Part shown: positions 1 through 64,000 of the stretch, in pieces | How positions within the stretch are numbered: position 1 is the first letter of the stretch | How the letters are laid out: the number at the start of each line of letters is the position of its first letter | Assembly: GCA_944387285.1 (NCBI GenBank) | Contig: CALXEH010000003.1 | Span: 1-64,000, forward strand | DNA: 64,000 bases | DNA from: an uncultured Oscillospiraceae bacterium | GTDB lineage: Bacteria; Bacillota; Clostridia; Oscillospirales; Oscillospiraceae | Direction: 5' to 3' | Translations under genes and position numbers: made by a program | The notes under the pieces: generated by a model | Databases searched by the model: none | Told to the model about the DNA's origin: nothing | What the model saw: only the letters and a program-made list of their open reading frames with translations

Positions 1-304
1 AAAACGGAACCCAAACAGTGTCGTTGGCGGACGTTTCTGCGGCTTTCGGTTCGGATTTGAAGTCCTGTACTCCACCAGAAAAAGTCCTGAAATCGTGAGA
101 TTTCAGGACTTTTTTGTTTTGGTCTGATATCATTGCTCAAAACTGCGATGGAGCTGCTCGGAGTCAAGCGCGCTTGCTCGGGAGCTTGGGGCTGACGCTG
201 TGCGGCTGGGATGGTAGAGCTCCTCTCCTGCGCCGTGGGGGCGGCTTTACCTTTAGCTATCCCGGGAAATATGCAAATTAAGCATATTTGGCCGGATATA
301 TGTC
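1..304. other. intergenic, no gene recognised
   Basis: No gene can be supported here. One frame stays open from the window edge to a stop at 96-98, but it runs into the left arm of the terminator hairpin and has no recognisable family, so it may be a spurious tail or the end of a gene outside the window. The remainder up to 304 has no convincing coding or RNA signal. Confidence 0.5.
81..115 (+). terminator. intrinsic terminator
   Basis: A perfect 14-bp stem (81-94 with 99-112) has a GTGA loop and is followed by a T-rich run to 115. The left arm is preceded by an A-run, so it could also work in the other direction. It ends whatever transcript enters from beyond the window edge and insulates the operon that starts near 340. 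Confidence 0.85.
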
Positions 305-333
305 TTGCAGCTGCGAAATAAATTGTATATAAT
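305..333 (+). promoter_or_regulatory. sigma-A promoter of HEPN/HIRAN operon
   Basis: TTGCAG at 305-310 and a perfect TATAAT at 328-333 are separated by 17 bases. Transcription should begin near 340. This excludes a TTG at 305 as the start of the following gene, because that codon lies inside the -35 box, and it favours the ATG at 398. Confidence 0.8.
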
Positions 334-397
334 ACAAACTGTATCCAATTTGATGAAAACTGTCGGACAAAACCTTCAACAAAAGGATGTTTGTAAA

Positions 398-2140
398 ATG
401 GATGTATATTTCGAAGCTGTGCAGCGCGGTCTGAACATCGCGTTGGAGCCGATCTCGGGGTTCGTAGCCAAAGAGATGAGCGCTGCGTATGGAAATACAT
501 GGTGGGATAAGCTCCTGCAGGCCCAGGGAAACAACGCTTACGGCCTGCCTAAGTCAGGTACATACTCCGAGCTTGTGGATTCCATGGACATATCCTGCTG
601 CGCACGCGCCATAAATAGCCGGATGTGGACGGAGGTCTTCAGCAGTAAAGTATCGCCGAGGTTCCGTACCCTCATCAACGAGCTGAGGGACGACCGCAAC
701 GTATTGGCTCATAAGGGCGGCAGGACCATAACTCAGGAGATGGCCGAGCGGAGCCTGGACACCATGGTGCGCCTCTGCTCTGAGATAGATGAGGAGGCGG
801 CAGACGAGCTCAGGCAGATCTACCTCTCCGTGCGCGCAATGGCGCAGGATGGCATCAACGTCTTTGCCGGAGCGGAGCAGCCCTCGTCCGTCTCCGAATC
901 CGGCGCGGGCGCTGAAGGCGGCCTGCTGCAGGACGTCGGCAGCGCGGACGTGGAAAAGACCACCCTGTCCAGAAAGATCACCTTCGGCGGCAAAACGCTC
1001 ACTTATCCGGTCTACCGCGTCAAGCTGGGACGCCTTTACTATAACGACCAGAACGACCGCATCGCCACTTGGCTCTCGCGTTATGAGACAGAGCATGGCG
1101 AGCTCTCTCTGTCCAGGCTGGACAGAGAGAGCTATAATCGCACCGTGGAGGAGTTCATCTGCGAGAGCAACCCCGATGCCATCAAAAAAACCCAGAGCAA
1201 TATCGCGTTGACCGGGCAAAGAGAGCCCGGCGTTGTGCTTTCCGACGGCCGGATAGTAGACGGGAACCGCCGCTTCACCTGCCTCAGGCGCCTGCAGCGC
1301 AAAACTGACGAGCCGCTGTGCTTTGAGACGGTTATCATGGACGCCGATTTCGGCAGGGACAGAAAGCAGATCAAGCTCCTGGAGCTGGCCATACAGCACG
1401 GAGAGGAGAAGAAGGTCGATTATGACCTCATAGACTACGCCGTGGGCACATATAGGGACATAGTGCAGACCGGGCTTCTCACCGTTGAGGAATATGCGGC
1501 CAGCACGAACGAGCCCATGGCAGACGTCAGGAAAAGGCTCGAGATAGCCGGATTTATCAATGAGTTCCTCGACTATATCGGCCTGCCCGGCCAATATCAT
1601 ATCGCCAGGGACAAACAGGTGTTCAGCGTTTTTCAGGAGATGCTGCCGATCACGAAAAAGTTCGGGGAAGAGCGCCGCGGCGAGCTCAAACGCACGGTAT
1701 TCAACAACATCGTGCTCAAAGCCATACCGGACCAACGGAAATTCATCCGCGATATCAAGAATCTCGTGAAGTGTGAGACCTGCGAGCAGTATTTGGACGA
1801 TACTGCGGATATACGCAGGGAGATGGGCGAAAAGCTCCGCGCGGCGAGCCCGGATTCCGAGGAGGCGCTGAACGCCTTCGCGGCGGGAAATGAACAGGCC
1901 ATCAAAGAGTTTGCCACGCTGCACGAGATCGCGCTGCTGCGTTCCCGGGCCGCGGCAATAAAAAGCCGCCCGTCCGAAAACGTGAAAAAGTGTTTGGAGC
2001 TGCTGACGGATATCGACCCGCGCCTGTTCTTCAAGCTCGACGGAGAAGAACGCGAAGAGCTGAAGGCACAGCTGGAAGAGCTGATGAACGTTTCCAAAGA
2101 CTTTACCGTCCAACTCGAACGCAGGGGACTTGACAAATGA
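398..2140 (+). CDS. Swt1-type HEPN and ParB-like fusion protein
   Basis: A 580-residue protein with two recognisable parts. Residues 1 to about 130 resemble the Swt1-type HEPN fold, with the basic-polar-His signature RNVLAH near residues 99-104; HEPN proteins of this sort are often RNases in defence and toxin systems. Residues about 185-310 resemble a ParB/sulfiredoxin-like domain, with the motif GRIVDGNRRF near 277-286. The rest is helical and unassigned. The start at 398 is chosen because AAAGGATG lies upstream and the longer reading frame overlaps the promoter. The stop overlaps the next gene by four bases (ATGA), so the two are translationally coupled. Family assignment is by eye; catalytic activity is inferred. 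Confidence 0.8.
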   Translation: MDVYFEAVQRGLNIALEPISGFVAKEMSAAYGNTWWDKLLQAQGNNAYGLPKSGTYSELVDSMDISCCARAINSRMWTEVFSSKVSPRFRTLINELRDDRNVLAHKGGRTITQEMAERSLDTMVRLCSEIDEEAADELRQIYLSVRAMAQDGINVFAGAEQPSSVSESGAGAEGGLLQDVGSADVEKTTLSRKITFGGKTLTYPVYRVKLGRLYYNDQNDRIATWLSRYETEHGELSLSRLDRESYNRTVEEFICESNPDAIKKTQSNIALTGQREPGVVLSDGRIVDGNRRFTCLRRLQRKTDEPLCFETVIMDADFGRDRKQIKLLELAIQHGEEKKVDYDLIDYAVGTYRDIVQTGLLTVEEYAASTNEPMADVRKRLEIAGFINEFLDYIGLPGQYHIARDKQVFSVFQEMLPITKKFGEERRGELKRTVFNNIVLKAIPDQRKFIRDIKNLVKCETCEQYLDDTADIRREMGEKLRAASPDSEEALNAFAAGNEQAIKEFATLHEIALLRSRAAAIKSRPSENVKKCLELLTDIDPRLFFKLDGEEREELKAQLEELMNVSKDFTVQLERRGLDK

Positions 2141-4956
2141 AGGATGACGCATCTATAAGCCTGCTTCCCCTTTCGAGGCGCGCGGCCAACGCGCTCCAGC
2201 GCACCGGAGTACACACCTGGGGCCAATTGCGCCTGATGACCCGGGAAGAGCTCATTAATATACGGAACATAGGCGAAGGCACCTTGTCGGAGATCCTTGA
2301 ATGTATAGACAGCCATCAGGCAGCCGACGACGCCGCGCTGGGGCCCGCGATAGCGGATATGGAGAGGCTGTCAGCCAGGGCGTATAACCTCCTGTCCTTT
2401 GCAGGCTACAGCTATGTATCCGAGATAGCCGGCAAGTCCATGGAGGAACTGCTGGAGATACCGCGCATGGACGAGATATGCGCCCGGGAGATAATGGACT
2501 GCTGTTCTGCATTCAAAGGTGCCTGCCCCGGCCCTGCCGGCCGGGATGCAGCAGCTGGAGATGGGCGGCCCTCTCTCCTGGACATGCTGCGCGCGCCGCA
2601 ATACCATGACGCGATAGTTGAGTATGCAAGGGCGAACGACGCCCCTGTGGATTCGATCGTCAGCTCAAATCGTGCGAGGCTGGCCCTTGCCAGGGCGGGC
2701 TGCTTGAAGGTCAGCGATCTGCTCGGCCTGTGCGGGCAGGATATTTCAAACCTGCCCGGCCTGGGCGCCAAGAGCATAGAGCACATAGTCGAATGCCAGC
2801 GCCTCTACCTCGAGAAGCACGCCACGGGCATAAACGCTTATTTGAGAGGGTACAGGTCAGCCGCGTACAGCGACGGGGATCTCAGGTCGATGATACTCGA
2901 GCTGTATACGTCCCAGCCGTTCAGGGGCCTGAGCTTTGCCGACATCAGCGAGAGCCTGGCCCCGGCCGTGCAGGTGCGGCCGGAAAAGCTCAAGCAGATC
3001 ATAGGTTCGCTTTTGGCCGGGAAAGAGCTGGAATATGTAGACTTCCGCTGCCACCGGGTCTATCCCAGGTGTATGGACTTCCTCTCCTCCTGCAGCTCAA
3101 TGAGCGAGGACAACCGGGCGATACTTATGAAGCGCCTTCAGGGCATGAAACTCGAGGCCATCGCCCGGGAACACGGCATTACGCGCGAGCGCGTGCGGCA
3201 AAAGGTCAACTCGGCCTTCGGCAAGCTCCGGGCCTTGCTGCTGCAGGAAAAGGGCGTGTCGTACTTTGACGAGGATTACTACAAATACCTCTATGAGACG
3301 TATGAGATAGACAAAAGCGACGCCGTGGAATGGCTGGGCTTTACGGAGGCGACCTGCTCTTTCCTGGAGCTCATGGACATAAAGCCCGGGAAAAAACCGC
3401 TGGAGGAGGCGGTGGACGATCAGGAGCACCTGGATGCCGGGCTCAGAATAAGGATACGAAACTACCTCAACAGGGACAAGCTCTATGTGGACGGCACCTG
3501 GGTCGAGCTCAAGAGACGGGAAATAGAGCGGCTGGTAGTCCGTAAGTTTTGCCGCGAGAACACGACCTTTTCTGAGTATTATGAGCTCTACAACGACTTC
3601 CTGCGCAGCGAGAACGTGCCTTATGACGAGGAGCTGTATTACACACCGGCCGTCATCCGCTCGCGCAAGAACCGCATATCGGAGGCGGATTTCCTGCTGT
3701 GGAAGCTCAACGAGACCTTCAGGTACTACGACATCGCCGGCCGGGATTTTACCGAGCTGCTGGATGCGCTCAACCTCGACGCCTATGAGGATACAGAGCT
3801 GTCAACGGAAAAGCTCATGGCAGGGTATCCCGAGCTCATGGCAAAATACGATATCCGCGACAGGTACGAGCTGCACAACCTGCTCAGGAAGCTCGTGCCG
3901 GCCGGCAGCATGCACGACTTCAGGTGCGAGCGCATGCCTATCATCCGCTTTGGCAGCTTCGACCGCAGGGCGGCCATTTGGGAGGTCATCAAGACAAGCT
4001 CGCCGATAAGCCAGGAGGCCCTGCTCAAGAGCCTGAAGGAGGAGTTCGGCTATGATGAAGCGACGGCGATGGGCTCTTATCTGGCCCCATTCCAAAACTG
4101 CCTGTATCAGGGCGTGTACAGGGTGGACCAGAAGAAAATGCCGCCCGAACGGCTGGAGCAGCTCCGGCTCAGCCTTACGAATGAGCTGTATTCCATTGAC
4201 GAGGTAAAGAGCATTTTTGCAGCCATGTTCCCGGACGCCGACCCGGAGGAGGTAAACGGGCTCAACCTGAAAACGGCGGGCATGACCGTCCTGAGCCAGT
4301 ATGTGCTCACAGGCGGAGGCACGCTGGACGCCTGCTTTGAAAAAATGCTGACGGATGAGGACATTACAGACGTCTCACCCTACAGGCGAAAATACGGCCA
4401 CGTCCAGGCCTTCCTGGCAAAGTTCCTGGAATTGAGGCGCGAACTCGAGATCATCGAATTCGAGCCGAACAAGATGATAAACGTGCGCAAGCTCGGGCAG
4501 GCAGGGGTGACAAAGGCCGACCTGCGTAAATTCTGTACCTCGGCGGCCGGGCGCGTCGCGGCAGGGGAGTTTTTCAACGCGGCCTCTTTGAGGCGCGACG
4601 GTCACGACGACCCGCTCTATGACCTGGGCTTTGACGACCTGTTTTATAACAATCTGCTCGCCGCGGACAGCCGCTTTTCCTCGGGCAGGGTCTTCGGCTG
4701 CATCGTTTTGCGCAAAGGGACAGAGAGCTTCACGACCGGCTCTTTCCTCAGCGAGCTCATACGTTCCCACGGCAGCATCGACCTTATCGACCTGGCCGAC
4801 GAGCTCAAGGGCAGATTCGGCATATTCACAGGCGCGCCGATGGAGATAGTCTATAAGCTCTATGACTCAAACGTGTACTACGACAGCATACTCGGCCGGC
4901 TCTATGCGGACTTTGAGCTGTACTGCAGAGAACTCGAAGGGATGGGTGACGGGTGA
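2137..4956 (+). CDS. alpha-CTD-like repeats plus sigma region-4-like HTH protein
   Basis: A 939-residue protein of unknown function. Three segments (about residues 5-52, 65-115 and 178-228) look like RNA polymerase alpha C-terminal domains, helix-hairpin-helix DNA-binding modules; motifs include LINIRNIGEGTLSEI and LSNLPGLGAKS-like turns. Near residues 329-365 is a helix-turn-helix strongly resembling sigma-70 region 4, with ITRERVRQ at 348-355. The remaining ~570 residues have no family I recognise. The pairing suggests a DNA-binding protein that contacts promoters or RNA polymerase, but no core-binding sigma region 2 is seen. It overlaps both neighbours by a few bases, so it is made together with them. 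Confidence 0.75.
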   Translation: MKDDASISLLPLSRRAANALQRTGVHTWGQLRLMTREELINIRNIGEGTLSEILECIDSHQAADDAALGPAIADMERLSARAYNLLSFAGYSYVSEIAGKSMEELLEIPRMDEICAREIMDCCSAFKGACPGPAGRDAAAGDGRPSLLDMLRAPQYHDAIVEYARANDAPVDSIVSSNRARLALARAGCLKVSDLLGLCGQDISNLPGLGAKSIEHIVECQRLYLEKHATGINAYLRGYRSAAYSDGDLRSMILELYTSQPFRGLSFADISESLAPAVQVRPEKLKQIIGSLLAGKELEYVDFRCHRVYPRCMDFLSSCSSMSEDNRAILMKRLQGMKLEAIAREHGITRERVRQKVNSAFGKLRALLLQEKGVSYFDEDYYKYLYETYEIDKSDAVEWLGFTEATCSFLELMDIKPGKKPLEEAVDDQEHLDAGLRIRIRNYLNRDKLYVDGTWVELKRREIERLVVRKFCRENTTFSEYYELYNDFLRSENVPYDEELYYTPAVIRSRKNRISEADFLLWKLNETFRYYDIAGRDFTELLDALNLDAYEDTELSTEKLMAGYPELMAKYDIRDRYELHNLLRKLVPAGSMHDFRCERMPIIRFGSFDRRAAIWEVIKTSSPISQEALLKSLKEEFGYDEATAMGSYLAPFQNCLYQGVYRVDQKKMPPERLEQLRLSLTNELYSIDEVKSIFAAMFPDADPEEVNGLNLKTAGMTVLSQYVLTGGGTLDACFEKMLTDEDITDVSPYRRKYGHVQAFLAKFLELRRELEIIEFEPNKMINVRKLGQAGVTKADLRKFCTSAAGRVAAGEFFNAASLRRDGHDDPLYDLGFDDLFYNNLLAADSRFSSGRVFGCIVLRKGTESFTTGSFLSELIRSHGSIDLIDLADELKGRFGIFTGAPMEIVYKLYDSNVYYDSILGRLYADFELYCRELEGMGDG

Positions 4957-5465
4957 TGGAAGGCAGCTATGAAGGTATAAAACTCAAACTGCTCGCCGAG
5001 CTGGATAAGCTCCATGCGCGCAGGGAATTGGCCGGACACACGCCGTCGGACTATTTCGAGCCCGGCATGATGGAAAACCTGGACTGCTTTGAGGGCCTGT
5101 ATTCGCCAGAAACCGGCGATATCACGCTTCGCTTTGAGGCAAGGGGCACGCGCTACGACGGGCGGACAGAGCAGATCGAAAAAGTCAGGGCCGGCGACGA
5201 GGTGGTCATAGTCCGCGACAGGGACAATAAATACAATCCCAACAACTTTACCATGGAGACTTTGCGCGGCAAAAACATCGGCAACATGCCCGCCGAACTG
5301 TGCAACGTCATGGCGCCGCTTTATGACGCCGGGCTGCTCGAGTTCACAGCCTCGGAAGTGAGCTATGTGGAGCCGCTGTCAAAGCGCAGCCGCTACGCAA
5401 AACAGGCGGTGCTGTTCGTCGAGCTGCGCGGATCGCTGAAGGCTCCGTCAGACGCCGGGGAATAG
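4956..5465 (+). CDS. HIRAN domain protein
   Basis: A 169-residue protein whose middle and C-terminal part (about residues 50-135) matches the HIRAN pattern: RDRDNKYNPNN followed by GKNIGNMPAELCNVMAPLYD. In the HIRAN family this domain binds 3' ends of DNA at damaged or stalled structures, and in bacteria it is often found beside helicases and nucleases. Here it is stand-alone apart from a short N-terminal helix region. The ATG at 4956 overlaps the preceding stop (TGATG); a GTG at 4953 is an alternative. Genes 1-3 therefore form one coupled unit. Confidence 0.8.
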   Translation: MEGSYEGIKLKLLAELDKLHARRELAGHTPSDYFEPGMMENLDCFEGLYSPETGDITLRFEARGTRYDGRTEQIEKVRAGDEVVIVRDRDNKYNPNNFTMETLRGKNIGNMPAELCNVMAPLYDAGLLEFTASEVSYVEPLSKRSRYAKQAVLFVELRGSLKAPSDAGE

Positions 5466-5574
5466 GCGGACGCCATGCCGTCCGGCCACGCGCACAGTTT
5501 GCAGATACATCACATTATTATGCCGGGCCTCGCAGCGATGACTGCGGCGGCAGGCTTTAAAGGAAGTGTTGACA

Positions 5575-8031
5575 ATGTCAAATTATAAGATCCTACGCGG
5601 CAGCACACCATTGACGCAGGCCGAGCAGGACAGCATCGTGGTCGTGGACGACAGGTTCTCCATCCTTGTCCCGCAGGGGATGATGTTCTCCTCGGACAGG
5701 GACGAGCTGCCTGACAAGGCGTTCATCCTCTTTTCAACTGACGGCGAGGGCGAGATGTCCGACCCCTACGACATTGAATTCTACAGCTCCGCCAGGGTGA
5801 GGCTGTGCATCAATTCCGGTTTCAAGCCTTTCAACGGCACGGCCGACTTTTCAAATGAGCAGCTGCGCCAAGCCATTGCCAAAACCTGCATCGACAACCT
5901 GAGCGGGATCTTGGGCGCCTTGAGCAAAATGACGGGCGTCAAGAGCCTGCCGCCCTTCGTCGTGAAGAACGATGAAGAGGCTGTGGTCGTGGCTGCCACC
6001 AATGGAGTTATGGGCAACGCAGGCTTCATGCTGGCCGTCCCCTCTGGGCTTTATACTGGTATGTACCGCGTCTCCGGCGTTGAAAGCCCGGGCAAGGCCT
6101 CCTCAAAGCCCGCCTCGCCTGCTGAATTCAAGGCCGCGGCCGAAGAACTGCTGGGCAGCATCGGCGGCCCTCAGCCCAAACAGGAGCCTGCCTGTCCCGC
6201 CGCGCCTGAGCCCGGGCAGGCCGAGCCCCAAGAGTCAGCTGAGGAAGCGGCGGATGACGGCGGGCAGCCCGTGGCCGCGGGCGCGTTTATTGCCCCGGTA
6301 CCGCCGGGGATGGCCTGCGCCGTCAGCGGTTCCGGCATGCCCGAGGATCTGAGCGGCAGGTTTGAGCTCATCTGCATCCCAGCGGGCCATGCTTCCGGTT
6401 TTGCCGGCTATGAGAGCGCCCCGGTCAGCATCACCGTGGGCAAGCCGAAGTGGAACGCGCCTGTCGGGGTCATACTCGAGAGGAATATCGACGGCGCCAG
6501 CCAATTCACCGCAGCGCTTATAGCCGAGGCTGCAGGGGCAAAGCCGCCTGCTGACTTGCTCAAGGCCGCAAAGCAGGAGCCGGGCTTCCTGACCTGTTTT
6601 TGCCCCTGCGCGGACGAAGGCGGAGAGGGTTGGAGCTCCGATTCCTTTGCCTTCCTGATAGCCGCGGGTGAGTTTTACTACACCGGTAATTACCGCTTCG
6701 GCCAGGGCGCCGGCAGGGAAAACGAAGTCGAGGGCTGGCTGCGCAGCCTCAGCTTTGCCGGGGATAAGGCGGCCGAACAGGTGCTCCTGCCCATCGCCCG
6801 GGAGCATCTCGGCCCATACTGCGGAGCAAACGGCAAGGTGGACGCCCTGACGGTAGCCGAGCTCTTTGCCGACGACGTCATTTTCTTCCCGGAAAAGCCC
6901 TTCGACCGTACCCCGGCGGGCCTGAACCTGAGCCCGCAGTTCAATCTCGCAAAGCAGGACGAGCATCCCTTCATCCGGGACCATATGAACGAGCTGATGT
7001 ACTCGATGCTGTGCCTGTTCTTCCGCCTGGACAACTGCGAGGAGCTCTCCGTGCCCGGCGGCAGGCTGCACCCGGAATTGCTGGTCCCGCTGCTGGACGA
7101 CAGGCTGACCGGCCTGAGCTTTCTCAATCTCATGGCCTACCACCTGGTCAAGATCGTCCGCAGCAAGGATGACGGCAGCCGTTTTTCCGTCTATCTCGAC
7201 CGCAACGTTGCCGCCGGTATGCCCGACGCCTTCCGGTACACCTGCAATTTCATACGCATAGCAAGGGGATACAACGGCATCGAGGGCCCCTTTACCGTGG
7301 AATTTGCCGCTGCGGCGTATCTGGGCGGGCCGATATCCGAGCCTCTCGACCCGGTGGCCGGCTCCGCGGAGGAACTGCTGTCCGACGGCCTGCTCCAGTT
7401 CACGGTCAGCGGCAGCGGCGAGATCCTTCGGGAAGCCGTCCCGGACGTCGAGCCCTCAGCCGCATGTGCGGCCGAGCGGGCTGCCAAGGAGGAGGAATTC
7501 AAGGTGCGCAGAGAGGCAAGGGAAGCCCGCGAAGCGGAGGACGCCAAGGCAAGGGCTATGGCCAAGGAGATCTGCGAAAAGTTTGAATCCGCGCGCTTAC
7601 GCACGATCATGATGATGAGCCGCAAGCCGGGCCATGGCATGAAGGAGAGCCTTGTGCAAAGCTTTGGAAAGGAAACGGTAGACACCCTGAAAACCAGCCT
7701 GATGAGCTATGCCTCCGTCAAAGCCGCGGTCTCAGCCGATGCGGCCCTGGAGATAGTCAAGGCGTTGCAGCGGATACTCGATTCTGTTGACGGCTTGTTC
7801 ATAGACGTCACGGGAAAAGATGCGCAAACCGCACCCAGCTTCTTGTATAAGCCCTCTTTCGATATATCCAGGCTCGTGGTTATGCTGGACACGGAAGCCG
7901 CCGCGCTCAAGGAGCGCGCGGGCAAGGAGCGCGATGAGCTCAGCCGCCAGGAACAGGAGGAAGCGGCCTGTGCGCAGGCCTGGAAACTCGGGATGTCGTC
8001 GGCGGAACTGCTGGAACGCCAGAACTCATAA
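5575..8031 (+). CDS. unknown protein with internal duplication
   Basis: An 818-residue protein that I do not recognise. The N-terminal half contains two copies of a beta-rich module: the first near residues 25-165, the second near 240-385. Each ends in a similar segment (FMLAVPSGLYTGMYRV versus FLIAAGEFYYTGNYRF). They are joined by a Pro/Ala/Glu-rich linker at about 180-240. A charged coiled-coil-like stretch rich in Glu, Arg and Ala lies near 640-690, followed by a helical C-terminus. There is no signal peptide or membrane segment. The ATG at 5575 is preceded by AGGAAG; upstream GTG and TTG codons in frame are alternatives. It follows the HIRAN gene by 109 bases on the same strand and probably belongs to the same operon. 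Confidence 0.75.
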   Translation: MSNYKILRGSTPLTQAEQDSIVVVDDRFSILVPQGMMFSSDRDELPDKAFILFSTDGEGEMSDPYDIEFYSSARVRLCINSGFKPFNGTADFSNEQLRQAIAKTCIDNLSGILGALSKMTGVKSLPPFVVKNDEEAVVVAATNGVMGNAGFMLAVPSGLYTGMYRVSGVESPGKASSKPASPAEFKAAAEELLGSIGGPQPKQEPACPAAPEPGQAEPQESAEEAADDGGQPVAAGAFIAPVPPGMACAVSGSGMPEDLSGRFELICIPAGHASGFAGYESAPVSITVGKPKWNAPVGVILERNIDGASQFTAALIAEAAGAKPPADLLKAAKQEPGFLTCFCPCADEGGEGWSSDSFAFLIAAGEFYYTGNYRFGQGAGRENEVEGWLRSLSFAGDKAAEQVLLPIAREHLGPYCGANGKVDALTVAELFADDVIFFPEKPFDRTPAGLNLSPQFNLAKQDEHPFIRDHMNELMYSMLCLFFRLDNCEELSVPGGRLHPELLVPLLDDRLTGLSFLNLMAYHLVKIVRSKDDGSRFSVYLDRNVAAGMPDAFRYTCNFIRIARGYNGIEGPFTVEFAAAAYLGGPISEPLDPVAGSAEELLSDGLLQFTVSGSGEILREAVPDVEPSAACAAERAAKEEEFKVRREAREAREAEDAKARAMAKEICEKFESARLRTIMMMSRKPGHGMKESLVQSFGKETVDTLKTSLMSYASVKAAVSADAALEIVKALQRILDSVDGLFIDVTGKDAQTAPSFLYKPSFDISRLVVMLDTEAAALKERAGKERDELSRQEQEEAACAQAWKLGMSSAELLERQNS

Positions 8032-8040
8032 GCAAAGCAA

Positions 8041-8063
8041 AAAGGCCGCGAAACGCGGCCTTT
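8041..8063 (+). terminator. bidirectional terminator
   Basis: A perfect 7-bp GGCCGCG/CGCGGCC stem with an AAA loop, with an A-run on its left and TTT on its right, lies between two convergent genes. Read from the minus strand it is followed by five T's, so it can end the SLH gene as well as the operon from 398. Confidence 0.75.
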
Positions 8064-8070
8064 GCCTTTA

Positions 8071-8094
8071 GCGGCGGCGCATTCGCGCCGCCGC
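8071..8094. repeat. second hairpin in convergent gap
   Basis: A perfect 10-bp inverted repeat (8071-8080 with 8085-8094) with a four-base loop stands just after the terminator. It has no clear T-run in either direction, so it is more likely a backup or RNA-stability hairpin than an independent terminator. Confidence 0.6.
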
Positions 8095-8101
8095 ACATAT
8101 T

Positions 8102-11100
8102 TTACACGGCCTGGGTAAAGCGCATGAGTATGACTGCCGCCTGGGCCCTGACAGCCTGGCCTCCGGGATCCAGTACGGAGCTGCTAACGCCGGTGATCAG
8201 GCCGCTGCCGACGGCCCAGTTCATGGCCTGCCGCGCCCAGCTGCCGGTCTCGGCGCCGTCCGAGAAAGCGGAGAGCGTGTCTTCCGCCGCGGGCTTTGCC
8301 GCATACCTCCACAGCATGGCCGCCAGCTGTTCGCGGGTTATTGCGTCGTCGGGGCGGAAGCTGCCGTCGTCATAGCCCTCGGCTATGCCCTCCGACACCG
8401 CCCAGGCCACGGCCCCGGCGTACCAGGCTCCGGGCGCTACGTCGGTGAATGCAGCGGCCCCGGCGGCCTCCGGGCAGCCCTGAAGCCGCCAGAGTATGGT
8501 CACTATCATGGCGCGGCTTGTGGCGGCATCCGGGGCGAAGATCACGCTGCCGGTGCCGGCCATGAGGCCCTCGTCCAGGCAGTAGTGTATGCCGTCGTGG
8601 TACCAGGCGTCCGCGTCCAGGTCGCTGAAGCCCGAAAGCGGGCGGCTCTCGTCCCGCGGGCAGTCCGCGGCCGCTGACATCTTCCGGAAGGTCACCTCTA
8701 TCTTCAACTTGCCGCCCGGGCTCTTGAACGAATAGCTGCCGTCGCCGTTGTCGATGAGCTCCACGGCGCTGCCGTCCTCACCCGTAACTATCACCCTGTC
8801 TACGGCGTAGCCCTCATCCGGACGCGGGGTAATAGTCACCACCGTGCCCGCCGCGGGAAGGTTGGGGAATACCGTCACACTGCCGTGCTCGCTCTCGACG
8901 ATGTCCGGAGCCGTGCCGATGGGAAGATCGAACTGCGGCGCGTCCTCATAGCCCACCACATAGGTGGAGAAGCAGCGGAGGTACATGACGATCTCGCTCT
9001 TGTCCTCGCTGACCCGGAAGTATTCGCCGAGCGCGTTGGCGCTGGTGCCCAGGCTTTGGGCCTGCCCGTTGTGGATGCGGTAGACCGAATAGGCATACTT
9101 GCCCTGCAGGGCGGTGTCGAGCGGGAGTATGACGGTCAGCAGTACGCTGGACTGGTCGAGCTGCGTGGTCGGTACGGAATCGCCGGAGGTGACGGTCTTG
9201 CTGAGGCTGTAGTCCATGGACAGCGCCAGCGTGCTGCCGCCGGCTATCTTTTTTATGGCCGCGAGGTCTGCGGAGTCCTCCTTGGCCTCGGCGGTGAAGG
9301 CGAGTTCCACCTTGCCGCCGTTTTCAACAGCCGCCGCGTCGGTCGGGGTATATACCTCGCCGTCGATGCGCTCAAACGCGCTGTCCAGCCCGCCCACGAC
9401 TATGTCCGGGCTGCCGGGCAGGACCTCCACCCGGCTGTTGGTGATGCCGGTGGGGAGCGTGAAGCTGTGCAGCTTGGCCGGGCCGCTTATCTCCACAAGG
9501 TTTGTGACATTCTGCTCGCCGCAGGAAACGACGAGGTTATAGGTGCCGGGCAGCAGGCCGGTGAAGTTGTATTCGCCCTCGGCGTTCGTGCCCGTCTCCG
9601 CCAGCTTGCTTGAGCCGAGCCAGAGGCTGACCACGGCCCCGGCTATGGGCCTGCCCGCTTCGTTGACCGTACCGCTGACAGAGCCCGAGGCCTGCCGCCA
9701 GCTGGCGGTGAATGTCACGTCCCGCCCGGGCATGGCGAAGCTGTCTCCGCTTTTGTAGATTTTGCCGGCGTATTCCCAGCCGACAAAGCCGAAGCCCTCC
9801 ATGGTGTAGCCGCACTCCGGCAGGCTGATTGTGCTGCCCGCGGCAAGCCGCATGTAAGCCGTGCTGCCCGAGCCGCCGCCGCCGTCAAAGTCCAGGGCGT
9901 AGAGCTGAGGCGTGCCCGTGGTGACGGTCAAGCTGCCCACCTGGGCCAGCGTGCTGCCGTCGCTGAAGCTGTAGTTGGGGCTAGTGAGCTCCACCCAGAC
10001 GGTGTAGCTGCCCTGCGCTGAGGGCTCGGGGACGGCATTGCCGTTTTTATCCCTGTAAGTCACGGCGTAGTCGCTTTCATTCAGGCCGGGCGCGAGGATG
10101 ACGGGTTCTCCGCCGGGCCGGACGATATTGTCCGTCACCGTGATGATAACAGGTTTCCGCTGTATGATAAGCGTCGCTGTGCCGGGCCCCAGCGCATAGT
10201 TTTTAAGCGCTGCGGTAAGCTCGTAGCTGCCGGCATCGGTGCCGGCGCCCGTGATGACGGCGTCATCGGCGCTGTCGCCGGCTTCGAGCCCGTCGATGAG
10301 CAGCGAGACCGTCTGGCCGTCGCCGTAGACCTGGCGCAGGCCCATCCAGGTAGCCGTCACGGGCTTGGGCGCTATCACGAAATCATAGCTCAGGTCATCC
10401 GTCGTACCGTCCGGCCAGGTGCGGTTGTCCTTGTCGTTCAGGCTCACGGTGACGGTGTAGCTGCCCGCATCCTTCTGCACGTTGCCGGAGACGGTGTAAA
10501 ACTCGCTAGCGGCGATGTTGTAGGTCTGTTCCGCGCCGTTGTAGGTGAACGCGGCGGCGTCAGCTTCGGGTATGGCGACGCCCCGCTGGCTTATGACCAG
10601 CTCGCCCACCTTGGCGGAGCTTGAACCGTCTGCAAAGCAATAGTTGGGGTTTAGGATGGTGACCGTGATATCGTAGGTGCCGGCCTCGACCTGGCTGGCC
10701 TCGCCGCCGTAGGTGATGGCGTAGCAGTCCTCGGGCAGCTGCTCCTGGCCCGTGCCCTGCGTGACGGCGGCGGTCTTGGCCTGGCCGTCGTAGATGTGGC
10801 TGCTGCCGCTGACGTTGAAGCTGATGACCGATCTTTGGATGCTCCAGTCGCAGCTCAGGTTTTTGCCGCCGGTCAGGGTGTAGTTGCCGTTCCCAAGCGC
10901 GGTGACCTTGGCCGTGTAGCTTCCGGCGCCGGTCTTTGAGTCGCCCTCATATGTCAGGCCGCAGACGTCGCCTTGCACGAGGTTTTCTATCGTCGCCGTG
11001 ATGTCATGCTGCTTTCCGTCGTAGGTGAGGCTGCCAGCATCCCAGCTGAGCACGACCGGGCGCGGGGCTATGGTGTAGTCCTGCGTGGCGCCGGCGGCGG

Positions 11101-14100
11101 GCAGCTGGTAGTTTGCGTTATCGAGGCCGTCGGCCGTGGCGGTGTAGGTGCCTGCGTTGGCCTGATCACCGTTCTGGACGGTGACGGTGCAGGTGTCGCT
11201 GCCGACCAGCCCCGTTGCCGCAGCGGTGACGCCGACCGGCTCGCCGTCATAGACGAGGTTTTCATAGCCGTCCCAGGTGAGGCCCACGGTCCTGGGCCTG
11301 ATGTCGGCGGAGGCCTCCAGCGTTTCGGTGGACAGCACATAGTTGCCGCCCCAGCCGCCGTCGAGCGTGGCCGTTACATCGACGGTCTTGCCCGTGCCCG
11401 CATCGGCGTCCCGGAAGCTGAACTTGCCGCTGGCGGAGGGTTCCTCGCCCAGCACCGCCCCGGAAAGGCTGATGGTGCCGGCGGTATCCTTGCTGCCGTC
11501 GTAGGTCTTGTCGTTTACGGAGCTGACAGAGGGTGTGAGCGCCTTTTTCGCCACCGACACGGTGACTTGCGCCTCCACGCTGTTGTAGTTTTCATCGTCG
11601 GCAGGTATGAACACCACGGTGTAGGCTCGGCTGCCGCTGGCGGGGTAGACGTTGCCCTCTTTCCAGGAGAAAGTGCCCTCTGCGGCGCTGCCGCCGGTGA
11701 GCGTGCTGTCGCTTAGGCTCTGGCCGTAGATGATGGCCGAGGCCGTGGGCCATGTAGTCACCGGGTCTGCCTTGCCGATGCTGACGCTGACGGCGACGCT
11801 GGTTTTTTCAGCGGTGAGACCGTCTGCGTCCGTGGCGGTGACCGCAACGGTGTAGCTGCCGGTGTCGGCCACGTTTTTGAGGCTCAGGGTGCTGCCGGTG
11901 CCGTCCAGCTTTTCGCTGCCCTTGTACCACTCGTAGGCATAGCTCACGTTCGCGGCGTGCGAGGCCGTGGCGGTGAGGGTGAGTTCCTCGCCGTAGGCAG
12001 CGCTGTCCTTGTCGGCGCTCAGCACCACCGTCGGCGCGTCCAGCGTCCACTTTGCGGTGAGAGTGAGGTCATCGGTGATGCCGTCGGCAAAATCCCACTC
12101 GGCATCGCCATCGTACCAGCCGGCGAAGGTGCAGCCGCCGCGGGTGGTGGCCGGCGCGGTGATCGTATCGCCGTAGGCGAGGCCGGAAGCGTCATCGACC
12201 TCGCTGCCGCCGTTTTCGTTGAAGCTGACGGAGAGGGTGGTGCTGCTGGCGGGAACCGTGTAGGCCTGCTCGACGCCGTGAGGCGCGCTGTCCGTGGCCT
12301 GCTTGCGGACAATGACAACAGCGTCGGCCTCAAGCCCGGTAAGCGCCGCGGGGCCGGGCGTCCAGACCTGCCCGCCGTCGGTGCTGTACTCCATGCCCTC
12401 GGGCACGCCGGCAGAGCCGTCGCCCTTGCCCAGGACGGTCTCACCGGATACGGTCACCGAGCTGCCGGGCGCGGCGGGGCGCCCAGCGACCTCGAACTCC
12501 GTCCAGCCGGAGGCGCTGTGGGTCCCGGTTTCGGCCTTGCGTATGTACAGCGTCTGGCCGAGATGCTCCGTGACAGAGCCGCTGCTTATCTGCGTGCCGC
12601 CGCCCGGAGAGGTGAAGACCTCGTAGCCGGGCTCAATGCGGATCGTCTCTTGCGCATAGTCTATGGCATGGCCCTCGCCGGCTGCCGGCGCGGCCTGGCT
12701 GGCCTTTATGATGCTGAACTCGACCTCGGCCTCGCCGGAATAATTGCCCTTGAAGTTGATTTTCACAGTACCGGTACCGACGTTGACGTTGCCGCTGCAG
12801 CTGAGGTCGTAGTCCGTGCCATTGGCAAGCTCGATGCCGCCGAACTTGACCACAGGCACCGGCGTGATCTGCTCGCCGGTGTAGGCCTGGTCGCCAATGG
12901 CCGAGATGGAGAAGCTGGCGCTATCATACGCCTTTGCGCTGACGGCAACTGTCACGCCGCTCGACGCACTGGCCGTTACGCTGCTGCCGGCAATGGAGGC
13001 GGTGACGGTGCAGCTATAGTCGTAACTGCCGACAGACGCAGCTGTGGGGATGGTATAGCTTGCGCCGGTCGCTCCGCTGATCTCAACGCCGCCGCAGGCC
13101 CACTGGTAGGCATAGTTCTGCCCGCTGTCCGGCGTTACGGCGGCATAGAGCGTGCCGCCGGTGCCGTAGGTCAGGGCCGTGTCGCCGCTCACGCTGACCG
13201 TGGGGTCAGTGATCCACTTCGCGGTCAGGGTCATGCTGCCGGTGACTTCGGAATCAAAATCCCACAGTGTGTCGCCGTCATACCAGCCTGCGAAAGTGCA
13301 GCCAGACTTGGCAGGCTCGCCGGGGTCATCGACCTTGCCGCCGTTCGGCACATGCTGATCTGCCGGCCCTGCACCGGTGAAGGCGCCTCCGTTCGGGTCA
13401 AAACTCACGGTAAAGCCGTTCGAGAGCATCAGCGCACCGTCGCTGGCCGCCGTCACATCGTAGCCGCTGTTGGCGGAGGTGAAGAGGCCTTTATAGTCAG
13501 ACATGCCCGGCCCGGTGAACACCCCGGGAACCGCCATATGCACGCTGAAGAGGCCGGTCAGGCCGCTGCCGCCGGCTATCTTGGCGCCTTCCAGATGGAT
13601 GTCCGCATTGCCGCCCTCAAGCTCGGGACTGCCGCTGAGGGTCACGGTGCCGCTGCGCAAGGTGACGCCGTAGTTGTCGCTGCTGACGGAGCCGCCGTAT
13701 ATGTGGACATTGACATTCGTCAAATCCTCATACGCGAAGATGCCCTGATAGCCGGAAGCGGCGGTGGATCTCACGGCGCCGCCGTACAGATTGAATGTAC
13801 CGCCGGCGGTATTTTTCTCGCCTTCATATGTGGGGCCGCTGCCGTTCTGATTGGAGCTGATGACCACGGCGGTTATGCTGGATGCTATAGTGCCGCTGTA
13901 GAGGCTGCACACACCGCCGCTGTGGATAAATATGGGGTTGTGGCTTTCCTTTTCTGTGATTTTGCCGGTCTGGCCGACCGAGCAGTCGCAGATGTTCAGC
14001 ACGCCGCCCTCACCAATACGGAAGATGCCGTAGTTGGCAGTACCGGTGATGCTGTGGCCGTTGAGGCAGAGGTAGACCGTGCCTGTGACCTTGATCTGGC

Positions 14101-15428
14101 TCCCGTCGCCGCTGAGGGTGACGTCACGAGTCAGATAGTAGCTGCCCTCGCTCAAAGTCGCGCCGCTGTTGGTGGGCGTCCACTCCTGCCATTAGACGCT
14201 GCTGTGCGGCGTATCGTGGCTGCACGAAGCGCCGCAGATGGGGTGGGAGGCAGGATTGTAGAGGCGGAGCGCGCCGGTGAGGGTGACGAGGCTTGGATTC
14301 ACGCCGTATTTGACGGCATCAATGGTGACATTACCATTGATGCTGACATCGCCTTTACTTACGCCGATATATGCGGAGATATTTACGCCGTCGCCCAAGG
14401 TCAGGGAGGCCTCTCCGTCATTCGTGATGCCAATACCGTCAACCGTCGATTCGGTTATTCTTACATTGCTCAACTCTGCTGTGCCCTGATTCCTGATGCA
14501 GGAGCCGACGCTGCTGTTTACAGTGCCGCCGGTCATTTTGAGCGTTCCATAGTTTATAATGTAGTTAAAGCTGCCGCCGGAAATATTGGCCTCGCCATTT
14601 ACCATCAGTACGCCAGTTATGCTGCCGCCGGTGATGTCGGCGGTACAGGCGCTTGCTGTCACACCGATGTACGCCGCGAATGCGATCGAGCCATCCGTGT
14701 GTGACGCTTCGATACTGCTGCCGTCTTTCAATGTTACCGACTGCTGCCGGTGGCACAAAGCGCGCCGCTGCCAGTCGTCTGGAGGCCTGCGGACCGAAAC
14801 GAGATCTTTGCATTTTCGCCTGCCGTCAGGCTTCCGCCCTCCTGATACACGGTGCTGGCACTGTACGAGAAACCGCTCATCTCGGTGGTCAGGCTCACCG
14901 TGCAGTTGGTGAAGCTGCAGGAGCTTCCCGCTGACAAATTCACCGTGTGAATCCCTTGGGAGTTGCTGCCCGTGTGCTCCATGGAGAGCGTGCCGCTGTT
15001 GACCTGCAGCGTGCCGCCATCCGTGACGGAAATCAGGCTGCCGCTCCCCGAATTATTACCGATGATCGCGCCGAGCGTCCCGCAGTCGCAGATGGTCAGC
15101 ACCGCATTGCCGCTCACGGTGATGGTATTGTCGCCCATGCTCAGCGTCTTGCCGTTCAGGCAGAGGGTGACATCGCCGCTGATGGTGATGTCCGTGTCGG
15201 CCGTTACATTGTCCGACAGGTAATAGTGACCGCTGTTAAGCGTGCTGTTGAGCGTGCTGAGGGACTGAAAATCCGCCGCAGCGCCATGTTCCGTGTCGGT
15301 GCAGTCCGTTTTGCCGCAGACGCAGTGACTGTGGCCCGGGGCTGACGCCACGGCAGCGGCAGGCAGCATGGATATGACCATGCAGAAAGCAAGCAGAATT
15401 CCAAAAATCTTTTTCCGTATCGCCTCAT
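8102..15428 (-). pseudogene. giant SLH-domain surface protein, frame-broken
   Basis: If its frames are rejoined this gene encodes about 2,440 residues exported to the cell surface. The parts in order are a signal peptide ending near AAAVAS, right-handed beta-helix-like Gly/Ser-rich repeats, Listeria-Bacteroides repeats (near 13215-13415, 12040-12235 and 9705-9900), MBG/YDG-type domains, a carboxypeptidase-regulatory-like module (near 9540-9690) and three S-layer homology domains (about 8105-8650) that anchor it to the wall. Three lesions are seen: codons 5-7, where an A-run (15410-15414) is one base short; one base missing near 14742; an in-frame TAA at 14192-14194. The start ATG at 15428 has GGAGG six bases upstream. 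Sequencing error, true decay or phase variation are all possible. Confidence 0.75.
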
Positions 15429-15498
15429 GATGTTCCTCCAATTCAACAGCAGGCCGCATCTGGGAGCCGAGCCGAAGGCAGACCCCTTGACGGCGGTG

Positions 15499-15528
15499 TT
15501 GTCAAATGATATCTTCGTTACATTATAT
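15499..15528 (+). promoter_or_regulatory. possible promoter of histidine kinase gene
   Basis: TTGTCA at 15499-15504 and TTATAT at 15523-15528 are separated by 18 bases in an AT-rich gap. The match is moderate, and the same stretch could also hold a promoter for the divergent SLH gene. Confidence 0.3.
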
Positions 15529-15659
15529 TATCTGACGTATGGGGAAAACGATATGTATATGCAGAATTTATTAATAAATGTGCAAAATTTGTACTCTGAG
15601 GACAGCCGGGAAAGCCCTGCGGGAAAGCCGGCTGCCTGCCGCCTGCAGGAGGGATACGC

Positions 15660-16919
15660 ATGGTAGAGCTGTTTTCCATGGAGTACATGACGGCGCTGGG
15701 CCTGACCATGGTCCTGCTGTTCCTGGACAGCCGGTATTCAAGACGGCGTACCGTCCTGACGGTCTGCTGCTGGACCGTGGTGGTCTTGATGGTGGTCGCC
15801 GCAATATATTTTGCCGCCGGTATTGATACTTTGCTCAATATATATTCCCTGATCGCACATATACCCTCGCTGCTGCTCTTTCTGACCCTCAGCCGTTTCC
15901 GCGGCTGGCGGATGATATTCCAGCTGCTCTCAACGATCCTGTTCTGCGCGTTCATCCAGCACGCCGCAGGCCTGGCCTTTTATGTGTCCGGCGGCAGCTA
16001 TTGGGTGCTGATGCTGTCCTACGCTGTGCTGAGCGCCGCGGTCATTTTGTTCCTGCTGCGCTTTTTGAGGCCGCTGTTCCTTCAGACGCTGCTCGAACTG
16101 CAGCGGGGCTGGTGGCTGATGTGCCTGATCATGGCCGCGTACTATGTCATCGTCATCTACCTCATCCCCGGCTATGTGGGCTACGAGCGGAGCAGCACCA
16201 TCCTCAAACCTGCCGTTTCCCTGCTGATGGTGGGCTTTTACACGATCTTGATCTTCCTGTTTACCAGCGTGAAGAAGGAGGCGGACGCCCGGCACAATGC
16301 CCAGCTTTTCGCCATGGAGCTCTCCGCGCTCAAGAGCCGCATGGACGCCGTGCGCACGGCGGAGGGCTCCATCCGTACGGAGCGCCATGACCTGCGCCAC
16401 CGCCTGCAAACCGTGGCGGAGCTGGTCGCACGCGGCGACAGGGATGAGGCGCTGGCTTTCCTCAACGCCGCCCAGGACCGCCTGGACGAGAGCAAGGAGG
16501 TGCGCTGGTGCCGTCCACCCGTGCTGGACGCGGTGTTTTCGTCCTACTTTTCCCAGGCACAGCGCCAGGGCATCCGCGTGGAGGCGGAAATAGCCCTGAC
16601 CGATGGGCTGCCCGTGGACGAGGGCGAGTTTGCCGTCGTGCTGGCTAATGCTCTGGAAAACGCCGTCAACGCGAACCTGGAACTGCCGCCGGAGGAACGC
16701 GAGATACGCTGCCGCATAGTCAGCTCGCCCTCGCTGATGCTGGAGCTCGTGAACGCCTGCGGCGGGGATGTCATTTTTGACGACCGCGGCCTGCCCGTAT
16801 CCCGGCGCGAGGGCCACGGCCTGGGCGTACAGTCTATCCAGACCTTCTGCCAGAAGTACGGCGCCGTCTGCGAGTTCGATTTGAGCGGGGACCGCTTCAG
16901 CCTGCGGCTGATAATATAA
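15660..16919 (+). CDS. GHKL sensor histidine kinase
   Basis: A 419-residue membrane kinase. Six or so hydrophobic segments fill residues 1-205, followed by a helical linker and a histidine-box RHDLRHRLQ with the likely phospho-acceptor His243. An ATPase domain follows, with N-box LANALENAVNA near 322-332 and G-box GHGLGVQSI near 380. This layout is that of the AgrC/CitA-like GHKL kinases that usually sense peptides. No response regulator gene lies next to it; instead a sigma factor follows 74 bases downstream. The start ATG at 15660 has AGGAGGG upstream. Confidence 0.85.
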   Translation: MVELFSMEYMTALGLTMVLLFLDSRYSRRRTVLTVCCWTVVVLMVVAAIYFAAGIDTLLNIYSLIAHIPSLLLFLTLSRFRGWRMIFQLLSTILFCAFIQHAAGLAFYVSGGSYWVLMLSYAVLSAAVILFLLRFLRPLFLQTLLELQRGWWLMCLIMAAYYVIVIYLIPGYVGYERSSTILKPAVSLLMVGFYTILIFLFTSVKKEADARHNAQLFAMELSALKSRMDAVRTAEGSIRTERHDLRHRLQTVAELVARGDRDEALAFLNAAQDRLDESKEVRWCRPPVLDAVFSSYFSQAQRQGIRVEAEIALTDGLPVDEGEFAVVLANALENAVNANLELPPEEREIRCRIVSSPSLMLELVNACGGDVIFDDRGLPVSRREGHGLGVQSIQTFCQKYGAVCEFDLSGDRFSLRLII

Positions 16920-16993
16920 TGCGGCCTGCCGTAAAATAATTTGCAACACTGATCCCTCGTCATTCGTTATCATGGCAGAAGGGAGGCGAGACT

Positions 16994-17449
16994 TTGTGGG
17001 AAAAACTCTATGGGGACTACTACGAGGAGCTGACGGCCTTTGGCTCACGCATGAGCGGCTGCAGGGAACTGGCCGAGGACCTGGCACAGGAGACATTCGT
17101 GAAAGCGCTGATACACTCAGATACCTTGGAGGAGCTCTCGCCGGGGAAAAGACGGGCCTGGCTGTACCGTACCTTCAAAAACCTATTCTTTGACTGGTAC
17201 CGCCGTTCTGTCCTGGAAAACGAGTATGTCCGGAGCTGCCAGCTTCAGCCCCTTGAAAGCTCCGGGACGCAGGAGGTCGAGTGCGAGCTCCTCCTGCAAA
17301 GCATCAGCCCTCAGGACCGCACGCTTTTCCAGCTGCGGTACTGCGACGGCTACACCGCAAAGGAAATATCCGAAATGCTGGGCCTGCCGGCAGGGACGGT
17401 CCGCTCACGGCTGTCCCGCTGCCGCAAACAGCTGAAAGAACTGCTATGA
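16994..17449 (+). CDS. ECF-type RNA polymerase sigma factor
   Basis: A 151-residue small sigma factor. Region 2 spans about residues 10-75 (RELAEDLAQETFVKAL and AWLYRTFKNLFFDWYR), and region 4 spans about 100-150, with the recognition helix in YTAKEISEMLGLPAGTVRSRL. The likely start is TTG at 16994, preceded by GGGAGGCGA; no ATG fits without losing region 2.1. No anti-sigma factor with a membrane segment follows. The next gene, 19 bases on, encodes a soluble unknown protein that could be its target or regulator. Confidence 0.85.
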   Translation: MWEKLYGDYYEELTAFGSRMSGCRELAEDLAQETFVKALIHSDTLEELSPGKRRAWLYRTFKNLFFDWYRRSVLENEYVRSCQLQPLESSGTQEVECELLLQSISPQDRTLFQLRYCDGYTAKEISEMLGLPAGTVRSRLSRCRKQLKELL

Positions 17450-17468
17450 TCGACGGAGGGAAAACGAT

Positions 17469-18671
17469 ATGGCAAAGAAACTCATCATAAACTGCGCGAG
17501 CTGCGACGCCCGCAATATACGCGAGGAGGATTATGCGCACTATGAAGCTATAAGCGTCGATGCGGCCACCGTGCTCCTGAGCCCCGAGAGCAAGGCCGTC
17601 ATAAACAGGCTGCCCCTGACCCTCAACTGCGCCAATGTCGTCGAGATAGGCCGGGATGTGCAGCTGCGCATAATAAACGGCCGGGGCGAGATAAAAAGTG
17701 AGGACGCCGTGCCGGACGGGAAGTTCTACCTGCTGGTAAACGGCGCGCTCACCATCGGCCCGGATACCCAAAAGCAGCTGGCCATGTGCGCCGGCATGAG
17801 CGTGAACGGCTCGCTCAATTGCCCGGAGAGCATTTCCGCCGCGCTCAACGGCGTCAAGGTCAACGGCTCCGTCAACTGCTATCCCGACGGGGCCATCGTC
17901 CTCAAGCGCAGCGCCGTCATCGACCGGCTTTTCGCCCTTCGGGCCAGGCCCGGCCTGTACTGGGCGGGCAGGCGGATGATAATGGTGGACCCCGAACTGG
18001 ATGCGGAAGCCCTGCGCGGCAAGGGCGCCTCTTTCAGCGCCGGGGAGTTCATAGTCGCGCAGTCCAAGGTGGAAGCGCTGCTCGACCTCATAGACGAAAA
18101 CGCGGAGCTGATCCTCGTGCCCGACGGCACCTCTGTGGTGCTTGACGACATCACGCTGGACAAGGCTGCCCTGCGCCGCCGCGGGAACAATCTCTATGTG
18201 ATAGGCGACGTGACGGTGCCGGAGGACGGCGGCGTCCTGGCCGAGCTGGAATACCTGAATGTCCGCGGTGATATCCTGGTGCCGCAGGAGTACCGGGAAA
18301 AGCTCCTGGAGACGCTGACGGAACATTCCGGCGAGGTCAAGCTCACGAGGCCGAGGGGCATGCTGCTGGAAGACAAGCCGTTCGTGAAGCTCAGCCGCCG
18401 CATGCTGGAGCAGCAGCCCCAGGGCATAGAAGTCAGCGACTGCGCGCTCGTAAAGCTGGCGGAGGACATTCCGAACGAGCTGATAGCCGAGCGCCTGCAC
18501 ATTGAGGACTGCGCCGTGGTCGAGTGCAGCGAGGAGCAGGAGGCAGCCGTCGCGCTGGTCTGCGAGGACGTGGCACAGATCAGCAGCCAGGGCCCGGACG
18601 GCAAGCTCCTGGACGGCCTCAAGAGCCTGGCAGATACCAAAACCATAAACGCGGCGGAGTATGTGCTCTGA
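17469..18671 (+). CDS. unknown beta-rich protein, possibly bactofilin-like
   Basis: A 400-residue protein with no family I can name with confidence. Residues 45-260 contain repeated short beta-strand patterns of the type V-N-G-S-L/V (near 75-150) and VRGDI/VIGDV turns, suggesting a solenoid reminiscent of polymer-forming bactofilins. There is no signal peptide or membrane segment. A CASCDARN motif near the N-terminus holds two cysteines. Placed 19 bases after the ECF sigma factor with GGAGGG upstream, it is almost surely co-transcribed with it. A role in stress or envelope response is only a guess from context. Confidence 0.6.
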   Translation: MAKKLIINCASCDARNIREEDYAHYEAISVDAATVLLSPESKAVINRLPLTLNCANVVEIGRDVQLRIINGRGEIKSEDAVPDGKFYLLVNGALTIGPDTQKQLAMCAGMSVNGSLNCPESISAALNGVKVNGSVNCYPDGAIVLKRSAVIDRLFALRARPGLYWAGRRMIMVDPELDAEALRGKGASFSAGEFIVAQSKVEALLDLIDENAELILVPDGTSVVLDDITLDKAALRRRGNNLYVIGDVTVPEDGGVLAELEYLNVRGDILVPQEYREKLLETLTEHSGEVKLTRPRGMLLEDKPFVKLSRRMLEQQPQGIEVSDCALVKLAEDIPNELIAERLHIEDCAVVECSEEQEAAVALVCEDVAQISSQGPDGKLLDGLKSLADTKTINAAEYVL

Positions 18672-18740
18672 ACCCGCGCCCCGGCCAAAACGCTCCGCAG
18701 CAATGACAGCCGCCGGACGCTGACGGCAGAATGAAGCAAG

Positions 18741-18770
18741 GACCCGACGGCAGCTGCGCCGGCGGGTCTT
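18741..18770 (+). terminator. intrinsic terminator after sigma-factor operon
   Basis: GACCCG and CGGC pair with GCCG and CGGGTC across a short loop, with single-base bulges between the two stem blocks, followed by a short TTT. The stem is strong but the T-run is short. Confidence 0.6.
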
Positions 18771-18817
18771 TGCAACCTTGACAAAAATTTCTGATGAAAT
18801 ATGTGATATTATTGATA

Positions 18818-18846
18818 TTGACAAAGAATTTGGGAAATAATATAAT
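18818..18846 (+). promoter_or_regulatory. perfect consensus promoter of the glycoside locus
   Basis: TTGACA at 18818-18823 and TATAAT at 18841-18846 are separated by exactly 17 bases, a full consensus match on an AT-rich background. The transcript would start near 18853, leaving a leader of about 150 bases ahead of the LacI gene. That leader contains a stem-loop and two operator-like palindromes. Confidence 0.85.
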
Positions 18847-18871
18847 ATAGCTGTAAATATAGACAAAGCAG

Positions 18872-18917
18872 GCTTCCGTTTCATATGTTCAATGTAATCT
18901 GTTCGGCAAACGGAAGC
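18872..18917 (+). promoter_or_regulatory. leader stem-loop
   Basis: A perfect 10-bp inverted repeat, GCTTCCGTTT at 18872-18881 with AAACGGAAGC at 18908-18917, encloses 26 bases in the 5' leader. What follows is AT-rich but lacks a clean T-run, so it is not a typical terminator; it may be an attenuator-like or stabilising structure, or a second protein-binding site. Confidence 0.5.
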
Positions 18918-18922
18918 TATTA

Positions 18923-18950
18923 TTGTACTTAACTGTTGAAACGTTAAAAT
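18923..18950 (+). promoter_or_regulatory. possible second promoter overlapped by operator
   Basis: TTGTAC at 18923-18928 and TAAAAT at 18945-18950 are separated by 16 bases. The -10 box overlaps an AACGTT palindrome, an arrangement expected for repression by the LacI-type protein encoded just downstream. Confidence 0.4.
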
Positions 18951-18970
18951 AACTAACATTAACGTTTAAA
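18936..18970. promoter_or_regulatory. two LacI-type operator sites
   Basis: Two copies of an AT-rich site centred on AACGTT lie at 18936-18949 (TTGAAACGTTAAAA) and, in reverse orientation, at about 18957-18970 (TTTAAACGTTAAT on the minus strand). The same pattern recurs at 20529-20544 and 26745-26756 and nowhere else that I noticed, which ties it to this locus. Binding by the product of the gene at 19002 is inferred. Confidence 0.6.
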
Positions 18971-19001
18971 TCAAACATTGTGCGCGAAAGTATGGGTAGC
19001 C

Positions 19002-20084
19002 ATGAAGAAAGTCAGCATCAAGGACGTCGCCAAGGAGGCCGGGGTCTCACCGACCACCGTTTCATACATCCTGAACAACAACAAAAACGTCTCCATCACG
19101 CCCGAGACCAGAGCGCGGGTGCTGGCTGCATCGGATAAACTCAAATATGTGCCGAGTCAGGCCGCCAAGACCCTCGGCTCCAGCCGCGTAATGGGCAGGA
19201 CGCAGTCCAAAATGATAGGCGTCGTCATCCCGCAGACTGAAGACAGTGTGGACGATGCCTACATCATGCTCAGCAACCCCTTCTACAGCACTTTCCTGAG
19301 CGCGGTGGAATACGAGATGCGCCGCGCCAACTACCACGTCCTCGTGACGGGCACGAACAGGGGCCAGAGCTATATCGAGGTAGTCAAGAGCCGCGCGCTC
19401 GACGGAGTCATCATTATCGGCATATACCCTTCCGAGGACGTTGACGAATACCGCCGCTTCAATATCCCGACCGTGCTGGTGGACTGCTATGGCAGCTCGG
19501 GCGGGGACTTCGTCAGCATCCGCACGGACGACAGGCTCGGCGGGTACATGGCGGCAAAGCACCTGCTCGAGATGGGGCACAGGCGCATAGCCTTCGTCTC
19601 CGGCGAGATAAAGGCCGACGGTGTCAACTACATGCGCTTCCAGGGCTACAGGGACGCGCTGGCGGAATACGGCCTCGATTTTGACAGCGAGCTGGTCTTC
19701 GGCGGCTATGTCGGTTTCAGCTACGGCGCTGAGGCCGCGGCAGCCATAGCGGCGGCCAACAAGTCGGGAGGACGGCGGATCACGGCCGCCTTCGCCACCT
19801 CGGACATCACGGCCATCGGCCTCATAAAGGGCCTGAGCGAGAGCGGCCTGCGCGTGCCGGAGGATATCTCGGTCATAGGCTTCGACGACATTGACTACGC
19901 CGGCATGTGCGTGCCGGGCCTGACGACGATAAGGCAGAATATAATCGAAAAAGGGCACGAGGCGGCAAGGCTGATGATCGATGCGCTCAACGGCAAGAGC
20001 TCGGCAGGTGAGAAGATCATACCCATGCAGCTCGTGGAGAGGGCTTCTGTAAAGAGACTGACAGAGAATGCGGAGGTCGTATGA
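19002..20084 (+). CDS. LacI family transcriptional regulator
   Basis: A 360-residue repressor-type regulator. Residues 3-50 form the LacI helix-turn-helix (IKDVAKEAGVSPTTVSYILN) and hinge, and residues about 65-355 form the periplasmic-binding-like sugar sensor domain, ending with the typical VIGFDDIDYAGMCVPGLTTI segment. It is the first gene of the alpha-glycoside locus and overlaps the GH31 gene by four bases, so it is made with the enzymes it presumably controls. The ATG at 19002 is chosen over an upstream TTG at 18978 because the helix-turn-helix family normally starts at this point; the ribosome site is weak. The inducer is unknown. Confidence 0.9.
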   Translation: MKKVSIKDVAKEAGVSPTTVSYILNNNKNVSITPETRARVLAASDKLKYVPSQAAKTLGSSRVMGRTQSKMIGVVIPQTEDSVDDAYIMLSNPFYSTFLSAVEYEMRRANYHVLVTGTNRGQSYIEVVKSRALDGVIIIGIYPSEDVDEYRRFNIPTVLVDCYGSSGGDFVSIRTDDRLGGYMAAKHLLEMGHRRIAFVSGEIKADGVNYMRFQGYRDALAEYGLDFDSELVFGGYVGFSYGAEAAAAIAAANKSGGRRITAAFATSDITAIGLIKGLSESGLRVPEDISVIGFDDIDYAGMCVPGLTTIRQNIIEKGHEAARLMIDALNGKSSAGEKIIPMQLVERASVKRLTENAEVV

Positions 20085-22735
20085 AGTACAAGCACATTCC
20101 AGGCGGGTTGTTCCCGCACTTCGACTGCGGCTTTGAGCGCCGGCCATACCTGCCGGAGCCTGGAGGCAGGCTCAGCCTGGGCTGCCGCGTGGATGACGGC
20201 TCGGGCCCGCCAGAGCTCGAGATGACCTCCTGCGACGGGACAAAAATGCTCGGCGGCGAGCTGCTGAGCTCTAACGACCTGGGTCAGAAATACTACAAAT
20301 TCGAATTTGAGGCTCCGAAGACGGGCGGCCGGTTCAGCTACCGCTTCGTTTCGGAGAGCGGGGAACGCAGCAAAAGCTACGCCTGCCCGCTGGCGCGCAG
20401 AGCCGGGCTGAGGCTCTTGGACGTCCGGCAGTGCGGAGATGGTTTTTGGAGCGTTTACGAAACGGATACATTGGAGATCGGACTGAAAATTGAGTTGTTC
20501 CCGTGTATCCGTTTAATTTTTACAACTAATTTAAACGTTAAAATAGACGATAATAATGCAAATTCGCAACATATCAGTCGAGAATACGAGTTGGAGGCCG
20601 ACGAGGGGCGGCTCCGGTTGAAGCGCCGGGGCCGGGTACTGTTCGAGCTGGGCGGACAGCTGGAGGCGCTGGTTTCAGAGGGCAGGGCCATGGAGCTGGG
20701 CTTTGAGCTGCGGCTGCCGGGCAGGGCGGCCTACGGTTTCGGCGAGAAATTCGACCGCGTGGACCAGGCGGGGCTCAAGCCGCTGAACTACGTCGTGGAG
20801 CAGTATTCGCACCAGCAGGACAAGAGCTATTTGCCGGTGCCCTTCATGTTCACGGACGCGGGCGTGAGTTTTCTGCAGAGGGGCTTTTCGCGCTCGCTCT
20901 TCGACCTTGGCGGCGGCACGGACGGCCGGATGCTGACGGCGCGCATCTCCTGCCGCTGCCAGGCAGGGGAGAGGCTTTACGAGGCGCTGATAAACGAGGG
21001 CAGCCCAGCCGAGCTCATCCGGGCCTATACGGAGGAGACGGGCGCCCCGGCGCTGCCTCCGGACTGGGCCTTCGGGCCCTGGATATCCTCGAACGGCTGG
21101 AACACCCAGGCCGAGGCCGAGGAACAGCTGCGGCGCCTGGAGGAGACAGCCATACCCGCAACGGTGATGGTGCTCGAGGCCTGGAGCGACGAGGAGACCT
21201 TCTACATATGGAACGACGCCGAGTACGAGCCGCGTGACGACGGCGGGGCCTTCAGGTACGAGGATTTCCGCTTCCGCGAGGACGGGAAGTGGCCGGACCC
21301 CATGGCCTTCGTGAAGGGCCTGGAGCGCGCCGGGCTGAAGCTGGTGCTCTGGCAGATACCGGTCGTAAAGTTTGAGCGGTCGGCGCACGGCGTGCAGCTC
21401 GACCTCGACGAGAAATACGCCATCGAAAACGGGCTGTGCATAAAAAGCGGCGACGGCAGCCCCTACAGAATAACGGAGATGTGGTTCGGCAACTCGCTGA
21501 TGCCGGATTTCACGAATCCGGAGACGCGGCGCTGGTGGTTTGAGAAGCGGCGCTATCTGACGGAGCAGCTGCATGTCGCGGGCTTCAAGACGGACGGCGG
21601 CGAGTTCCTGTTCGAGCCGGAGGCTTGCAGCTCCGACGGGCGCAGGGGCTATGAGCTGCACAACGAGTACCCGCTGCTGTACGAGGGCGCCTACCACGAG
21701 TTCATGGCAGAAACGCTGGGGCCCGGCCGGGGCCTGACCTTCAGCCGGGCGGGCTTTACCGGGGCGCAGAAGTACCCGGCGCATTGGGCGGGCGACCAGG
21801 TGTCGGAGTTTTCCGAGCTGAAGGCCCAGCTCGTCGCCGGCCTTTCGCTGGGACTGACGGGCGTGCCCTTCTGGGGCTTCGACATAGGCGGCTTTGCGGG
21901 GGATTTCCCGACGACGGAGCTGTACCTGCGCTCGGCGGCCTTTGCGGCCTTTGCGCCGATAATGCAGTTCCACTCCGAGCCCAGATACGGCCAGTATTAC
22001 ATGACTGAGCGCGAGCACTGGAACAACGACCGCAGCCCCTGGAACATGGCCGAGGCGAACCGGGACGGGCGCATCGTCCCAATCTACCGGCTATTTGCAA
22101 ACCTGAGGATGAACCTCATGCCGTATATCCTCCAGGAGGCAAGGCACAGCGCCCGGACTTCGCGGCCCATGATGGCGCACCTGGTCTACGATTTTCTGGA
22201 GAGCGACGGCGAGGCGGTGCTGGACATAGAGGACGAGTACATGTTCGGGCGCAGCCTGCTGGTGGCGCCGGTGGTGACGGAAGGCGCCTCGGGCCGGCAG
22301 GTGTATCTGCCCAGGGGACGCTGGCTGGATTTCTGGACGGGCGAGGCCTTTGAAGGCGGCGCGCACATCCGCTGCGAGTGCGGGCTGGACAGGATACCGG
22401 TCTTTGTAAAATACGGCTCGGTGCTGTCGGTGAAGCTGAACGCCGCGATGTGCATGGGCACGACGCAGGCAGAGGGCGCGGCGGGCAACAGCCTGGAGGG
22501 ATATGAAAACTTCGGCTTGCTGGTGTACGGCGGCAGGGCCGCGGCCGGATTCGAGGACGGTGCGGCGGGCAGTTTCAGCCTGTATTGGCGGGAAGGCCGG
22601 CCCGGGATAGAGGGCGAGAGCCGCTGCCCCGTGTGGTTGTTTCTGATGGAGAAGGGCGAGGAACGCCCGGATGGGGAGAAAAGGGCCGCGGGCCGCTTCT
22701 TCGGGCGGGACCTGGCCGGGCTCAGGCTGGATTGA
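20081..22735 (+). CDS. GH31 alpha-glycosidase, cytoplasmic
   Basis: An 884-residue glycoside hydrolase of family 31 (alpha-glucosidase/alpha-xylosidase group). The N-terminal beta-sandwich is followed by a barrel that begins near residue 325 (PPDWAFGPWISSNGWN). The retaining nucleophile is predicted as Asp505 in FKTDGGEF, and the acid/base as Asp572 in HWAGDQ. There is no signal peptide, so it should act on imported oligosaccharides. It overlaps the LacI gene by four bases. An unusually AT-rich patch near 20500-20580 carries an operator-like palindrome inside the coding sequence. The exact linkage cleaved cannot be told. Confidence 0.9.
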   Translation: MKYKHIPGGLFPHFDCGFERRPYLPEPGGRLSLGCRVDDGSGPPELEMTSCDGTKMLGGELLSSNDLGQKYYKFEFEAPKTGGRFSYRFVSESGERSKSYACPLARRAGLRLLDVRQCGDGFWSVYETDTLEIGLKIELFPCIRLIFTTNLNVKIDDNNANSQHISREYELEADEGRLRLKRRGRVLFELGGQLEALVSEGRAMELGFELRLPGRAAYGFGEKFDRVDQAGLKPLNYVVEQYSHQQDKSYLPVPFMFTDAGVSFLQRGFSRSLFDLGGGTDGRMLTARISCRCQAGERLYEALINEGSPAELIRAYTEETGAPALPPDWAFGPWISSNGWNTQAEAEEQLRRLEETAIPATVMVLEAWSDEETFYIWNDAEYEPRDDGGAFRYEDFRFREDGKWPDPMAFVKGLERAGLKLVLWQIPVVKFERSAHGVQLDLDEKYAIENGLCIKSGDGSPYRITEMWFGNSLMPDFTNPETRRWWFEKRRYLTEQLHVAGFKTDGGEFLFEPEACSSDGRRGYELHNEYPLLYEGAYHEFMAETLGPGRGLTFSRAGFTGAQKYPAHWAGDQVSEFSELKAQLVAGLSLGLTGVPFWGFDIGGFAGDFPTTELYLRSAAFAAFAPIMQFHSEPRYGQYYMTEREHWNNDRSPWNMAEANRDGRIVPIYRLFANLRMNLMPYILQEARHSARTSRPMMAHLVYDFLESDGEAVLDIEDEYMFGRSLLVAPVVTEGASGRQVYLPRGRWLDFWTGEAFEGGAHIRCECGLDRIPVFVKYGSVLSVKLNAAMCMGTTQAEGAAGNSLEGYENFGLLVYGGRAAAGFEDGAAGSFSLYWREGRPGIEGESRCPVWLFLMEKGEERPDGEKRAAGRFFGRDLAGLRLD
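20529..20544. promoter_or_regulatory. operator-like palindrome inside GH31 gene
   Basis: ATTTAAACGTTAAAAT is a near-perfect 16-bp palindrome with one mismatched pair, centred on AACGTT like the sites at 18936-18970 and 26745. It lies in an AT-rich island of about 80 bases within a GC-rich gene, where chance occurrence is unlikely. Confidence 0.55.
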
Positions 22736-22754
22736 GAGCTTTGGAGGGGTGGAA

Positions 22755-24566
22755 GTGTCGGAATATTTGGTAACGGGAAACGAATACCTGTCCCTGCCGA
22801 CGATAAGGCAGAGCGACGGGGCCCTGGAGGGCCTGAGCTTCCTGCACATGGGCGCCAAGGGCATGATAGAGCTGCGCGGCGGCGAAGGGCAGCCCCTGCT
22901 GGCGCCCTATGCGGAGGCGGACGGCCTGGACCTGATCGGCTCCGGGCTGGCCTGGGAACGCCTGCACAGCTGGGTGCCGAGGTTCACGGCCGGCAGCGGC
23001 GGTTTTGCGCTGGAGGGCACGCTGCTCGCGCCGATAGGTGAGAGGGGCTTCGGGTACAGGCTGCTGCTCCGCGGAGGGGACAAGGGCGCGCAGTTCAAGC
23101 TGGGCCTGCGCGGCTGCTGGGCCGGGACGCTTCATTCCGTGAACGAGAGCAAGCCGATAGAGGCTGAAAAACACGCCTATGCGAGCGGCTGGAACCACAG
23201 CTTCGTCATGGACATGCGCCCGGGGCTTTCGCTCTTTGCCTTCGCGCCCGCCTTCACCGAGGACAGGGCCGCCTGCCCTGTGCGGGACTGGTTTGAAAAG
23301 CGCGGGGACGAGGTGCGCTTCGGGCTCGGGCTCGAGGGCCGGCTCGGGGCGGGCGAGAGCGTGCAGCTGTGCGTGTGGTTCGGCCTGGGTTTCGAGGAGG
23401 TCTCTGCCTCCACCTCGGCAAAGGAACTGCTGCGCCAGGGCTGGGACGCAGAACTGCAAAAGACCCTCGGCTGGCTGGCGGCCCGGGAGCGCACGGTTGG
23501 CGACGCGAAACTGGACGGGACGCTGAACCTCAACATGTTTTTCAGCTGCTTCTTCGGCGGCGGCCTGACCCTGGATACCGAGGAATTCGTGCTCGTGACC
23601 TCGCGCAGCCCGCGTTACTACGTCAGCGCGGCCTACTGGGACAGGGACAGCCTGCTATGGAGCTTCCCGGCCATACTCCTGGCGGACTCCGGCATGGCGG
23701 CCGAGATGCTGCGCTATGTGTTCACGAGGCAGATAAGGAACGTGGGCATACACAGCCGCTTCATAGACGGCACGCTGCTCGAGCCGGGCTTCGAGCTCGA
23801 CGAGCTGTGCGCCCCGGTCGTAGCGCTGGGCATGTATGTGGAGAAAACAGGCGACAGGGCGATACTCGACGAGGCCTGCGTCAAAAGCGGCATCGACCGC
23901 ATACTCAAGCGCCTGGGAACCAAGCGCAGCCCCGAGGCGGCGCTGTACGAGACTTTCCTGCAGCCCACGGACGACATGCGCAGCTATCCGTATATCTGCT
24001 ACGACAACGTGCTGGTCTGGTACATGCTGCGGAAGATCGACGAGCTGTATCCGGGCAGATGGCCGGGCCTGGCTGAAGAGGCCGGGGCGGTCAGGGCGGC
24101 TATAATGGAGCACTGCGTGAAGGAAAAGGACGGCAAGCCGATGTTTGCCTGGTCGGTGGACCTCAAAGGCGGCTGGGACGTCTACGACGAGCCGCCCGGC
24201 AGCCTTCTGCTGCTGCCTCACTACGGCTTCTGCGGCATGGACGACGAGGTCTGGAAGAACACCGCCGAGGTCATACGGCGGGAGGACTACCCCTATTCCT
24301 TCGCCGCCTGCCCGATAGCCGAGATAGGCTGCCCGCACGCGCCGCACCCCTGGGTGTTGAGCATATCCAACAGCCTGCTCTCGGACAGGAGGGAAGAGGC
24401 CCGGCGGCATCTGGCCCTCTGCTCCATGGACAACGGCATAGCCTGCGAGAGCGTGGACGAATATACGGGCGAGTGCCGGACTGGCGAGGCCTTCGCGACC
24501 TGCGCGGGCTTCCTCGCCTACGCCATAGACAGCGCCTTCGGCGGCCGAAAGCGGGTGATAGAGTGA
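22755..24566 (+). CDS. GH125-like (alpha/alpha)6 glycosidase
   Basis: A 603-residue protein. After an N-terminal domain of about 260 residues comes an (alpha/alpha)6-type region that resembles family GH125, known for exo-alpha-1,6-mannosidases: YWDRDSLLWSF near 295, FELDELCAP, QPTDDMRSY with Asp406/Asp407 where the catalytic acid is expected, and a C-terminal ACESVDEY with Glu565 where the base is expected. The match is from memory of the family, is distant, and does not fix the substrate; in this locus an alpha-glucoside is equally likely. No signal peptide. GTG start at 22755 follows GGAGGGG. It overlaps the GH65 gene by four bases. Confidence 0.7.
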   Translation: MSEYLVTGNEYLSLPTIRQSDGALEGLSFLHMGAKGMIELRGGEGQPLLAPYAEADGLDLIGSGLAWERLHSWVPRFTAGSGGFALEGTLLAPIGERGFGYRLLLRGGDKGAQFKLGLRGCWAGTLHSVNESKPIEAEKHAYASGWNHSFVMDMRPGLSLFAFAPAFTEDRAACPVRDWFEKRGDEVRFGLGLEGRLGAGESVQLCVWFGLGFEEVSASTSAKELLRQGWDAELQKTLGWLAARERTVGDAKLDGTLNLNMFFSCFFGGGLTLDTEEFVLVTSRSPRYYVSAAYWDRDSLLWSFPAILLADSGMAAEMLRYVFTRQIRNVGIHSRFIDGTLLEPGFELDELCAPVVALGMYVEKTGDRAILDEACVKSGIDRILKRLGTKRSPEAALYETFLQPTDDMRSYPYICYDNVLVWYMLRKIDELYPGRWPGLAEEAGAVRAAIMEHCVKEKDGKPMFAWSVDLKGGWDVYDEPPGSLLLLPHYGFCGMDDEVWKNTAEVIRREDYPYSFAACPIAEIGCPHAPHPWVLSISNSLLSDRREEARRHLALCSMDNGIACESVDEYTGECRTGEAFATCAGFLAYAIDSAFGGRKRVIE

Positions 24567-26749
24567 AGATACTGCCCTGGATGATCGAGATATCGGACTG
24601 CGGCGCGGACAGCCGCGAGTTCCGCGAGAGCATATTTTCGCTCGGCAACGGATATATGGGTACCAGGGGCTTCCGGCCCGAGGAGCCCGGGGCGCACAGC
24701 GCCTGGCGCTCGACCTTCATCTCCGGCTTCTTCGAGTACATCCGTCCGGGGATAACGGACATGGTGAACCAGCCGGATTTCTCGGCGGCGGAAATACGCA
24801 TAGCGGGCCGGCCCGTCACGGAGCTGCCGCTCTCGGACTTCCGCCAGAGGCTGTACATGGACTGCGGCCTCGCCGAGTGGGAATACACTGCGCAGGCCGA
24901 GGGCGCGGCGGTGCGAATAAAGGTGGAAAAGTTCCTGAGCATGTCTGAGCGTCACACGGCGGCCATGAGGTTCACGCTCACGCCCGTGAACTCGGCGGTG
25001 GACTGCTCAGTCGCCGTCGGCCTGGACGGGGCCGTCAGGAACCTGCCCATCGCGGATAACCAGCTGCAGGAGAACACCGAATTCGCCCGCATCTGGGGCG
25101 AGGTCAGGACGGAGCCTTTGGAGGGCGGCGGCATGCTCAGGGCGCGGACGCATGTGAGCGGCCGGGCCACGGCCATGTGCTTTTCGGCGCAGGGCCGGGG
25201 CCATGAGCGCAGCTCCAGAGAGCTGGACGGGGAGTATGTCGGCAGCCGCTTTGAGGCCAGGCTGGAGCCGGGCCGGCGCTTGACGGTCGAAAAGCTCGTC
25301 TCCGTCGCCTGCTTCCGGGACGGCCCGGAGCCGGAGCGGCTGGCCTGCGAGGCGCTTAAACGCGCCGCGGCCCGAGGCTTTGAGGGCCTGCTCGAGGACA
25401 CGCAGCTGGCCTGGTCGGAGCTCTGGCAGGATATGGACATAGAACTCACGGGAAGCGCCGAGTGGCAGGGCGCGCTCAGGTACAACATTTTTCAGCTCAT
25501 ACAGTCCACGCCGGAGGGCGACGGCAGGGCCAGCATAGGCGCCAGGGGCCTGACCCACGGCAGATACAAGGGCTGCTACTTCTGGGATACCGAGATCTTC
25601 ATGCTGCCCATGTTCAGCTGCATGCGTCCGGCGGCCGCCCGCAGCCTGCTGGAGTACCGCTACCACACCCTCGACGACGCCGTCAAGAGCGCGGCGGGCT
25701 TCTCGGCAAAGGGCGCCCGCTACTCCTGGATGTCGGCGGATACGGGCTTTGAACAGTGCGAGACCTGGGACACCGGCTGCTGTGAGATACATATAACGGC
25801 GGATATAGCCTACGCCATAGGCAGCTACTTCGAGCAGACGGGGGACGAGGCCTTCCTGCGCGACTGCGGCTGCGAGATACTCATACAGACGGCCAGGTAT
25901 TGGACCGACCGCTTCAACTACTGCCCGGCGGAGGACAGGTACCATCTGCTGTTCGTGAAGGGCCCTGACGAATACTGCGGCGTGACCTCGGACGACTTCT
26001 ACTCCGTGCGCATGGCGGCGCACAACCTGCGCCTGGCGGCGCGGGCCGTGGGCTTCCTGCAGGAGCGCTTCCCGGAAAAGCTCGCGGAGCTCGGCCTGAA
26101 GCTCGGGCTCGGCGCGGATGAGCCGGGAAAATGGCTCGAGCTGGCCGGCAAGACCTGCGAGCGCTTCGACGAGGAGCGCGGGCTCTGGCTGCAGGACGCC
26201 ACTTTCGAGTACCTGGAGCCCCTGGACATAGCCGCCCACAAGACCGGGAACCTGCCGCTCTACCGGAGCATCAGCTTCGACAGGCTGCAGAGGTACAAGG
26301 TGCTCAAGCAGCCGGCGGTGCTCATGTATATGGCGCTCAGGCCCGGGGAATTCAGCCAGGACGAGCTGCGGGCCGCCTGGGACTATTACGAGCCCCGTAC
26401 CCTGCACGACTCCACCCTGAGTTACGGCATACACGCCCTGCTGGCGGCCAGGCTCGGCCTAGGTGACGCAGCCGTGAGCTACTTTGAAAAGTCGCTCTTC
26501 CTCGACCTGCGGGATGTGATGTCCAGTACCGGCCGCGAGGGCATACACGCCGCCTCGCTGGGCGCGACATGGCAGGCCGTGGTCTTCGGCTTCTGCGGGC
26601 TGACGCTCCGGGACGGGGTCCCCGCCTGCGAGCCCCGGCTGCCGCCGCACATCGGCTCCGTGCGCTTCCACGTCCGCGCAAGAGGCCGCCGCTATAGGAT
26701 AGAATTGTCCCACTTCGGTTCGGTTATCACCGAAATATGCGAACTTTAA
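24563..26749 (+). CDS. GH65 inverting alpha-glucoside phosphorylase
   Basis: A 728-residue enzyme of family 65, which includes maltose, trehalose, kojibiose and nigerose phosphorylases. Residues 1-250 form the beta-sandwich (SLGNGYMGTRG near 23), and the helical barrel holds KGCYFWDTEIF near 335 and KGPDEYCGV with the general acid Glu470. The substrate-contacting segment YKVLKQPAVLMY is present. It would split an imported disaccharide with phosphate, giving beta-glucose 1-phosphate. GTG start at 24563 overlaps the previous stop (GTGA). Its own stop codon lies inside the operator palindrome at 26745. Which disaccharide is used cannot be decided by eye. Confidence 0.88.
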   Translation: MKILPWMIEISDCGADSREFRESIFSLGNGYMGTRGFRPEEPGAHSAWRSTFISGFFEYIRPGITDMVNQPDFSAAEIRIAGRPVTELPLSDFRQRLYMDCGLAEWEYTAQAEGAAVRIKVEKFLSMSERHTAAMRFTLTPVNSAVDCSVAVGLDGAVRNLPIADNQLQENTEFARIWGEVRTEPLEGGGMLRARTHVSGRATAMCFSAQGRGHERSSRELDGEYVGSRFEARLEPGRRLTVEKLVSVACFRDGPEPERLACEALKRAAARGFEGLLEDTQLAWSELWQDMDIELTGSAEWQGALRYNIFQLIQSTPEGDGRASIGARGLTHGRYKGCYFWDTEIFMLPMFSCMRPAAARSLLEYRYHTLDDAVKSAAGFSAKGARYSWMSADTGFEQCETWDTGCCEIHITADIAYAIGSYFEQTGDEAFLRDCGCEILIQTARYWTDRFNYCPAEDRYHLLFVKGPDEYCGVTSDDFYSVRMAAHNLRLAARAVGFLQERFPEKLAELGLKLGLGADEPGKWLELAGKTCERFDEERGLWLQDATFEYLEPLDIAAHKTGNLPLYRSISFDRLQRYKVLKQPAVLMYMALRPGEFSQDELRAAWDYYEPRTLHDSTLSYGIHALLAARLGLGDAAVSYFEKSLFLDLRDVMSSTGREGIHAASLGATWQAVVFGFCGLTLRDGVPACEPRLPPHIGSVRFHVRARGRRYRIELSHFGSVITEICEL

Positions 26750-26756
26750 CGTTAAA
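26745..26756. promoter_or_regulatory. LacI-type operator before transporter genes
   Basis: TTTAACGTTAAA is a perfect 12-bp palindrome centred on AACGTT, matching the sites near the LacI gene. It overlaps the stop of the GH65 gene and stands about 105 bases before the solute-binding protein gene, where an internal promoter would be expected, although I see no good -35/-10 pair. Confidence 0.6.
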
Positions 26757-26861
26757 ATAGCAATTAATTCTCCAAATAACGCTCGACCTGCGCGCGGCCG
26801 CTGCGATATCGGGAGAGTTGATGGATAAAAAACAACACCAAAAGTCAGGAGGAATCAAAAA

Positions 26862-28373
26862 ATGAAAAACTGGAAGAAGCTCTTATCCCTGTGCCTGGCA
26901 CTCGTCATGATGCTGGGCCTGCTGTCCGCCTGCGGCAGCGAGCCGTCGGACACCAGCGCACCGCCTGCCGACGCCACCGACGCTCCGCCGGCCGAGACCG
27001 GAGGCGAGGCTGAAGGCGGCGACGACGTCTACGCCATGGAAGGCGCAGTGACGATAGCCTATCCCGAGGGCGAGACGGCCGAGATCCAGCCCGTGCTCGA
27101 GGCCTTCCGCGTCCAGTACCCGAACATAGAGGTCATTGAGGAGCCCTTCCCCGGCTCGACCGGCGGCGCCTTCAACGAGTATCTCGCCCAGAAGGCCGCG
27201 TCCGGCAGCATGCCCGACCTCATGTGGCTCGACTGGAACGACTTTGCACCCGAGGTCGCCTCCGGCTATGTCTATGACATAAGCGAGATGTTCTTCTCCG
27301 ACCCCGAATCCGAGTATGTGCCCTCCGGCATGACCGACCCCTACACCTACGGCGGCAAGCTCTACGCCCTGCCCTGCCAGATGAACGCCATGGGCATCAC
27401 GATGAACCTCGACATGCTCGACGAGCTGAATATCGAGAAGCCGGGTTACGACTGGACGATGGATGAGTTCATCGAGATCGTCAAGAAGGGCATCACCGCC
27501 GGCACCGTCGGCGCCGCCACGCTCGAGGACCTGGACAACGTCTATTCCGCCCAGGCCGACGGCTGGTGGTATCCCGCCTACGACTTTGTGAACCAGAAGT
27601 TCGACTTCACCAACATGTGGGTCCCGGCCATGAACAGGCTGGCCGAGCTGCGCGAGGTCCCCGGCCTTGAGGCCTGGATCATGCGCTACCCGAAGGAGGA
27701 GGACGGCACCACCTCCATGAACTCCGACTACGTCGCCAAGTTCGGCGAGGCCGGCAAGGACGACAACCACTACACCTTCAAAAACGGCATGGCCCTGCTG
27801 TGCACCAACGCCACCTACAACGACAACTGGATGCGCAACGAGTGCCAGGTGAACTGGGACTACTGGCCGTATCCGCGGGTGGACGCCGATACCCCGACCT
27901 ACACGCCCATCCACGTTGACTGCGCCTACCTCACCAGCACCTGCGCCGACCCGCAGGCCGCCTTCCAGCTGCTCAAGTGGCTGACCTACGGCGTCGAGGG
28001 CAACCTGCAGAGGCTCGACATCTTCGCCGCCCGCAGCGACGGCGAGTTCGCGGGCGAGACCACGACACTGCTCAAGACCTGGTTCATGCCCTGCACGCAG
28101 CATCCGGACGTCGTGGCCAAGTTCAGCGAGAACCCCAACGTCACCGAGGGCCTGGCCGCCCTGTATGAGAGCCTTGAGTATTCCATCCGCGGCGACATCA
28201 ACAAGGTCATCCCGGGCTACAACAACATCTTCAACGACGAGGTCAACGCTCTGCTGAGCTCCGTGCGCGAGGGCAATGCCAGCGCCGCCGAGGTCGCGCC
28301 TCAGATCGACGCCCTGGTGAACGCCGCCCTGGCCGAGCAGCTCGAGGCCTTCAACGCCAAGGTCGGCGGCTGA
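26862..28373 (+). CDS. ABC sugar-binding lipoprotein (family 1)
   Basis: A 503-residue extracellular solute-binding protein of the CUT1 sugar transporter type. A lipoprotein signal with lipobox LLSAC gives a lipidated Cys near residue 25, followed by an acidic Thr/Pro/Ala linker and the binding fold (TIAYPEGETAEIQPVLEAF near 65, then MPDLMWLDWNDFAPEVASG). CAGGAGG lies at a good distance before the ATG. It should capture the oligosaccharide used by the locus and deliver it to a permease pair downstream. A long perfect hairpin separates it from the next gene. Confidence 0.9.
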   Translation: MKNWKKLLSLCLALVMMLGLLSACGSEPSDTSAPPADATDAPPAETGGEAEGGDDVYAMEGAVTIAYPEGETAEIQPVLEAFRVQYPNIEVIEEPFPGSTGGAFNEYLAQKAASGSMPDLMWLDWNDFAPEVASGYVYDISEMFFSDPESEYVPSGMTDPYTYGGKLYALPCQMNAMGITMNLDMLDELNIEKPGYDWTMDEFIEIVKKGITAGTVGAATLEDLDNVYSAQADGWWYPAYDFVNQKFDFTNMWVPAMNRLAELREVPGLEAWIMRYPKEEDGTTSMNSDYVAKFGEAGKDDNHYTFKNGMALLCTNATYNDNWMRNECQVNWDYWPYPRVDADTPTYTPIHVDCAYLTSTCADPQAAFQLLKWLTYGVEGNLQRLDIFAARSDGEFAGETTTLLKTWFMPCTQHPDVVAKFSENPNVTEGLAALYESLEYSIRGDINKVIPGYNNIFNDEVNALLSSVREGNASAAEVAPQIDALVNAALAEQLEAFNAKVGG

Positions 28374-28410
28374 GCCAGCCGGCCGGGCACTAAGCATACG
28401 GCATAACTGA

Positions 28411-28446
28411 GCCTGCCGTCACAGCCTTGCGGCTGTGACGGCAGGC
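28411..28446 (+). promoter_or_regulatory. 16-bp perfect intercistronic hairpin
   Basis: GCCTGCCGTCACAGCC at 28411-28426 pairs without mismatch with 28431-28446 around a TTGC loop. No T-run follows, so it is not an ordinary terminator. Its place after a highly expressed binding-protein gene fits an RNA 3'-end stabiliser that lets the binding protein outnumber the permeases, as known for the maltose operon; this role is inferred. Confidence 0.75.
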
Positions 28447-28476
28447 GGACGGATAAGTTTCGGGGAGGGTGTGAGC

Positions 28477-31377
28477 ATGAAGAAATTTGCAAAGGCGGCG
28501 GCAGTCGCTCTGGCGGCGCTGCTCGCCGTCTGGGTAGCGGTCACCGCCGTTGTCATGAGCGCGGAGGCGGGCGACCTGGACGAGCTGGCCGCGCAGACGC
28601 AAAGGGAGCACATCCTCTCCGACGACGAGCTCGCCGCGGCCCAGCTCTGGTTCATGGACCGCGCGGCGGGCGCCCTGGAATTCGAGGGCGGCATGGAGCT
28701 CACGGCGGAGGAAGAGTACGAGTTCGGCCTGGAGGTCGCCGGGGCCGGGAAATACCACATTGCCGCGGTCTATGCCGCCTATGAGGACAACGCCTTTGAA
28801 AACCAGGTGAAGGCCGGTGTAAACGGAGAGAGCTGTACCGTCGTGCTGCCCTTCCTCTGGGCGGACAGCTGCGATACGGGCGTGGACAGGTACGGCAGCG
28901 AGATACAGCCCGAACAGTACCAGCTGCCCTTTGCCGTCTCGTTTTTTGAGGACTACGAGGACTTTGCCCGCCTGCCTCTGGAGTACGAGCTCCAGGCGGG
29001 CCGCAACAGCGTCACGCTCCTGCCCATGAACCAGGACATCAGGCTCTATGCCCTCTACGCCGTGGAGCCGGAGACGGTGCCGGACTACGCGGGCTACCTC
29101 GCCGCGCACGAGGGCGCTGCGGACTATGCGGGGCCGGTCATCACCATCCAGGGCGAGGATTTCCGCGCCAAAAGCGACAGCGCCATCCGCGGCTCGAGCG
29201 TCCAGAATGTCTCGCTCACGCCCTACAGCCCCTATGGCAAGCTGATAAACGCCACCGAGGACAAGTCCAACAAGCTCATAGGCCAGAAGCTGTACTATGA
29301 GATAGAGGTGCCGGAGGACGCTTTCTACTGCCTGAGTTTCAAATACTGCCAGCCGCTCAAGACCGGCGGCCTGTCCTACCGCTCGGTGGAGGTGGACGGG
29401 CAGACGCCCTATGCCGAGCTGAGGGACATCGGCTTTGCCAACACCGGCATAAACAAGTACGCGAACCTCACCGCCGGCGGGGAGGAGCCGCTGCGCGTTT
29501 ACCTGACGGAGGGCGTACACATACTCACGCTCAAGGTCACCGCCGGGCCGCTCGACGGGCCGTATCACCGCCTGCTCGAGGTCATAGGCGACATCAACGA
29601 GACGGGCCTGCTGCTCAGCCGCATACGCGGCAACAGCTCCGGCTCGAGCGCGAGCGTGGACGCGAACCGGACCTGGGACGTGTTCCAGTACATGCCCGAC
29701 ATCCTGGAGCGGACGGAGCACTGGATAGAGGAGCTGGACAGCATCTACAACGAGCTCGGCGAGCTCTCCGGCGGCAGCCCGTCCTTTGCCGCGGACATCA
29801 AGCTGGCCGTGCAGAACCTGGAGAGGTTCGCATCGAAACCGAGGGAGATACCAAACCGCCTGAACCTGCTGAACGACGGCTCGAATTCCGCGGCCCAGCT
29901 GGCCGCCAAGGCGCTGTCCAGCCTCTACGACCAGAACCTCAGCCTGGACTGCATCTACCTGCACGCGGCGGACGCGCAGCTGCCCTCGCCCTCGGCGAAT
30001 TTCTTCAAGAGCGTGGAGGCCTCGCTCAAGCAGTTTTTGTACTCCTTCTCGCCCATCATGAACGAGGTCGAGAGCTCGACCAGCGGCAGCGGCGCCCTGA
30101 CGGTGTGGGTCAACAAGTCCACGCAGTACGTCGAGACGCTCCGCCAGCTCGCGGCCGAGGATTTCACGAAGAAGACGGGCATAAACGTCTCCTTCTCCAT
30201 CATGCCGGACGAAAAGCGCATAACCATGGCAAATTCCACGGGCGATACGCCGGACATGGCCCTGGGCCTCAACTATTACCGCCCGGCCGAGTTCGCCATG
30301 CGCGGCATGGCGCTCAACCTGCTCGAGTTCGACGATTTCATAGACTGGTACAGCGAGGAATACAACCTCGAATCCCTCGCGCCCATGGCCTATGAGGACG
30401 GCATCTACGCCGCGGCAGAGACGCAGGACTACTACGTCCTGTTCTACCGCAAGGACATCCTGGACTCGTTGGGATTGAGCGTCCCGGAGACCTGGGAGGA
30501 CGTCAAGGCCATGATGCCGACCCTGTTGAGCAACGCCATGAACTTCTACCTGCCCCTGGCCAAGGACCCGGGCTACAAGGGCTTTGAGTCCATGGGCTGC
30601 TTCATCTTCCAGAACGGCGGCAGCCTGTACTCCGAGGACGGCTGCTACTCCAACTTCAGCGACCCGAATACGCTCAAGGGCCTGCGCGAGATGACGGAGC
30701 TCTACAGCGTCTACGGCCTGGCCCAGAATGTGCCGGATTTCTTCAACGCCTTCCGCTCGGGCTATATACCGATAGGCGTCTCGACCTCTGCGACCTATGT
30801 GCGGCTGCAGATGGGCGCGCCGGAGCTCAACGGGCTCTGGGACATCGCCCTCTCGCCGGGTACGGAGCGCGACGGCGTCATACACCGCGAGCAGTCCGCA
30901 GACGTCACTACGGCGATGATCTTCGCCAACACCAAGATGAAGGACGAGGCCTACGAATTCCTCAAGTGGTGGCTCTCCTCCGAGACGCAGCTGCGCTACG
31001 CCAACGACCTGCAGGCCAGGTACGGCTCGGACTACATCTGGAACTCGGCCAACCACGCCGCCTTCGCGCAGATGTCCTATCCGCTTTCGCACAAGCAGGT
31101 GATACTCGAGCAGTGGCAGTGGCAGAAGGAGATACTCAGGCACCCGGCCAGCTACATCCTCGAGCGCTCACTGAGCAACGCCTGGATACAGATAGTGACG
31201 GAGGGCGAGCAGTTCAGGCCGATGATCGACGAGGCCACGCTGATTTCCAACCGCGAGATGCTCAGGAAACTGGCCGAGTTCGGCTACTTCGACGACGAGG
31301 GCAATAAGATCAAAGACTACAACATCCACGTCGTGGACGATATCATAGCCGGGCTGGCAGCCGAAAGGGGGCAGTGA
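28477..31377 (+). CDS. large exported protein with C-terminal solute-binding domain
   Basis: A 966-residue exported protein. A signal peptide (residues 1-31, ending near MSAEAG) is followed by about 500 residues of beta-rich sequence in two similar blocks, each with a carbohydrate-binding-module look (AGKYHIAAVYAAY and DAFYCLSFKYCQPL). The last ~430 residues form a family 1 solute-binding fold (GALTVWVNKSTQYVETLRQL near 545). Such fusions differ from standard binding proteins of about 430 residues. No lipobox Cys is seen. The ATG at 28477 has GGGGAGGG upstream. It may serve the second permease pair, or hold a longer glycan near the membrane. Confidence 0.8.
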   Translation: MKKFAKAAAVALAALLAVWVAVTAVVMSAEAGDLDELAAQTQREHILSDDELAAAQLWFMDRAAGALEFEGGMELTAEEEYEFGLEVAGAGKYHIAAVYAAYEDNAFENQVKAGVNGESCTVVLPFLWADSCDTGVDRYGSEIQPEQYQLPFAVSFFEDYEDFARLPLEYELQAGRNSVTLLPMNQDIRLYALYAVEPETVPDYAGYLAAHEGAADYAGPVITIQGEDFRAKSDSAIRGSSVQNVSLTPYSPYGKLINATEDKSNKLIGQKLYYEIEVPEDAFYCLSFKYCQPLKTGGLSYRSVEVDGQTPYAELRDIGFANTGINKYANLTAGGEEPLRVYLTEGVHILTLKVTAGPLDGPYHRLLEVIGDINETGLLLSRIRGNSSGSSASVDANRTWDVFQYMPDILERTEHWIEELDSIYNELGELSGGSPSFAADIKLAVQNLERFASKPREIPNRLNLLNDGSNSAAQLAAKALSSLYDQNLSLDCIYLHAADAQLPSPSANFFKSVEASLKQFLYSFSPIMNEVESSTSGSGALTVWVNKSTQYVETLRQLAAEDFTKKTGINVSFSIMPDEKRITMANSTGDTPDMALGLNYYRPAEFAMRGMALNLLEFDDFIDWYSEEYNLESLAPMAYEDGIYAAAETQDYYVLFYRKDILDSLGLSVPETWEDVKAMMPTLLSNAMNFYLPLAKDPGYKGFESMGCFIFQNGGSLYSEDGCYSNFSDPNTLKGLREMTELYSVYGLAQNVPDFFNAFRSGYIPIGVSTSATYVRLQMGAPELNGLWDIALSPGTERDGVIHREQSADVTTAMIFANTKMKDEAYEFLKWWLSSETQLRYANDLQARYGSDYIWNSANHAAFAQMSYPLSHKQVILEQWQWQKEILRHPASYILERSLSNAWIQIVTEGEQFRPMIDEATLISNREMLRKLAEFGYFDDEGNKIKDYNIHVVDDIIAGLAAERGQ

Positions 31378-31378
31378 A

Positions 31379-32314
31379 ATGACAGCGATAAGGGCCGTGA
31401 AGGACGGTATCCTGGCCGTGTTCAGGCGGATGGACAAGCACGCGGTGTTTTGGCTCCAGCTGCCCTTCGTAGTGCTGTTCGTAGTGTTCATAATCGTGCC
31501 CATACTTGTGGCCTTCGGCCTGTCGTTCACGGATTTCAACTCCATCCAGAGCCCGAACTGGGTGGGAGCGGAAAACTACATAAACATCCTGACGAACGAC
31601 GACGTCTTCTCGGGCTACGCCCTGCCGAACACCATAAAGTACGCGGTCATAGTCGGCGTGTTCGGCTATATCCTGGCCTTCATCCTGGCCTGGATGCTGG
31701 CCCAGGTGCCGCGCATACCGCGGACCATCATGGCGGCCATACTCTACCTGCCGTCCATGACGGGGCCCACCATGATACAGAATGTCTGGCAGGTCATCTT
31801 TGCGGGCGATAAGGTGGGATATCTTAACGCCTTCCTGCTCAAGTGGGACATAATCCGCGAGCCTGTGGTCTGGCTCTCGGACTCGAAATACATAATGACC
31901 ATCATGATAATCGTCTCGCTCTGGAGCTGCATGGGCATAGGCTTCCTGTCGATGCTGGCGGGCATCCTGAACGTCAACCGCGAGCTCTACGAGGCCGCGC
32001 ACATAGACGGCGTGTCGAACCGCCTGCAGGAGGTCATCTATGTGACGATACCGGCCATCAAGCCGCACATGATGTTCGGCGCCATTATGGCCATCGTCAA
32101 CGCCTTCCAGAACGCCAACATCGGCGTCCAGCTCTCGGGCGCGAACCCGACGCCGGGCTATGCCGGGCAGCTGCTCATAACCCACGCGGACGAGCACGCC
32201 TTCGTCCGCTACGAGATGGGCTACAGCGCGGCAATATCCGTCATCGTGCTCATCATCATCTGGGTCATATCGCAGCTGTCCAAGAAGGTGTTCAGGGATA
32301 AGGAGGCGGCCTGA
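31379..32314 (+). CDS. CUT1 sugar ABC permease (UgpA/LplB type)
   Basis: A 311-residue integral membrane protein with about six transmembrane segments. The cytoplasmic EAA loop that docks to the ATPase is at about residues 203-225 (YEAAHIDGVSNRLQEV). It starts one base after the preceding stop and overlaps the next permease by one base (TGATG), so the two form a heterodimer pair. No ATP-binding subunit is encoded anywhere in this locus; a shared MsmK/MsiK-type ATPase is the usual solution. Confidence 0.9.
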   Translation: MTAIRAVKDGILAVFRRMDKHAVFWLQLPFVVLFVVFIIVPILVAFGLSFTDFNSIQSPNWVGAENYINILTNDDVFSGYALPNTIKYAVIVGVFGYILAFILAWMLAQVPRIPRTIMAAILYLPSMTGPTMIQNVWQVIFAGDKVGYLNAFLLKWDIIREPVVWLSDSKYIMTIMIIVSLWSCMGIGFLSMLAGILNVNRELYEAAHIDGVSNRLQEVIYVTIPAIKPHMMFGAIMAIVNAFQNANIGVQLSGANPTPGYAGQLLITHADEHAFVRYEMGYSAAISVIVLIIIWVISQLSKKVFRDKEAA

Positions 32315-33261
32315 TGAAAACCAAGAGGAAAAACCGCATCCGGCTCACCGGCATAAACCCCACGCGCTTTGACCGCAGCCAGATAAAATTCTATGTCATC
32401 CTCCTGCCCATCATGGTGTTCATGTCCTTCCCCATGATCTTCATCGTTTTCAACGCCTTCAAGCCGCTCGACGAGCTGCTCAACTACCCGCCCAACCTCA
32501 TCACGCTCCGGCCCACGCTGCAAAACTTCCAAAACCTCATCGCCACCTCGGACAACAAGGCCATACCGGTCTCGAGATACCTCTTCAACAGCATGATCAC
32601 GACGCTGGTGGTCGTGCTGCTGTCGGTGCTCATAACCTCCATGGCGGCCTACTGCATGTCGAAGAAGAAGTACAGGCTCAAGAACATCCTCTTCGGCATC
32701 AACGAGGCGGCGCTGATGTTCGTTTCCGCCGCCGTGGCGATACCGAGGTACATAATCATGAGCAAGCTGGGCTTTACGGACACCTTCTGGGCGCAGGTGA
32801 TACCCCTCCTGGCCATACCCGTGGGCCTGTACCTGGTGAAGCAGTTCATAGACGAGCTGCCGGACGAGATGATCGAGGCCGCAAGGATAGACGGCGCGGG
32901 CGACTTCCAGATACTCAGGCGGATAGTCATACCCAATATCTCGCCTGCGCTGGCCACGGTGGCGATATTGGCCTTCCAGTCGGCCTGGGGCAGCGTGGAG
33001 GCCTCGAACTACTACATAAACAACGAGGCGCTCAAGACCTTTGCCTTTTACATGACCACGCTCTCGAACCAGGCGGGCGCGAGCAACCTGGCCAACGCCA
33101 ACGCGATGGCCGGGGCCGGCGGCCTGCTGGGCAACAGCGCCGTGGCCGGCCTGGGCCTTCAGGCGGCAGCCACCCTCATAATGTTCATACCCAACCTCGT
33201 GTTGTTCATCATACTCCAGTCCAGGGTAATGAACACCATGTCCCACTCCGGCATGAAGTGA
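32314..33261 (+). CDS. CUT1 sugar ABC permease (UgpE/LplC type)
   Basis: A 315-residue membrane protein with six predicted transmembrane segments and the EAA loop IEAARIDGAGDFQILRRI near residues 188-205. It is the second half of the first permease pair. The family normally has about 280 residues; here the extra length is a charged N-terminal tail and a Gly/Ala/Asn-rich periplasmic loop near 250-285. Confidence 0.9.
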   Translation: MKTKRKNRIRLTGINPTRFDRSQIKFYVILLPIMVFMSFPMIFIVFNAFKPLDELLNYPPNLITLRPTLQNFQNLIATSDNKAIPVSRYLFNSMITTLVVVLLSVLITSMAAYCMSKKKYRLKNILFGINEAALMFVSAAVAIPRYIIMSKLGFTDTFWAQVIPLLAIPVGLYLVKQFIDELPDEMIEAARIDGAGDFQILRRIVIPNISPALATVAILAFQSAWGSVEASNYYINNEALKTFAFYMTTLSNQAGASNLANANAMAGAGGLLGNSAVAGLGLQAAATLIMFIPNLVLFIILQSRVMNTMSHSGMK

Positions 33262-33271
33262 GGTGGGCTGC

Positions 33272-35289
33272 ATGAGAGGGAAAGTGAAAAGGGCCCTGGC
33301 CCTGCTGATAGGCTGCCTCACGGCGGCGCTGCTCGGCGGCGCAACGGGCGCGCTGGCGATGGACAGCACCACCTACACCGTCACCTACGGCGCGCAGTAC
33401 AACTCCATGGGCATGTTCGTGAGGATACAGGACGCCTTCGTGCCCGTAGGCACCTATCTCACGAGCGTCGGCCTGAGCGCGCCGGAGGACATGTGCCTGT
33501 ACGAGGGCAGCCTCTATATCGCCGACTCTGGCAACGGGCGCATCATAGTTTACGAGCTCGCCAGCGGCAAGGTGGAGAGCTTCGGCGAAGACGTGCTCAA
33601 AGGCCCGACGGGCATCTGGCTCGACGGCGGCGGGAACATCTACGTCGCCGACTACAGGGCGGAGGAGGTCGTCATCTTCGGCCCGGACCGCCGCGAACTG
33701 CGCCGCCTCGGCAAGCCGCAGGAGAGTTACTACGGCTCGAGCCCGTATAAGCCCAAAAAGGTGGCCGTCAACGACTTCGGCACCATCTTCGTCGTCAGCG
33801 AGGGCACCAGCGAGGGCATACTGCAATTCAACGCCGACGGCAGCTTCAACGGCTTTTTCGGCGCAAACACGACGGGGAAGCTCTCGCTCATCGAGTGGTT
33901 CCAGAAGATCTTTTACACCGAGGAGCAGAAAGACAGGATGCTGCTGCGCACCCCGCCGCCCATCGTGTCCCTGGACATAGCCGAGGACAACATGGTCTTT
34001 TCCGTCTCGCAGGCACGAATACCTTCGCGGAGAGCAATTACACTCGGCCGGACTATGTGGACGTGTCCGTGACGGAAAACGGCAGTTACTACGCCGTGAC
34101 CAGCAACGGCTACATAGACGAGTATTCCAGCGAGGGCGTGTTCCTCTACCAGTTCGGCGGCAGGGCCTCGAACTCCGACCGGAACGGCGTAATGACCGTC
34201 GTCAGCGCCGTGGAATCGGACGAGGACGGGAACATCTACCTGCTGGACAAGGAGCGCGGGCTCATACAGGTCTGGAGCCCCACGGACTTTGCCGACCTTG
34301 TGAACAGCGCCAACAGCGCCTACAACGCCGGCAGCTATGAAGAGAGCCTGGCCGCCTGGGGCGAGGTGCTCAGGATGAGCCCGAACACCTATATGGCGAA
34401 CGTGGGCTGCGCTGATTCGCTCTTCCAGCTTATGCGCTATGAGGAAGCGGCGGAGTATTACAAGCTCTGCGGCGAGCGCGAACGCTACTCGGACTGCTTT
34501 TGGGAGATGCGCAGCGAGTGGATGCGCAGGAACATAGAATGGGTGCTGCTGGCCGTGCTCATCCTCTTCGCCATAGGCCTGGCAGACCACTTTGCCAGAA
34601 GGCGCTGGGCCTATCACGAGTATGTCTCGGAGGCCGTGGACGGCTTCAAGGGCCGCCACCCGCTGGTGAAGCAGCTCACGACGGACTCCTGGTACATGGT
34701 GCTGCACCCCATAGACGGGGCCTACTACATAAAGCAGAAGGACAGGGGCAGCTTTGCGGCGGCAAGCATACTCTATGTCACCGCCTTTGCCGTGAGCATG
34801 GTCTGCAGGGGCCTGACCTCCTTCGTCTTCGGCGGCGGCTACTGGATAGGCAGCAGCCCCTTAGCCGTGGCGCTCATACAGCTGGGCCCGGCGGCGCTGT
34901 TCCTCGTCGGCACCTACCTCATCAGCGCCATAAACGAGGGCAAGGCCACCTTCAGACAGATGTACGTCATACTCGGCTACTCTCTGACGGCCTTCATAGT
35001 GCTCTGGCCCTTCATGGTCGTGCTGTCCTACCTGCTCACCTGGACGGAAGTCTTCATGTACGACCTGCTCTGCGGGCTGATCCTGGGCTATACGGGCGTG
35101 CTGGTGTTCATCTCGATACGCGAGACGAACATGTATACCATACCCAAAACCATAACCAATGTGCTGCTGACGCTGTTTTTCATGGCCATGGCCATCATCG
35201 CCGCGGCCGTGCTGTTCATCCTCTGGCGTGAGCTGCTGTCCTTCGTGCTCGAGGTGTTTGAGGAGGTGAGATACCGTGCGTTCCAATAA
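33272..35289 (+). pseudogene. NHL-repeat/TPR/Yip1 membrane protein, one frame break
   Basis: Rejoined, this gene encodes about 672 residues. It has a signal peptide, six-bladed NHL-type beta-propeller repeats (DMCLYEGSLYIADSGNGRI, GIWLDGGGNIYVADY, DGNIYLLDKERG), a TPR-like pair near the middle (AYNAGSYEESLAAW) and a C-terminal Yip1-like membrane domain with about six segments. One base seems to be missing between about 34004 and 34010, shifting the frame; both sides read cleanly, so a sequencing error or very recent mutation is likely. The ATG at 33272 follows GAGGTGGG. It overlaps the DUF5696 gene by 14 bases. Function is unknown; it sits between two permease pairs, suggesting an extracytoplasmic sensor or transport accessory. 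Confidence 0.75.
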
Positions 35290-37570
35290 ACGCCTGATAA
35301 GGGCCTCGGCGCTCGGCCTGGCTCTGGCAATTACCATGTCAGTAAATGTCAAGGCCGCCGTCAGCGGGGCTGACGGGTCGACAGGGAACTTGGAATCAAG
35401 TTCCCTGTCGGGAGAGCCATTACTATCCGGAATGCTCGAGGCCAACTCGAACCGGCAGGTACATCCTTACAGCGACGAGCCGGTAGAGAGCCGCTTTGAC
35501 CTGGCGGGTTTCGAGAAGGCCGCGGAGTCAGACGAGCTGGAGCTTTGGCTCAACAGGCAGTACGGCGCCCTGCGCGTCGTGAACAAGGCCAGCGGCTATG
35601 TCTGGGGCAGCCTGCCGCTTGAGGAGGCCGAGGGCCTGAACAGCACCTGGAACTGCTACGGCAATTCCCTGGCCGCCATAGAGTGCTTTGACAAGTCCGG
35701 CGGCGAGAGCCGCCTGAGCATAGGCAAGGACGGCAAAGCGAGCTATAAGATCACGGAAAACGGGCTCATTTGCAGCCTGGCCTTCGAGAGCGTGGGCATA
35801 GAGATGGACGTGGCGGTAGAGCTCGAGGGCAGGCGCCTGAGCTTTGATGTCGTGGAGGGCAGCCTGCGCGAGGGCCTGCTCGAAAACAACGACAAGGGCT
35901 ACATGCTCAAGTCCGTGACCTTCATGCCCTTCCTCGGCGCCTCCTACGGCGCGGATATCGACGGCTACATGCTCATACCCGACGGCACGGGCGCGCTCAT
36001 CCGGTTCCTGGAGCCGGCCAACTACGTTTCGACCTACGCCGCGCGCATCTACGGCCCGGACGCCGGTGTCGAAAACTACAGCTACGGCGGCTATGCGTAC
36101 ATAAAAGAGGAAAACCAGGCCTACATGCCCATCTACGGCATAGTGCACGGCGAGGGTCAGAACGGCTTTCTCGCGGTGGTGGAGAGCGGTGCGGAGTATG
36201 CCAGCATCGTTGCCACTCCGGCCCTGACGAACAATCCCTACAACTGGGCGGCGGCCCGCTTTGAGTACCGGCAGAAGTACATGATGAACATAAACCGCAA
36301 GGAGGGCTCGGGCGCGCTGATGCCGCAGCCGGACATGAACAGCCTCGAGCCCAGGCTGAGCCTGTACTTCACCGAGGGCGAGTCTGCCGGCTACGACGGC
36401 ATGGCGGTCATGTACCGCAAGCTGCTGCTGGACAGCGGCGAGCTCTCTCTGCTGGGCGGCGCGGCCTCCGGGGCCGTGCCCATGCAGCTCGAGGTGCTGG
36501 GCGCGGACAAGAAAAAAGGCTTTCTGTTCAATACCACCAGCACCTTCACGACCTTTGCCCAGGCGGGAGAGATGGCCGAGGCCCTGGCCGAAGACGGGGT
36601 CGAAAACCTGCTGATGGTCTATCGCTGCTACACGAAGAACAACGAGGCCGGGACAAAGCTCCTGGGCCAGCTTGGCAGCGCGCAGGAGCTGGAGGAGCTG
36701 CGCGCGCAGCTCGAGAGCCGGGGCGGGGAACTCAAGCTCTACCTCGACCCGCTGACGGCAAACGAGGACCAGATAACCCAGCGCACGGAGGCGGCGAACA
36801 ACCTCTCGAGCATGGTCATAAAGTGGACAAACTCGCTCGACGTCTACGGCGCGATGTACGACACGACCTACGTCTACCGCCTCTCGCGGGCGGAGCGGGC
36901 CATAGATTCCGCGCTCTCGCGGGACTATGGCGCTGATTTCGCACTCGACCAGCTCTCTTTCCGACTCTACAGCGATTTCACCTCCGGCAAGGAGGTCACG
37001 CGCGCCGAGAGCCTAGGGCGCATAGAGGCCCTGGCGGAAAAGCTGGCGGGCGGCGGGCGGCTCACGATGTACAGGCCGAACCAGTATTTCTGGGCGCTCA
37101 CGGACCGTTTCCTGGGCGCGCCGACGGTCAGCAGCCAGCTGCTGTACGAGAGCGACACGGTGCCGTTCCTGCAGATCGTCCTGAGCGGCTGCGTTGAGCT
37201 GTTCTCGGAGCCGCTCAATACCAGCTCCTGTTCCCGGGAAAAGCTGCTGCGGCTCATCGAATACGGCATGGCGCCCGCCTTTACGGCAGCGGCCTGCAGC
37301 AGCGTGGAGTTGGTGAATACGGCACAGGCGGCCTATTCCTCCGCCGGCTTCGAGGACTGGCGCGATATGATGGCCGAGACCTACGACATGGTCGCCACGG
37401 CGCTGGAGAGCGTCTGGGGCCGCTGCATAACGGAGCACAGCTGCCTTGAGACCGGCCTCGTGCGGGTCAGCTATGACAACGGCGTGAGGATATACGTCAA
37501 CTATACCGACAAGGTGCTGACGGCGGACGGCCTGAGCGTGGAGCCGGGCTGGTTCGCCGTGGCGGAATGA
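35276..37570 (+). CDS. DUF5696-type exported protein
   Basis: A 764-residue exported protein, recognised by overall sequence as the DUF5696 type seen in carbohydrate transport operons; its biochemical role is not known to me. A signal peptide of about 25 residues (ALALAITMSVNVKA) is followed by a linker, beta-rich N-terminal half and a barrel-like C-terminal half (FLFNTTSTFTTFAQ, LKLYLDPLTANEDQ). GTG start at 35276 follows AGGAGGTGAG. A perfect 14-bp inverted repeat sits in the linker just after the signal peptide. The barrel-like half resembles glycoside hydrolase clans in pattern, but I cannot point to catalytic residues. Confidence 0.75.
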   Translation: MRSNKRLIRASALGLALAITMSVNVKAAVSGADGSTGNLESSSLSGEPLLSGMLEANSNRQVHPYSDEPVESRFDLAGFEKAAESDELELWLNRQYGALRVVNKASGYVWGSLPLEEAEGLNSTWNCYGNSLAAIECFDKSGGESRLSIGKDGKASYKITENGLICSLAFESVGIEMDVAVELEGRRLSFDVVEGSLREGLLENNDKGYMLKSVTFMPFLGASYGADIDGYMLIPDGTGALIRFLEPANYVSTYAARIYGPDAGVENYSYGGYAYIKEENQAYMPIYGIVHGEGQNGFLAVVESGAEYASIVATPALTNNPYNWAAARFEYRQKYMMNINRKEGSGALMPQPDMNSLEPRLSLYFTEGESAGYDGMAVMYRKLLLDSGELSLLGGAASGAVPMQLEVLGADKKKGFLFNTTSTFTTFAQAGEMAEALAEDGVENLLMVYRCYTKNNEAGTKLLGQLGSAQELEELRAQLESRGGELKLYLDPLTANEDQITQRTEAANNLSSMVIKWTNSLDVYGAMYDTTYVYRLSRAERAIDSALSRDYGADFALDQLSFRLYSDFTSGKEVTRAESLGRIEALAEKLAGGGRLTMYRPNQYFWALTDRFLGAPTVSSQLLYESDTVPFLQIVLSGCVELFSEPLNTSSCSREKLLRLIEYGMAPAFTAAACSSVELVNTAQAAYSSAGFEDWRDMMAETYDMVATALESVWGRCITEHSCLETGLVRVSYDNGVRIYVNYTDKVLTADGLSVEPGWFAVAE
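35379..35410. repeat. 14-bp inverted repeat inside DUF5696 gene
   Basis: CGACAGGGAACTTG at 35379-35392 pairs perfectly with 35397-35410 around a GAAT loop. It is in frame and encodes the flexible linker STGNLESSSLSG, so it may be a small insertion that landed where protein structure tolerates it, or an RNA hairpin affecting translation. Confidence 0.7.
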
Positions 37571-37583
37571 GAGGGTGGGACGT

Positions 37584-38531
37584 ATGAGCAGCTCAAACCG
37601 CGGCACGGCCGTCAAACTGAAAGAACGCCGCCGGCGCCTGATAAGGCCGCCCAGGCCCGGCGCGCCGAGACTTAAGAACCGGCAGAGGGAGACGCTCTCG
37701 GGCCTGCTCTTCTTCCTGCCCTGGATAATAGGCTTTCTGGCCATAACCTGTTACCCGCTCATTTACTCCATACTCATCAGCTTCAACCAGGTGGCGATAC
37801 GGCCGGGCGAGATAAGCCTCGAGCCCATGGGCTGGGAGTATTTCAGGCAGGCCCTGTTCCTGGATACGGAATTCCCGACCCTGCTCGTGACCTCGGTCAC
37901 GCAGGTCGCCATAGGCACGCCCATCTCCGTGGTGTTCGCCCTGGTCATAGCCCTGCTGCTGAACCGGAGTTTCCGGGGCCGGACGGCCTACAGGATGATA
38001 TTCTTCCTGCCCGTCATCATCATGAGCGGGCCGGTCATGTCCGAGCTGCTGACCGAGACTTCGGCCATGAGCATAGACATGGACATCATGGGCCTGAGCG
38101 CCATACTCATGGAGCTCGACAAGGGCTGGGCCTCGCTGCTGCTGAGTATCCTGAACAGCTTTATACGGATACTCTGGTTCTGCGGCGTGCAGATAATCGT
38201 CTTTCTTGTGGCGCTCCAGAAGATCGACGGCAGCATGTACGAGGCGGCCTCCATCGACGGCGCCTCGCCCTGGGAGGCCTTCTGGAAGATCACCCTGCCG
38301 CACCTGCGGCCTATAATCGTGCTGAACACCATCTATACCATAATCGAAATGGGCACGGCGGCGGACGACGCCACGAACACTAAGATAATGGAGTCCATCA
38401 CGGATATCGCCCGGCCCTACAGTTTTGCCGCGGCCATGTCGTGGATCTACGCCTTCTGCCTGATGCTGCTCATGACCATAGCCTTCCTGCTGCTCAGGGA
38501 GCTCCGGGAGAAGGGAGGTACCAAGCGATGA
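37584..38531 (+). CDS. CUT1 sugar ABC permease (second pair, UgpA/LplB type)
   Basis: A 315-residue membrane protein with a basic N-terminal tail, about six transmembrane segments and the EAA loop YEAASIDGASPWEAFWKI near residues 217-234. GAGGGTGGGA precedes the ATG at 37584. It overlaps the next gene by four bases. A second permease pair in one locus suggests two substrates or two chain lengths, matching the two binding proteins upstream. Confidence 0.9.
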   Translation: MSSSNRGTAVKLKERRRRLIRPPRPGAPRLKNRQRETLSGLLFFLPWIIGFLAITCYPLIYSILISFNQVAIRPGEISLEPMGWEYFRQALFLDTEFPTLLVTSVTQVAIGTPISVVFALVIALLLNRSFRGRTAYRMIFFLPVIIMSGPVMSELLTETSAMSIDMDIMGLSAILMELDKGWASLLLSILNSFIRILWFCGVQIIVFLVALQKIDGSMYEAASIDGASPWEAFWKITLPHLRPIIVLNTIYTIIEMGTAADDATNTKIMESITDIARPYSFAAAMSWIYAFCLMLLMTIAFLLLRELREKGGTKR

Positions 38532-39484
38532 GGACAAAGCGCCGCGGCGGCCTCTCGCGCAGAGGCGCGGGAGAGGCCTTCACGCGATTTTTCCGGGGCC
38601 GTGCCGGCTCCGCCAGCGTGCCGACCAAGTTCATGACCTACTTCATCCTGACCGGCCTCGGCTTCGTGTTCATCTACCCGCTCATCTACATGATATCCGT
38701 CAGCCTCATGGACACGGCCGACCTGGTGGACGCCACGGTCAGCTGGGTGCCCACGCACTTCACGCTGGAGGGTTTCCGTAAGGCGGCGCGGACGCTGGAA
38801 TTCTGGGACGGGCTCAAGGACTCGCTCATTATGACGGTGATACCTGCGGGGCTCCAGACCCTGACCCTCGCCATGGCGGGCTACGGCCTGGCCAGATACC
38901 CCGTGCCCTTCAAGAAGTTCTGGATAGTCCTCGCGGTGTTCATCTTCCTCATCCCCAGCCAGGTGACCACCATACCGCGCTTCCTGCTTTTCAACACCTA
39001 CAAGCTGGTCGGCACGATCTGGCCCATGTACCTCATCTGCCTGCTGGGCCAGGGCATCAAGAGTTCCGTCTTCCTGCTCATCTACTACAACTACTTCAGC
39101 TCATATCCCAAGGCCATGGACGAGGCCGCCAAGATAGACGGCGCCGGGCCCTGGAAGATATTCTTCCGCATAGCCCTGCCCATGGCCAAGCCCGCGCTGG
39201 TGCTGACCTACCTGTTTTCCTTCATCTGGATATGGAACGACACCACGCAGATACCGCAGTATTCGACCGGGGCGGTCACGACCCTGCCGATGCACCTGCA
39301 GCAGTTCGTTGACGCCTTCAACAAGCTCTATTCCTCCTCCGGCGTGAGCACCGGCGGAGCGCTGAATGAATCCATACGCCTTGCCGGGACACTGCTGTCC
39401 ATACTCCCGCTCATCCTGCTCTATATCGTCATCCAGAAGCAGTTCGTGGAGAGCATCGAGAAGACCGGCATAACGGGAGAGTGA
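38528..39484 (+). CDS. CUT1 sugar ABC permease (second pair, UgpE/LplC type)
   Basis: A 318-residue membrane protein with six predicted transmembrane segments and EAA loop DEAAKIDGAGPWKIFFRI near residues 198-215. The ATG at 38528 overlaps the preceding stop (ATGA), with GGGAGG upstream; a longer in-frame reading starting inside the previous gene is rejected. It is followed directly by a lipoprotein glycosidase. Confidence 0.9.
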   Translation: MRTKRRGGLSRRGAGEAFTRFFRGRAGSASVPTKFMTYFILTGLGFVFIYPLIYMISVSLMDTADLVDATVSWVPTHFTLEGFRKAARTLEFWDGLKDSLIMTVIPAGLQTLTLAMAGYGLARYPVPFKKFWIVLAVFIFLIPSQVTTIPRFLLFNTYKLVGTIWPMYLICLLGQGIKSSVFLLIYYNYFSSYPKAMDEAAKIDGAGPWKIFFRIALPMAKPALVLTYLFSFIWIWNDTTQIPQYSTGAVTTLPMHLQQFVDAFNKLYSSSGVSTGGALNESIRLAGTLLSILPLILLYIVIQKQFVESIEKTGITGE

Positions 39485-39486
39485 CG

Positions 39487-42168
39487 ATGCGGAAGACCCT
39501 GATGCTGGCGGCGGCGATACTGCTCGCCGCTCTCTCTGCCTGCGGGACTGAGCCGCCGCAGGCGTTGGAAACGGCCCCGGCGGCGCTGGAGCTCGCCGGC
39601 CTGCCCTCGGACGGGCTCGCGCACGAGCCCTACGGCTGGGACAACCTCTACGGCAGCAAGGAAGTGCCTGAAAAATGGTGGCAGCGCAGCCCGAGGGACC
39701 CCAAAGCCGGGGAAGAAGTGGAGATAAACGTCTCCGTCGGGACATCCCTGAAAGATAAGGACATCTGGCTCGAGTGGACCTTGAACGGCGAGGCCAAGGA
39801 GCCGGTGGAGTGCCGCCACAGGGCGAACGTCAGCGTTGCCGGGGCCGAGCGGAGGCGCTGCACAGCGCAGCTCGGCAGCTTTGAAATGGGCGACCGGGTG
39901 GCGTACATCATCTGTGCCGGGACGGACGGCACGGCCGAAAAACAGCTCGGCATCTTTGAGTTTACGGTCAGCGAGTGGCTGCCGCTCGTGCCGGAGGCCG
40001 TGGAGCAGGGCCCGGACGGCGTCCTGCGCATCTGCGGCCGGGCCGGCTCGGCCGGGGCCGAGCTCACGGCGCGGCTCTCGGACGGGGTGCTGTCGCTGCT
40101 TGTGGAGGCCCCGCCGGACGATCTGCCGGAAGGAGGGCCGGAGCCCGCGCGCCTGCGTGACGGAGGGCTCGAGGCGGGCTTCAACGCGGATGGCTGCGCA
40201 TTTTCCTTGACGGAGGAAGGCCGCTGCCTGCTTGAACTCAGCGGCGGCATAGAGCTGCTCACGGACGGCAGCGCCGTGAGCGGGGTGCGCGTCACAGTGG
40301 CGGCCGGGCCGGACGAGGCCTTCTACGGTTTCGGCATGAGGTACGATTCGCTCGACCAGCGCGGCAAGGCTGTGGATATCTACTGCGTCAACTGGTACAC
40401 CCAGCAGCGCGGCGAGTCCTACACGCCCGTGCCCTTCTACTTCGTGCCCGATAAGTACGGCCTTTTTGTGGACAGCAGCTGTTATTCGCGCTTTGACATG
40501 TGCGCTGAGAGGGAAGATGCCTGCGTCGTGGAGGTGTATGCGGACGGCGGCGGACTCTGTGTGCCCTTTTACTTTATCACCGGCGATAACGCCGCCATCC
40601 TGTCCAAATACTCAGAGCTCGCGGGCAAGGCGGAACTGCCGCCGGCCTGGGCCTTCGGGCCCTGGATATCTGCCAACGAGTGGAACAGGCAGTCCGAGAT
40701 AATGGAGCAGCTGGACGCCGCCTTGGAAAACCGGATATCCACCAGCGTAATAGTCATCGAAGCCTGGAGCGACGAGGAGACCTTCTACATCTGGAACGAC
40801 GCAAAGTACGAGCCGAACGACGGCGCGGGCGCCTTCAGCCTGGACGACTTCAGCTTCAGCGGCAGATGGCCCGACCCGGCGGGCATGATCGACGAGCTGC
40901 ACGAGAACGGGATAAAGGTGCTGCTCTGGCAGATACCGGTGCTCAAATACTCGGCGACGGCACCGGCACAATCCATGCGCGACCAGTTCTACGCCGAGGA
41001 CATGGGCTATGTGCTGGGCCGCGAGGACGGCTCGGTCTACCGACTGCCCTCGGGCACCTGGTTCGGCAGCAGCCTCCTGGTGGACTTCACTGACCCCGAA
41101 GCGGCGGGCTGGTTTTTGGAAAAGCGGCGATATCTGATAGACGAGCTGGGCGTGGACGGTTTTAAGACCGACGGCGGCGAGTTCGTATGGGGCCGGGACG
41201 TCGCGGCCTCGAACGGGCTTTCGGGCCGCGAACTGCGCAACGCCTATCCGGACATCTATGCGCAGGCCTTCTATGACTTCATAAACGCCGACGGCAGCCA
41301 GCGCGTGACCTTCAGCCGCGCGGGCGGCAGCTCGATGCAGACGCACCCGCTGTGCTGGATAGGCGACCAGCTCTCGGACGAGCAAGCCTTCAAGTCCGCC
41401 ATCATTGCGGCCCAGAGCGCGTCCATGTCGGGCATCCCCTTCGTGGCCTGGGACATAGCCGGCTTCAGCGGCGACGTGCCCACAACAGAGCTGTATTGCC
41501 GCAGCGCGGCCCAGGCGGCCTTCTCGCCGGTCATGCAGCTGCACTCGGAGACCAGCGGCGACCCGGAGCCCAGCCAGGCCCGCACGCCCTGGAACATGGC
41601 CGAGCGCAAGGGCAGCGATACCTGCCTCGAGGTCTACAGGTTCTACGCCAACCTCAGGATGAACCTGCTGCCCTATATCTACTCCGAGGCGGCGTATTCA
41701 TGCGAGAGCGGCGAGCCGCTGATGCGCAGCATGGCCTACGAGTTCCCCGAAGACAGCAGGGCCGCAGACTATGAGTACCAGTACATGCTGGGCCGCAGCC
41801 TGCTCGTCGCGCCGGTCACGGATATCTCTGGCGGCAGGGTGGAGCTGTACCTGCCCGAGGGCGAGTGGTACGGCTTCTTCGACGGGGAACGCTATGAGCC
41901 GGGCGTGCATGTCATAGACTGCGGGCTGGACGAGATACCGGTCTTCGTGCGCGCCGGGGCGGTCATACCGCTCAACACCGCCGGAGGGCAGCTCGGCAGC
42001 TACGTCGGCAACGGCACGGAGGGCTATACCGACCTGAGCTTCCGCTTTTACTCGGAGCAGGCGGGCTGCGAATGGTACGACTACGTCACGGGCCGCAGCT
42101 ACGAGCTGCGCCTCTCGGGCGGTGAGACGCCGCCGTACAGCTGTGAGTATGTGGAGATGTTCCGCTGA
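39487..42168 (+). CDS. GH31 alpha-glycosidase, lipoprotein
   Basis: An 893-residue family 31 enzyme anchored outside the cell. The lipobox LLAALSAC places the lipidated cysteine at about residue 20. An Ig-like or carbohydrate-binding N-terminal region (about 30-180) precedes the beta-sandwich and barrel (PPAWAFGPWISANEWN near 395). The predicted nucleophile is Asp562 in FKTDGGEF and the acid/base Asp627 in CWIGDQ. It is a paralogue of the cytoplasmic GH31 at 20081. This one would trim the glycan at the surface before import, leaving the cytoplasmic enzyme to finish. Last gene of the locus. Confidence 0.9.
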   Translation: MRKTLMLAAAILLAALSACGTEPPQALETAPAALELAGLPSDGLAHEPYGWDNLYGSKEVPEKWWQRSPRDPKAGEEVEINVSVGTSLKDKDIWLEWTLNGEAKEPVECRHRANVSVAGAERRRCTAQLGSFEMGDRVAYIICAGTDGTAEKQLGIFEFTVSEWLPLVPEAVEQGPDGVLRICGRAGSAGAELTARLSDGVLSLLVEAPPDDLPEGGPEPARLRDGGLEAGFNADGCAFSLTEEGRCLLELSGGIELLTDGSAVSGVRVTVAAGPDEAFYGFGMRYDSLDQRGKAVDIYCVNWYTQQRGESYTPVPFYFVPDKYGLFVDSSCYSRFDMCAEREDACVVEVYADGGGLCVPFYFITGDNAAILSKYSELAGKAELPPAWAFGPWISANEWNRQSEIMEQLDAALENRISTSVIVIEAWSDEETFYIWNDAKYEPNDGAGAFSLDDFSFSGRWPDPAGMIDELHENGIKVLLWQIPVLKYSATAPAQSMRDQFYAEDMGYVLGREDGSVYRLPSGTWFGSSLLVDFTDPEAAGWFLEKRRYLIDELGVDGFKTDGGEFVWGRDVAASNGLSGRELRNAYPDIYAQAFYDFINADGSQRVTFSRAGGSSMQTHPLCWIGDQLSDEQAFKSAIIAAQSASMSGIPFVAWDIAGFSGDVPTTELYCRSAAQAAFSPVMQLHSETSGDPEPSQARTPWNMAERKGSDTCLEVYRFYANLRMNLLPYIYSEAAYSCESGEPLMRSMAYEFPEDSRAADYEYQYMLGRSLLVAPVTDISGGRVELYLPEGEWYGFFDGERYEPGVHVIDCGLDEIPVFVRAGAVIPLNTAGGQLGSYVGNGTEGYTDLSFRFYSEQAGCEWYDYVTGRSYELRLSGGETPPYSCEYVEMFR

Positions 42169-42190
42169 GGGGGCAGCGGAGGGAAAAAGG

Positions 42191-42220
42191 GCCGCGGGCG
42201 CTTTGCGCCCGCGGCTTTTT
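42191..42220. terminator. bidirectional terminator
   Basis: A perfect 11-bp GC-rich stem (42191-42201 with 42205-42215) with a TTT loop is flanked by AAAAA on the left and TTTTT on the right. It ends the glycoside locus on the plus strand and the UbiD operon on the minus strand, whose stop codon abuts it. Confidence 0.9.
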
Positions 42221-43560
42221 CAGCGTATGTCGTAATTTGAAGGCTCCACGGGCTGGAAGCTCACCCGGGTGTACTCGGGCGGCTTGGGCACGGGATAGGT
42301 GCAGTCAAAGCCCATCTTCGCCGCCACATTGCCGCGTACCACGGGGTTGAGCTCGTGCCCGAAGGCGCCGGGGATGATGACTATATCCTTAGCCGGGTCG
42401 CAGCGCGTGCACAGGGCGCGCTCGACGTCCTCGGCGTCGTAGATGTCCACGTCGCTGTTCACCACCGTCACCATCTGCAGGTCAGAAAAGGCCGCGAAGG
42501 CCGCCATTATCGCGTTCTTCGCCAGGCCGTTCGCCGGCGGGTCCATCTGCAGCACCACATGGTAGTGGCTGCCGCCGTGGGTCATGTAGACGTCCTTGAG
42601 GCCCTTGACCTGGCGGCTTATCGTGCGGAACAGGTTCGCCTCGATGCCCAGGCCCTGGCCGTTCCAGACCTCCTTGCCCGGGTGGAGCGTGCTGATGATG
42701 GGCTCGCGCCGCGTGGACATGTGCTTTATCCGCACCACCCAGCGGTCGGCGCGCGTGGCGTAGTAGCCGCTGACCTCGCCGAAGGGCCCCTCTGGCTCGC
42801 GCACATGGGGCAGTATCTCCGCTTCCATGACGAGCTCGGCGTCAGCCACGGACTCCACGCCCACCGTGATGCCCGGGCACAGCCGCGCAGGCTCGCCCAG
42901 CAGGTAAGAGGCCACGGCCAGCTCATCCACGTCTATGGGCGCGGCGGAGCTCGGCGTCGTCGCGGCGACGAAATAGGCCGGGTGCACGCCGTTGTTTATG
43001 CTTATCTCCAGCGGCTCGCCGCGGGCTTCGGCGCGCTCATAGTAGTCGCGCAGGTGCCGGCCCGCGTCCATGAGCAGGCCCAGCCTGTCGCGGCCCGTGA
43101 CCATGAGGCGGTGCACAGAGGTGTTGCGCACGCTCGTGTCCGGGTCCTTGGCGATGATGACGCAGTTTGAAAAGTAGGGCCCGCCGTCGAGCAGCGCGTG
43201 GGTGGGGACGGGTATCCGGCCCAGGTCGGGCTCGGGAAAGCAGACCTCGCGGCAGGGCGCGTCCTCCACCACTACCGGCGCGACGGGCGCGGAGCGCAGC
43301 GAGTCCACCGCATCGGCAAACAGCCAGGGTATGTCCGCCGCAGGGCGGTCGAATATCGCCGCCACGTTCTCGCGGCTCCACCACCAGCCGGTGGTGAGGG
43401 GGTAGTCGTAGCCCTTGACCTTCTCAAAGAGCAGGGCCTTGCCGCCCTCGAGCTTAGCGCTCAGGCCGGAGAGCTCGTGCACAGCGTCCACCGGCGTCAG
43501 CACGCGGGAGAGCCGGCCGGCGGCCTCCAGCTTGTCCAGGCAGTATCTCATATCCTTCAT
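42220..43560 (-). CDS. UbiD family decarboxylase
   Basis: A 446-residue member of the UbiD family, which uses prenylated FMN for reversible decarboxylation of aromatic or alpha,beta-unsaturated acids. Family features include EGPFGEVSGYY (about residues 258-268), HMSTRREPI and the C-terminal NSDVDIYDAEDVERAL segment. AAAGGAG precedes the ATG. Its partner UbiX lies 13 bases upstream in the same operon. The natural substrate cannot be read from the sequence. The neighbouring CoA-transferase, 2-oxoacid oxidoreductase and carboxylate transporter suggest an organic-acid pathway rather than ubiquinone synthesis, which anaerobes of this sort lack. Confidence 0.9.
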   Translation of the reverse strand: MKDMRYCLDKLEAAGRLSRVLTPVDAVHELSGLSAKLEGGKALLFEKVKGYDYPLTTGWWWSRENVAAIFDRPAADIPWLFADAVDSLRSAPVAPVVVEDAPCREVCFPEPDLGRIPVPTHALLDGGPYFSNCVIIAKDPDTSVRNTSVHRLMVTGRDRLGLLMDAGRHLRDYYERAEARGEPLEISINNGVHPAYFVAATTPSSAAPIDVDELAVASYLLGEPARLCPGITVGVESVADAELVMEAEILPHVREPEGPFGEVSGYYATRADRWVVRIKHMSTRREPIISTLHPGKEVWNGQGLGIEANLFRTISRQVKGLKDVYMTHGGSHYHVVLQMDPPANGLAKNAIMAAFAAFSDLQMVTVVNSDVDIYDAEDVERALCTRCDPAKDIVIIPGAFGHELNPVVRGNVAAKMGFDCTYPVPKPPEYTRVSFQPVEPSNYDIR

Positions 43561-43573
43561 AGCATATCTCCTT

Positions 43574-44146
43574 TCAGCCGCCGCCCCAGGGCCTGAAGCC
43601 GGGCGGTGTCAGCCCAAACTGCATCAGCGCCTTGCCAAGCACATGGTCGGCGGCGTCGTCCAGGCTCTCGGGCCGGCAGTAATAGGTCAGCATGGGCGGC
43701 ACGATGGCGCAGCCGGCTTCGGCGGCGGCCAGCATATTTTTGATGTGTATGATGCCCAGCGGCGTCTCGCGCGGCATGAGCACCACCCGCCGCCCCTCCT
43801 TGAGGCACACGTCCGCCGCGCGCACCAGCAGGTTTTCCGTATAGCCGTGCGCCACCGCCGAGAGCGTCTTCATGCTGCACGGGGCGACGATCATGCCGTC
43901 CGTCGGGAAGGAGCCGCTGGCGACTTCGGCAGCCATGTCCTCAGGCTCGTACCAGCGGTCGGCGAGCGCGCGTACTTCCCCGGGCGCGGGCTGGCCTTCC
44001 AGCGCGAGGTTCCGCTCGGCCGCGCGGCTCATTATAAGCAAAGTCTCTACACCCTCCATGCCGCGCAGTATGCCGAGCAGGCGAACGCCCAGTGAAACGC
44101 CGTCCGCGCCGCTTATGCCCACTATTATCCTCTTTCCACCGCTCAT
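43574..44146 (-). CDS. ubiX: UbiX flavin prenyltransferase
   Basis: A 190-residue flavoprotein of the UbiX/Pad1 family that makes prenylated FMN for UbiD. The N-terminal IIVGISGADGVSLGVRLL, the central IVAPCSMKTLSAVAHG and the MPRETPLGIIHIKNM segment are all typical. It stands between the CoA-transferase and UbiD genes in one minus-strand transcript, so the cofactor maker and user are made together. Confidence 0.93.
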   Translation of the reverse strand: MSGGKRIIVGISGADGVSLGVRLLGILRGMEGVETLLIMSRAAERNLALEGQPAPGEVRALADRWYEPEDMAAEVASGSFPTDGMIVAPCSMKTLSAVAHGYTENLLVRAADVCLKEGRRVVLMPRETPLGIIHIKNMLAAAEAGCAIVPPMLTYYCRPESLDDAADHVLGKALMQFGLTPPGFRPWGGG

Positions 44147-44176
44147 ACGCGCACCTCGCTTCCCGTCAAACCGCGC

Positions 44177-45736
44177 TCAGGCCTCGCCGAGGCCCATCTT
44201 CCCGGGCTGGAAGAGCCGCGCATCCATCTCGTGCAGGTCCTCCGCAATGACGGGCCGGAACTCCATCTTGCCCAGCACGTCCCGCTCGAGGTCAACGCCA
44301 GGCGCGATCTCGGTGAGGGTCAGCTTGCCGTCAATGACCCGGAACACGGCGCGCTCGGTTATGAACATGACGTCCTGGCCTGTCTGCGCGGCGTACTGCC
44401 CGGAGAAGGTGATGTGCTCGAGGGCCTTCTTGAACTTTATGCCGTCGCCGTCGCGGCGGATGACGAGCTTTCCGTCCTCCACGGCAATGTCGGTCTTGCC
44501 GGAGGTGAAGGAGAAGGCGAAACGCACCCTGGGCGTGTTCTGGGAGATGTTCACGAAGCCGCCGGGGCCGACGCAGCGCCCGCTGAATTTGGAGACGTTC
44601 ACGCTGCCGCAGGGGTCGGCTTCGGCGCAGCCGAGCACGGTGAGGTCAAGCCCGCCGCCGTCGTAGGTGGTGAACATGTCGGCGGAGCGGGAGATGGAGT
44701 CCGGGTTCACAGACGCGCCGAAGAGCGGCCCGTCGAGCGGCACGCCGCCGTAGATGCCCGTCTCGAGCGAGAGCGTCAGCTGCCCGCTCAGGCCCTCCTC
44801 GTTCGCCACGTTGGCGACGGAGGCGGGGATGCCTATGCCGAGGTTCACCAGCATGCCGTGGCGCAGCTCCATGGCCGCGCGGCGGGCGATGACCTTCTTG
44901 AAGTTCAGCGGCAGGGGAGCGACGCCCTGGCCGTCCGGCATGCGGATGTCGCCAGTCAGCTGCGGGGAGTATTCCAGGGCGACGTTGTCCTGCTTTTCCG
45001 CGCGGACGATGTAGTCCACATAGGACTTGTGGATGAGCACCTGCTTGGGGTCGAGCGAGCCGGGCCTCACTATCTCGTTCACCTCGACGATGACGGTGCC
45101 GCCGTTGTTGTGGACGGCGGCGGCCAGCTCGAGCAGGTCGCTGCGTATGGGCTCGCCCTGGGCGGAGATGTTGCCGTCCTCATCTGCGTAGCTGGCGTGG
45201 AGGATGCAGGCGTCTATCTTGAAGGCCTTATAGAAGAGGTAGTCCTTGCCGTCTATCTGCATGAGGCGGACGATCTCCCGGCCCTGCTCCTTGGCCCTGT
45301 CGTTTATGCGGCAGCCCTCCTGCCTGGGGTCGGCGTAGGTGCCGAGGCCGACGTGGGTGATGATGCCCGGCCTGTGGCCGCCGATGGCCGCCATGAGCTG
45401 GCCGTAGATGCCGAGCGGCATGGTGTAGGCGGCGATCCTGTTCTCACTGCAGGCCCGGCCTATGGCGGGCGACATGCGCAGGTGCGAGGCGATGAGCGTG
45501 TCGATGATGCCCTCGTCCTTTATCTTGGACAGGCCGCAGCCGTCCTCGCGGAAGTCTCCGGGCGCGACGCCGGAGACGATGGTCAGGGCCTTGGGCGTGC
45601 CCTTGGTGCGGAAGCTCTCACCCATGGCGTCGAGGATGGTGTCTGGGGAAGCGAAAGCGCCGAAGCCGCTCACGCCGAGCGTCATGCCGTCGCGCATGAG
45701 CCCCGCAGCCTCGGCGGCGCTGATTATCTTGGCCAT
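44177..45736 (-). CDS. acyl-CoA:carboxylate CoA-transferase (family I)
   Basis: A 519-residue family I CoA-transferase in which the alpha-like and beta-like halves are fused, as in propionate/YdiF-type enzymes. The N-terminal half begins with KIISAAEAAGLMRDG and GVSGFG; the C-terminal half holds NLGIGIPASVAN and LETGIYGG with the likely catalytic Glu at about residue 328. It would move CoA between an acyl-CoA made by the upstream ferredoxin oxidoreductase and an acid substrate. TTCCTCC on the opposite strand gives a good ribosome site. A hairpin with T-rich tail separates it from the oxidoreductase genes. Confidence 0.88.
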   Translation of the reverse strand: MAKIISAAEAAGLMRDGMTLGVSGFGAFASPDTILDAMGESFRTKGTPKALTIVSGVAPGDFREDGCGLSKIKDEGIIDTLIASHLRMSPAIGRACSENRIAAYTMPLGIYGQLMAAIGGHRPGIITHVGLGTYADPRQEGCRINDRAKEQGREIVRLMQIDGKDYLFYKAFKIDACILHASYADEDGNISAQGEPIRSDLLELAAAVHNNGGTVIVEVNEIVRPGSLDPKQVLIHKSYVDYIVRAEKQDNVALEYSPQLTGDIRMPDGQGVAPLPLNFKKVIARRAAMELRHGMLVNLGIGIPASVANVANEEGLSGQLTLSLETGIYGGVPLDGPLFGASVNPDSISRSADMFTTYDGGGLDLTVLGCAEADPCGSVNVSKFSGRCVGPGGFVNISQNTPRVRFAFSFTSGKTDIAVEDGKLVIRRDGDGIKFKKALEHITFSGQYAAQTGQDVMFITERAVFRVIDGKLTLTEIAPGVDLERDVLGKMEFRPVIAEDLHEMDARLFQPGKMGLGEA

Positions 45737-45749
45737 TTTGTTCCTCCTG

Positions 45750-45796
45750 AAATAAAATGTGCGGGCCGCACAGTCTGAGGGCTGAGGGCCCGCACG
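45750..45796 (-). terminator. possible terminator within minus-strand operon
   Basis: A 9-bp inverted repeat (45759-45767 with 45788-45796) with a 20-base loop is followed, on the minus strand, by ATTTTATTTC. It lies after the oxidoreductase beta gene and before the CoA-transferase. It may partly end transcription and lower expression of the CoA-transferase and UbiX/UbiD genes. Confidence 0.45.
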
Positions 45797-45803
45797 GGTC
45801 TGC

Positions 45804-46673
45804 TCACACGAGGCAGTCGAGCTCGGCGAGGCGGCAGAGCGTCTCGTAGCGGCCCTTGGCCTCGGCGATGATGCGCTCGCGTATCTCGGCGGTCACGCGG
45901 CCGAAGCGCTTCTGCGCGTCAAGGTAGTCGTTTATGAGCGCGAAGTCGGCGGGTTTCTGGTTTATCGTGATCTTGCCGTTTTCCCGCTCGAACTGGAGCC
46001 AGGCGCCGCTCTTCACGGCGAGCTTGGCGACCTCTATGGTCTGGCTGGTGGGGAACTTCCAGCCGGAAGGGCAGGGGGCGAGCACATGGATGAAGCAGGG
46101 GCCGTCCTTCTCGGAGGCCTTCTTGAGCTTGCGCTTGAAGTCGGGGATGTTGCCGACGGAGGCCGTGGCCTGGTATGCCAGCGGCGTGTGCAGGAGCATG
46201 AAGTCGATGTTCTTCGCGGACTCCTTCTTGCCGGTGGGCGTGGTCTTGGTGGAGGCGCCGAGCGTCGTGGCGCTGGAGCGCTGGTTGCCGGTGTTCATGT
46301 AGGCCTCGTTGTTGTAGCAGATGAACACAGCCTTGTGCCCGCGCTCGATGGCGCCGGAGAGCGACTGCAGGCCTATGTCGAAGGTGCCGCCGTCGCCGGC
46401 GAAGCCCATGACGGTGACGTCGTCCATGCCGCGTATCTTCAGCGCCTCGGAGACGCCGGAGGCAAAGGCGGGCAGACTCATGAGCACGGTCTGCACCGAG
46501 GGGATGCCCCAGCCGGTCTCATCGCCGCTGCCGGTGAGTATGGCAGAGCAGCTCGGAGGGGTCATGGTGATGGTCCTGGGGCCGAGGGTATCCAGCGCGG
46601 CGCGGCCGATGAGCTCCATCGGGCAGCCCTGGCAGGTGGTCAGGCCCTTGCTTAACAGGTCGAGTTCAGGCAT
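45804..46673 (-). CDS. 2-oxoacid:ferredoxin oxidoreductase, beta subunit
   Basis: A 289-residue thiamine-diphosphate subunit. The N-terminal CQGCPM and central MGFAGDGGTFDIG (ThDP-Mg binding, about residues 93-105) followed by YNNEAYMNTGNQRS are typical of pyruvate-type oxidoreductase beta subunits, as is PCPSGW near 190. It starts inside the end of the alpha gene (8-base overlap). With the gamma, delta and alpha genes upstream it makes a four-subunit enzyme that oxidises a 2-oxoacid to acyl-CoA and reduces ferredoxin. Pyruvate, a branched-chain or an aryl 2-oxoacid are all possible. Confidence 0.9.
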   Translation of the reverse strand: MPELDLLSKGLTTCQGCPMELIGRAALDTLGPRTITMTPPSCSAILTGSGDETGWGIPSVQTVLMSLPAFASGVSEALKIRGMDDVTVMGFAGDGGTFDIGLQSLSGAIERGHKAVFICYNNEAYMNTGNQRSSATTLGASTKTTPTGKKESAKNIDFMLLHTPLAYQATASVGNIPDFKRKLKKASEKDGPCFIHVLAPCPSGWKFPTSQTIEVAKLAVKSGAWLQFERENGKITINQKPADFALINDYLDAQKRFGRVTAEIRERIIAEAKGRYETLCRLAELDCLV

Positions 46674-47865
46674 TGTATCTCACCTCATCTTCCTTCAGGT
46701 CTATCCAAATGGGCTCGTCGCAGACAGCGCCGGCACTGCCGAGGGCCTCGGCGCGCTCGATGACGTCCTCCACGGTCTGCTCCCAGATATCCCTGCCGCC
46801 CAGGCCGGCGACGAAGGGATAGGCGTTCGCGCCGAGCTTCGCCAGGCGCAGGCAGGAGAGCACTTCCTCGTACAGCGGGCCGAAGGAGCCCATGCCGGAA
46901 ACGCGGTCGATGACCGCCACGTTCTTCGCGCCCTTGAGGGCCTCGGCCAGCTCCTTGTAGGGGAAGGGCCTGAACGCGGCTACGCGGGCCACGCCGACCT
47001 TCCTGCCGGCGGCGCGCAGCTCGTTTACGACGTGCTTCACGGTGCCGGACATGGAGCCCATGCAGACGACGACGGTGTCGGCATCCTCGGTCTCGTGGCA
47101 CATGACGCGGCCGTACCTGCGGCCGAAGAGGCCGGCGAATTCCTCAAAGCGCTCGTCGAGCACCTTCGCGGCGGAGCGCATGCCTATGTCCTGGGACCTC
47201 TTGAGCTCCGTGAAGATGGCGGGGGAGGTCAGGTTGTTCATGGCGTAGGGCAGGTCCGGGTCGAGCGTGGCGTTCACGGGCACGAAGTCCTTCACGAAGC
47301 GCCCGGCCTCCTCCTCGGTGGGCACGTCCACGGGCTCGGTGAGGTGAGAGCAGAAGAAACCGTCGATATCCACCATCGTCGGGGTGAGCACTCGCTCGTC
47401 CTCGCTGGTGCGGTAGGCTATCATGACAAAGTCCAGGGCTTCCTGAGGGCTAGCGGCGAAAAGCTGTATCCAGCCCTGGTCGCGCTGGGTCATGATGTCG
47501 GAGTGGTCGCACCAGAGGCTCATCGGCCCGGGGATGGCGCGGCTGACGACGGCCATGACTATCGGCAGGCGGGAGGCGGCGGCGGTGCCCGTGACCTCGT
47601 GCATGAGCGCAAGGCCGTGGGAGGCGCTCGCCGTGAAGGTGCGCACGCCGGTGGACGAGGCGCCTATGAGCGAGCTGAGCGCGGAGTGCTCGGACTCCAC
47701 GGTGATGTAGGTGGCGTCGTACTGCTTCGTGTCGATGAGCGAGGAGATCGTCTCGACTATCGGGGTCTGCGGCGTGATGGGGTAGGCCGCGACGAGCTGT
47801 ACCTTCGAGCGCATGACGCCGTGCGCTATGGCGGCGTTGCCGTCCAGGGCTTTTATGACGCCCAT
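46666..47865 (-). CDS. 2-oxoacid:ferredoxin oxidoreductase, alpha subunit
   Basis: A 399-residue subunit with the pyruvate:ferredoxin oxidoreductase N-terminal domain (DGNAAIAHGVM, QLVAAYPITPQTPIVETISS, TVESEHSALSS) and the following transketolase-C-like domain II (VVCMGSMSGTVKHVV near 270). The YPITPQTPI motif is common to pyruvate-type members. Its ATG follows the delta stop by one base. It gives no direct hint about the 2-oxoacid used. Confidence 0.9.
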   Translation of the reverse strand: MGVIKALDGNAAIAHGVMRSKVQLVAAYPITPQTPIVETISSLIDTKQYDATYITVESEHSALSSLIGASSTGVRTFTASASHGLALMHEVTGTAAASRLPIVMAVVSRAIPGPMSLWCDHSDIMTQRDQGWIQLFAASPQEALDFVMIAYRTSEDERVLTPTMVDIDGFFCSHLTEPVDVPTEEEAGRFVKDFVPVNATLDPDLPYAMNNLTSPAIFTELKRSQDIGMRSAAKVLDERFEEFAGLFGRRYGRVMCHETEDADTVVVCMGSMSGTVKHVVNELRAAGRKVGVARVAAFRPFPYKELAEALKGAKNVAVIDRVSGMGSFGPLYEEVLSCLRLAKLGANAYPFVAGLGGRDIWEQTVEDVIERAEALGSAGAVCDEPIWIDLKEDEVRYNA

Positions 47866-47866
47866 A

Positions 47867-48178
47867 TCACTCGCCCTCCTTTCTGAAAGTGGACTCCTCG
47901 GGGAAGTCTATGGCCTTTTTGGGACATTCGACCGTGCAGATGCCGCAGCCCTTGCAGTAGGTGTAGTCTATGACCATGCCCTCCTCGGCCTTTTCGATGG
48001 CGCCGCAGGGGCAGTAGGTGGCGCAGATGCCGCAGCGGATGCAGTCGTCCCTGCGGATGACGGGACGGCGGTAACGCCAGGCGCCGGTGTGTACGTCGGA
48101 TATCTTCACGGAGACGGGCCCGATGATGGTCGGGAGGGTCTCAAGCATTTTCATACGCTGCTGCACAAGTTTCTGCAT
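47867..48178 (-). CDS. 2-oxoacid:ferredoxin oxidoreductase, delta (2x[4Fe-4S]) subunit
   Basis: A 103-residue ferredoxin-like subunit with two clusters: CIRCGICATYCPCGAI and CKGCGICTVECPKKAI. It passes electrons from the thiamine-diphosphate site to external ferredoxin. The gene overlaps the end of the gamma gene; ATG at 48178 is chosen because GGTGAG lies upstream, with a GTG at 48187 as alternative. Confidence 0.9.
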   Translation of the reverse strand: MQKLVQQRMKMLETLPTIIGPVSVKISDVHTGAWRYRRPVIRRDDCIRCGICATYCPCGAIEKAEEGMVIDYTYCKGCGICTVECPKKAIDFPEESTFRKEGE

Positions 48179-48671
48179 TCTTCTCACCAGCCTTTCCGGG
48201 AATTTTGCTCATGACGGCCTTTTTGAGGCTGTCGATGCCCACGCAGCCCGTGGCCTTGGCCAGGGCGCCGAGCATGGCGACGTTGGGCGGCACCTCGCCG
48301 AGGCGCTCGTGCGTTATCTTGTCCGCGTCGATGACGCAGACCTTCTCAAAGGCGGGGTTCTCATAGGCCTTGTCGTCCGTGTTCACGATGAGCGTGGAGC
48401 CGGGACGGACGCCCTCGGTGATGTCGATGCCGAGGTCGGCCAGCGAGGTGTCGAAGCAGATGACGCAGTTCGGGCGGTAGACGTAGGCTTTTACGTCTAT
48501 CGGGGCGTCGGCTATCCTCGCGTAGGTGTAGACGGGCGCGCCCTTCCTCTCCTGTCCGTAGGAGGGGATGGCCTGGCCGTACTTGCCCTCGAGGATCGCG
48601 GCGTTTATCAGGATCTTTGCGGCTGTGACCGCGCCCTGTCCGCCGCGGGAATAGAACTTGAATTCCCACAT
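48141..48671 (-). CDS. 2-oxoacid:ferredoxin oxidoreductase, gamma subunit
   Basis: A 176-residue subunit of the POR/KOR gamma family, opening with FYSRGGQGAVTAAKIL and containing AIPSYGQERKGAPVYTYARI. It is the first gene of the gamma-delta-alpha-beta order usual for four-subunit pyruvate-type enzymes. The gene lies 43 bases after the Lrp-type regulator on the same strand. Confidence 0.9.
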   Translation of the reverse strand: MWEFKFYSRGGQGAVTAAKILINAAILEGKYGQAIPSYGQERKGAPVYTYARIADAPIDVKAYVYRPNCVICFDTSLADLGIDITEGVRPGSTLIVNTDDKAYENPAFEKVCVIDADKITHERLGEVPPNVAMLGALAKATGCVGIDSLKKAVMSKIPGKAGEKNAETCAAAYENA

Positions 48672-48714
48672 ATGGGTCTTCCTCCTTTTGCTTGTCTGCC
48701 GCCCGGCTGCGGCT

Positions 48715-49170
48715 TTAGTATTTCGCTATCCAGGCGGTGGTCTTGTACTGGCGTATCAGCAGATTCGACGAGACGCTCTTCACGCCGTCTATGCTGTATA
48801 TGCACTTGTCGAGAAAGTCCGAGAGCTTGTCCACGCTCTCGATGTAGGCGTGGACGTGGAGGCCCACGTTTCCGGTGTGCTGGGCCACGATGGCGATGTC
48901 CTGGTTTTCCAGGAGCTTGTTCGCGACCCTGTCGAGCTTGGAAGGCTCGACCTCTACCTCCAGGAACACAGCCGCCATCTTGTTGTAGGCCTTTGAGTCG
49001 ATGATGGTGGTGAAGCCCCGGATAATGCCCTCGTTCTTCATGGTGGCGATGCGCTCGCGCACCGCGACACGGCTGAGGTGTACCTCCTCGGCTATGTCGG
49101 AATAGCTCATCCTGCCGTCTTTTTTCAAAAGCTCCAGGATCGCGTAATCAGTTGCGTCCATTTTGGACAT
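48715..49170 (-). CDS. Lrp/AsnC family transcriptional regulator
   Basis: A 151-residue regulator. Residues 5-55 form the Lrp helix-turn-helix (YAILELLKKDGRMSYSDIAEEVHLSRVAVRERIATM), and residues about 65-145 the RAM ligand-binding domain. Lrp/AsnC proteins usually respond to amino acids or their 2-oxoacid products. Between the transporter gene and the oxidoreductase genes, it is probably the local regulator, which would fit a substrate related to an amino acid or 2-oxoacid. Confidence 0.92.
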   Translation of the reverse strand: MSKMDATDYAILELLKKDGRMSYSDIAEEVHLSRVAVRERIATMKNEGIIRGFTTIIDSKAYNKMAAVFLEVEVEPSKLDRVANKLLENQDIAIVAQHTGNVGLHVHAYIESVDKLSDFLDKCIYSIDGVKSVSSNLLIRQYKTTAWIAKY

Positions 49171-49228
49171 GTTCAGCCCTCCGTTTCTGGAATTGCCGAG
49201 CGATAGACCGCGCGCCCGGAGCCCGGCC

Positions 49229-50650
49229 TCAGCCGAGCAGGCCGGTGACGGCGATGAGCGCCGTCCAGGCGGTGTTTATCACCAGGTAGCCCAGGGTTAT
49301 TATAACGCCGGTGCCCATCATGTCTTTGATCTTCCAGAAGCCGCCCGAATAGGTGGTGTAGCAGGTGGGGTCAATGGGTACGAGCAGCAGCATGCTGGTG
49401 GACATGCAGACCGGCAGGCATACGACGATAGGATTGAGCCCAAGGTTCAATGCCAGCGCTCCGACGACCGGCAGGCACAGCCCGGCGAGCGAGACGCCCT
49501 GCGGCATCGGGTAGTGGCCGACCATCATCATGAGGTTGATCACGAAGAGCAGCACGAGCATGCCCATGCCCGCGACGTCGGCGAGGAAGAGGTCGGCGAG
49601 GATGTTGCTGAGCCATTCGCCGGTGCCGAGGTTCGAGACGACGGTGGCGAGGGCCGTGGCCGCGCCGCAGATCATGACGGCGGACCAGTCGAGCTTGCCG
49701 TTTATCTCCTTCCACTCGACCAGGTTCATGCCGGGCATGGACATCACGAAGATGCCGCCCCAGGCGGTCATGTACATGTCGATGCCGGTGTAGCTGGGGA
49801 TGAACCAGAGCACGAGCATGACGGCGAAGACGAGGGTGAACTTGAGCTCGTCCCCGCGCAGGGGCCCGATGTTCCTGCGGTCTTCCTTGATGGACTCGAG
49901 GCCCTTGACCACGCTGATCTCAGGCTTGAAAATGATGCAGAAGAAGAGCCAGGCGAAGACCACGCTGGCGATGGCCACGGGCACGCCGACGAGGCTCCAC
50001 TGTGTGAAGCTGATCTCGACGTCGCAGATGCTCTTGAGCAGGGACATGGTCACGGCGTTCATGCCGCTGCCTGCCGGGGTACCGATGCCGCCGATGGCCG
50101 CGCCGACCGGGATGCCGAGCATGATGGCCTTGCCGAACTTGGACTTGCCGGGCTGGCAGCCGTTCTGCTCGAGCAGGGGAGTGCAGATGCTGAAGAAGAT
50201 CAGCGCCGTCGGGATGTCCGCCAGGAACATGGACACGACGCAGGTGCCGAGCATGACCGCCAGCAGCACCGCCTTCGGCTTGTTGCCGAACATGGGCAGC
50301 AGATAGAGCGAAATGCGCTTGCCGAGGCCGACCTTCGAGAAGATCTGGCCGATTATCATGGCGCCGAGCAGGAAGAAGGTGCCCGTGCCGGAGAAGCCGG
50401 CTAGGATCGTGCCCTCCGCCTCAAAACCTACCCACGCACCGAAAAACAGCACGAAGATCGCCGTGATCGCCATGGGCACGGCCTCGGTCAGCCAGAGCAG
50501 CACCGCAACGAACAGTACCAGGAAGCCATCCCAGCCCGCCTGATCCAGCCCGCTCGGCACGAAATTGCGCAGCACCGCAAAGCCGCCGAAAATCAGGACC
50601 AGGTAAATGGCGCGCCGGAGGCCGTCCTTACCCTTTGGTGAGTTTGCCAT
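49229..50650 (-). CDS. SLC13/DASS-type carboxylate transporter
   Basis: A 473-residue integral membrane protein with about twelve segments and the divalent-anion symporter pattern: WLTEAVPMAITAIFVLF near the N-terminus and GGIGTPAGSGMN near 170, which matches the cation/substrate loop of this family, plus a second pseudo-repeat loop (MVGHYPMPQGVS). It probably brings in a di- or tricarboxylate for the oxidation genes downstream. The ATG at 50650 follows AAAGGGG; a longer frame reaching 50692 lacks support. Confidence 0.88.
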   Translation of the reverse strand: MANSPKGKDGLRRAIYLVLIFGGFAVLRNFVPSGLDQAGWDGFLVLFVAVLLWLTEAVPMAITAIFVLFFGAWVGFEAEGTILAGFSGTGTFFLLGAMIIGQIFSKVGLGKRISLYLLPMFGNKPKAVLLAVMLGTCVVSMFLADIPTALIFFSICTPLLEQNGCQPGKSKFGKAIMLGIPVGAAIGGIGTPAGSGMNAVTMSLLKSICDVEISFTQWSLVGVPVAIASVVFAWLFFCIIFKPEISVVKGLESIKEDRRNIGPLRGDELKFTLVFAVMLVLWFIPSYTGIDMYMTAWGGIFVMSMPGMNLVEWKEINGKLDWSAVMICGAATALATVVSNLGTGEWLSNILADLFLADVAGMGMLVLLFVINLMMMVGHYPMPQGVSLAGLCLPVVGALALNLGLNPIVVCLPVCMSTSMLLLVPIDPTCYTTYSGGFWKIKDMMGTGVIITLGYLVINTAWTALIAVTGLLG

Positions 50651-51000
50651 AAACTTGCTTTCCCCTTTCTGGTTTGTGCCGGGTATTCGCATATGACGTT
50701 GCGCACCGCCGCGAAAAAGGCCCGTTCCGCCACGGCCGCCGCGGCGGCCGTTTAAGCTAAGATGAGGATATCACATGTCAACTTTCCGATGCGGAACGTT
50801 TTCGCACTTTCTGAAGGCAAAACGAATGTGAATTCAGATTCTTGCAATCCATACAAGCCTGCTCGACAAATTTTAGACAGTTTACACGAATTTTGTAGAA
50901 AAGCACTCAAAATACGGCTGCATTTTTTTACTAATCTGTGCAATATCTCGAATAATATGATTCCCGAAAAAACGCGCTCAAGTTTCCGCCGCGGCGCGGA
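50651..51000 (-). promoter_or_regulatory. leader and promoter region of transporter operon
   Basis: About 350 bases without a gene. On the minus strand TTGAGC (50976-50981) and TATTAT (50952-50957) are 18 bases apart and could be the promoter, leaving a leader of about 300 bases. The stretch 50760-50960 is much richer in A and T than its surroundings. No known riboswitch fold was recognised. Confidence 0.35.
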
Positions 51001-51002
51001 AA

Positions 51003-51031
51003 ACAAAAAAAGCAGGCGCTGTACGCGCCTG
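51003..51031 (-). terminator. terminator of MinD/NifX-like operon
   Basis: On the minus strand a perfect 8-bp GCAGGCGC/GCGCCTGC stem (51024-51031 with 51011-51018) is followed by seven T's and a further T-rich run. It lies about 90 bases after the last gene of the operon. Confidence 0.9.
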
Positions 51032-51121
51032 CCTGGGATGCCTGGGAATATGGTTTTTTGCCCGCCCCGGATAGGCTCCGGAGGCGGAGAGAGGGCGGCT
51101 TACGTTTTGAAAAGCGCCGCC

Positions 51122-51487
51122 TCAGTCGTGGTGCCCGCCGCATTCGTGGGCGTGCTCGTGCTGGTGGCAGATGGAGCCGGTGCTCTTGAGCTCGCCCTTG
51201 AGGTAGGCCTCGACCGCCGCCGCGGCGTCGCCCGTCGCGCCGACTATGACCTCCACGCCGCGCTCGTTGAAGATGTCCACCGCGCCGCCGCCCATGCCGC
51301 CGGCGATGATGACCTGCACGCCCCTGTCGGCCAAAAAGTTCGGCAGGAAGCCCGGCCTGTGGCCCGGGTTCGGCACGCTCTCGCTGGAGACGACCCTGCC
51401 GTCCTCGGCCTCATAGATGTTGAAATTTTCACAGTGCCCGAAGTGGCCGGACACCGTGCTGCCCATGGCTGCTACTGCGATCTTCAT
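51122..51487 (-). CDS. NifX/NifB-like Fe-Mo cofactor-family protein with His-rich tail
   Basis: A 121-residue protein with the dinitrogenase iron-molybdenum cofactor-binding fold (residues 1-105: AVAAMGSTVSGHFGHCENF, then VIIAGGMGGGAVDIF). A tail with a metal-ligand look follows (CHQHEHAHECGGHHD, about 107-121). Outside nitrogen fixers this family accompanies MinD-type ATPases with ferredoxin domains, as here. No nif genes are present, so nitrogenase assembly is unlikely. A role in binding or moving an iron-sulfur or other metal centre is inferred. Confidence 0.85.
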   Translation of the reverse strand: MKIAVAAMGSTVSGHFGHCENFNIYEAEDGRVVSSESVPNPGHRPGFLPNFLADRGVQVIIAGGMGGGAVDIFNERGVEVIVGATGDAAAAVEAYLKGELKSTGSICHQHEHAHECGGHHD

Positions 51488-51503
51488 AACGATCCTTCTC
51501 CTT

Positions 51504-52379
51504 TTATGTGTAATTTAAGTTTAAAAGTTCCATTGTGCGCACAAATATACCATACAGCGCCGTCCGCGCGGGGCAGTCGATATCGGCCAGGCTGCGGCCC
51601 TCGTTTATGGCGCGCTGGGCGTTTTTGTCGAAGGGGATGCGGCCGAGGAAGGGCAGGCCCTGTTCCGAGCACCAGCTTTCTATGCGCCCGGAAAGCTCCA
51701 TATCCACGTCGGCGCGGTTCACGCAGACCGCCGTCCTGACCCTGGCCATCGAGGCCGTGCGCACCAGCCTCTGCATGTCGCCCAGGCCGGAGACGGAGGG
51801 CTCCGTCACTATGAGCGCCAGGCTGACGCCGTTCATCGAGGCCATCACAGGGCAGCCCACGCCCGGAGAGCCGTCGATGACCGCGAGCTCCGCCTCGCCG
51901 CAGTTGTCGTAGAGCTCACGCTTGACCTCGGTTACCAGCTTGCCCGAATTACCCCGTCCCATGCGCAGCTGGGCGTCCGCAAAGACGCCACCGCCGGAGA
52001 ACAGCCGCAGCCGGCCGGCCACGTCTGGTTCGGGCCTGGCAGCGCCCGCCGGGCAGGCCTCGGCGCAGAGGCCGCAGCCTTCGCACCTGAGCTCGTCCAC
52101 GGCGTATTTGCCCTCCTGCGTGCGGGAAATGGCCCCAAAACGGCACAGCCGGGCACATTCGCCGCAGCCGAGGCAGAGCCCAGCGTCTATCCGGGCCTTG
52201 TCCGAGCCGTGGAAATCCCGCTCCGCGGCGGCGGGCGCGAGCTGAGTGACCAGGGCCAGGTTCGGCGCGTCCACGTCGCAGTCGGCGGCGGCGCGGGCGT
52301 TTGCAAAGCGTATGAAGGCCGCGGCGGTCGTGGTCTTGCCCGTGCCGCCCTTGCCGCTTAATATGAGCAGCTTTTTCAT
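51504..52379 (-). CDS. MinD-type P-loop ATPase with ferredoxin insert (second copy)
   Basis: A 291-residue ATPase. The deviant Walker A motif SGKGGTGKTT (about residues 8-17) and IDGSPGVGCPV define the MinD/Mrp/NifH-like class. Between them is a pair of [4Fe-4S] motifs, CLGCGECARLC and CEGCGLCAEACP (about 70-105). Proteins of this sort are found in tandem beside NifX-like genes in many anaerobes; their task is not settled. It overlaps the upstream paralogue by four bases (ATGA). Confidence 0.88.
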   Translation of the reverse strand: MKKLLILSGKGGTGKTTTAAAFIRFANARAAADCDVDAPNLALVTQLAPAAAERDFHGSDKARIDAGLCLGCGECARLCRFGAISRTQEGKYAVDELRCEGCGLCAEACPAGAARPEPDVAGRLRLFSGGGVFADAQLRMGRGNSGKLVTEVKRELYDNCGEAELAVIDGSPGVGCPVMASMNGVSLALIVTEPSVSGLGDMQRLVRTASMARVRTAVCVNRADVDMELSGRIESWCSEQGLPFLGRIPFDKNAQRAINEGRSLADIDCPARTALYGIFVRTMELLNLNYT

Positions 52380-53209
52380 CCCGCCGCCTCCTCTATGCGC
52401 CTGAGCAGGCCGTCGAATATCCGCCTTGCGGCCTCGTCCTGCCGGTACGCCAGCCGGCCCTCGGCTGACGCTGCGGCCAGGGCCCGGCTGTAGGGTATGC
52501 GCGCCAGCACGGGCAGGCCCTCGGCCTCGAGCCAGGCGTCCAGCTCGGGGAAATCCGCGCCGGCCTTGTTCACGACCACGCCGCAGGGCCTTTTCAGCAC
52601 GCGCATGAGCTCGGCCACGAGCCGCAGGTCGTGCAGGCCGAAGGCCGTCGGCTCGGTTACGAGCACGCAGTAATCCGCCTCGCGCGCGGCTTCCATGACC
52701 GGGCAGGCGCTGCCAGGCGGGCAGTCGACGACGACCGTGCCCTCGTCCCCAGCCTCCTCCAGCGCCGCCGCGATGACCGGCACGCCCGTGGCCTCGCCGA
52801 GCTTGAGCTCGCCCGTGACTACGCGGATACCGCCGGCCCGCCCGCTCTCGACCGCGCCGACCTCGAGCCCTTCCTCCCTGACCGCGCCCTCGGGACAGAC
52901 CCAGGCGCAGAGCCCGCAGGAGTGGCAGACCTCGCCGAAGACCATGGGCGCGCCCTTCACGAGCACCAGGGCGTTGAAGCGGCAGCGCTCCACACAGCGG
53001 CGGCAGCCGCTGCACTTTTCGGCGTCAAAAACGGGCATCTTGCGCAGGACGGGCCGGGATATGACCTGTTCAGGCCGGAAAAAGAGGCGGCCGTTCGGCT
53101 CCTCCACGTCGCAGTCCACATAGACGGCCTCGCCCGCCGCGCAGGCCAGGCCGCAGGCGACCAGGGTCTTGCCCGCGCCGCCCTTGCCGCTCAAGACCGC
53201 GATCCTCAT
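52376..53209 (-). CDS. MinD-type P-loop ATPase with ferredoxin insert (first copy)
   Basis: A 277-residue paralogue of the next gene, with SGKGGAGKT (about 6-14) and cluster motifs CSGCRRCVERC and CHSCGLCAWVCP (about 67-105), then VDCPPGSACPV. The two copies presumably form a heterodimer, since such ATPases dimerise across the nucleotide. It overlaps the upstream NifX-like gene by four bases. Confidence 0.88.
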   Translation of the reverse strand: MRIAVLSGKGGAGKTLVACGLACAAGEAVYVDCDVEEPNGRLFFRPEQVISRPVLRKMPVFDAEKCSGCRRCVERCRFNALVLVKGAPMVFGEVCHSCGLCAWVCPEGAVREEGLEVGAVESGRAGGIRVVTGELKLGEATGVPVIAAALEEAGDEGTVVVDCPPGSACPVMEAAREADYCVLVTEPTAFGLHDLRLVAELMRVLKRPCGVVVNKAGADFPELDAWLEAEGLPVLARIPYSRALAAASAEGRLAYRQDEAARRIFDGLLRRIEEAAG

Positions 53210-53562
53210 GCTATGCCGTGAAAGCCCGCGTGGAAGCGCGTGAGTTCCTCGAGCTCGCCGGCCTCCAGGGCGGCGGCGTTCTCCAGCGCCGTGCCGGGCC
53301 GGGACTTGTAGATCTTCACCTCGGCGGCTTTGAGCACCTGGGCCGCGTTCTCGCCGCAGCGCGGCGTGACCAGCGCGTCGGCGCCGCTGTCGGCTGCGGC
53401 CTGGGCGGCCTTGAGCCCCGCGCCGCCCTCGGCGGCCGCGCCGGGATTCTCGATGAATTCCACGCTGCCGCCCTCGCAGAGGGCAAAATACGGCGCCCGG
53501 CCGAAGGAGGGGCAGACCCCGGTGTTCGGGCTGGCCTCGTCTACGGGAATGATGACCTTCAT
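53206..53562 (-). CDS. NifX-like Fe-Mo cofactor-family protein
   Basis: A 118-residue protein of the same family as the one at 51122 (IPVDEASPNTGVCPSFGRAPYF near the N-terminus, ADALVTPRCGENAAQVL near 80), but without a His-rich tail. ATG at 53562 follows AAAGGAGAAG. The two NifX-like genes bracket the two ATPase genes. It overlaps the DUF134 gene by four bases. Confidence 0.85.
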   Translation of the reverse strand: MKVIIPVDEASPNTGVCPSFGRAPYFALCEGGSVEFIENPGAAAEGGAGLKAAQAAADSGADALVTPRCGENAAQVLKAAEVKIYKSRPGTALENAAALEAGELEELTRFHAGFHGIA

Positions 53563-53921
53563 TTTTCTTCTCCTTTCGCGCAGCGCCGCTTGCGGCAGCC
53601 GTGACGCGCGCAGTGTTCGGCCCCGCCCTCGCACAGGCGGTAGGAGCCGCCTTCGATCCTGAGCGGCCGGCCCTCGACCAGCGCGGCGGCCAGCTTCTGC
53701 CTGGCGCTGTTGTAGATGAGCTGTGCCGTGGTCCGCGCGACGCACATGTATTCGCTGCACTCGGCCTGCGAGCAGCCCTGATAGTCTATGAGCCTTATGG
53801 CCTCGTATTCCTCGACCGACATGAGCACGGGCAGGGCACCGGCCCTCTCGCGGCCGGCAGGCCCGAACTCGCTGCAGCTGGGCAGCCCGCAGACGCGGCG
53901 GCACTTTTTAGGACGCGGCAT
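53559..53921 (-). CDS. DUF134 family DNA-binding protein
   Basis: A 120-residue protein of the DUF134 family: RPKKCRRVCGLP at the N-terminus, LMSVEEYEAIRLIDYQGCSQAECSEYM (a sigma-4-like helix-turn-helix) in the middle, and a Cys/His/Arg-rich tail. Members usually start operons with MinD and NifX-like genes. The promoter just upstream is bracketed by a perfect 11-bp inverted repeat, the likely site at which this protein regulates its own operon. The Cys-rich tail may sense a metal or cluster; that is a guess. Confidence 0.85.
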   Translation of the reverse strand: MPRPKKCRRVCGLPSCSEFGPAGRERAGALPVLMSVEEYEAIRLIDYQGCSQAECSEYMCVARTTAQLIYNSARQKLAAALVEGRPLRIEGGSYRLCEGGAEHCARHGCRKRRCAKGEEK

Positions 53922-53937
53922 CGTCGCACCTCATTTC

Positions 53938-53990
53938 TGACATATGCCATATTCAAAGAGCAGTTTAACATGGTTATGGGCATATGTCAA
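53938..53990 (-). promoter_or_regulatory. promoter with flanking inverted repeat (DUF134 operon)
   Basis: On the minus strand TTGACA (53985-53990) and TAAACT (53962-53967) are 17 bases apart. TGACATATGCC at 53938-53948 and its exact reverse complement at 53979-53989 bracket the -10 region; the second copy overlaps the -35. Each arm contains CATATG. This is a strong candidate operator pair. Confidence 0.7.
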
Positions 53991-54023
53991 TAACAATAGG
54001 CGCACAAAAAGCGCGAAGGGTGC

Positions 54024-54052
54024 TTGACAAAATCGGCGTGTAATGGTAATAT
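54024..54052 (+). promoter_or_regulatory. promoter of tRNA cluster
   Basis: TTGACA at 54024-54029 and TAATAT at 54047-54052 are separated by 17 bases and precede the first tRNA by about 60 bases. It points away from the DUF134 promoter 34 bases to its left. Confidence 0.75.
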
Positions 54053-54111
54053 AACTAAGCTTGCGGGCGCGTTCGGGAAACCTGAGCGGGGAGCAGTTGC
54101 CAGCGTAGTAT

Positions 54112-54188
54112 GCGCCAGTAGCTCAGCAGGATAGAGCAACTGCCTTCTAAGCAGTAGGCCGGGGGTTCGAGTCCCTCCTGGCGTGCCA
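54112..54188 (+). tRNA. tRNA-Arg (anticodon TCT)
   Basis: A complete cloverleaf with encoded CCA at 54186-54188. The anticodon loop CTTCTAA (54144-54150) gives TCT at 54146-54148, reading AGA/AGG. The acceptor stem is closed by a G-T first pair. Confidence 0.95.
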
Positions 54189-54206
54189 GGGCAAGGCTCC
54201 AACAAT

Positions 54207-54284
54207 GGTGGGTGTAGCTCAGTTGGTATGAGCACCGGATTGTGGTTCCGGGTGTCGTGGGTTCGAGCCCCATCTCCCACCCCA
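54207..54284 (+). tRNA. tRNA-His (anticodon GTG)
   Basis: A complete cloverleaf with the histidine-specific extra G at position -1 (54207) facing a C discriminator at 54281, and encoded CCA. Anticodon GTG is at 54242-54244. One T-T mismatch is seen in the acceptor stem (pair 6-67). Confidence 0.93.
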
Positions 54285-54293
54285 GAAAAGCGG

Positions 54294-54317
54294 GAGGCCG
54301 GCAACGCCGGCCTCTTT
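54294..54317 (+). terminator. hairpin between tRNA-His and tRNA-Gln
   Basis: A perfect 9-bp GAGGCCGGC/GCCGGCCTC stem with an AAC loop is followed by TTT. It may end part of the transcription or simply mark a processing point in the tRNA transcript. Confidence 0.6.
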
Positions 54318-54331
54318 GCGCAAGTCGATGG

Positions 54332-54405
54332 TGGGATGTAGTGTAACGGTAACACACCAGACTTTGACTCTGATATTGTAGGTTCGAGTCCTGCCATCCC
54401 AGCCA
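54332..54405 (+). tRNA. tRNA-Gln (anticodon TTG)
   Basis: A complete cloverleaf with TGGGATG/CATCCCA acceptor stem, discriminator G and encoded CCA. Anticodon TTG is at 54364-54366. The first pair of the anticodon stem is a C-A mismatch. Confidence 0.93.
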
Positions 54406-54482
54406 CGTCGCTCCTTTTCGTTTAAAGTTTCAGGCTTTGAACGAGCTTGCTAAGGGAGCAAGGGACCGCGATTTAAAAATAA

Positions 54483-54558
54483 GACCCAGTAGCTCAGCAG
54501 GCAGAGCACCTGCCTTTTAAGCAGGGTGTCCGGGGTTCGAATCCCCGCTGGGTCACCA
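54483..54558 (+). tRNA. tRNA-Lys (anticodon TTT)
   Basis: A complete cloverleaf with GACCCAG/CTGGGTC acceptor stem and encoded CCA at 54556-54558. Anticodon TTT is at 54516-54518. It is the last tRNA before the acquired segment. Confidence 0.96.
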
Positions 54559-54565
54559 TAATGAA

Positions 54566-54624
54566 CGAGGGTCGACTTTTGGAACAGTTTTTTTGGACTG
54601 TCCTAAAAGTCGGCCCTTGTTTTA
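54566..54624 (+). terminator. long terminator after tRNA-Lys
   Basis: A stem of about 23 pairs, allowing G-U pairs, begins CGAGGGTCGACTTTTGG and closes with AAAAGTCGGCCCTTG, followed by TTTTATT. The loop itself holds a run of seven T's. It ends the tRNA transcript and marks the left edge of the low-GC segment; a related hairpin lies at 57672. Confidence 0.85.
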
Positions 54625-54679
54625 TTCTCAGAGCCTTGCTATTCAAGGGTTTTGCCGTGACAAGCTGCTCGTAAGAATC

Positions 54680-55961
54680 TGAACATTAAAGTCCAAACAG
54701 TTGAAAATGACGGCAGAAGCAGCAGAAAATCTGGAATCCGAACTCCTCTTTCCAGAAACAGGACTTCTATTGTTTCCTGAAAAATGCGTCCTCATATTGC
54801 TCTGGCGTTTGAAGGTTCAGGGTGGTATGTGGGCGTTTTTGATTATAGAAAGCGATATATTCGTCGATCTTCTTTCGCAGTTCAGCTTCAGAGCGGTAAT
54901 TATTGCGGTAAAACTCCTCCTTCTTAAATACGGCAAAGAAGGATTCCATCACCGCGTTGTCATGGGGTGTTCCCGCATTGGGAAACGACTGCGTGATCTT
55001 TAACTTTTTTAGCAGCTGACGGAACGCATGGCAAGTATATTGACTGCCTTGGTCGCTGTGGAATGTCAAATTTTCTCCCGGCATTCGGGCGTTGTAGGCC
55101 ATCCTGAGCGTCGCTGTGATCAGCTGTGTGCTGTTGCGTGTGGATACTTTATGGGCAATTACTTTTCTGGAATATAAATCAACAATGGCACAGAGGTAAT
55201 AATACCGATCCTTCAGTTTCATACAGGTAACATCGCTGACCCAAACACAGTTTGGGGCCTCAGCATGAAATTGTCGCTGTAAAATGTTAGACTTCCGCTC
55301 GTAGCTGTTGGATTTTTTCCACTGGCGTTTAGAGGTCGTAGATACGCTGCTCAGCCCCATCTCACCCATAAGTTCCCGCACCAATGCTGTACCCGCTTTA
55401 TAACCGCGCTCATGAAGCACTGCACAGATCTTCTCACTTCCAAATGTCTGTCGGCTTTCATCGAAGATTTCCTGAATTGCCGCTCGCAATTCTTCCCGAT
55501 GTTTGGCATAGGAACTGTTATCCCGTTTGTTCCGCTTGATGTGGTTGTAAAAGGTTCCCCTCGGAACATCCAATGCTTCACAAAGAACATGGACACTAAA
55601 CTGGCCATAGAACAGCTCCAGTACTGCAAGCTTCTCCTGCGTTGTAGCGTTGGCGATCGCAGGGATGGATTTTAGAACCGCAATGATTTGCTCTTGCTTT
55701 TCGCAGCGGCGAAGAAGGCTGTCAAAGTCTTTCGGAGTAACGGTACGGGAACTGTTCTTGGCTTCGACAGGCCGATAAGCCTGAATCCATGTGTAAAAGG
55801 TACTTCTGGAAATCTGGTGCTCCTGGCAGATCTCATAAACAGTCTTGCCGTTGTAATATAGGCTGACCAATGTTCGCTTTTCTTCCTCACTGTAACGCAT
55901 TATGTGATCTCCTTTCACTTTGTTTTGTCGTTTACGGCAATTTAAGTGTATAGGGAGTTCA
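54680..55961 (-). mobile_element. IS3-family insertion sequence (ends approximate)
   Basis: The transposase at 54767-55900 defines an IS3-type element. Possible tips are TGAAC at 54680 and its complement GTTCA at 55957-55961, giving about 1.28 kb, a normal size for the family. Beyond these five bases the ends show little similarity, and no flanking target duplication is visible, so the ends are tentative. Confidence 0.55.
54767..55900 (-). CDS. IS3-family transposase, single frame
   Basis: A 377-residue transposase. An N-terminal helix-turn-helix (YNGKTVYEICQEHQISRSTFY, first 60 residues) and a leucine-rich linker precede an HTH_21-like region, and the rve integrase core holds the DDE residues in WVSDVTCMK, FHSDQGSQY and NAVMESFFAVFKKE. 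Unlike most IS3 relatives it needs no frameshift between orfA and orfB. The ATG at 55900 follows AAAGGAG; a longer frame to 55969 lacks support. It appears intact and could be active. Confidence 0.93.
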   Translation of the reverse strand: MRYSEEEKRTLVSLYYNGKTVYEICQEHQISRSTFYTWIQAYRPVEAKNSSRTVTPKDFDSLLRRCEKQEQIIAVLKSIPAIANATTQEKLAVLELFYGQFSVHVLCEALDVPRGTFYNHIKRNKRDNSSYAKHREELRAAIQEIFDESRQTFGSEKICAVLHERGYKAGTALVRELMGEMGLSSVSTTSKRQWKKSNSYERKSNILQRQFHAEAPNCVWVSDVTCMKLKDRYYYLCAIVDLYSRKVIAHKVSTRNSTQLITATLRMAYNARMPGENLTFHSDQGSQYTCHAFRQLLKKLKITQSFPNAGTPHDNAVMESFFAVFKKEEFYRNNYRSEAELRKKIDEYIAFYNQKRPHTTLNLQTPEQYEDAFFRKQ

Positions 55962-56248
55962 CAAAGCACGGCAATAATTCTTTTGCTTCAGATTTATATC
56001 TAATAGCAAAAAAGTATCCCGTGTTTACTATCAAAGCACTTTCTTGTAGAAACAGAAATGGCAAAGGGCTACATGAAATAAAGTTTTATCCGAGCTAATG
56101 TCTTAACCTCGAGCAGAAAAGCATTCTGTGGAAGCACATTGGGGAATGGATAAATAGCGCTTGCGTCTACATACTACCAGTCGTTTGGATTAGTCCAACG
56201 CAGAGACGCAAAGGAAAGCCAAGCCCTGCGCTTATTCAAATATCTAAC
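55962..56248. other. AT-rich gap, nothing recognised
   Basis: Nothing recognisable as a gene, RNA or repeat is seen between the transposase end and the next gene's promoter. Base composition is low in G and C, like the rest of this segment. Confidence 0.5.
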
Positions 56249-56277
56249 TCGACGAATCCGAAATCCAATGGTACAAT
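56249..56277 (+). promoter_or_regulatory. possible promoter of unknown gene
   Basis: TCGACG at 56249-56254 and TACAAT at 56272-56277 are 17 bases apart, with TG before the -10 as in extended promoters. The gene start follows 75 bases on. Confidence 0.45.
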
Positions 56278-56351
56278 AGTAACAAGTTGGAGTATATAGA
56301 GCATGATAAATTACAATCTACCAATCTTTTAAAAGAGAGAAGGTGCCAAAG

Positions 56352-57670
56352 ATGGCCGTCATGGATACAGTATTAGGCTTAATTGCTGACATTGGTTTAG
56401 ACGCAGCTAAAGGACGCTATAAAATTACATGGGATGAACTCCAAGCCCGTGCGAAATTGACGGACTATCTTGCTCGGCAACAAAAATACAATTTTAATTG
56501 TTCTTTAGAAGAAGAGATTGATTTCGAAGGACTCGCCAAATATATTCGCAGCAATCTGATGGATGATGTGAAAAACCGCTTGTTTGGGACAAGAAAAGAA
56601 CGCGGAATCGCTCGTCTGGCAATAGCAGATAAAGCGGCATATTATGCTCAAGCAAAAACGGGATTATCCAAAGAGAGGGCACGATATTTAGCAGTTGCCG
56701 CAGTTGATGTTCTCAAGAATTTTTATCGTAACAAGACCGAAAGAGATTTATTATTTGTAGCGGCTGAGGTCGAGGATACTATCATCTCAGAGATGACTGA
56801 CCAGCATAAAGAGATATGTGGCAAGATTGATGCCCTCGACAAAAAGGTTGAAGGTAGCAGTTTGTTGTCCATTGATAGGAATCTAACATTAGCAAATGAC
56901 GGGAGACTGGATGTGGTTGAAAAGAACCTTTCAGGATTCTTTTCCGCTCTTAACTCGAATCATGATCTCAGACCATATTACGGTTTTGCTATGGATGGAC
57001 AAACTCGCCTAAAAAGTATACCTCTGCGACCGGATGCAGTAGAGTTGTACCCGCCGCATTTAGAGGTTACGGCTACATCATTCAAGCTGGATGGAGTGCC
57101 AGTCCAGAGGGTAGATTCTAATACATTTTCTCGTGCCTATCGAAGCCAAAGCCTTATTGAATTTGACATAGTTGCAGCGAAGAAATATCTTGGTGATACT
57201 CCTGACCCAATACAGCATGAAGCTGAGAGATTGCCCGGAGCCCATATGGTAATGAAACCCCATCTTTTCCGGAGGCATTTCCGTGCAGCGTAATTGTTGA
57301 TGGGGAAACTATAGTTGATTATCTTCTTCTACGTACAAAGCGGATAGAAGACGATGGAACTGCCATTGTCACAAATGATGAGCAAGAGAACTTCAACTTT
57401 AAAGTCACTCTCATGGTAAATGCCACAACGACCATCCTCAACTTAACGGTCACTCCCGTAAATCCGTCAAATGTGGAGTCTCTGAAATATAGACAGTTTT
57501 TGAAAAAAGCCATGTCTGCCAAAAATATTGCGCTCAAATCGTTGAAACACAATACCATTTTCATTTCTTCAAAAGCTAATCTAATGCCGCACGACTGTGA
57601 AAAATTAGACATTGAAATTGTAGTTTTATATAAATCATTTGCATCTATAGTGTTGCGATGTTCCATATGA
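56352..57670 (+). pseudogene. unknown protein of acquired segment, one frame break
   Basis: Rejoined, this gene encodes about 440 residues. The first ~150 are helical (YNFNCSLEEEIDFEGLAKYI, then VLKNFYRNKTERDLLFVAAE) and resemble, to my eye, helical N-terminal regions found ahead of NTPase domains in some defence proteins; no P-loop follows here. The rest is beta-rich and unknown. The frame changes near 57258-57261, where a run of four C's would need five; the downstream part then reads to a stop at 57668-57670. GAGAGAAGG precedes the ATG at 56352. Its low GC fits horizontal transfer. Confidence 0.6.
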
Positions 57671-57671
57671 A

Positions 57672-57714
57672 CAAGGGTCGGCTTTAGTATAAAGGCCGGC
57701 CCTTGCTGATTTTT
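57672..57714 (+). terminator. terminator at right edge of acquired segment
   Basis: CAAGGGTCGGCTTT pairs with AAAGGCCGGCCCTTG around AGTAT, followed after CTGA by TTTTT. Its arms closely resemble the terminator at 54566-54624 on the other side of the segment. Confidence 0.8.
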
Positions 57715-57748
57715 GCAGTGATGACGAGCTGCGGAAAGGACTGATACC

Positions 57749-58417
57749 ATGCTCAACACCCTGGACGACTACATACCGAACAGCGTGCCACTGCACGAGG
57801 ACTTTTGCACTCACGGCCAGCTTGTGAAAAAGGTGGGGCCTGACGGGGTGCTGCTGCCGTATCCGGGCAACACGGCCGTGTTCCTGCTCGGCGAGCATGA
57901 GCGCGGCCTGCTCGCGGGACTCAGGGAGGAGCTCTACGCCGCCGCCGGCCCCATGCTGGCTGAGCGGCTCCGGGACGAGAGCTTCCACATGACCCTTCAC
58001 GGCCTTGAGGACGGCGTGCCGGGCACTCCGGGCCTTGCGGAGCGCATGAGCGCCGCCGCGGCGCTGGCCAGGCCCATCCTCGCCCGGCACAGGCAAGGCC
58101 CGGCCCTGCGCATGAGGGCCACGCGCCTTTTCAACATGCTGCACACCAGCGTCGTGCTGGGCCTCGCGCCCGCGGACGGGGACAGCTATGCGCGCCTGGA
58201 CGCCATGTACCTCGAGCTCGAGGAGGTAAAGCGCCTGGGCTACGCCCTCACGCCCCACATCACCATGGCCTATTACCGGCCCGGCCGCTACAGCGCCGCG
58301 CAGGCGGCAAGGCTGGCCTCGGCGCTCAGGCCCGTGGAGCTGGAACTCAGCCTCGCCATGGAAGACCTCGTCCTGCAGGACTTTACGGACATGAACCGCT
58401 ACACGACCGTATTTTGA
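57749..58417 (+). CDS. 2H phosphoesterase/RNA-ligase-like protein
   Basis: A 222-residue protein with the two H-x-T/S-x motifs that define the 2H phosphoesterase superfamily: HMTLHG (about residues 80-85) and HITMAYY (about 170-176). Family members act on cyclic or 2'-5'-linked nucleotide phosphates. The actual substrate is unknown. GGAAAGGA precedes the ATG. GC content returns to the host level here. Confidence 0.75.
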   Translation: MLNTLDDYIPNSVPLHEDFCTHGQLVKKVGPDGVLLPYPGNTAVFLLGEHERGLLAGLREELYAAAGPMLAERLRDESFHMTLHGLEDGVPGTPGLAERMSAAAALARPILARHRQGPALRMRATRLFNMLHTSVVLGLAPADGDSYARLDAMYLELEEVKRLGYALTPHITMAYYRPGRYSAAQAARLASALRPVELELSLAMEDLVLQDFTDMNRYTTVF

Positions 58418-58446
58418 GCCGGGACATGCGCTTTTTTGAAACTGGA

Positions 58447-58486
58447 AAGTTACGGGCTTGTAACTTGTCTGCGGGTCTGGTATAAT
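58447..58486 (+). promoter_or_regulatory. promoter of mogA with inverted repeat
   Basis: TTGTAA at 58458-58463 and TATAAT at 58481-58486 are 17 bases apart, with TGG just before the -10. A perfect 7-bp inverted repeat AAGTTAC/GTAACTT (58447-58453 with 58460-58466) covers the -35 box and may be a repressor site. Confidence 0.7.
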
Positions 58487-58534
58487 CTTTACAGAGATGC
58501 GCCTGGCGCAAATTAAGGAGAGGGATAATTTCAT

Positions 58535-59053
58535 ATGGGTGAAGAGATCAGGTACACCGCGGCCGTCATAACGGTCAGCGACAAGTGCAGCCGGGGCGAG
58601 CGTGTGGATACCAGCGGGCCGGCGGTGGAGGCCATGCTGGCGGCCGACGGCTGGGAAGTCGTCTACCGCAACGTCGTTCCCGACGAATTTGAGCTCATAA
58701 AGGGCGAGCTGGTCAACTGCTCTTACGAGCTGGACGTCTATCTCGCCGTCACCACGGGCGGCACGGGCTTCTCGCGCAGGGATGTTACGCCGGAGGCCAC
58801 GGAGGCGGTCATAAACCGCGTCGCGCCCGGCATAGCGGAGGCCATGCGCGCGGCCAGCGTGAAGATCACGCCGCGGGGCATGCTCTCGCGCGGCATAGCC
58901 GGCCTCAGGGGCGGCACGCTCATCATCAACCTGCCCGGCAGCGCCAAGGCCGCTACCGAGAGCCTGGACGCCGTACTGCCCGCCCTCAAGCACGGTGTGG
59001 ACATGCTGCGCGGCCTGAAGTCCGAGTGCGCCTCGCAGACCCACAAGGAATGA
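58535..59053 (+). CDS. mogA: MogA/MoaB family molybdopterin adenylyltransferase
   Basis: A 172-residue protein of the MogA/MoaB family that adenylylates molybdopterin before metal insertion. Signatures are AAVITVSDKCSRGERVDTSG at the N-terminus, TTGGTGFSRRDVTPEAT (about residues 70-86) and LINLPGSAKA near the end. It suggests the organism makes a molybdenum or tungsten enzyme. AGGAGAGG precedes the ATG. It stands alone between a promoter and a strong terminator. Confidence 0.9.
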   Translation: MGEEIRYTAAVITVSDKCSRGERVDTSGPAVEAMLAADGWEVVYRNVVPDEFELIKGELVNCSYELDVYLAVTTGGTGFSRRDVTPEATEAVINRVAPGIAEAMRAASVKITPRGMLSRGIAGLRGGTLIINLPGSAKAATESLDAVLPALKHGVDMLRGLKSECASQTHKE

Positions 59054-59066
59054 CCATATAAAAGTC

Positions 59067-59106
59067 AAACCGCCCCTCGCTTCACTCGAAGCGAGGGGCG
59101 GTTTTT
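59067..59106. terminator. bidirectional terminator
   Basis: A perfect 17-bp stem (59067-59083 with 59088-59104) with an ACTC loop is flanked by A's on the left and five T's on the right. It serves both mogA and the convergent genes on the minus strand. Confidence 0.95.
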
Positions 59107-59504
59107 CAACGTTTGGATTCGGAGAACTCATAGGCCTCACGCAGCCAGGCCAGCAGCTCCTCGTCGAGCTGCTCCGGCTCTGAGACGAGGATGTGGTGCG
59201 TCCAGCGGCCGGGATAGGGTTCGACCGCCGCGGCGACGCGCGGCGAATCCAGCCGGCGGTTCAGGCCCACGGTCACGACTAGGCAGTGCTCAGGCCAGCT
59301 CTTTTTCCTGCGCAGGGGCAGGGAAGCAGCGGCAAAGAGGTGCCGGCCGTAGAAGCTCAGCTGGCTTTTCTGCACATGCACGGAGACGCCGGGCAGCCGG
59401 GCCGAGTCCAGCAGCTCGTACAGGCCCTGGTAGAGCCCGAGTTCGAGCGGCCAGCCCTCGAAAAAGAGCAGCAGGTCGTCAAAATAGTGCTCGGGGCAGT
59501 TCAA
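59106..59504 (-). CDS. DUF5655-type protein
   Basis: A 132-residue protein that resembles the DUF5655 type (FFEGWPLELGLYQGLYELL, VHVQKSQLSFYGRHLFA), a family found alone or beside DNA-interacting proteins, with no settled activity. Its start overlaps the end of the NUDIX gene by four bases, so the two are co-translated. Confidence 0.75.
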   Translation of the reverse strand: MNCPEHYFDDLLLFFEGWPLELGLYQGLYELLDSARLPGVSVHVQKSQLSFYGRHLFAAASLPLRRKKSWPEHCLVVTVGLNRRLDSPRVAAAVEPYPGRWTHHILVSEPEQLDEELLAWLREAYEFSESKR

Positions 59505-60034
59505 AGCTCCGCCTCCTTTCCGCGCAGGCCCGCGCCGTGGCGGTGTATGTCGAAGAGCAGGCTCAGGAAATCCGGCGAGTAGGGCACGAAGCCGCCCTCG
59601 CCCAGCAGGGCGCAGACCTCATCCTGAGAGGCCCAGCGCGCCTGCGCGACCTCCTCGGCCTGGAGCCGCAGGCCGGCCGGCTCGAGCTCGCGCTCCAGCT
59701 CAAAGACGTCGTCGAAGCCCGTCTCAAAGTTGATGGTCAGCACCGGCCGCGTATGGGAAAGGTCGGCCTCGAGGCCGAGCTCCTCAAAGAGCTCGCGCTC
59801 TGCGGCGGCCTGCGAGCTCTCGCCCGCCTGGGCACAGCCGCCTGCGCTCAGATCCCAGAGCCCCGGCCAGCTGCGCTTTTCCGGGCTGCGCCGCTGTATG
59901 AGCAGCCTGCCCGCGCGGTCAAAGACGCAGATGTGCACGACCAGGTGATACTCGCCCGGCCCGAGCGGCTCGCCGCGCCTGAGCCTGCGGCCCGTGGGCA
60001 CGCGGTCGAAGCTGTAAACGTCCAGCAGTTCCAT
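59501..60034 (-). CDS. NUDIX hydrolase (IPP-isomerase-like type)
   Basis: A 177-residue NUDIX protein. The NUDIX box is complete, from GGCAQAGESSQAAAERE to LFEELG (about residues 66-87), in the YfcD/isopentenyl-diphosphate-isomerase-like subgroup suggested by HICVFDRAGRLLIQRRSPEKRSW-type sequence before it. Substrate unknown. Confidence 0.88.
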   Translation of the reverse strand: MELLDVYSFDRVPTGRRLRRGEPLGPGEYHLVVHICVFDRAGRLLIQRRSPEKRSWPGLWDLSAGGCAQAGESSQAAAERELFEELGLEADLSHTRPVLTINFETGFDDVFELERELEPAGLRLQAEEVAQARWASQDEVCALLGEGGFVPYSPDFLSLLFDIHRHGAGLRGKEAEL

Positions 60035-60035
60035 C

Positions 60036-60494
60036 TCAGCCGCGCAGGAAGGCCAGCACGTCGGCGGCGTTGGTGTCGGGCTTGACCTTGGGCATGACCT
60101 TTTCGATGACGCCGTCCGGGCCGATGACGAAGGTCGAGCGCACGACGCCCATGGCGACCTTGCCGTAGTTCTTCTTCTCCTGCCAGACGCCGTAGGCCTC
60201 TATGGCCTGGCGCTCCGGGTCGGAGAGCAGGATGAAAGGCAGGCCGTGCTTTTCCGCGAACTTCGCGTGGGAGGCCGCGGAATCGCGGCTGACGCCTATG
60301 ACCACGGCGCCGAGCGCCTCAAACTCCGCATAGGCCCCGGCAAAGGCGCAGGCCTGCCTGGTGCAGCCCGGCGTGTTGTCGCGGGAATAGAAATAGAGCA
60401 CGACGCGCCGCCCGGCAAAATCCGAGAGCGAGACGGGCCTGCCGTCCTTGTCCGGCAGCGTAAATCCTGGGGCCTTCATTCCGGCTTCGAGCAT
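60036..60494 (-). CDS. bcp: thioredoxin-dependent peroxiredoxin (Bcp type)
   Basis: A 152-residue peroxiredoxin with GCTRQACAF holding the peroxidatic cysteine (about residue 44) within the conserved DNTPGCTRQ context, and later GVVRSTFVIGPDG. The classical resolving Cys five residues on (CxxxxC) is present as CTRQAC. It reduces peroxides using thioredoxin. One base separates it from the NUDIX gene. Confidence 0.92.
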   Translation of the reverse strand: MLEAGMKAPGFTLPDKDGRPVSLSDFAGRRVVLYFYSRDNTPGCTRQACAFAGAYAEFEALGAVVIGVSRDSAASHAKFAEKHGLPFILLSDPERQAIEAYGVWQEKKNYGKVAMGVVRSTFVIGPDGVIEKVMPKVKPDTNAADVLAFLRG

Positions 60495-60515
60495 TTTATC
60501 TTACCTCCTGTGGAT

Positions 60516-61013
60516 TTATTCATCGCGGCAGGCCCCGTCCCCGGCCAGGGCCAGGAGCGTGCCGCCCGTGAGGCGGTAGGTCGTCCATTCGTCCATGGGC
60601 CGCGCGCCGAGCGAGAGATAGAAGTCGATGCTGGGCCGGTTCCAGTCCAGACAGGCCCACTCCAGCCGTCCGCAGCCCCTCGAGACCGCTATGCGCGCCA
60701 GCTCGCCCAGCAGCGCCCGGCCGCAGCCGCGGCCCCTGTAGGCCTCCTTCACGAACAGGTCCTCCAGATATATGCCGCCGCGGCCCAGGAAGGTCGAGAA
60801 ATTCCCGAAAAACAGGGCAAATCCCACCTCCCGGCCGTCCAGGACGGCAAAGATGACCTCGGCCGCGTGCCGCTCGAAGAGCCACTCGCGCAGCAGGCCC
60901 TCCGTCGCGACGACCTCGCCGGACATGTGCTCGTACTCGGCCAGCTCTCGTATGAAATCCAGTATCAGCGGCAGGTCCGCCTCGACGGCCCGCCTGAAGC
61001 TCGGCTGTTCCAA
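60516..61013 (-). CDS. GNAT acetyltransferase (diamine acetyltransferase-like)
   Basis: A 165-residue GNAT enzyme with the CoA-binding loop RGRGCGRALL (about 94-103) and the pattern FFGNFSTFLGRGGIYLEDLFV typical of the spermidine/diamine acetyltransferase subgroup. TTG start at 61013 follows GGAGGTGG. It should acetylate a small amine; the substrate is inferred from subgroup only. Confidence 0.85.
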   Translation of the reverse strand: MEQPSFRRAVEADLPLILDFIRELAEYEHMSGEVVATEGLLREWLFERHAAEVIFAVLDGREVGFALFFGNFSTFLGRGGIYLEDLFVKEAYRGRGCGRALLGELARIAVSRGCGRLEWACLDWNRPSIDFYLSLGARPMDEWTTYRLTGGTLLALAGDGACRDE

Positions 61014-61091
61014 CTCGCCACCTCCATATCACCCGCTTATCATACCACAGCCCGGCGCGTTTGAACAGCCAAAATAGCGCCTCCTTCGCGC

Positions 61092-61532
61092 TCAGAGCGC
61101 CTCCAGCCGCTCCACGATGAGGTCCAGCACCCTGTAGAAGACGGCCAGCTCCTCCTCGCTGATGCCGCCGCTGACGCTTTGCAGCTTCTCGTCCACTATG
61201 CCTGCCATCTGCGCCGCGGCCAGCCGGCCCTCCTGCGTCAGCTGCAGGCGCGAGCGATAGCGCCTCCGGCTGCCCTCGTGCGCCTCGCCCTCAAGCAGCC
61301 CGCGCTCCGTCAGCTCGCCCGTCACCCGCGAGACCTGCGCCCTGTCCACGCCGCAGGCCGCGGCAAGCTCCGTCGCCGTCATGCCCTCCGGCTCGTCGTA
61401 GAGCGCCAGCAGGCAGGACACATGCACGCCGCGCAGTCCGTAGCCGCGCACGTTCTCCGTCTTCGCCCGCTGCAGCGCCTTCTCCGCCCGCGATATCAGC
61501 CCGCTGAACCTGCTGAACCTGTCCATATACAA
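61092..61532 (-). CDS. MarR family transcriptional regulator
   Basis: A 146-residue winged-helix regulator of the MarR family (LYDEPEGMTATELAAACGVDRAQVSRVTGELTERGLL, wing GSRRRYRSRLQLTQEG). The start is taken as TTG at 61532, eight bases after GGAGG; ATG at 61526 is the alternative. Its promoter region and that of the divergent degV-like gene share two palindromes. Confidence 0.9.
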   Translation of the reverse strand: MYMDRFSRFSGLISRAEKALQRAKTENVRGYGLRGVHVSCLLALYDEPEGMTATELAAACGVDRAQVSRVTGELTERGLLEGEAHEGSRRRYRSRLQLTQEGRLAAAQMAGIVDEKLQSVSGGISEEELAVFYRVLDLIVERLEAL

Positions 61533-61555
61533 GCCAATCGCCTCCTGTCGCGTCC

Positions 61556-61584
61556 AGCATACAACAAAGATGTTGACAAGTCAA
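61556..61584 (-). promoter_or_regulatory. promoter of marR-type gene
   Basis: On the minus strand TTGACT (61579-61584) and TATGCT (61556-61561) are 17 bases apart. The -35 lies inside the first palindrome, allowing autorepression. Confidence 0.6.
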
Positions 61585-61620
61585 CAATTTTGCGGTATAG
61601 TTTGTTGACTGCTCAACAAA
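61571..61620. promoter_or_regulatory. two MarR-type operator palindromes
   Basis: TGTTGACAAGTCAACA (61571-61586) is a perfect palindrome with 7-bp arms, and TTTGTTGA/TCAACAAA (61601-61608 with 61613-61620) is an 8-bp repeat with four bases between. They share TTGTTGA half-sites. The first covers both divergent -35 boxes and the second lies just after the degV -10. Confidence 0.75.
61573..61601 (+). promoter_or_regulatory. promoter of DegV-family gene
   Basis: TTGACA at 61573-61578 and TATAGT at 61596-61601 are 17 bases apart. Both boxes overlap or touch the MarR-type palindromes. Confidence 0.75.
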
Positions 61621-61637
61621 TCAGGGAGGAAACACAA

Positions 61638-62486
61638 ATGGGGATCAGGATAATCACGGATTCCACTTCGGACTTTGGGCCTTGGGAGGCTGTTGGCCTG
61701 GGCCTGGGCATAGTGCCGCTGAAGACCCGTTTCGGGACGGAGGAGTACATAGACGGCGTGACGATAACGCCGCGGGAGTTTTACGAGAAGCTGATAGAGG
61801 GCGACGTGCTGCCGACGACGAGCCAGCCTTCGCCGGCGGAGTTTGAGGCGGAGTTTGCCAAGGCGGTGGACGCGGGCGACGAGGTCGTGGCGATAACGAT
61901 ATCGGGCGAGCTGTCGGGCACCTATCAGAGTGCGGTGATAGCGGCGGAGCGTTTTGGCGACAGGGTGCATGTAGTGGACAGCCGCAGCGCGTCCATAGGC
62001 GCGCAGATACTGGTGAGGCTGGCCATGCGGCTGCTGGCGGGCGGCATGTCTGCGCCCGAGCTGGCCGAAAGGCTGGAGCGTGAACGTGAGCGGATAAGCG
62101 TGATCGCGCTTTTGGACACGCTGGAATATCTCAAGCGCGGCGGGCGCATTTCGTCGGCGGTGGCCTTTGCGGGCGGCATACTTTCCATCAAGCCGGTCGT
62201 GACGATAATAGAAGGGCACATCCAGCTCGTAGGCAAGGCCCGCGGCTCGAAAAACGGCAACAACCTGCTGACGGAGTACATCAAAAAATGCGGCGGGGTG
62301 GACTTCACCATGCCGCTGATGCTGGGCTATACGGGCATATCCGACGCCCTGCTGCAGAAGTATGTGCGTGACAGCGCCCATCTCTGGGCGGGCCACGCCT
62401 CCGAGCTGCCGGTGAGCGCCATAGGCTCCGTAATAGGCACGCACGGCGGCCCCGGCGCCGTGGCCGTGGCCTTCTTCCACAACTGA
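61638..62486 (+). CDS. DegV family fatty-acid-binding protein
   Basis: A 282-residue DegV/FakB-type protein. It starts IRIITDSTSDFG, has TTSQPSPAEF, ITISGELSGTYQSA and the C-terminal GTHGGPGAVAVAFFHN. Family members bind a fatty acid for FakA kinase, feeding exogenous fatty acids to phospholipid synthesis. GGGAGGAAA precedes the ATG at 61638; the much longer upstream frame overlaps the marR gene and is rejected. Control by the adjacent MarR protein, similar in concept to FabT, is inferred. Confidence 0.9.
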   Translation: MGIRIITDSTSDFGPWEAVGLGLGIVPLKTRFGTEEYIDGVTITPREFYEKLIEGDVLPTTSQPSPAEFEAEFAKAVDAGDEVVAITISGELSGTYQSAVIAAERFGDRVHVVDSRSASIGAQILVRLAMRLLAGGMSAPELAERLERERERISVIALLDTLEYLKRGGRISSAVAFAGGILSIKPVVTIIEGHIQLVGKARGSKNGNNLLTEYIKKCGGVDFTMPLMLGYTGISDALLQKYVRDSAHLWAGHASELPVSAIGSVIGTHGGPGAVAVAFFHN

Positions 62487-62497
62487 GCTGAGAAGGG

Positions 62498-62534
62498 AAC
62501 TGCCCCGCTTCCTTGGAAGCGGGGCAGTTTTTTA
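62498..62534. terminator. bidirectional terminator
   Basis: A perfect 15-bp stem (62498-62512 with 62515-62529) with a TT loop, then TTTT, between the convergent DegV and V-ATPase genes. Confidence 0.95.
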
Positions 62535-63185
62535 GTATTCGAAGTTGTGGGCCTTTTCGAGCACCATGTCCTTGACCTTCATCAGGCGGACCTTGGTGGA
62601 GCTCTCGTTTTCCTCGAGCTTCATCGAAATGTAGCGGATGCTCTCCTCAAAGTTGGGTATCATGACGTATTCCAGCGCGTTGACGCGGCGGCGGGTCTTT
62701 TCGATCTCCTCTGCCAGCAGCTGCATGGTCTTTTCGACCTGGGCCAGCTCCAGCATGTCCTCGAACACCTTGGCCAGCTTTTCCAGCGCGTCGTCCAGCT
62801 CGCCGCTCGTCTGCGCGAAGCCGTAGGGGTAGATCTCCGACGGGTCGTTGTTCTTCGTGCGGAAGCTGTAGACCGGGACGTTGACGCTCATGATGTTCTT
62901 GAAGCTCATGCCCAGCTCGACGCTCTGCCTCGGATGGAGCAGCGCCTGCTCGAGCATTTCAGGGGACATGATCGTGCTTGCCACCGTCAGCGACGCGAAC
63001 GCGCCCGTCATACCCTCTTCGACCTTGCGGCGCAGCTCCTTGTTCAGCCTCACCACGTCCATGAACTGGCGCATCAGCTCGTCGCGCTTGTCCTTGAGCA
63101 GCTTGTGCCCGCGCCGGGCCGTCTTCAGCCTGCCTTTGAGCTGGTTCAAGACCATTCTGGTCGGGGTTACTGCGGTCTTAGGCAT
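62532..63185 (-). CDS. atpD: V-type ATP synthase subunit D
   Basis: A 217-residue central-stalk subunit of a V/A-type rotary ATPase. It is almost wholly helical, with VTPTRMVLNQLKGRLKTARRGHKLLKDKRDEL at the N-terminus and ETRRR-like VNALEYVMIPN near 170, both diagnostic for subunit D. It lies 11 bases after subunit B and is the last gene of the operon. Many gut clostridia use such ATPases for ATP synthesis or ion pumping. Confidence 0.95.
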   Translation of the reverse strand: MPKTAVTPTRMVLNQLKGRLKTARRGHKLLKDKRDELMRQFMDVVRLNKELRRKVEEGMTGAFASLTVASTIMSPEMLEQALLHPRQSVELGMSFKNIMSVNVPVYSFRTKNNDPSEIYPYGFAQTSGELDDALEKLAKVFEDMLELAQVEKTMQLLAEEIEKTRRRVNALEYVMIPNFEESIRYISMKLEENESSTKVRLMKVKDMVLEKAHNFEY

Positions 63186-63196
63186 AGGTCACCGCC

Positions 63197-64000
63197 TTAC
63201 TTGTCTTCCGGCATATACTTCTCGATGTACTCAGGCTTGATGCGCTTGAGCTCCTTCCTCGGAAGTATGCGCAAAAGCTCCCAGCCAAGGTTGAGCGTCT
63301 CCTCGATGGTGCGGTTCGTCTCGTTGCCCTGGCTGACGTACTGGCGCTCAAACTCGTCCGCGAACTTGGCGAAGAGCTTGTCGTCGTCCGAGAGCGCGGC
63401 CTCGCCGAGTATGGTCATGAGCTCCTTGGCGTCCTTGCCGCGGGCATAGGCCGCGAACAGCTGGTTCATCGTGCCGGAGTGGTCCTCACGGGTCTTGCCC
63501 TCGCCGATGCCCTTGTCCTTCAGACGGGAAAGGCTCGGCAGGACGTCCACCGGCGGGACGATGCCCTTGCGGTGCAGCTCACGGGAGAGGATGATCTGGC
63601 CCTCGGTGATGTAGCCGGTCAGGTCGGGGATGGGGTGGGTCTTGTCGTCCTCGGGCATGGTCAGGATGGGTATCATCGTGATGGAGCCCTTCTTGCCTAT
63701 ACGGCGGCCGGCGCGCTCGTACATCGTCGCAAGGTCGGTGTACAGGTAGCCGGGATAGCCGCGGCGGCCCGGGACCTCTTTCTTGGCCGCGGAGACCTCA
63801 CGCAGGGCCTCGGCGTAGTTCGTGATATCGGTCAGGATGACCAGAACGTGCATGTCCTTCTCGAAGGCCAGGTACTCGGCCGCGGTCAGGGCCATACGCG
63901 GGGTGGCGATACGCTCGACGGCGGGGTCGTTGGCGAGGTTCGAGAAGACGACGGTGCGGTCGATGGCGCCGGTGCGGCGGAAGTCCTGGATGAAGTACTC
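63197..64000 (-). CDS. atpB: V-type ATP synthase subunit B, 5' end beyond window
   Basis: The last 267 residues of the non-catalytic B subunit, running off the right edge. [17 protein letters not shown] at the edge, [56 protein letters not shown] and the C-terminal [11 protein letters not shown] are all typical. The family has about 460 residues, so some 190 are outside. Same transcript as subunit D. Confidence 0.96.

Follow-up and report, generated by a model that had tools for sequence, protein, structure and literature searches.

Within the window, by which we mean the whole stretch of 64,000 nucleotides that was analysed, a LacI-family repressor gene heads an operon of glycosidase and transporter genes, and an operator-like palindrome lies inside the first glycosidase gene, which belongs to family GH31. 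We consider it very likely, with a probability of about 0.9, that this internal palindrome (Oi) is a real operator of the repressor encoded immediately upstream and that it is under selection. Computation shows that its conservation at the synonymous level is position-specific, genome-specific and clade-wide and, judged from sequence comparison, its presence within GH31 is not due to chance. It is still debated whether transcription-factor sites located within bacterial genes have any effect, and parts of a study of PhoB describe its intragenic sites as mostly unconserved and inert (PMC10294691). Of all codons scanned in four operon genes, those of Oi are under the strongest synonymous constraint, and this in a clade whose gene GC contents range from 38 to 67%, and an operator that would dictate a stretch of enzyme sequence provides a clean, testable case.

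The Locus and Its Operator-Like Sites

The repressor carries the domains PF00356 (57 bits) and PF13377 (128 bits), both over the cut-off, and is thus a member of the LacI/GalR family. Its gene is followed, in order, by genes for GH31, GH125-like and GH65 proteins, two solute-binding proteins and two ABC permeases. The features of the locus are as follows.

18818–18846, + strand: sigma-70 promoter of the lacI-GH31 operon, TTGACA-N17-TATAAT, 12/12 consensus match
18936–18948, + strand: candidate operator O1a, TTGAAACGTTAAA, 89 nt past the -10 box
18958–18970, - strand: candidate operator O1b, TTTAAACGTTAAT, with its CpG centre 21 bp from that of O1a
19002–20084, + strand: LacI-family repressor gene (LacI HTH, Peripla_BP_3)
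20081–22735, + strand: GH31 glycosidase gene, its ATG overlapping the lacI stop codon
20440–20590, + strand: AT-rich patch of the GH31 gene, with a GC3 of 0.35 (whole gene 0.83)
20460–20470, + strand: left arm of an inverted repeat, AAACGGATACA
20504–20514, + strand: right arm of the inverted repeat, TGTATCCGTTT
20517–20521, + strand: T5 tract, 8 nt before Oi
20530–20542, + strand: candidate internal operator Oi, TTTAAACGTTAAA, GH31 codons 150–155 (block 20528–20545)
22758–24566, + strand: GH125-like glycosidase gene
24563–26749, + strand: GH65 glycosidase or phosphorylase gene
26744–26757, + strand: candidate operator O3, core TTTAACGTTAAA, before the transporter genes (TTTTAACGTTAAA as 26745–26757 on the - strand)
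26862–28373 and 28435–31377, + strand: two solute-binding protein genes (block 26862–33261)
31379–32314 and 32314–33261, + strand: two ABC permease genes (same block)

The sequence-only reading had proposed four sites with a common pattern, two before the LacI gene, one before the transporter genes and one inside the first GH31 gene, and all are present at those positions. Oi alone is an exact TTTAAACGTTAAA; O1a, O1b and O3 each carry one mismatch, and O3 overlaps the GH65 stop codon. The sites show the features of LacI-family operators, being palindromes with a central CG, a motif class described for the family (PMC4052901), that lie near the regulator's own gene and the target genes.

Within the window, six strand matches at up to two mismatches were found against 0.19 expected, and none of 100 shuffles reached six. 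A scan of the whole 2.42-Mb assembly (85.5% complete) placed all four matches to TTTAAACGTTAAA with up to one mismatch within these 7.8 kb, and the motif, for which such a scan had been proposed, is not common elsewhere. The reversed-pattern control gave three matches in the whole assembly, and therefore the total count is ordinary and it is the clustering within 7.8 kb that stands out. A looser pattern, WWWAACGTTWWW, occurs at seven places genome-wide, three of them at the locus.

Elsewhere in the window's genome, TAAAACGTTTTW palindromes occur at G000:C34:22368, C34:24847 and C95:3910, and they are perhaps operators of another LacI-family regulator. The window also holds a second GH31 gene (40183–42093), 42–44% identical over residues 171–830, at which the window-wide motif scan found no operator. 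The solute-binding protein encoded at 28435–31377 is 980 aa long, and its SBP domain is confined to the C-terminal part, the N-terminal 550 or so residues giving no Pfam match.

Conservation across a Clade of Related Loci

When genome contigs were scanned with the GH31 protein, 31 relatives were obtained, of which 13 loci were examined first and L016 and L018 were added, with L020–L035 (26–54% identity, partial protein) left out. Two of the hits L037–L054, namely L045 and L047, were checked for the internal site. Further orthologues were sought by protein searches of 394, 391, 60, 80, 198 and 195 genomes (overlapping sets) and of plasmids, which yielded L045, more distant paralogue-like hits and the re-finds L050 and L055–L059, counted once.

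The window and L005–L014 form a clade of eleven GH31 genes (support 99/99; 50–74% identity to the window protein), each of which sits directly behind an orthologous lacI (50–80% identity). In the codon alignment an operator-like palindrome occupies the same six aligned codons in all eleven members, with a fixed arm score of at least 9/10 in eight and of 7/10 in L011, L013 and L014; the site of L014 was recognised by eye. When the protein was held fixed and codons were resampled from each gene's own usage, the P values for the internal site were 5e-5 for the window and L005, 0.0035–0.046 for L006–L010 and L012 and, for the weaker loci, 0.028 (L011), 0.118 (L013) and 0.114 (L014). Fisher's combination over the eleven values is 8e-13, the rows being related and not independent.

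The internal site was absent from the relatives examined outside the clade. L045, which has an orthologous lacI, lacks it (arm score 4/10), and L017, L018 and L019, with a repressor relative at 41–44%, carry GH31 further downstream without it; a TTAAACGTTTAA site lies upstream of the repressor in L017 and L019.

The specificity of the pattern TTTAA(N)CGWTAAA was examined in 12 genomes. Both of its places in the window's genome are inside the locus, the sole match in the genome of L006 is the internal site, and of the two places in that of L009 one is upstream of lacI and the other is internal. In most other genomes of the 12 there are a few extra places; that of L014 has none, and the 9.4-Mb genome of L017 has eight away from its lacI site.

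LacI-family operators usually form a constant even palindrome, whereas here the centre spacing varies by 0–2 nt. By eye, the centre variants tend to match between the internal and outside sites of a locus, being AACG in the window and L005, ACCG in L006, L010 and L012, and the even form in L008 and L009, and they disagree in L007.

Two of these genomes call for separate comment. The contig of L010 (SHOH01000002.1, titled Anaerolineaceae) is labelled Chloroflexota and its operon is closest to that of L012 (labelled Lachnoclostridium), which may reflect horizontal transfer or misbinning. A further TTTAACGTTAAA lies outside the operon in the genome of L008 (L060, 2996–3007), where there is no ORF of at least 150 aa, and it is a possible regulon site.

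Constraint on DNA and on Protein

Conservation of the internal patch in relatives at the DNA level had been named as a check, and it was borne out, by the palindrome at fixed codons in 11/11 and by the highest synonymous z in the scan. At the Oi block, the same codon is used in 92% of same-residue pairs against 37% expected, giving a z of 14.3, which is the top value among 873 GH31, 353 LacI, 597 GH125 and 723 GH65 windows; the best values in the other genes are 7.7 for LacI, 9.1 for GH125 and 7.6 for GH65. Leaving out five close pairs gives 13.6.

The encoded peptide, NL[NTS][VD]K, is itself fairly conserved in the clade, as it should be if it were kept for enzyme function with the palindrome as a by-product. 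Against this stand the excess of identical codons, the use of rare codons in genes of 64–67% GC, such as TTA, which has a frequency of 0.01 among leucine codons in the genes of the window and L005 (GC3 0.83 and 0.89) and is used in their blocks, and the loss of the peptide, judged by eye, in L045, L015, L017 and L019. Moreover, an AlphaFold2 model of GH31, made with a shallow 13-row alignment (mean pLDDT 79), falls below 50 at residues 151–166, a loop that begins within the operator-encoded peptide. Since synonymous codons are conserved and the peptide enters a low-confidence loop, selection likely acts on the DNA and not on the peptide. The conserved entity at Oi thus appears to be DNA rather than protein; pure protein constraint is hardly credible, and we reject it as largely refuted by the codon tests and the predicted structure.

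The Promoter and the lacI-Proximal Operators

In the window and its closest relative, L005, O1 lies 87–89 nt downstream of the -10 box of a 12/12 promoter. A second arrangement is found in seven of the eleven loci (L006, L007 and L010–L014), where O1 begins 3–4 nt past the -10 box, with TTGACA at 17 nt; the promoter scan found none at the lacI of L008 and L009. The degenerate O1 sites of L010–L013 were picked by eye, and they gain support from the uniform distance that separates them from the -10 box. The distance from O1 to Oi is 1499–1594 bp in all eleven loci, a similarity that is mostly due to the length of lacI. The centres of O1a and O1b are separated by 21 bp, similar to the spacing of 21–22 bp described for cooperative LacI-family sites (PMC4052901).

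Probable Mode of Action of the Internal Operator

The main action of Oi is probably that of a roadblock to elongation. A repressor dimer bound at Oi would block RNA polymerase that has already passed lacI, so that leaky or read-through transcripts would still produce the autoregulated repressor and would be cut off ahead of the GH31, GH125 and GH65 enzymes, and the inducing sugar would lift the block. Oi is situated in transcribed coding sequence with no adjacent promoter, which is the arrangement of a purB-type roadblock, and this reading is also favoured by the position of the lacI-proximal operators of the window and L005, well downstream of their 12/12 promoters, and by the lack of a conserved internal promoter of the sigma-70 type. 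According to parts of one study, LacI roadblocks in vivo end in release of the polymerase, largely by Mfd, and trailing or translating ribosomes help RNA polymerase through them (PMC4132739); because Oi lies in translated sequence, this help is the main argument against an efficient block. In addition, where O1 begins 3–4 nt past the -10 box, as in 7/11 loci, ordinary repression of initiation would suffice.

An anchor for looping, of the kind represented by O2 in lacZ, was the other role proposed in the sequence-only reading. Repressor at Oi would then bridge to O1, some 1.5–1.6 kb upstream, and raise the local repressor concentration at the promoter. Like the lacZ site, Oi does lie within the first of the enzyme genes, and its distance to O1 is similar throughout, mostly via the length of lacI. 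Against looping, E. coli LacI aligns to the clade repressor P0002 up to LacI residue 328, after which about ten residues remain, and none of the eleven clade repressors extends far enough for a lac-type C-terminal tetramerisation helix, as a tetrameric bridging repressor would have, other modes of bridging being possible. Nor is Oi the weaker, auxiliary site by score, since its score equals or exceeds that of O1 in 8/11 loci, this being score and not affinity; O1 falls below the score threshold in L010 and L012, both sites do so in L011 and L013, and in L014 the order is reversed, O1 outscoring Oi. Some LacI-family dimers other than that of lac, including GalR, can loop with helper proteins, and a missing helix does not therefore exclude looping. 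The absence of the helix and the relative scores nevertheless fit a roadblock better than a loop anchor, which we consider unlikely. Thus, the first of the two roles proposed earlier has gained support, from the lack of the helix and the distant promoter-proximal operators of the window and L005, and the second has lost it through the absence of the lac-type helix.

Two other readings carry still less weight. A repressor-controlled promoter within the AT-rich patch, from which the downstream enzyme genes or an antisense RNA would be transcribed, would be in keeping with a shift to AT beyond codon usage in 8/11 loci (z -2.8 to -9.2) and with a weak - strand match at 20577–20550. However, a scan for promoters of the sigma-70 type gave no match conserved in position, with weak 9/12 matches in two of the eleven clade members, and on these grounds the internal promoter was rejected as very unlikely. 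The site could also be bound and inert, a decoy or titration site with no effect on local transcription, as has been suggested for the majority of intragenic PhoB sites, for which sections of the same report give no detectable regulation (PMC10294691); those sites are mostly unconserved there, whereas Oi is kept clade-wide at fixed codons, and inertness is accordingly most improbable.

Relationship to Known Coding-Region Operators

The PurR site in E. coli purB reportedly acts as a roadblock to elongation, and purB is not located behind its own repressor gene. In lac, the internal site is auxiliary and weaker, and among global regulators CcpA belongs to the LacI/GalR family. Coding-region sites of LacI-family regulators are rare, constituting less than 1% in a large survey in which lacZ and purB were named (PMC4052901), and Oi, as a predicted operator, is a new member of this group. 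It resembles the PurR-purB case in that a LacI-family repressor would bind within coding sequence, at a position suited to halting elongation, and it differs in that Oi would separate an autoregulated repressor gene from enzyme genes within one operon and has been retained throughout a clade whose proteins are about 50% identical. Like lac O2, Oi belongs to a sugar operon under the control of a LacI-family protein and lies, as a predicted operator, within the first gene that encodes an enzyme. The lac repressor acts as a tetramer, as stated in part of one source (PMC3711431), whereas the clade repressors lack the tetramerisation helix and Oi does not score below O1 in most loci.

Passages of a further report describe a GlyR3 site in manB of Clostridium thermocellum, weaker than the site at celC, and contain no clade-wide conservation analysis of it, unlike that available for Oi (PMC5483248). 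CcpA at cre is said, in part of another source, to block elongation (PMC4348106); CcpA is a global regulator that works together with P-Ser-HPr, whereas Oi is specific to its locus. We found no description of the internal operator of this operon in the open-licence literature, searched without targeting the organism name. The motif range of the LacI-family regulon survey was -400 to +100, and for this reason a site at +450, like Oi, could be overlooked (PMC4052901).

The AT-Rich Patch and Inverted Repeats

The AT-rich patch noted earlier around the internal site is real, with a GC content of about 0.35 at 20450–20599 against 0.64 for the GH31 gene. Total GC of the patch is under the codon null in the same 8/11 loci, and there is little difference in L008, L009 and L010.

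Directly upstream of Oi lies the inverted repeat AAACGGATACA-N33-TGTATCCGTTT with its T-tract, both of which were spotted by eye before testing. Codon-null P values for the repeat are 0.001 in the window and L005, 0.034 in L006, 0.019 in L007, 0.055 in L010, 0.287 in L012 and 0.39–1.0 in L008, L009, L011, L013 and L014. The repeat exceeds what a composition-matched codon null predicts in the window and L005–L007; in L010 the result is borderline, in L012 the repeat is shifted, and no comparable stem is present in the other five. The window and L005–L007 have a stem and a T4–T5 tract, with a loop of 33 nt, which may or may not represent an intrinsic terminator, and a tract of T4 or longer occurs in 10/11 loci (per-locus P 0.02–0.73; combined 9e-4, the rows not being independent). 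One of eleven pairs is compensatory among six aligned sequences, a level reached by 94 of 500 shuffles, and the left arm has a synonymous z of 7.4, no higher than the maxima of the neighbouring genes. A hairpin acting as a clade-wide RNA element is unsupported by covariation, codon null or left-arm z, and no Rfam element at gathering score was found in 18000–28000. The repeat may represent a refinement particular to one lineage, or it may have arisen by coincidence from the TDT and CIR codons.

In other roadblocks, the transcript ends about 15 nt before the operator. Were the hairpin, T-tract and Oi to constitute a composite terminator that spares the regulator, roadblocked polymerase would release a truncated lacI transcript with a 3' end near 20515, at the base of the 20460–20514 stem, which would protect it. 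In this way repression would actively supply a stable mRNA for the repressor while shutting off the enzymes, all within translated enzyme codons; we regard this as distinctly improbable.

Inverted repeats also occur at other sites. One, GCTTCCGTTT...AAACGGAAGC, lies at 18870–18920 between the promoter and the first operator, and L005 has a matching repeat at 640–706, likewise between promoter and first operator, with a stronger fold than that of the window, so that in the window and L005 both operators are preceded by an inverted repeat. Hairpin-like inverted repeats were also seen by eye between O3 and the first solute-binding protein gene, at 26760–26860 and in the equivalent gaps of L005–L007, L010 and L012.
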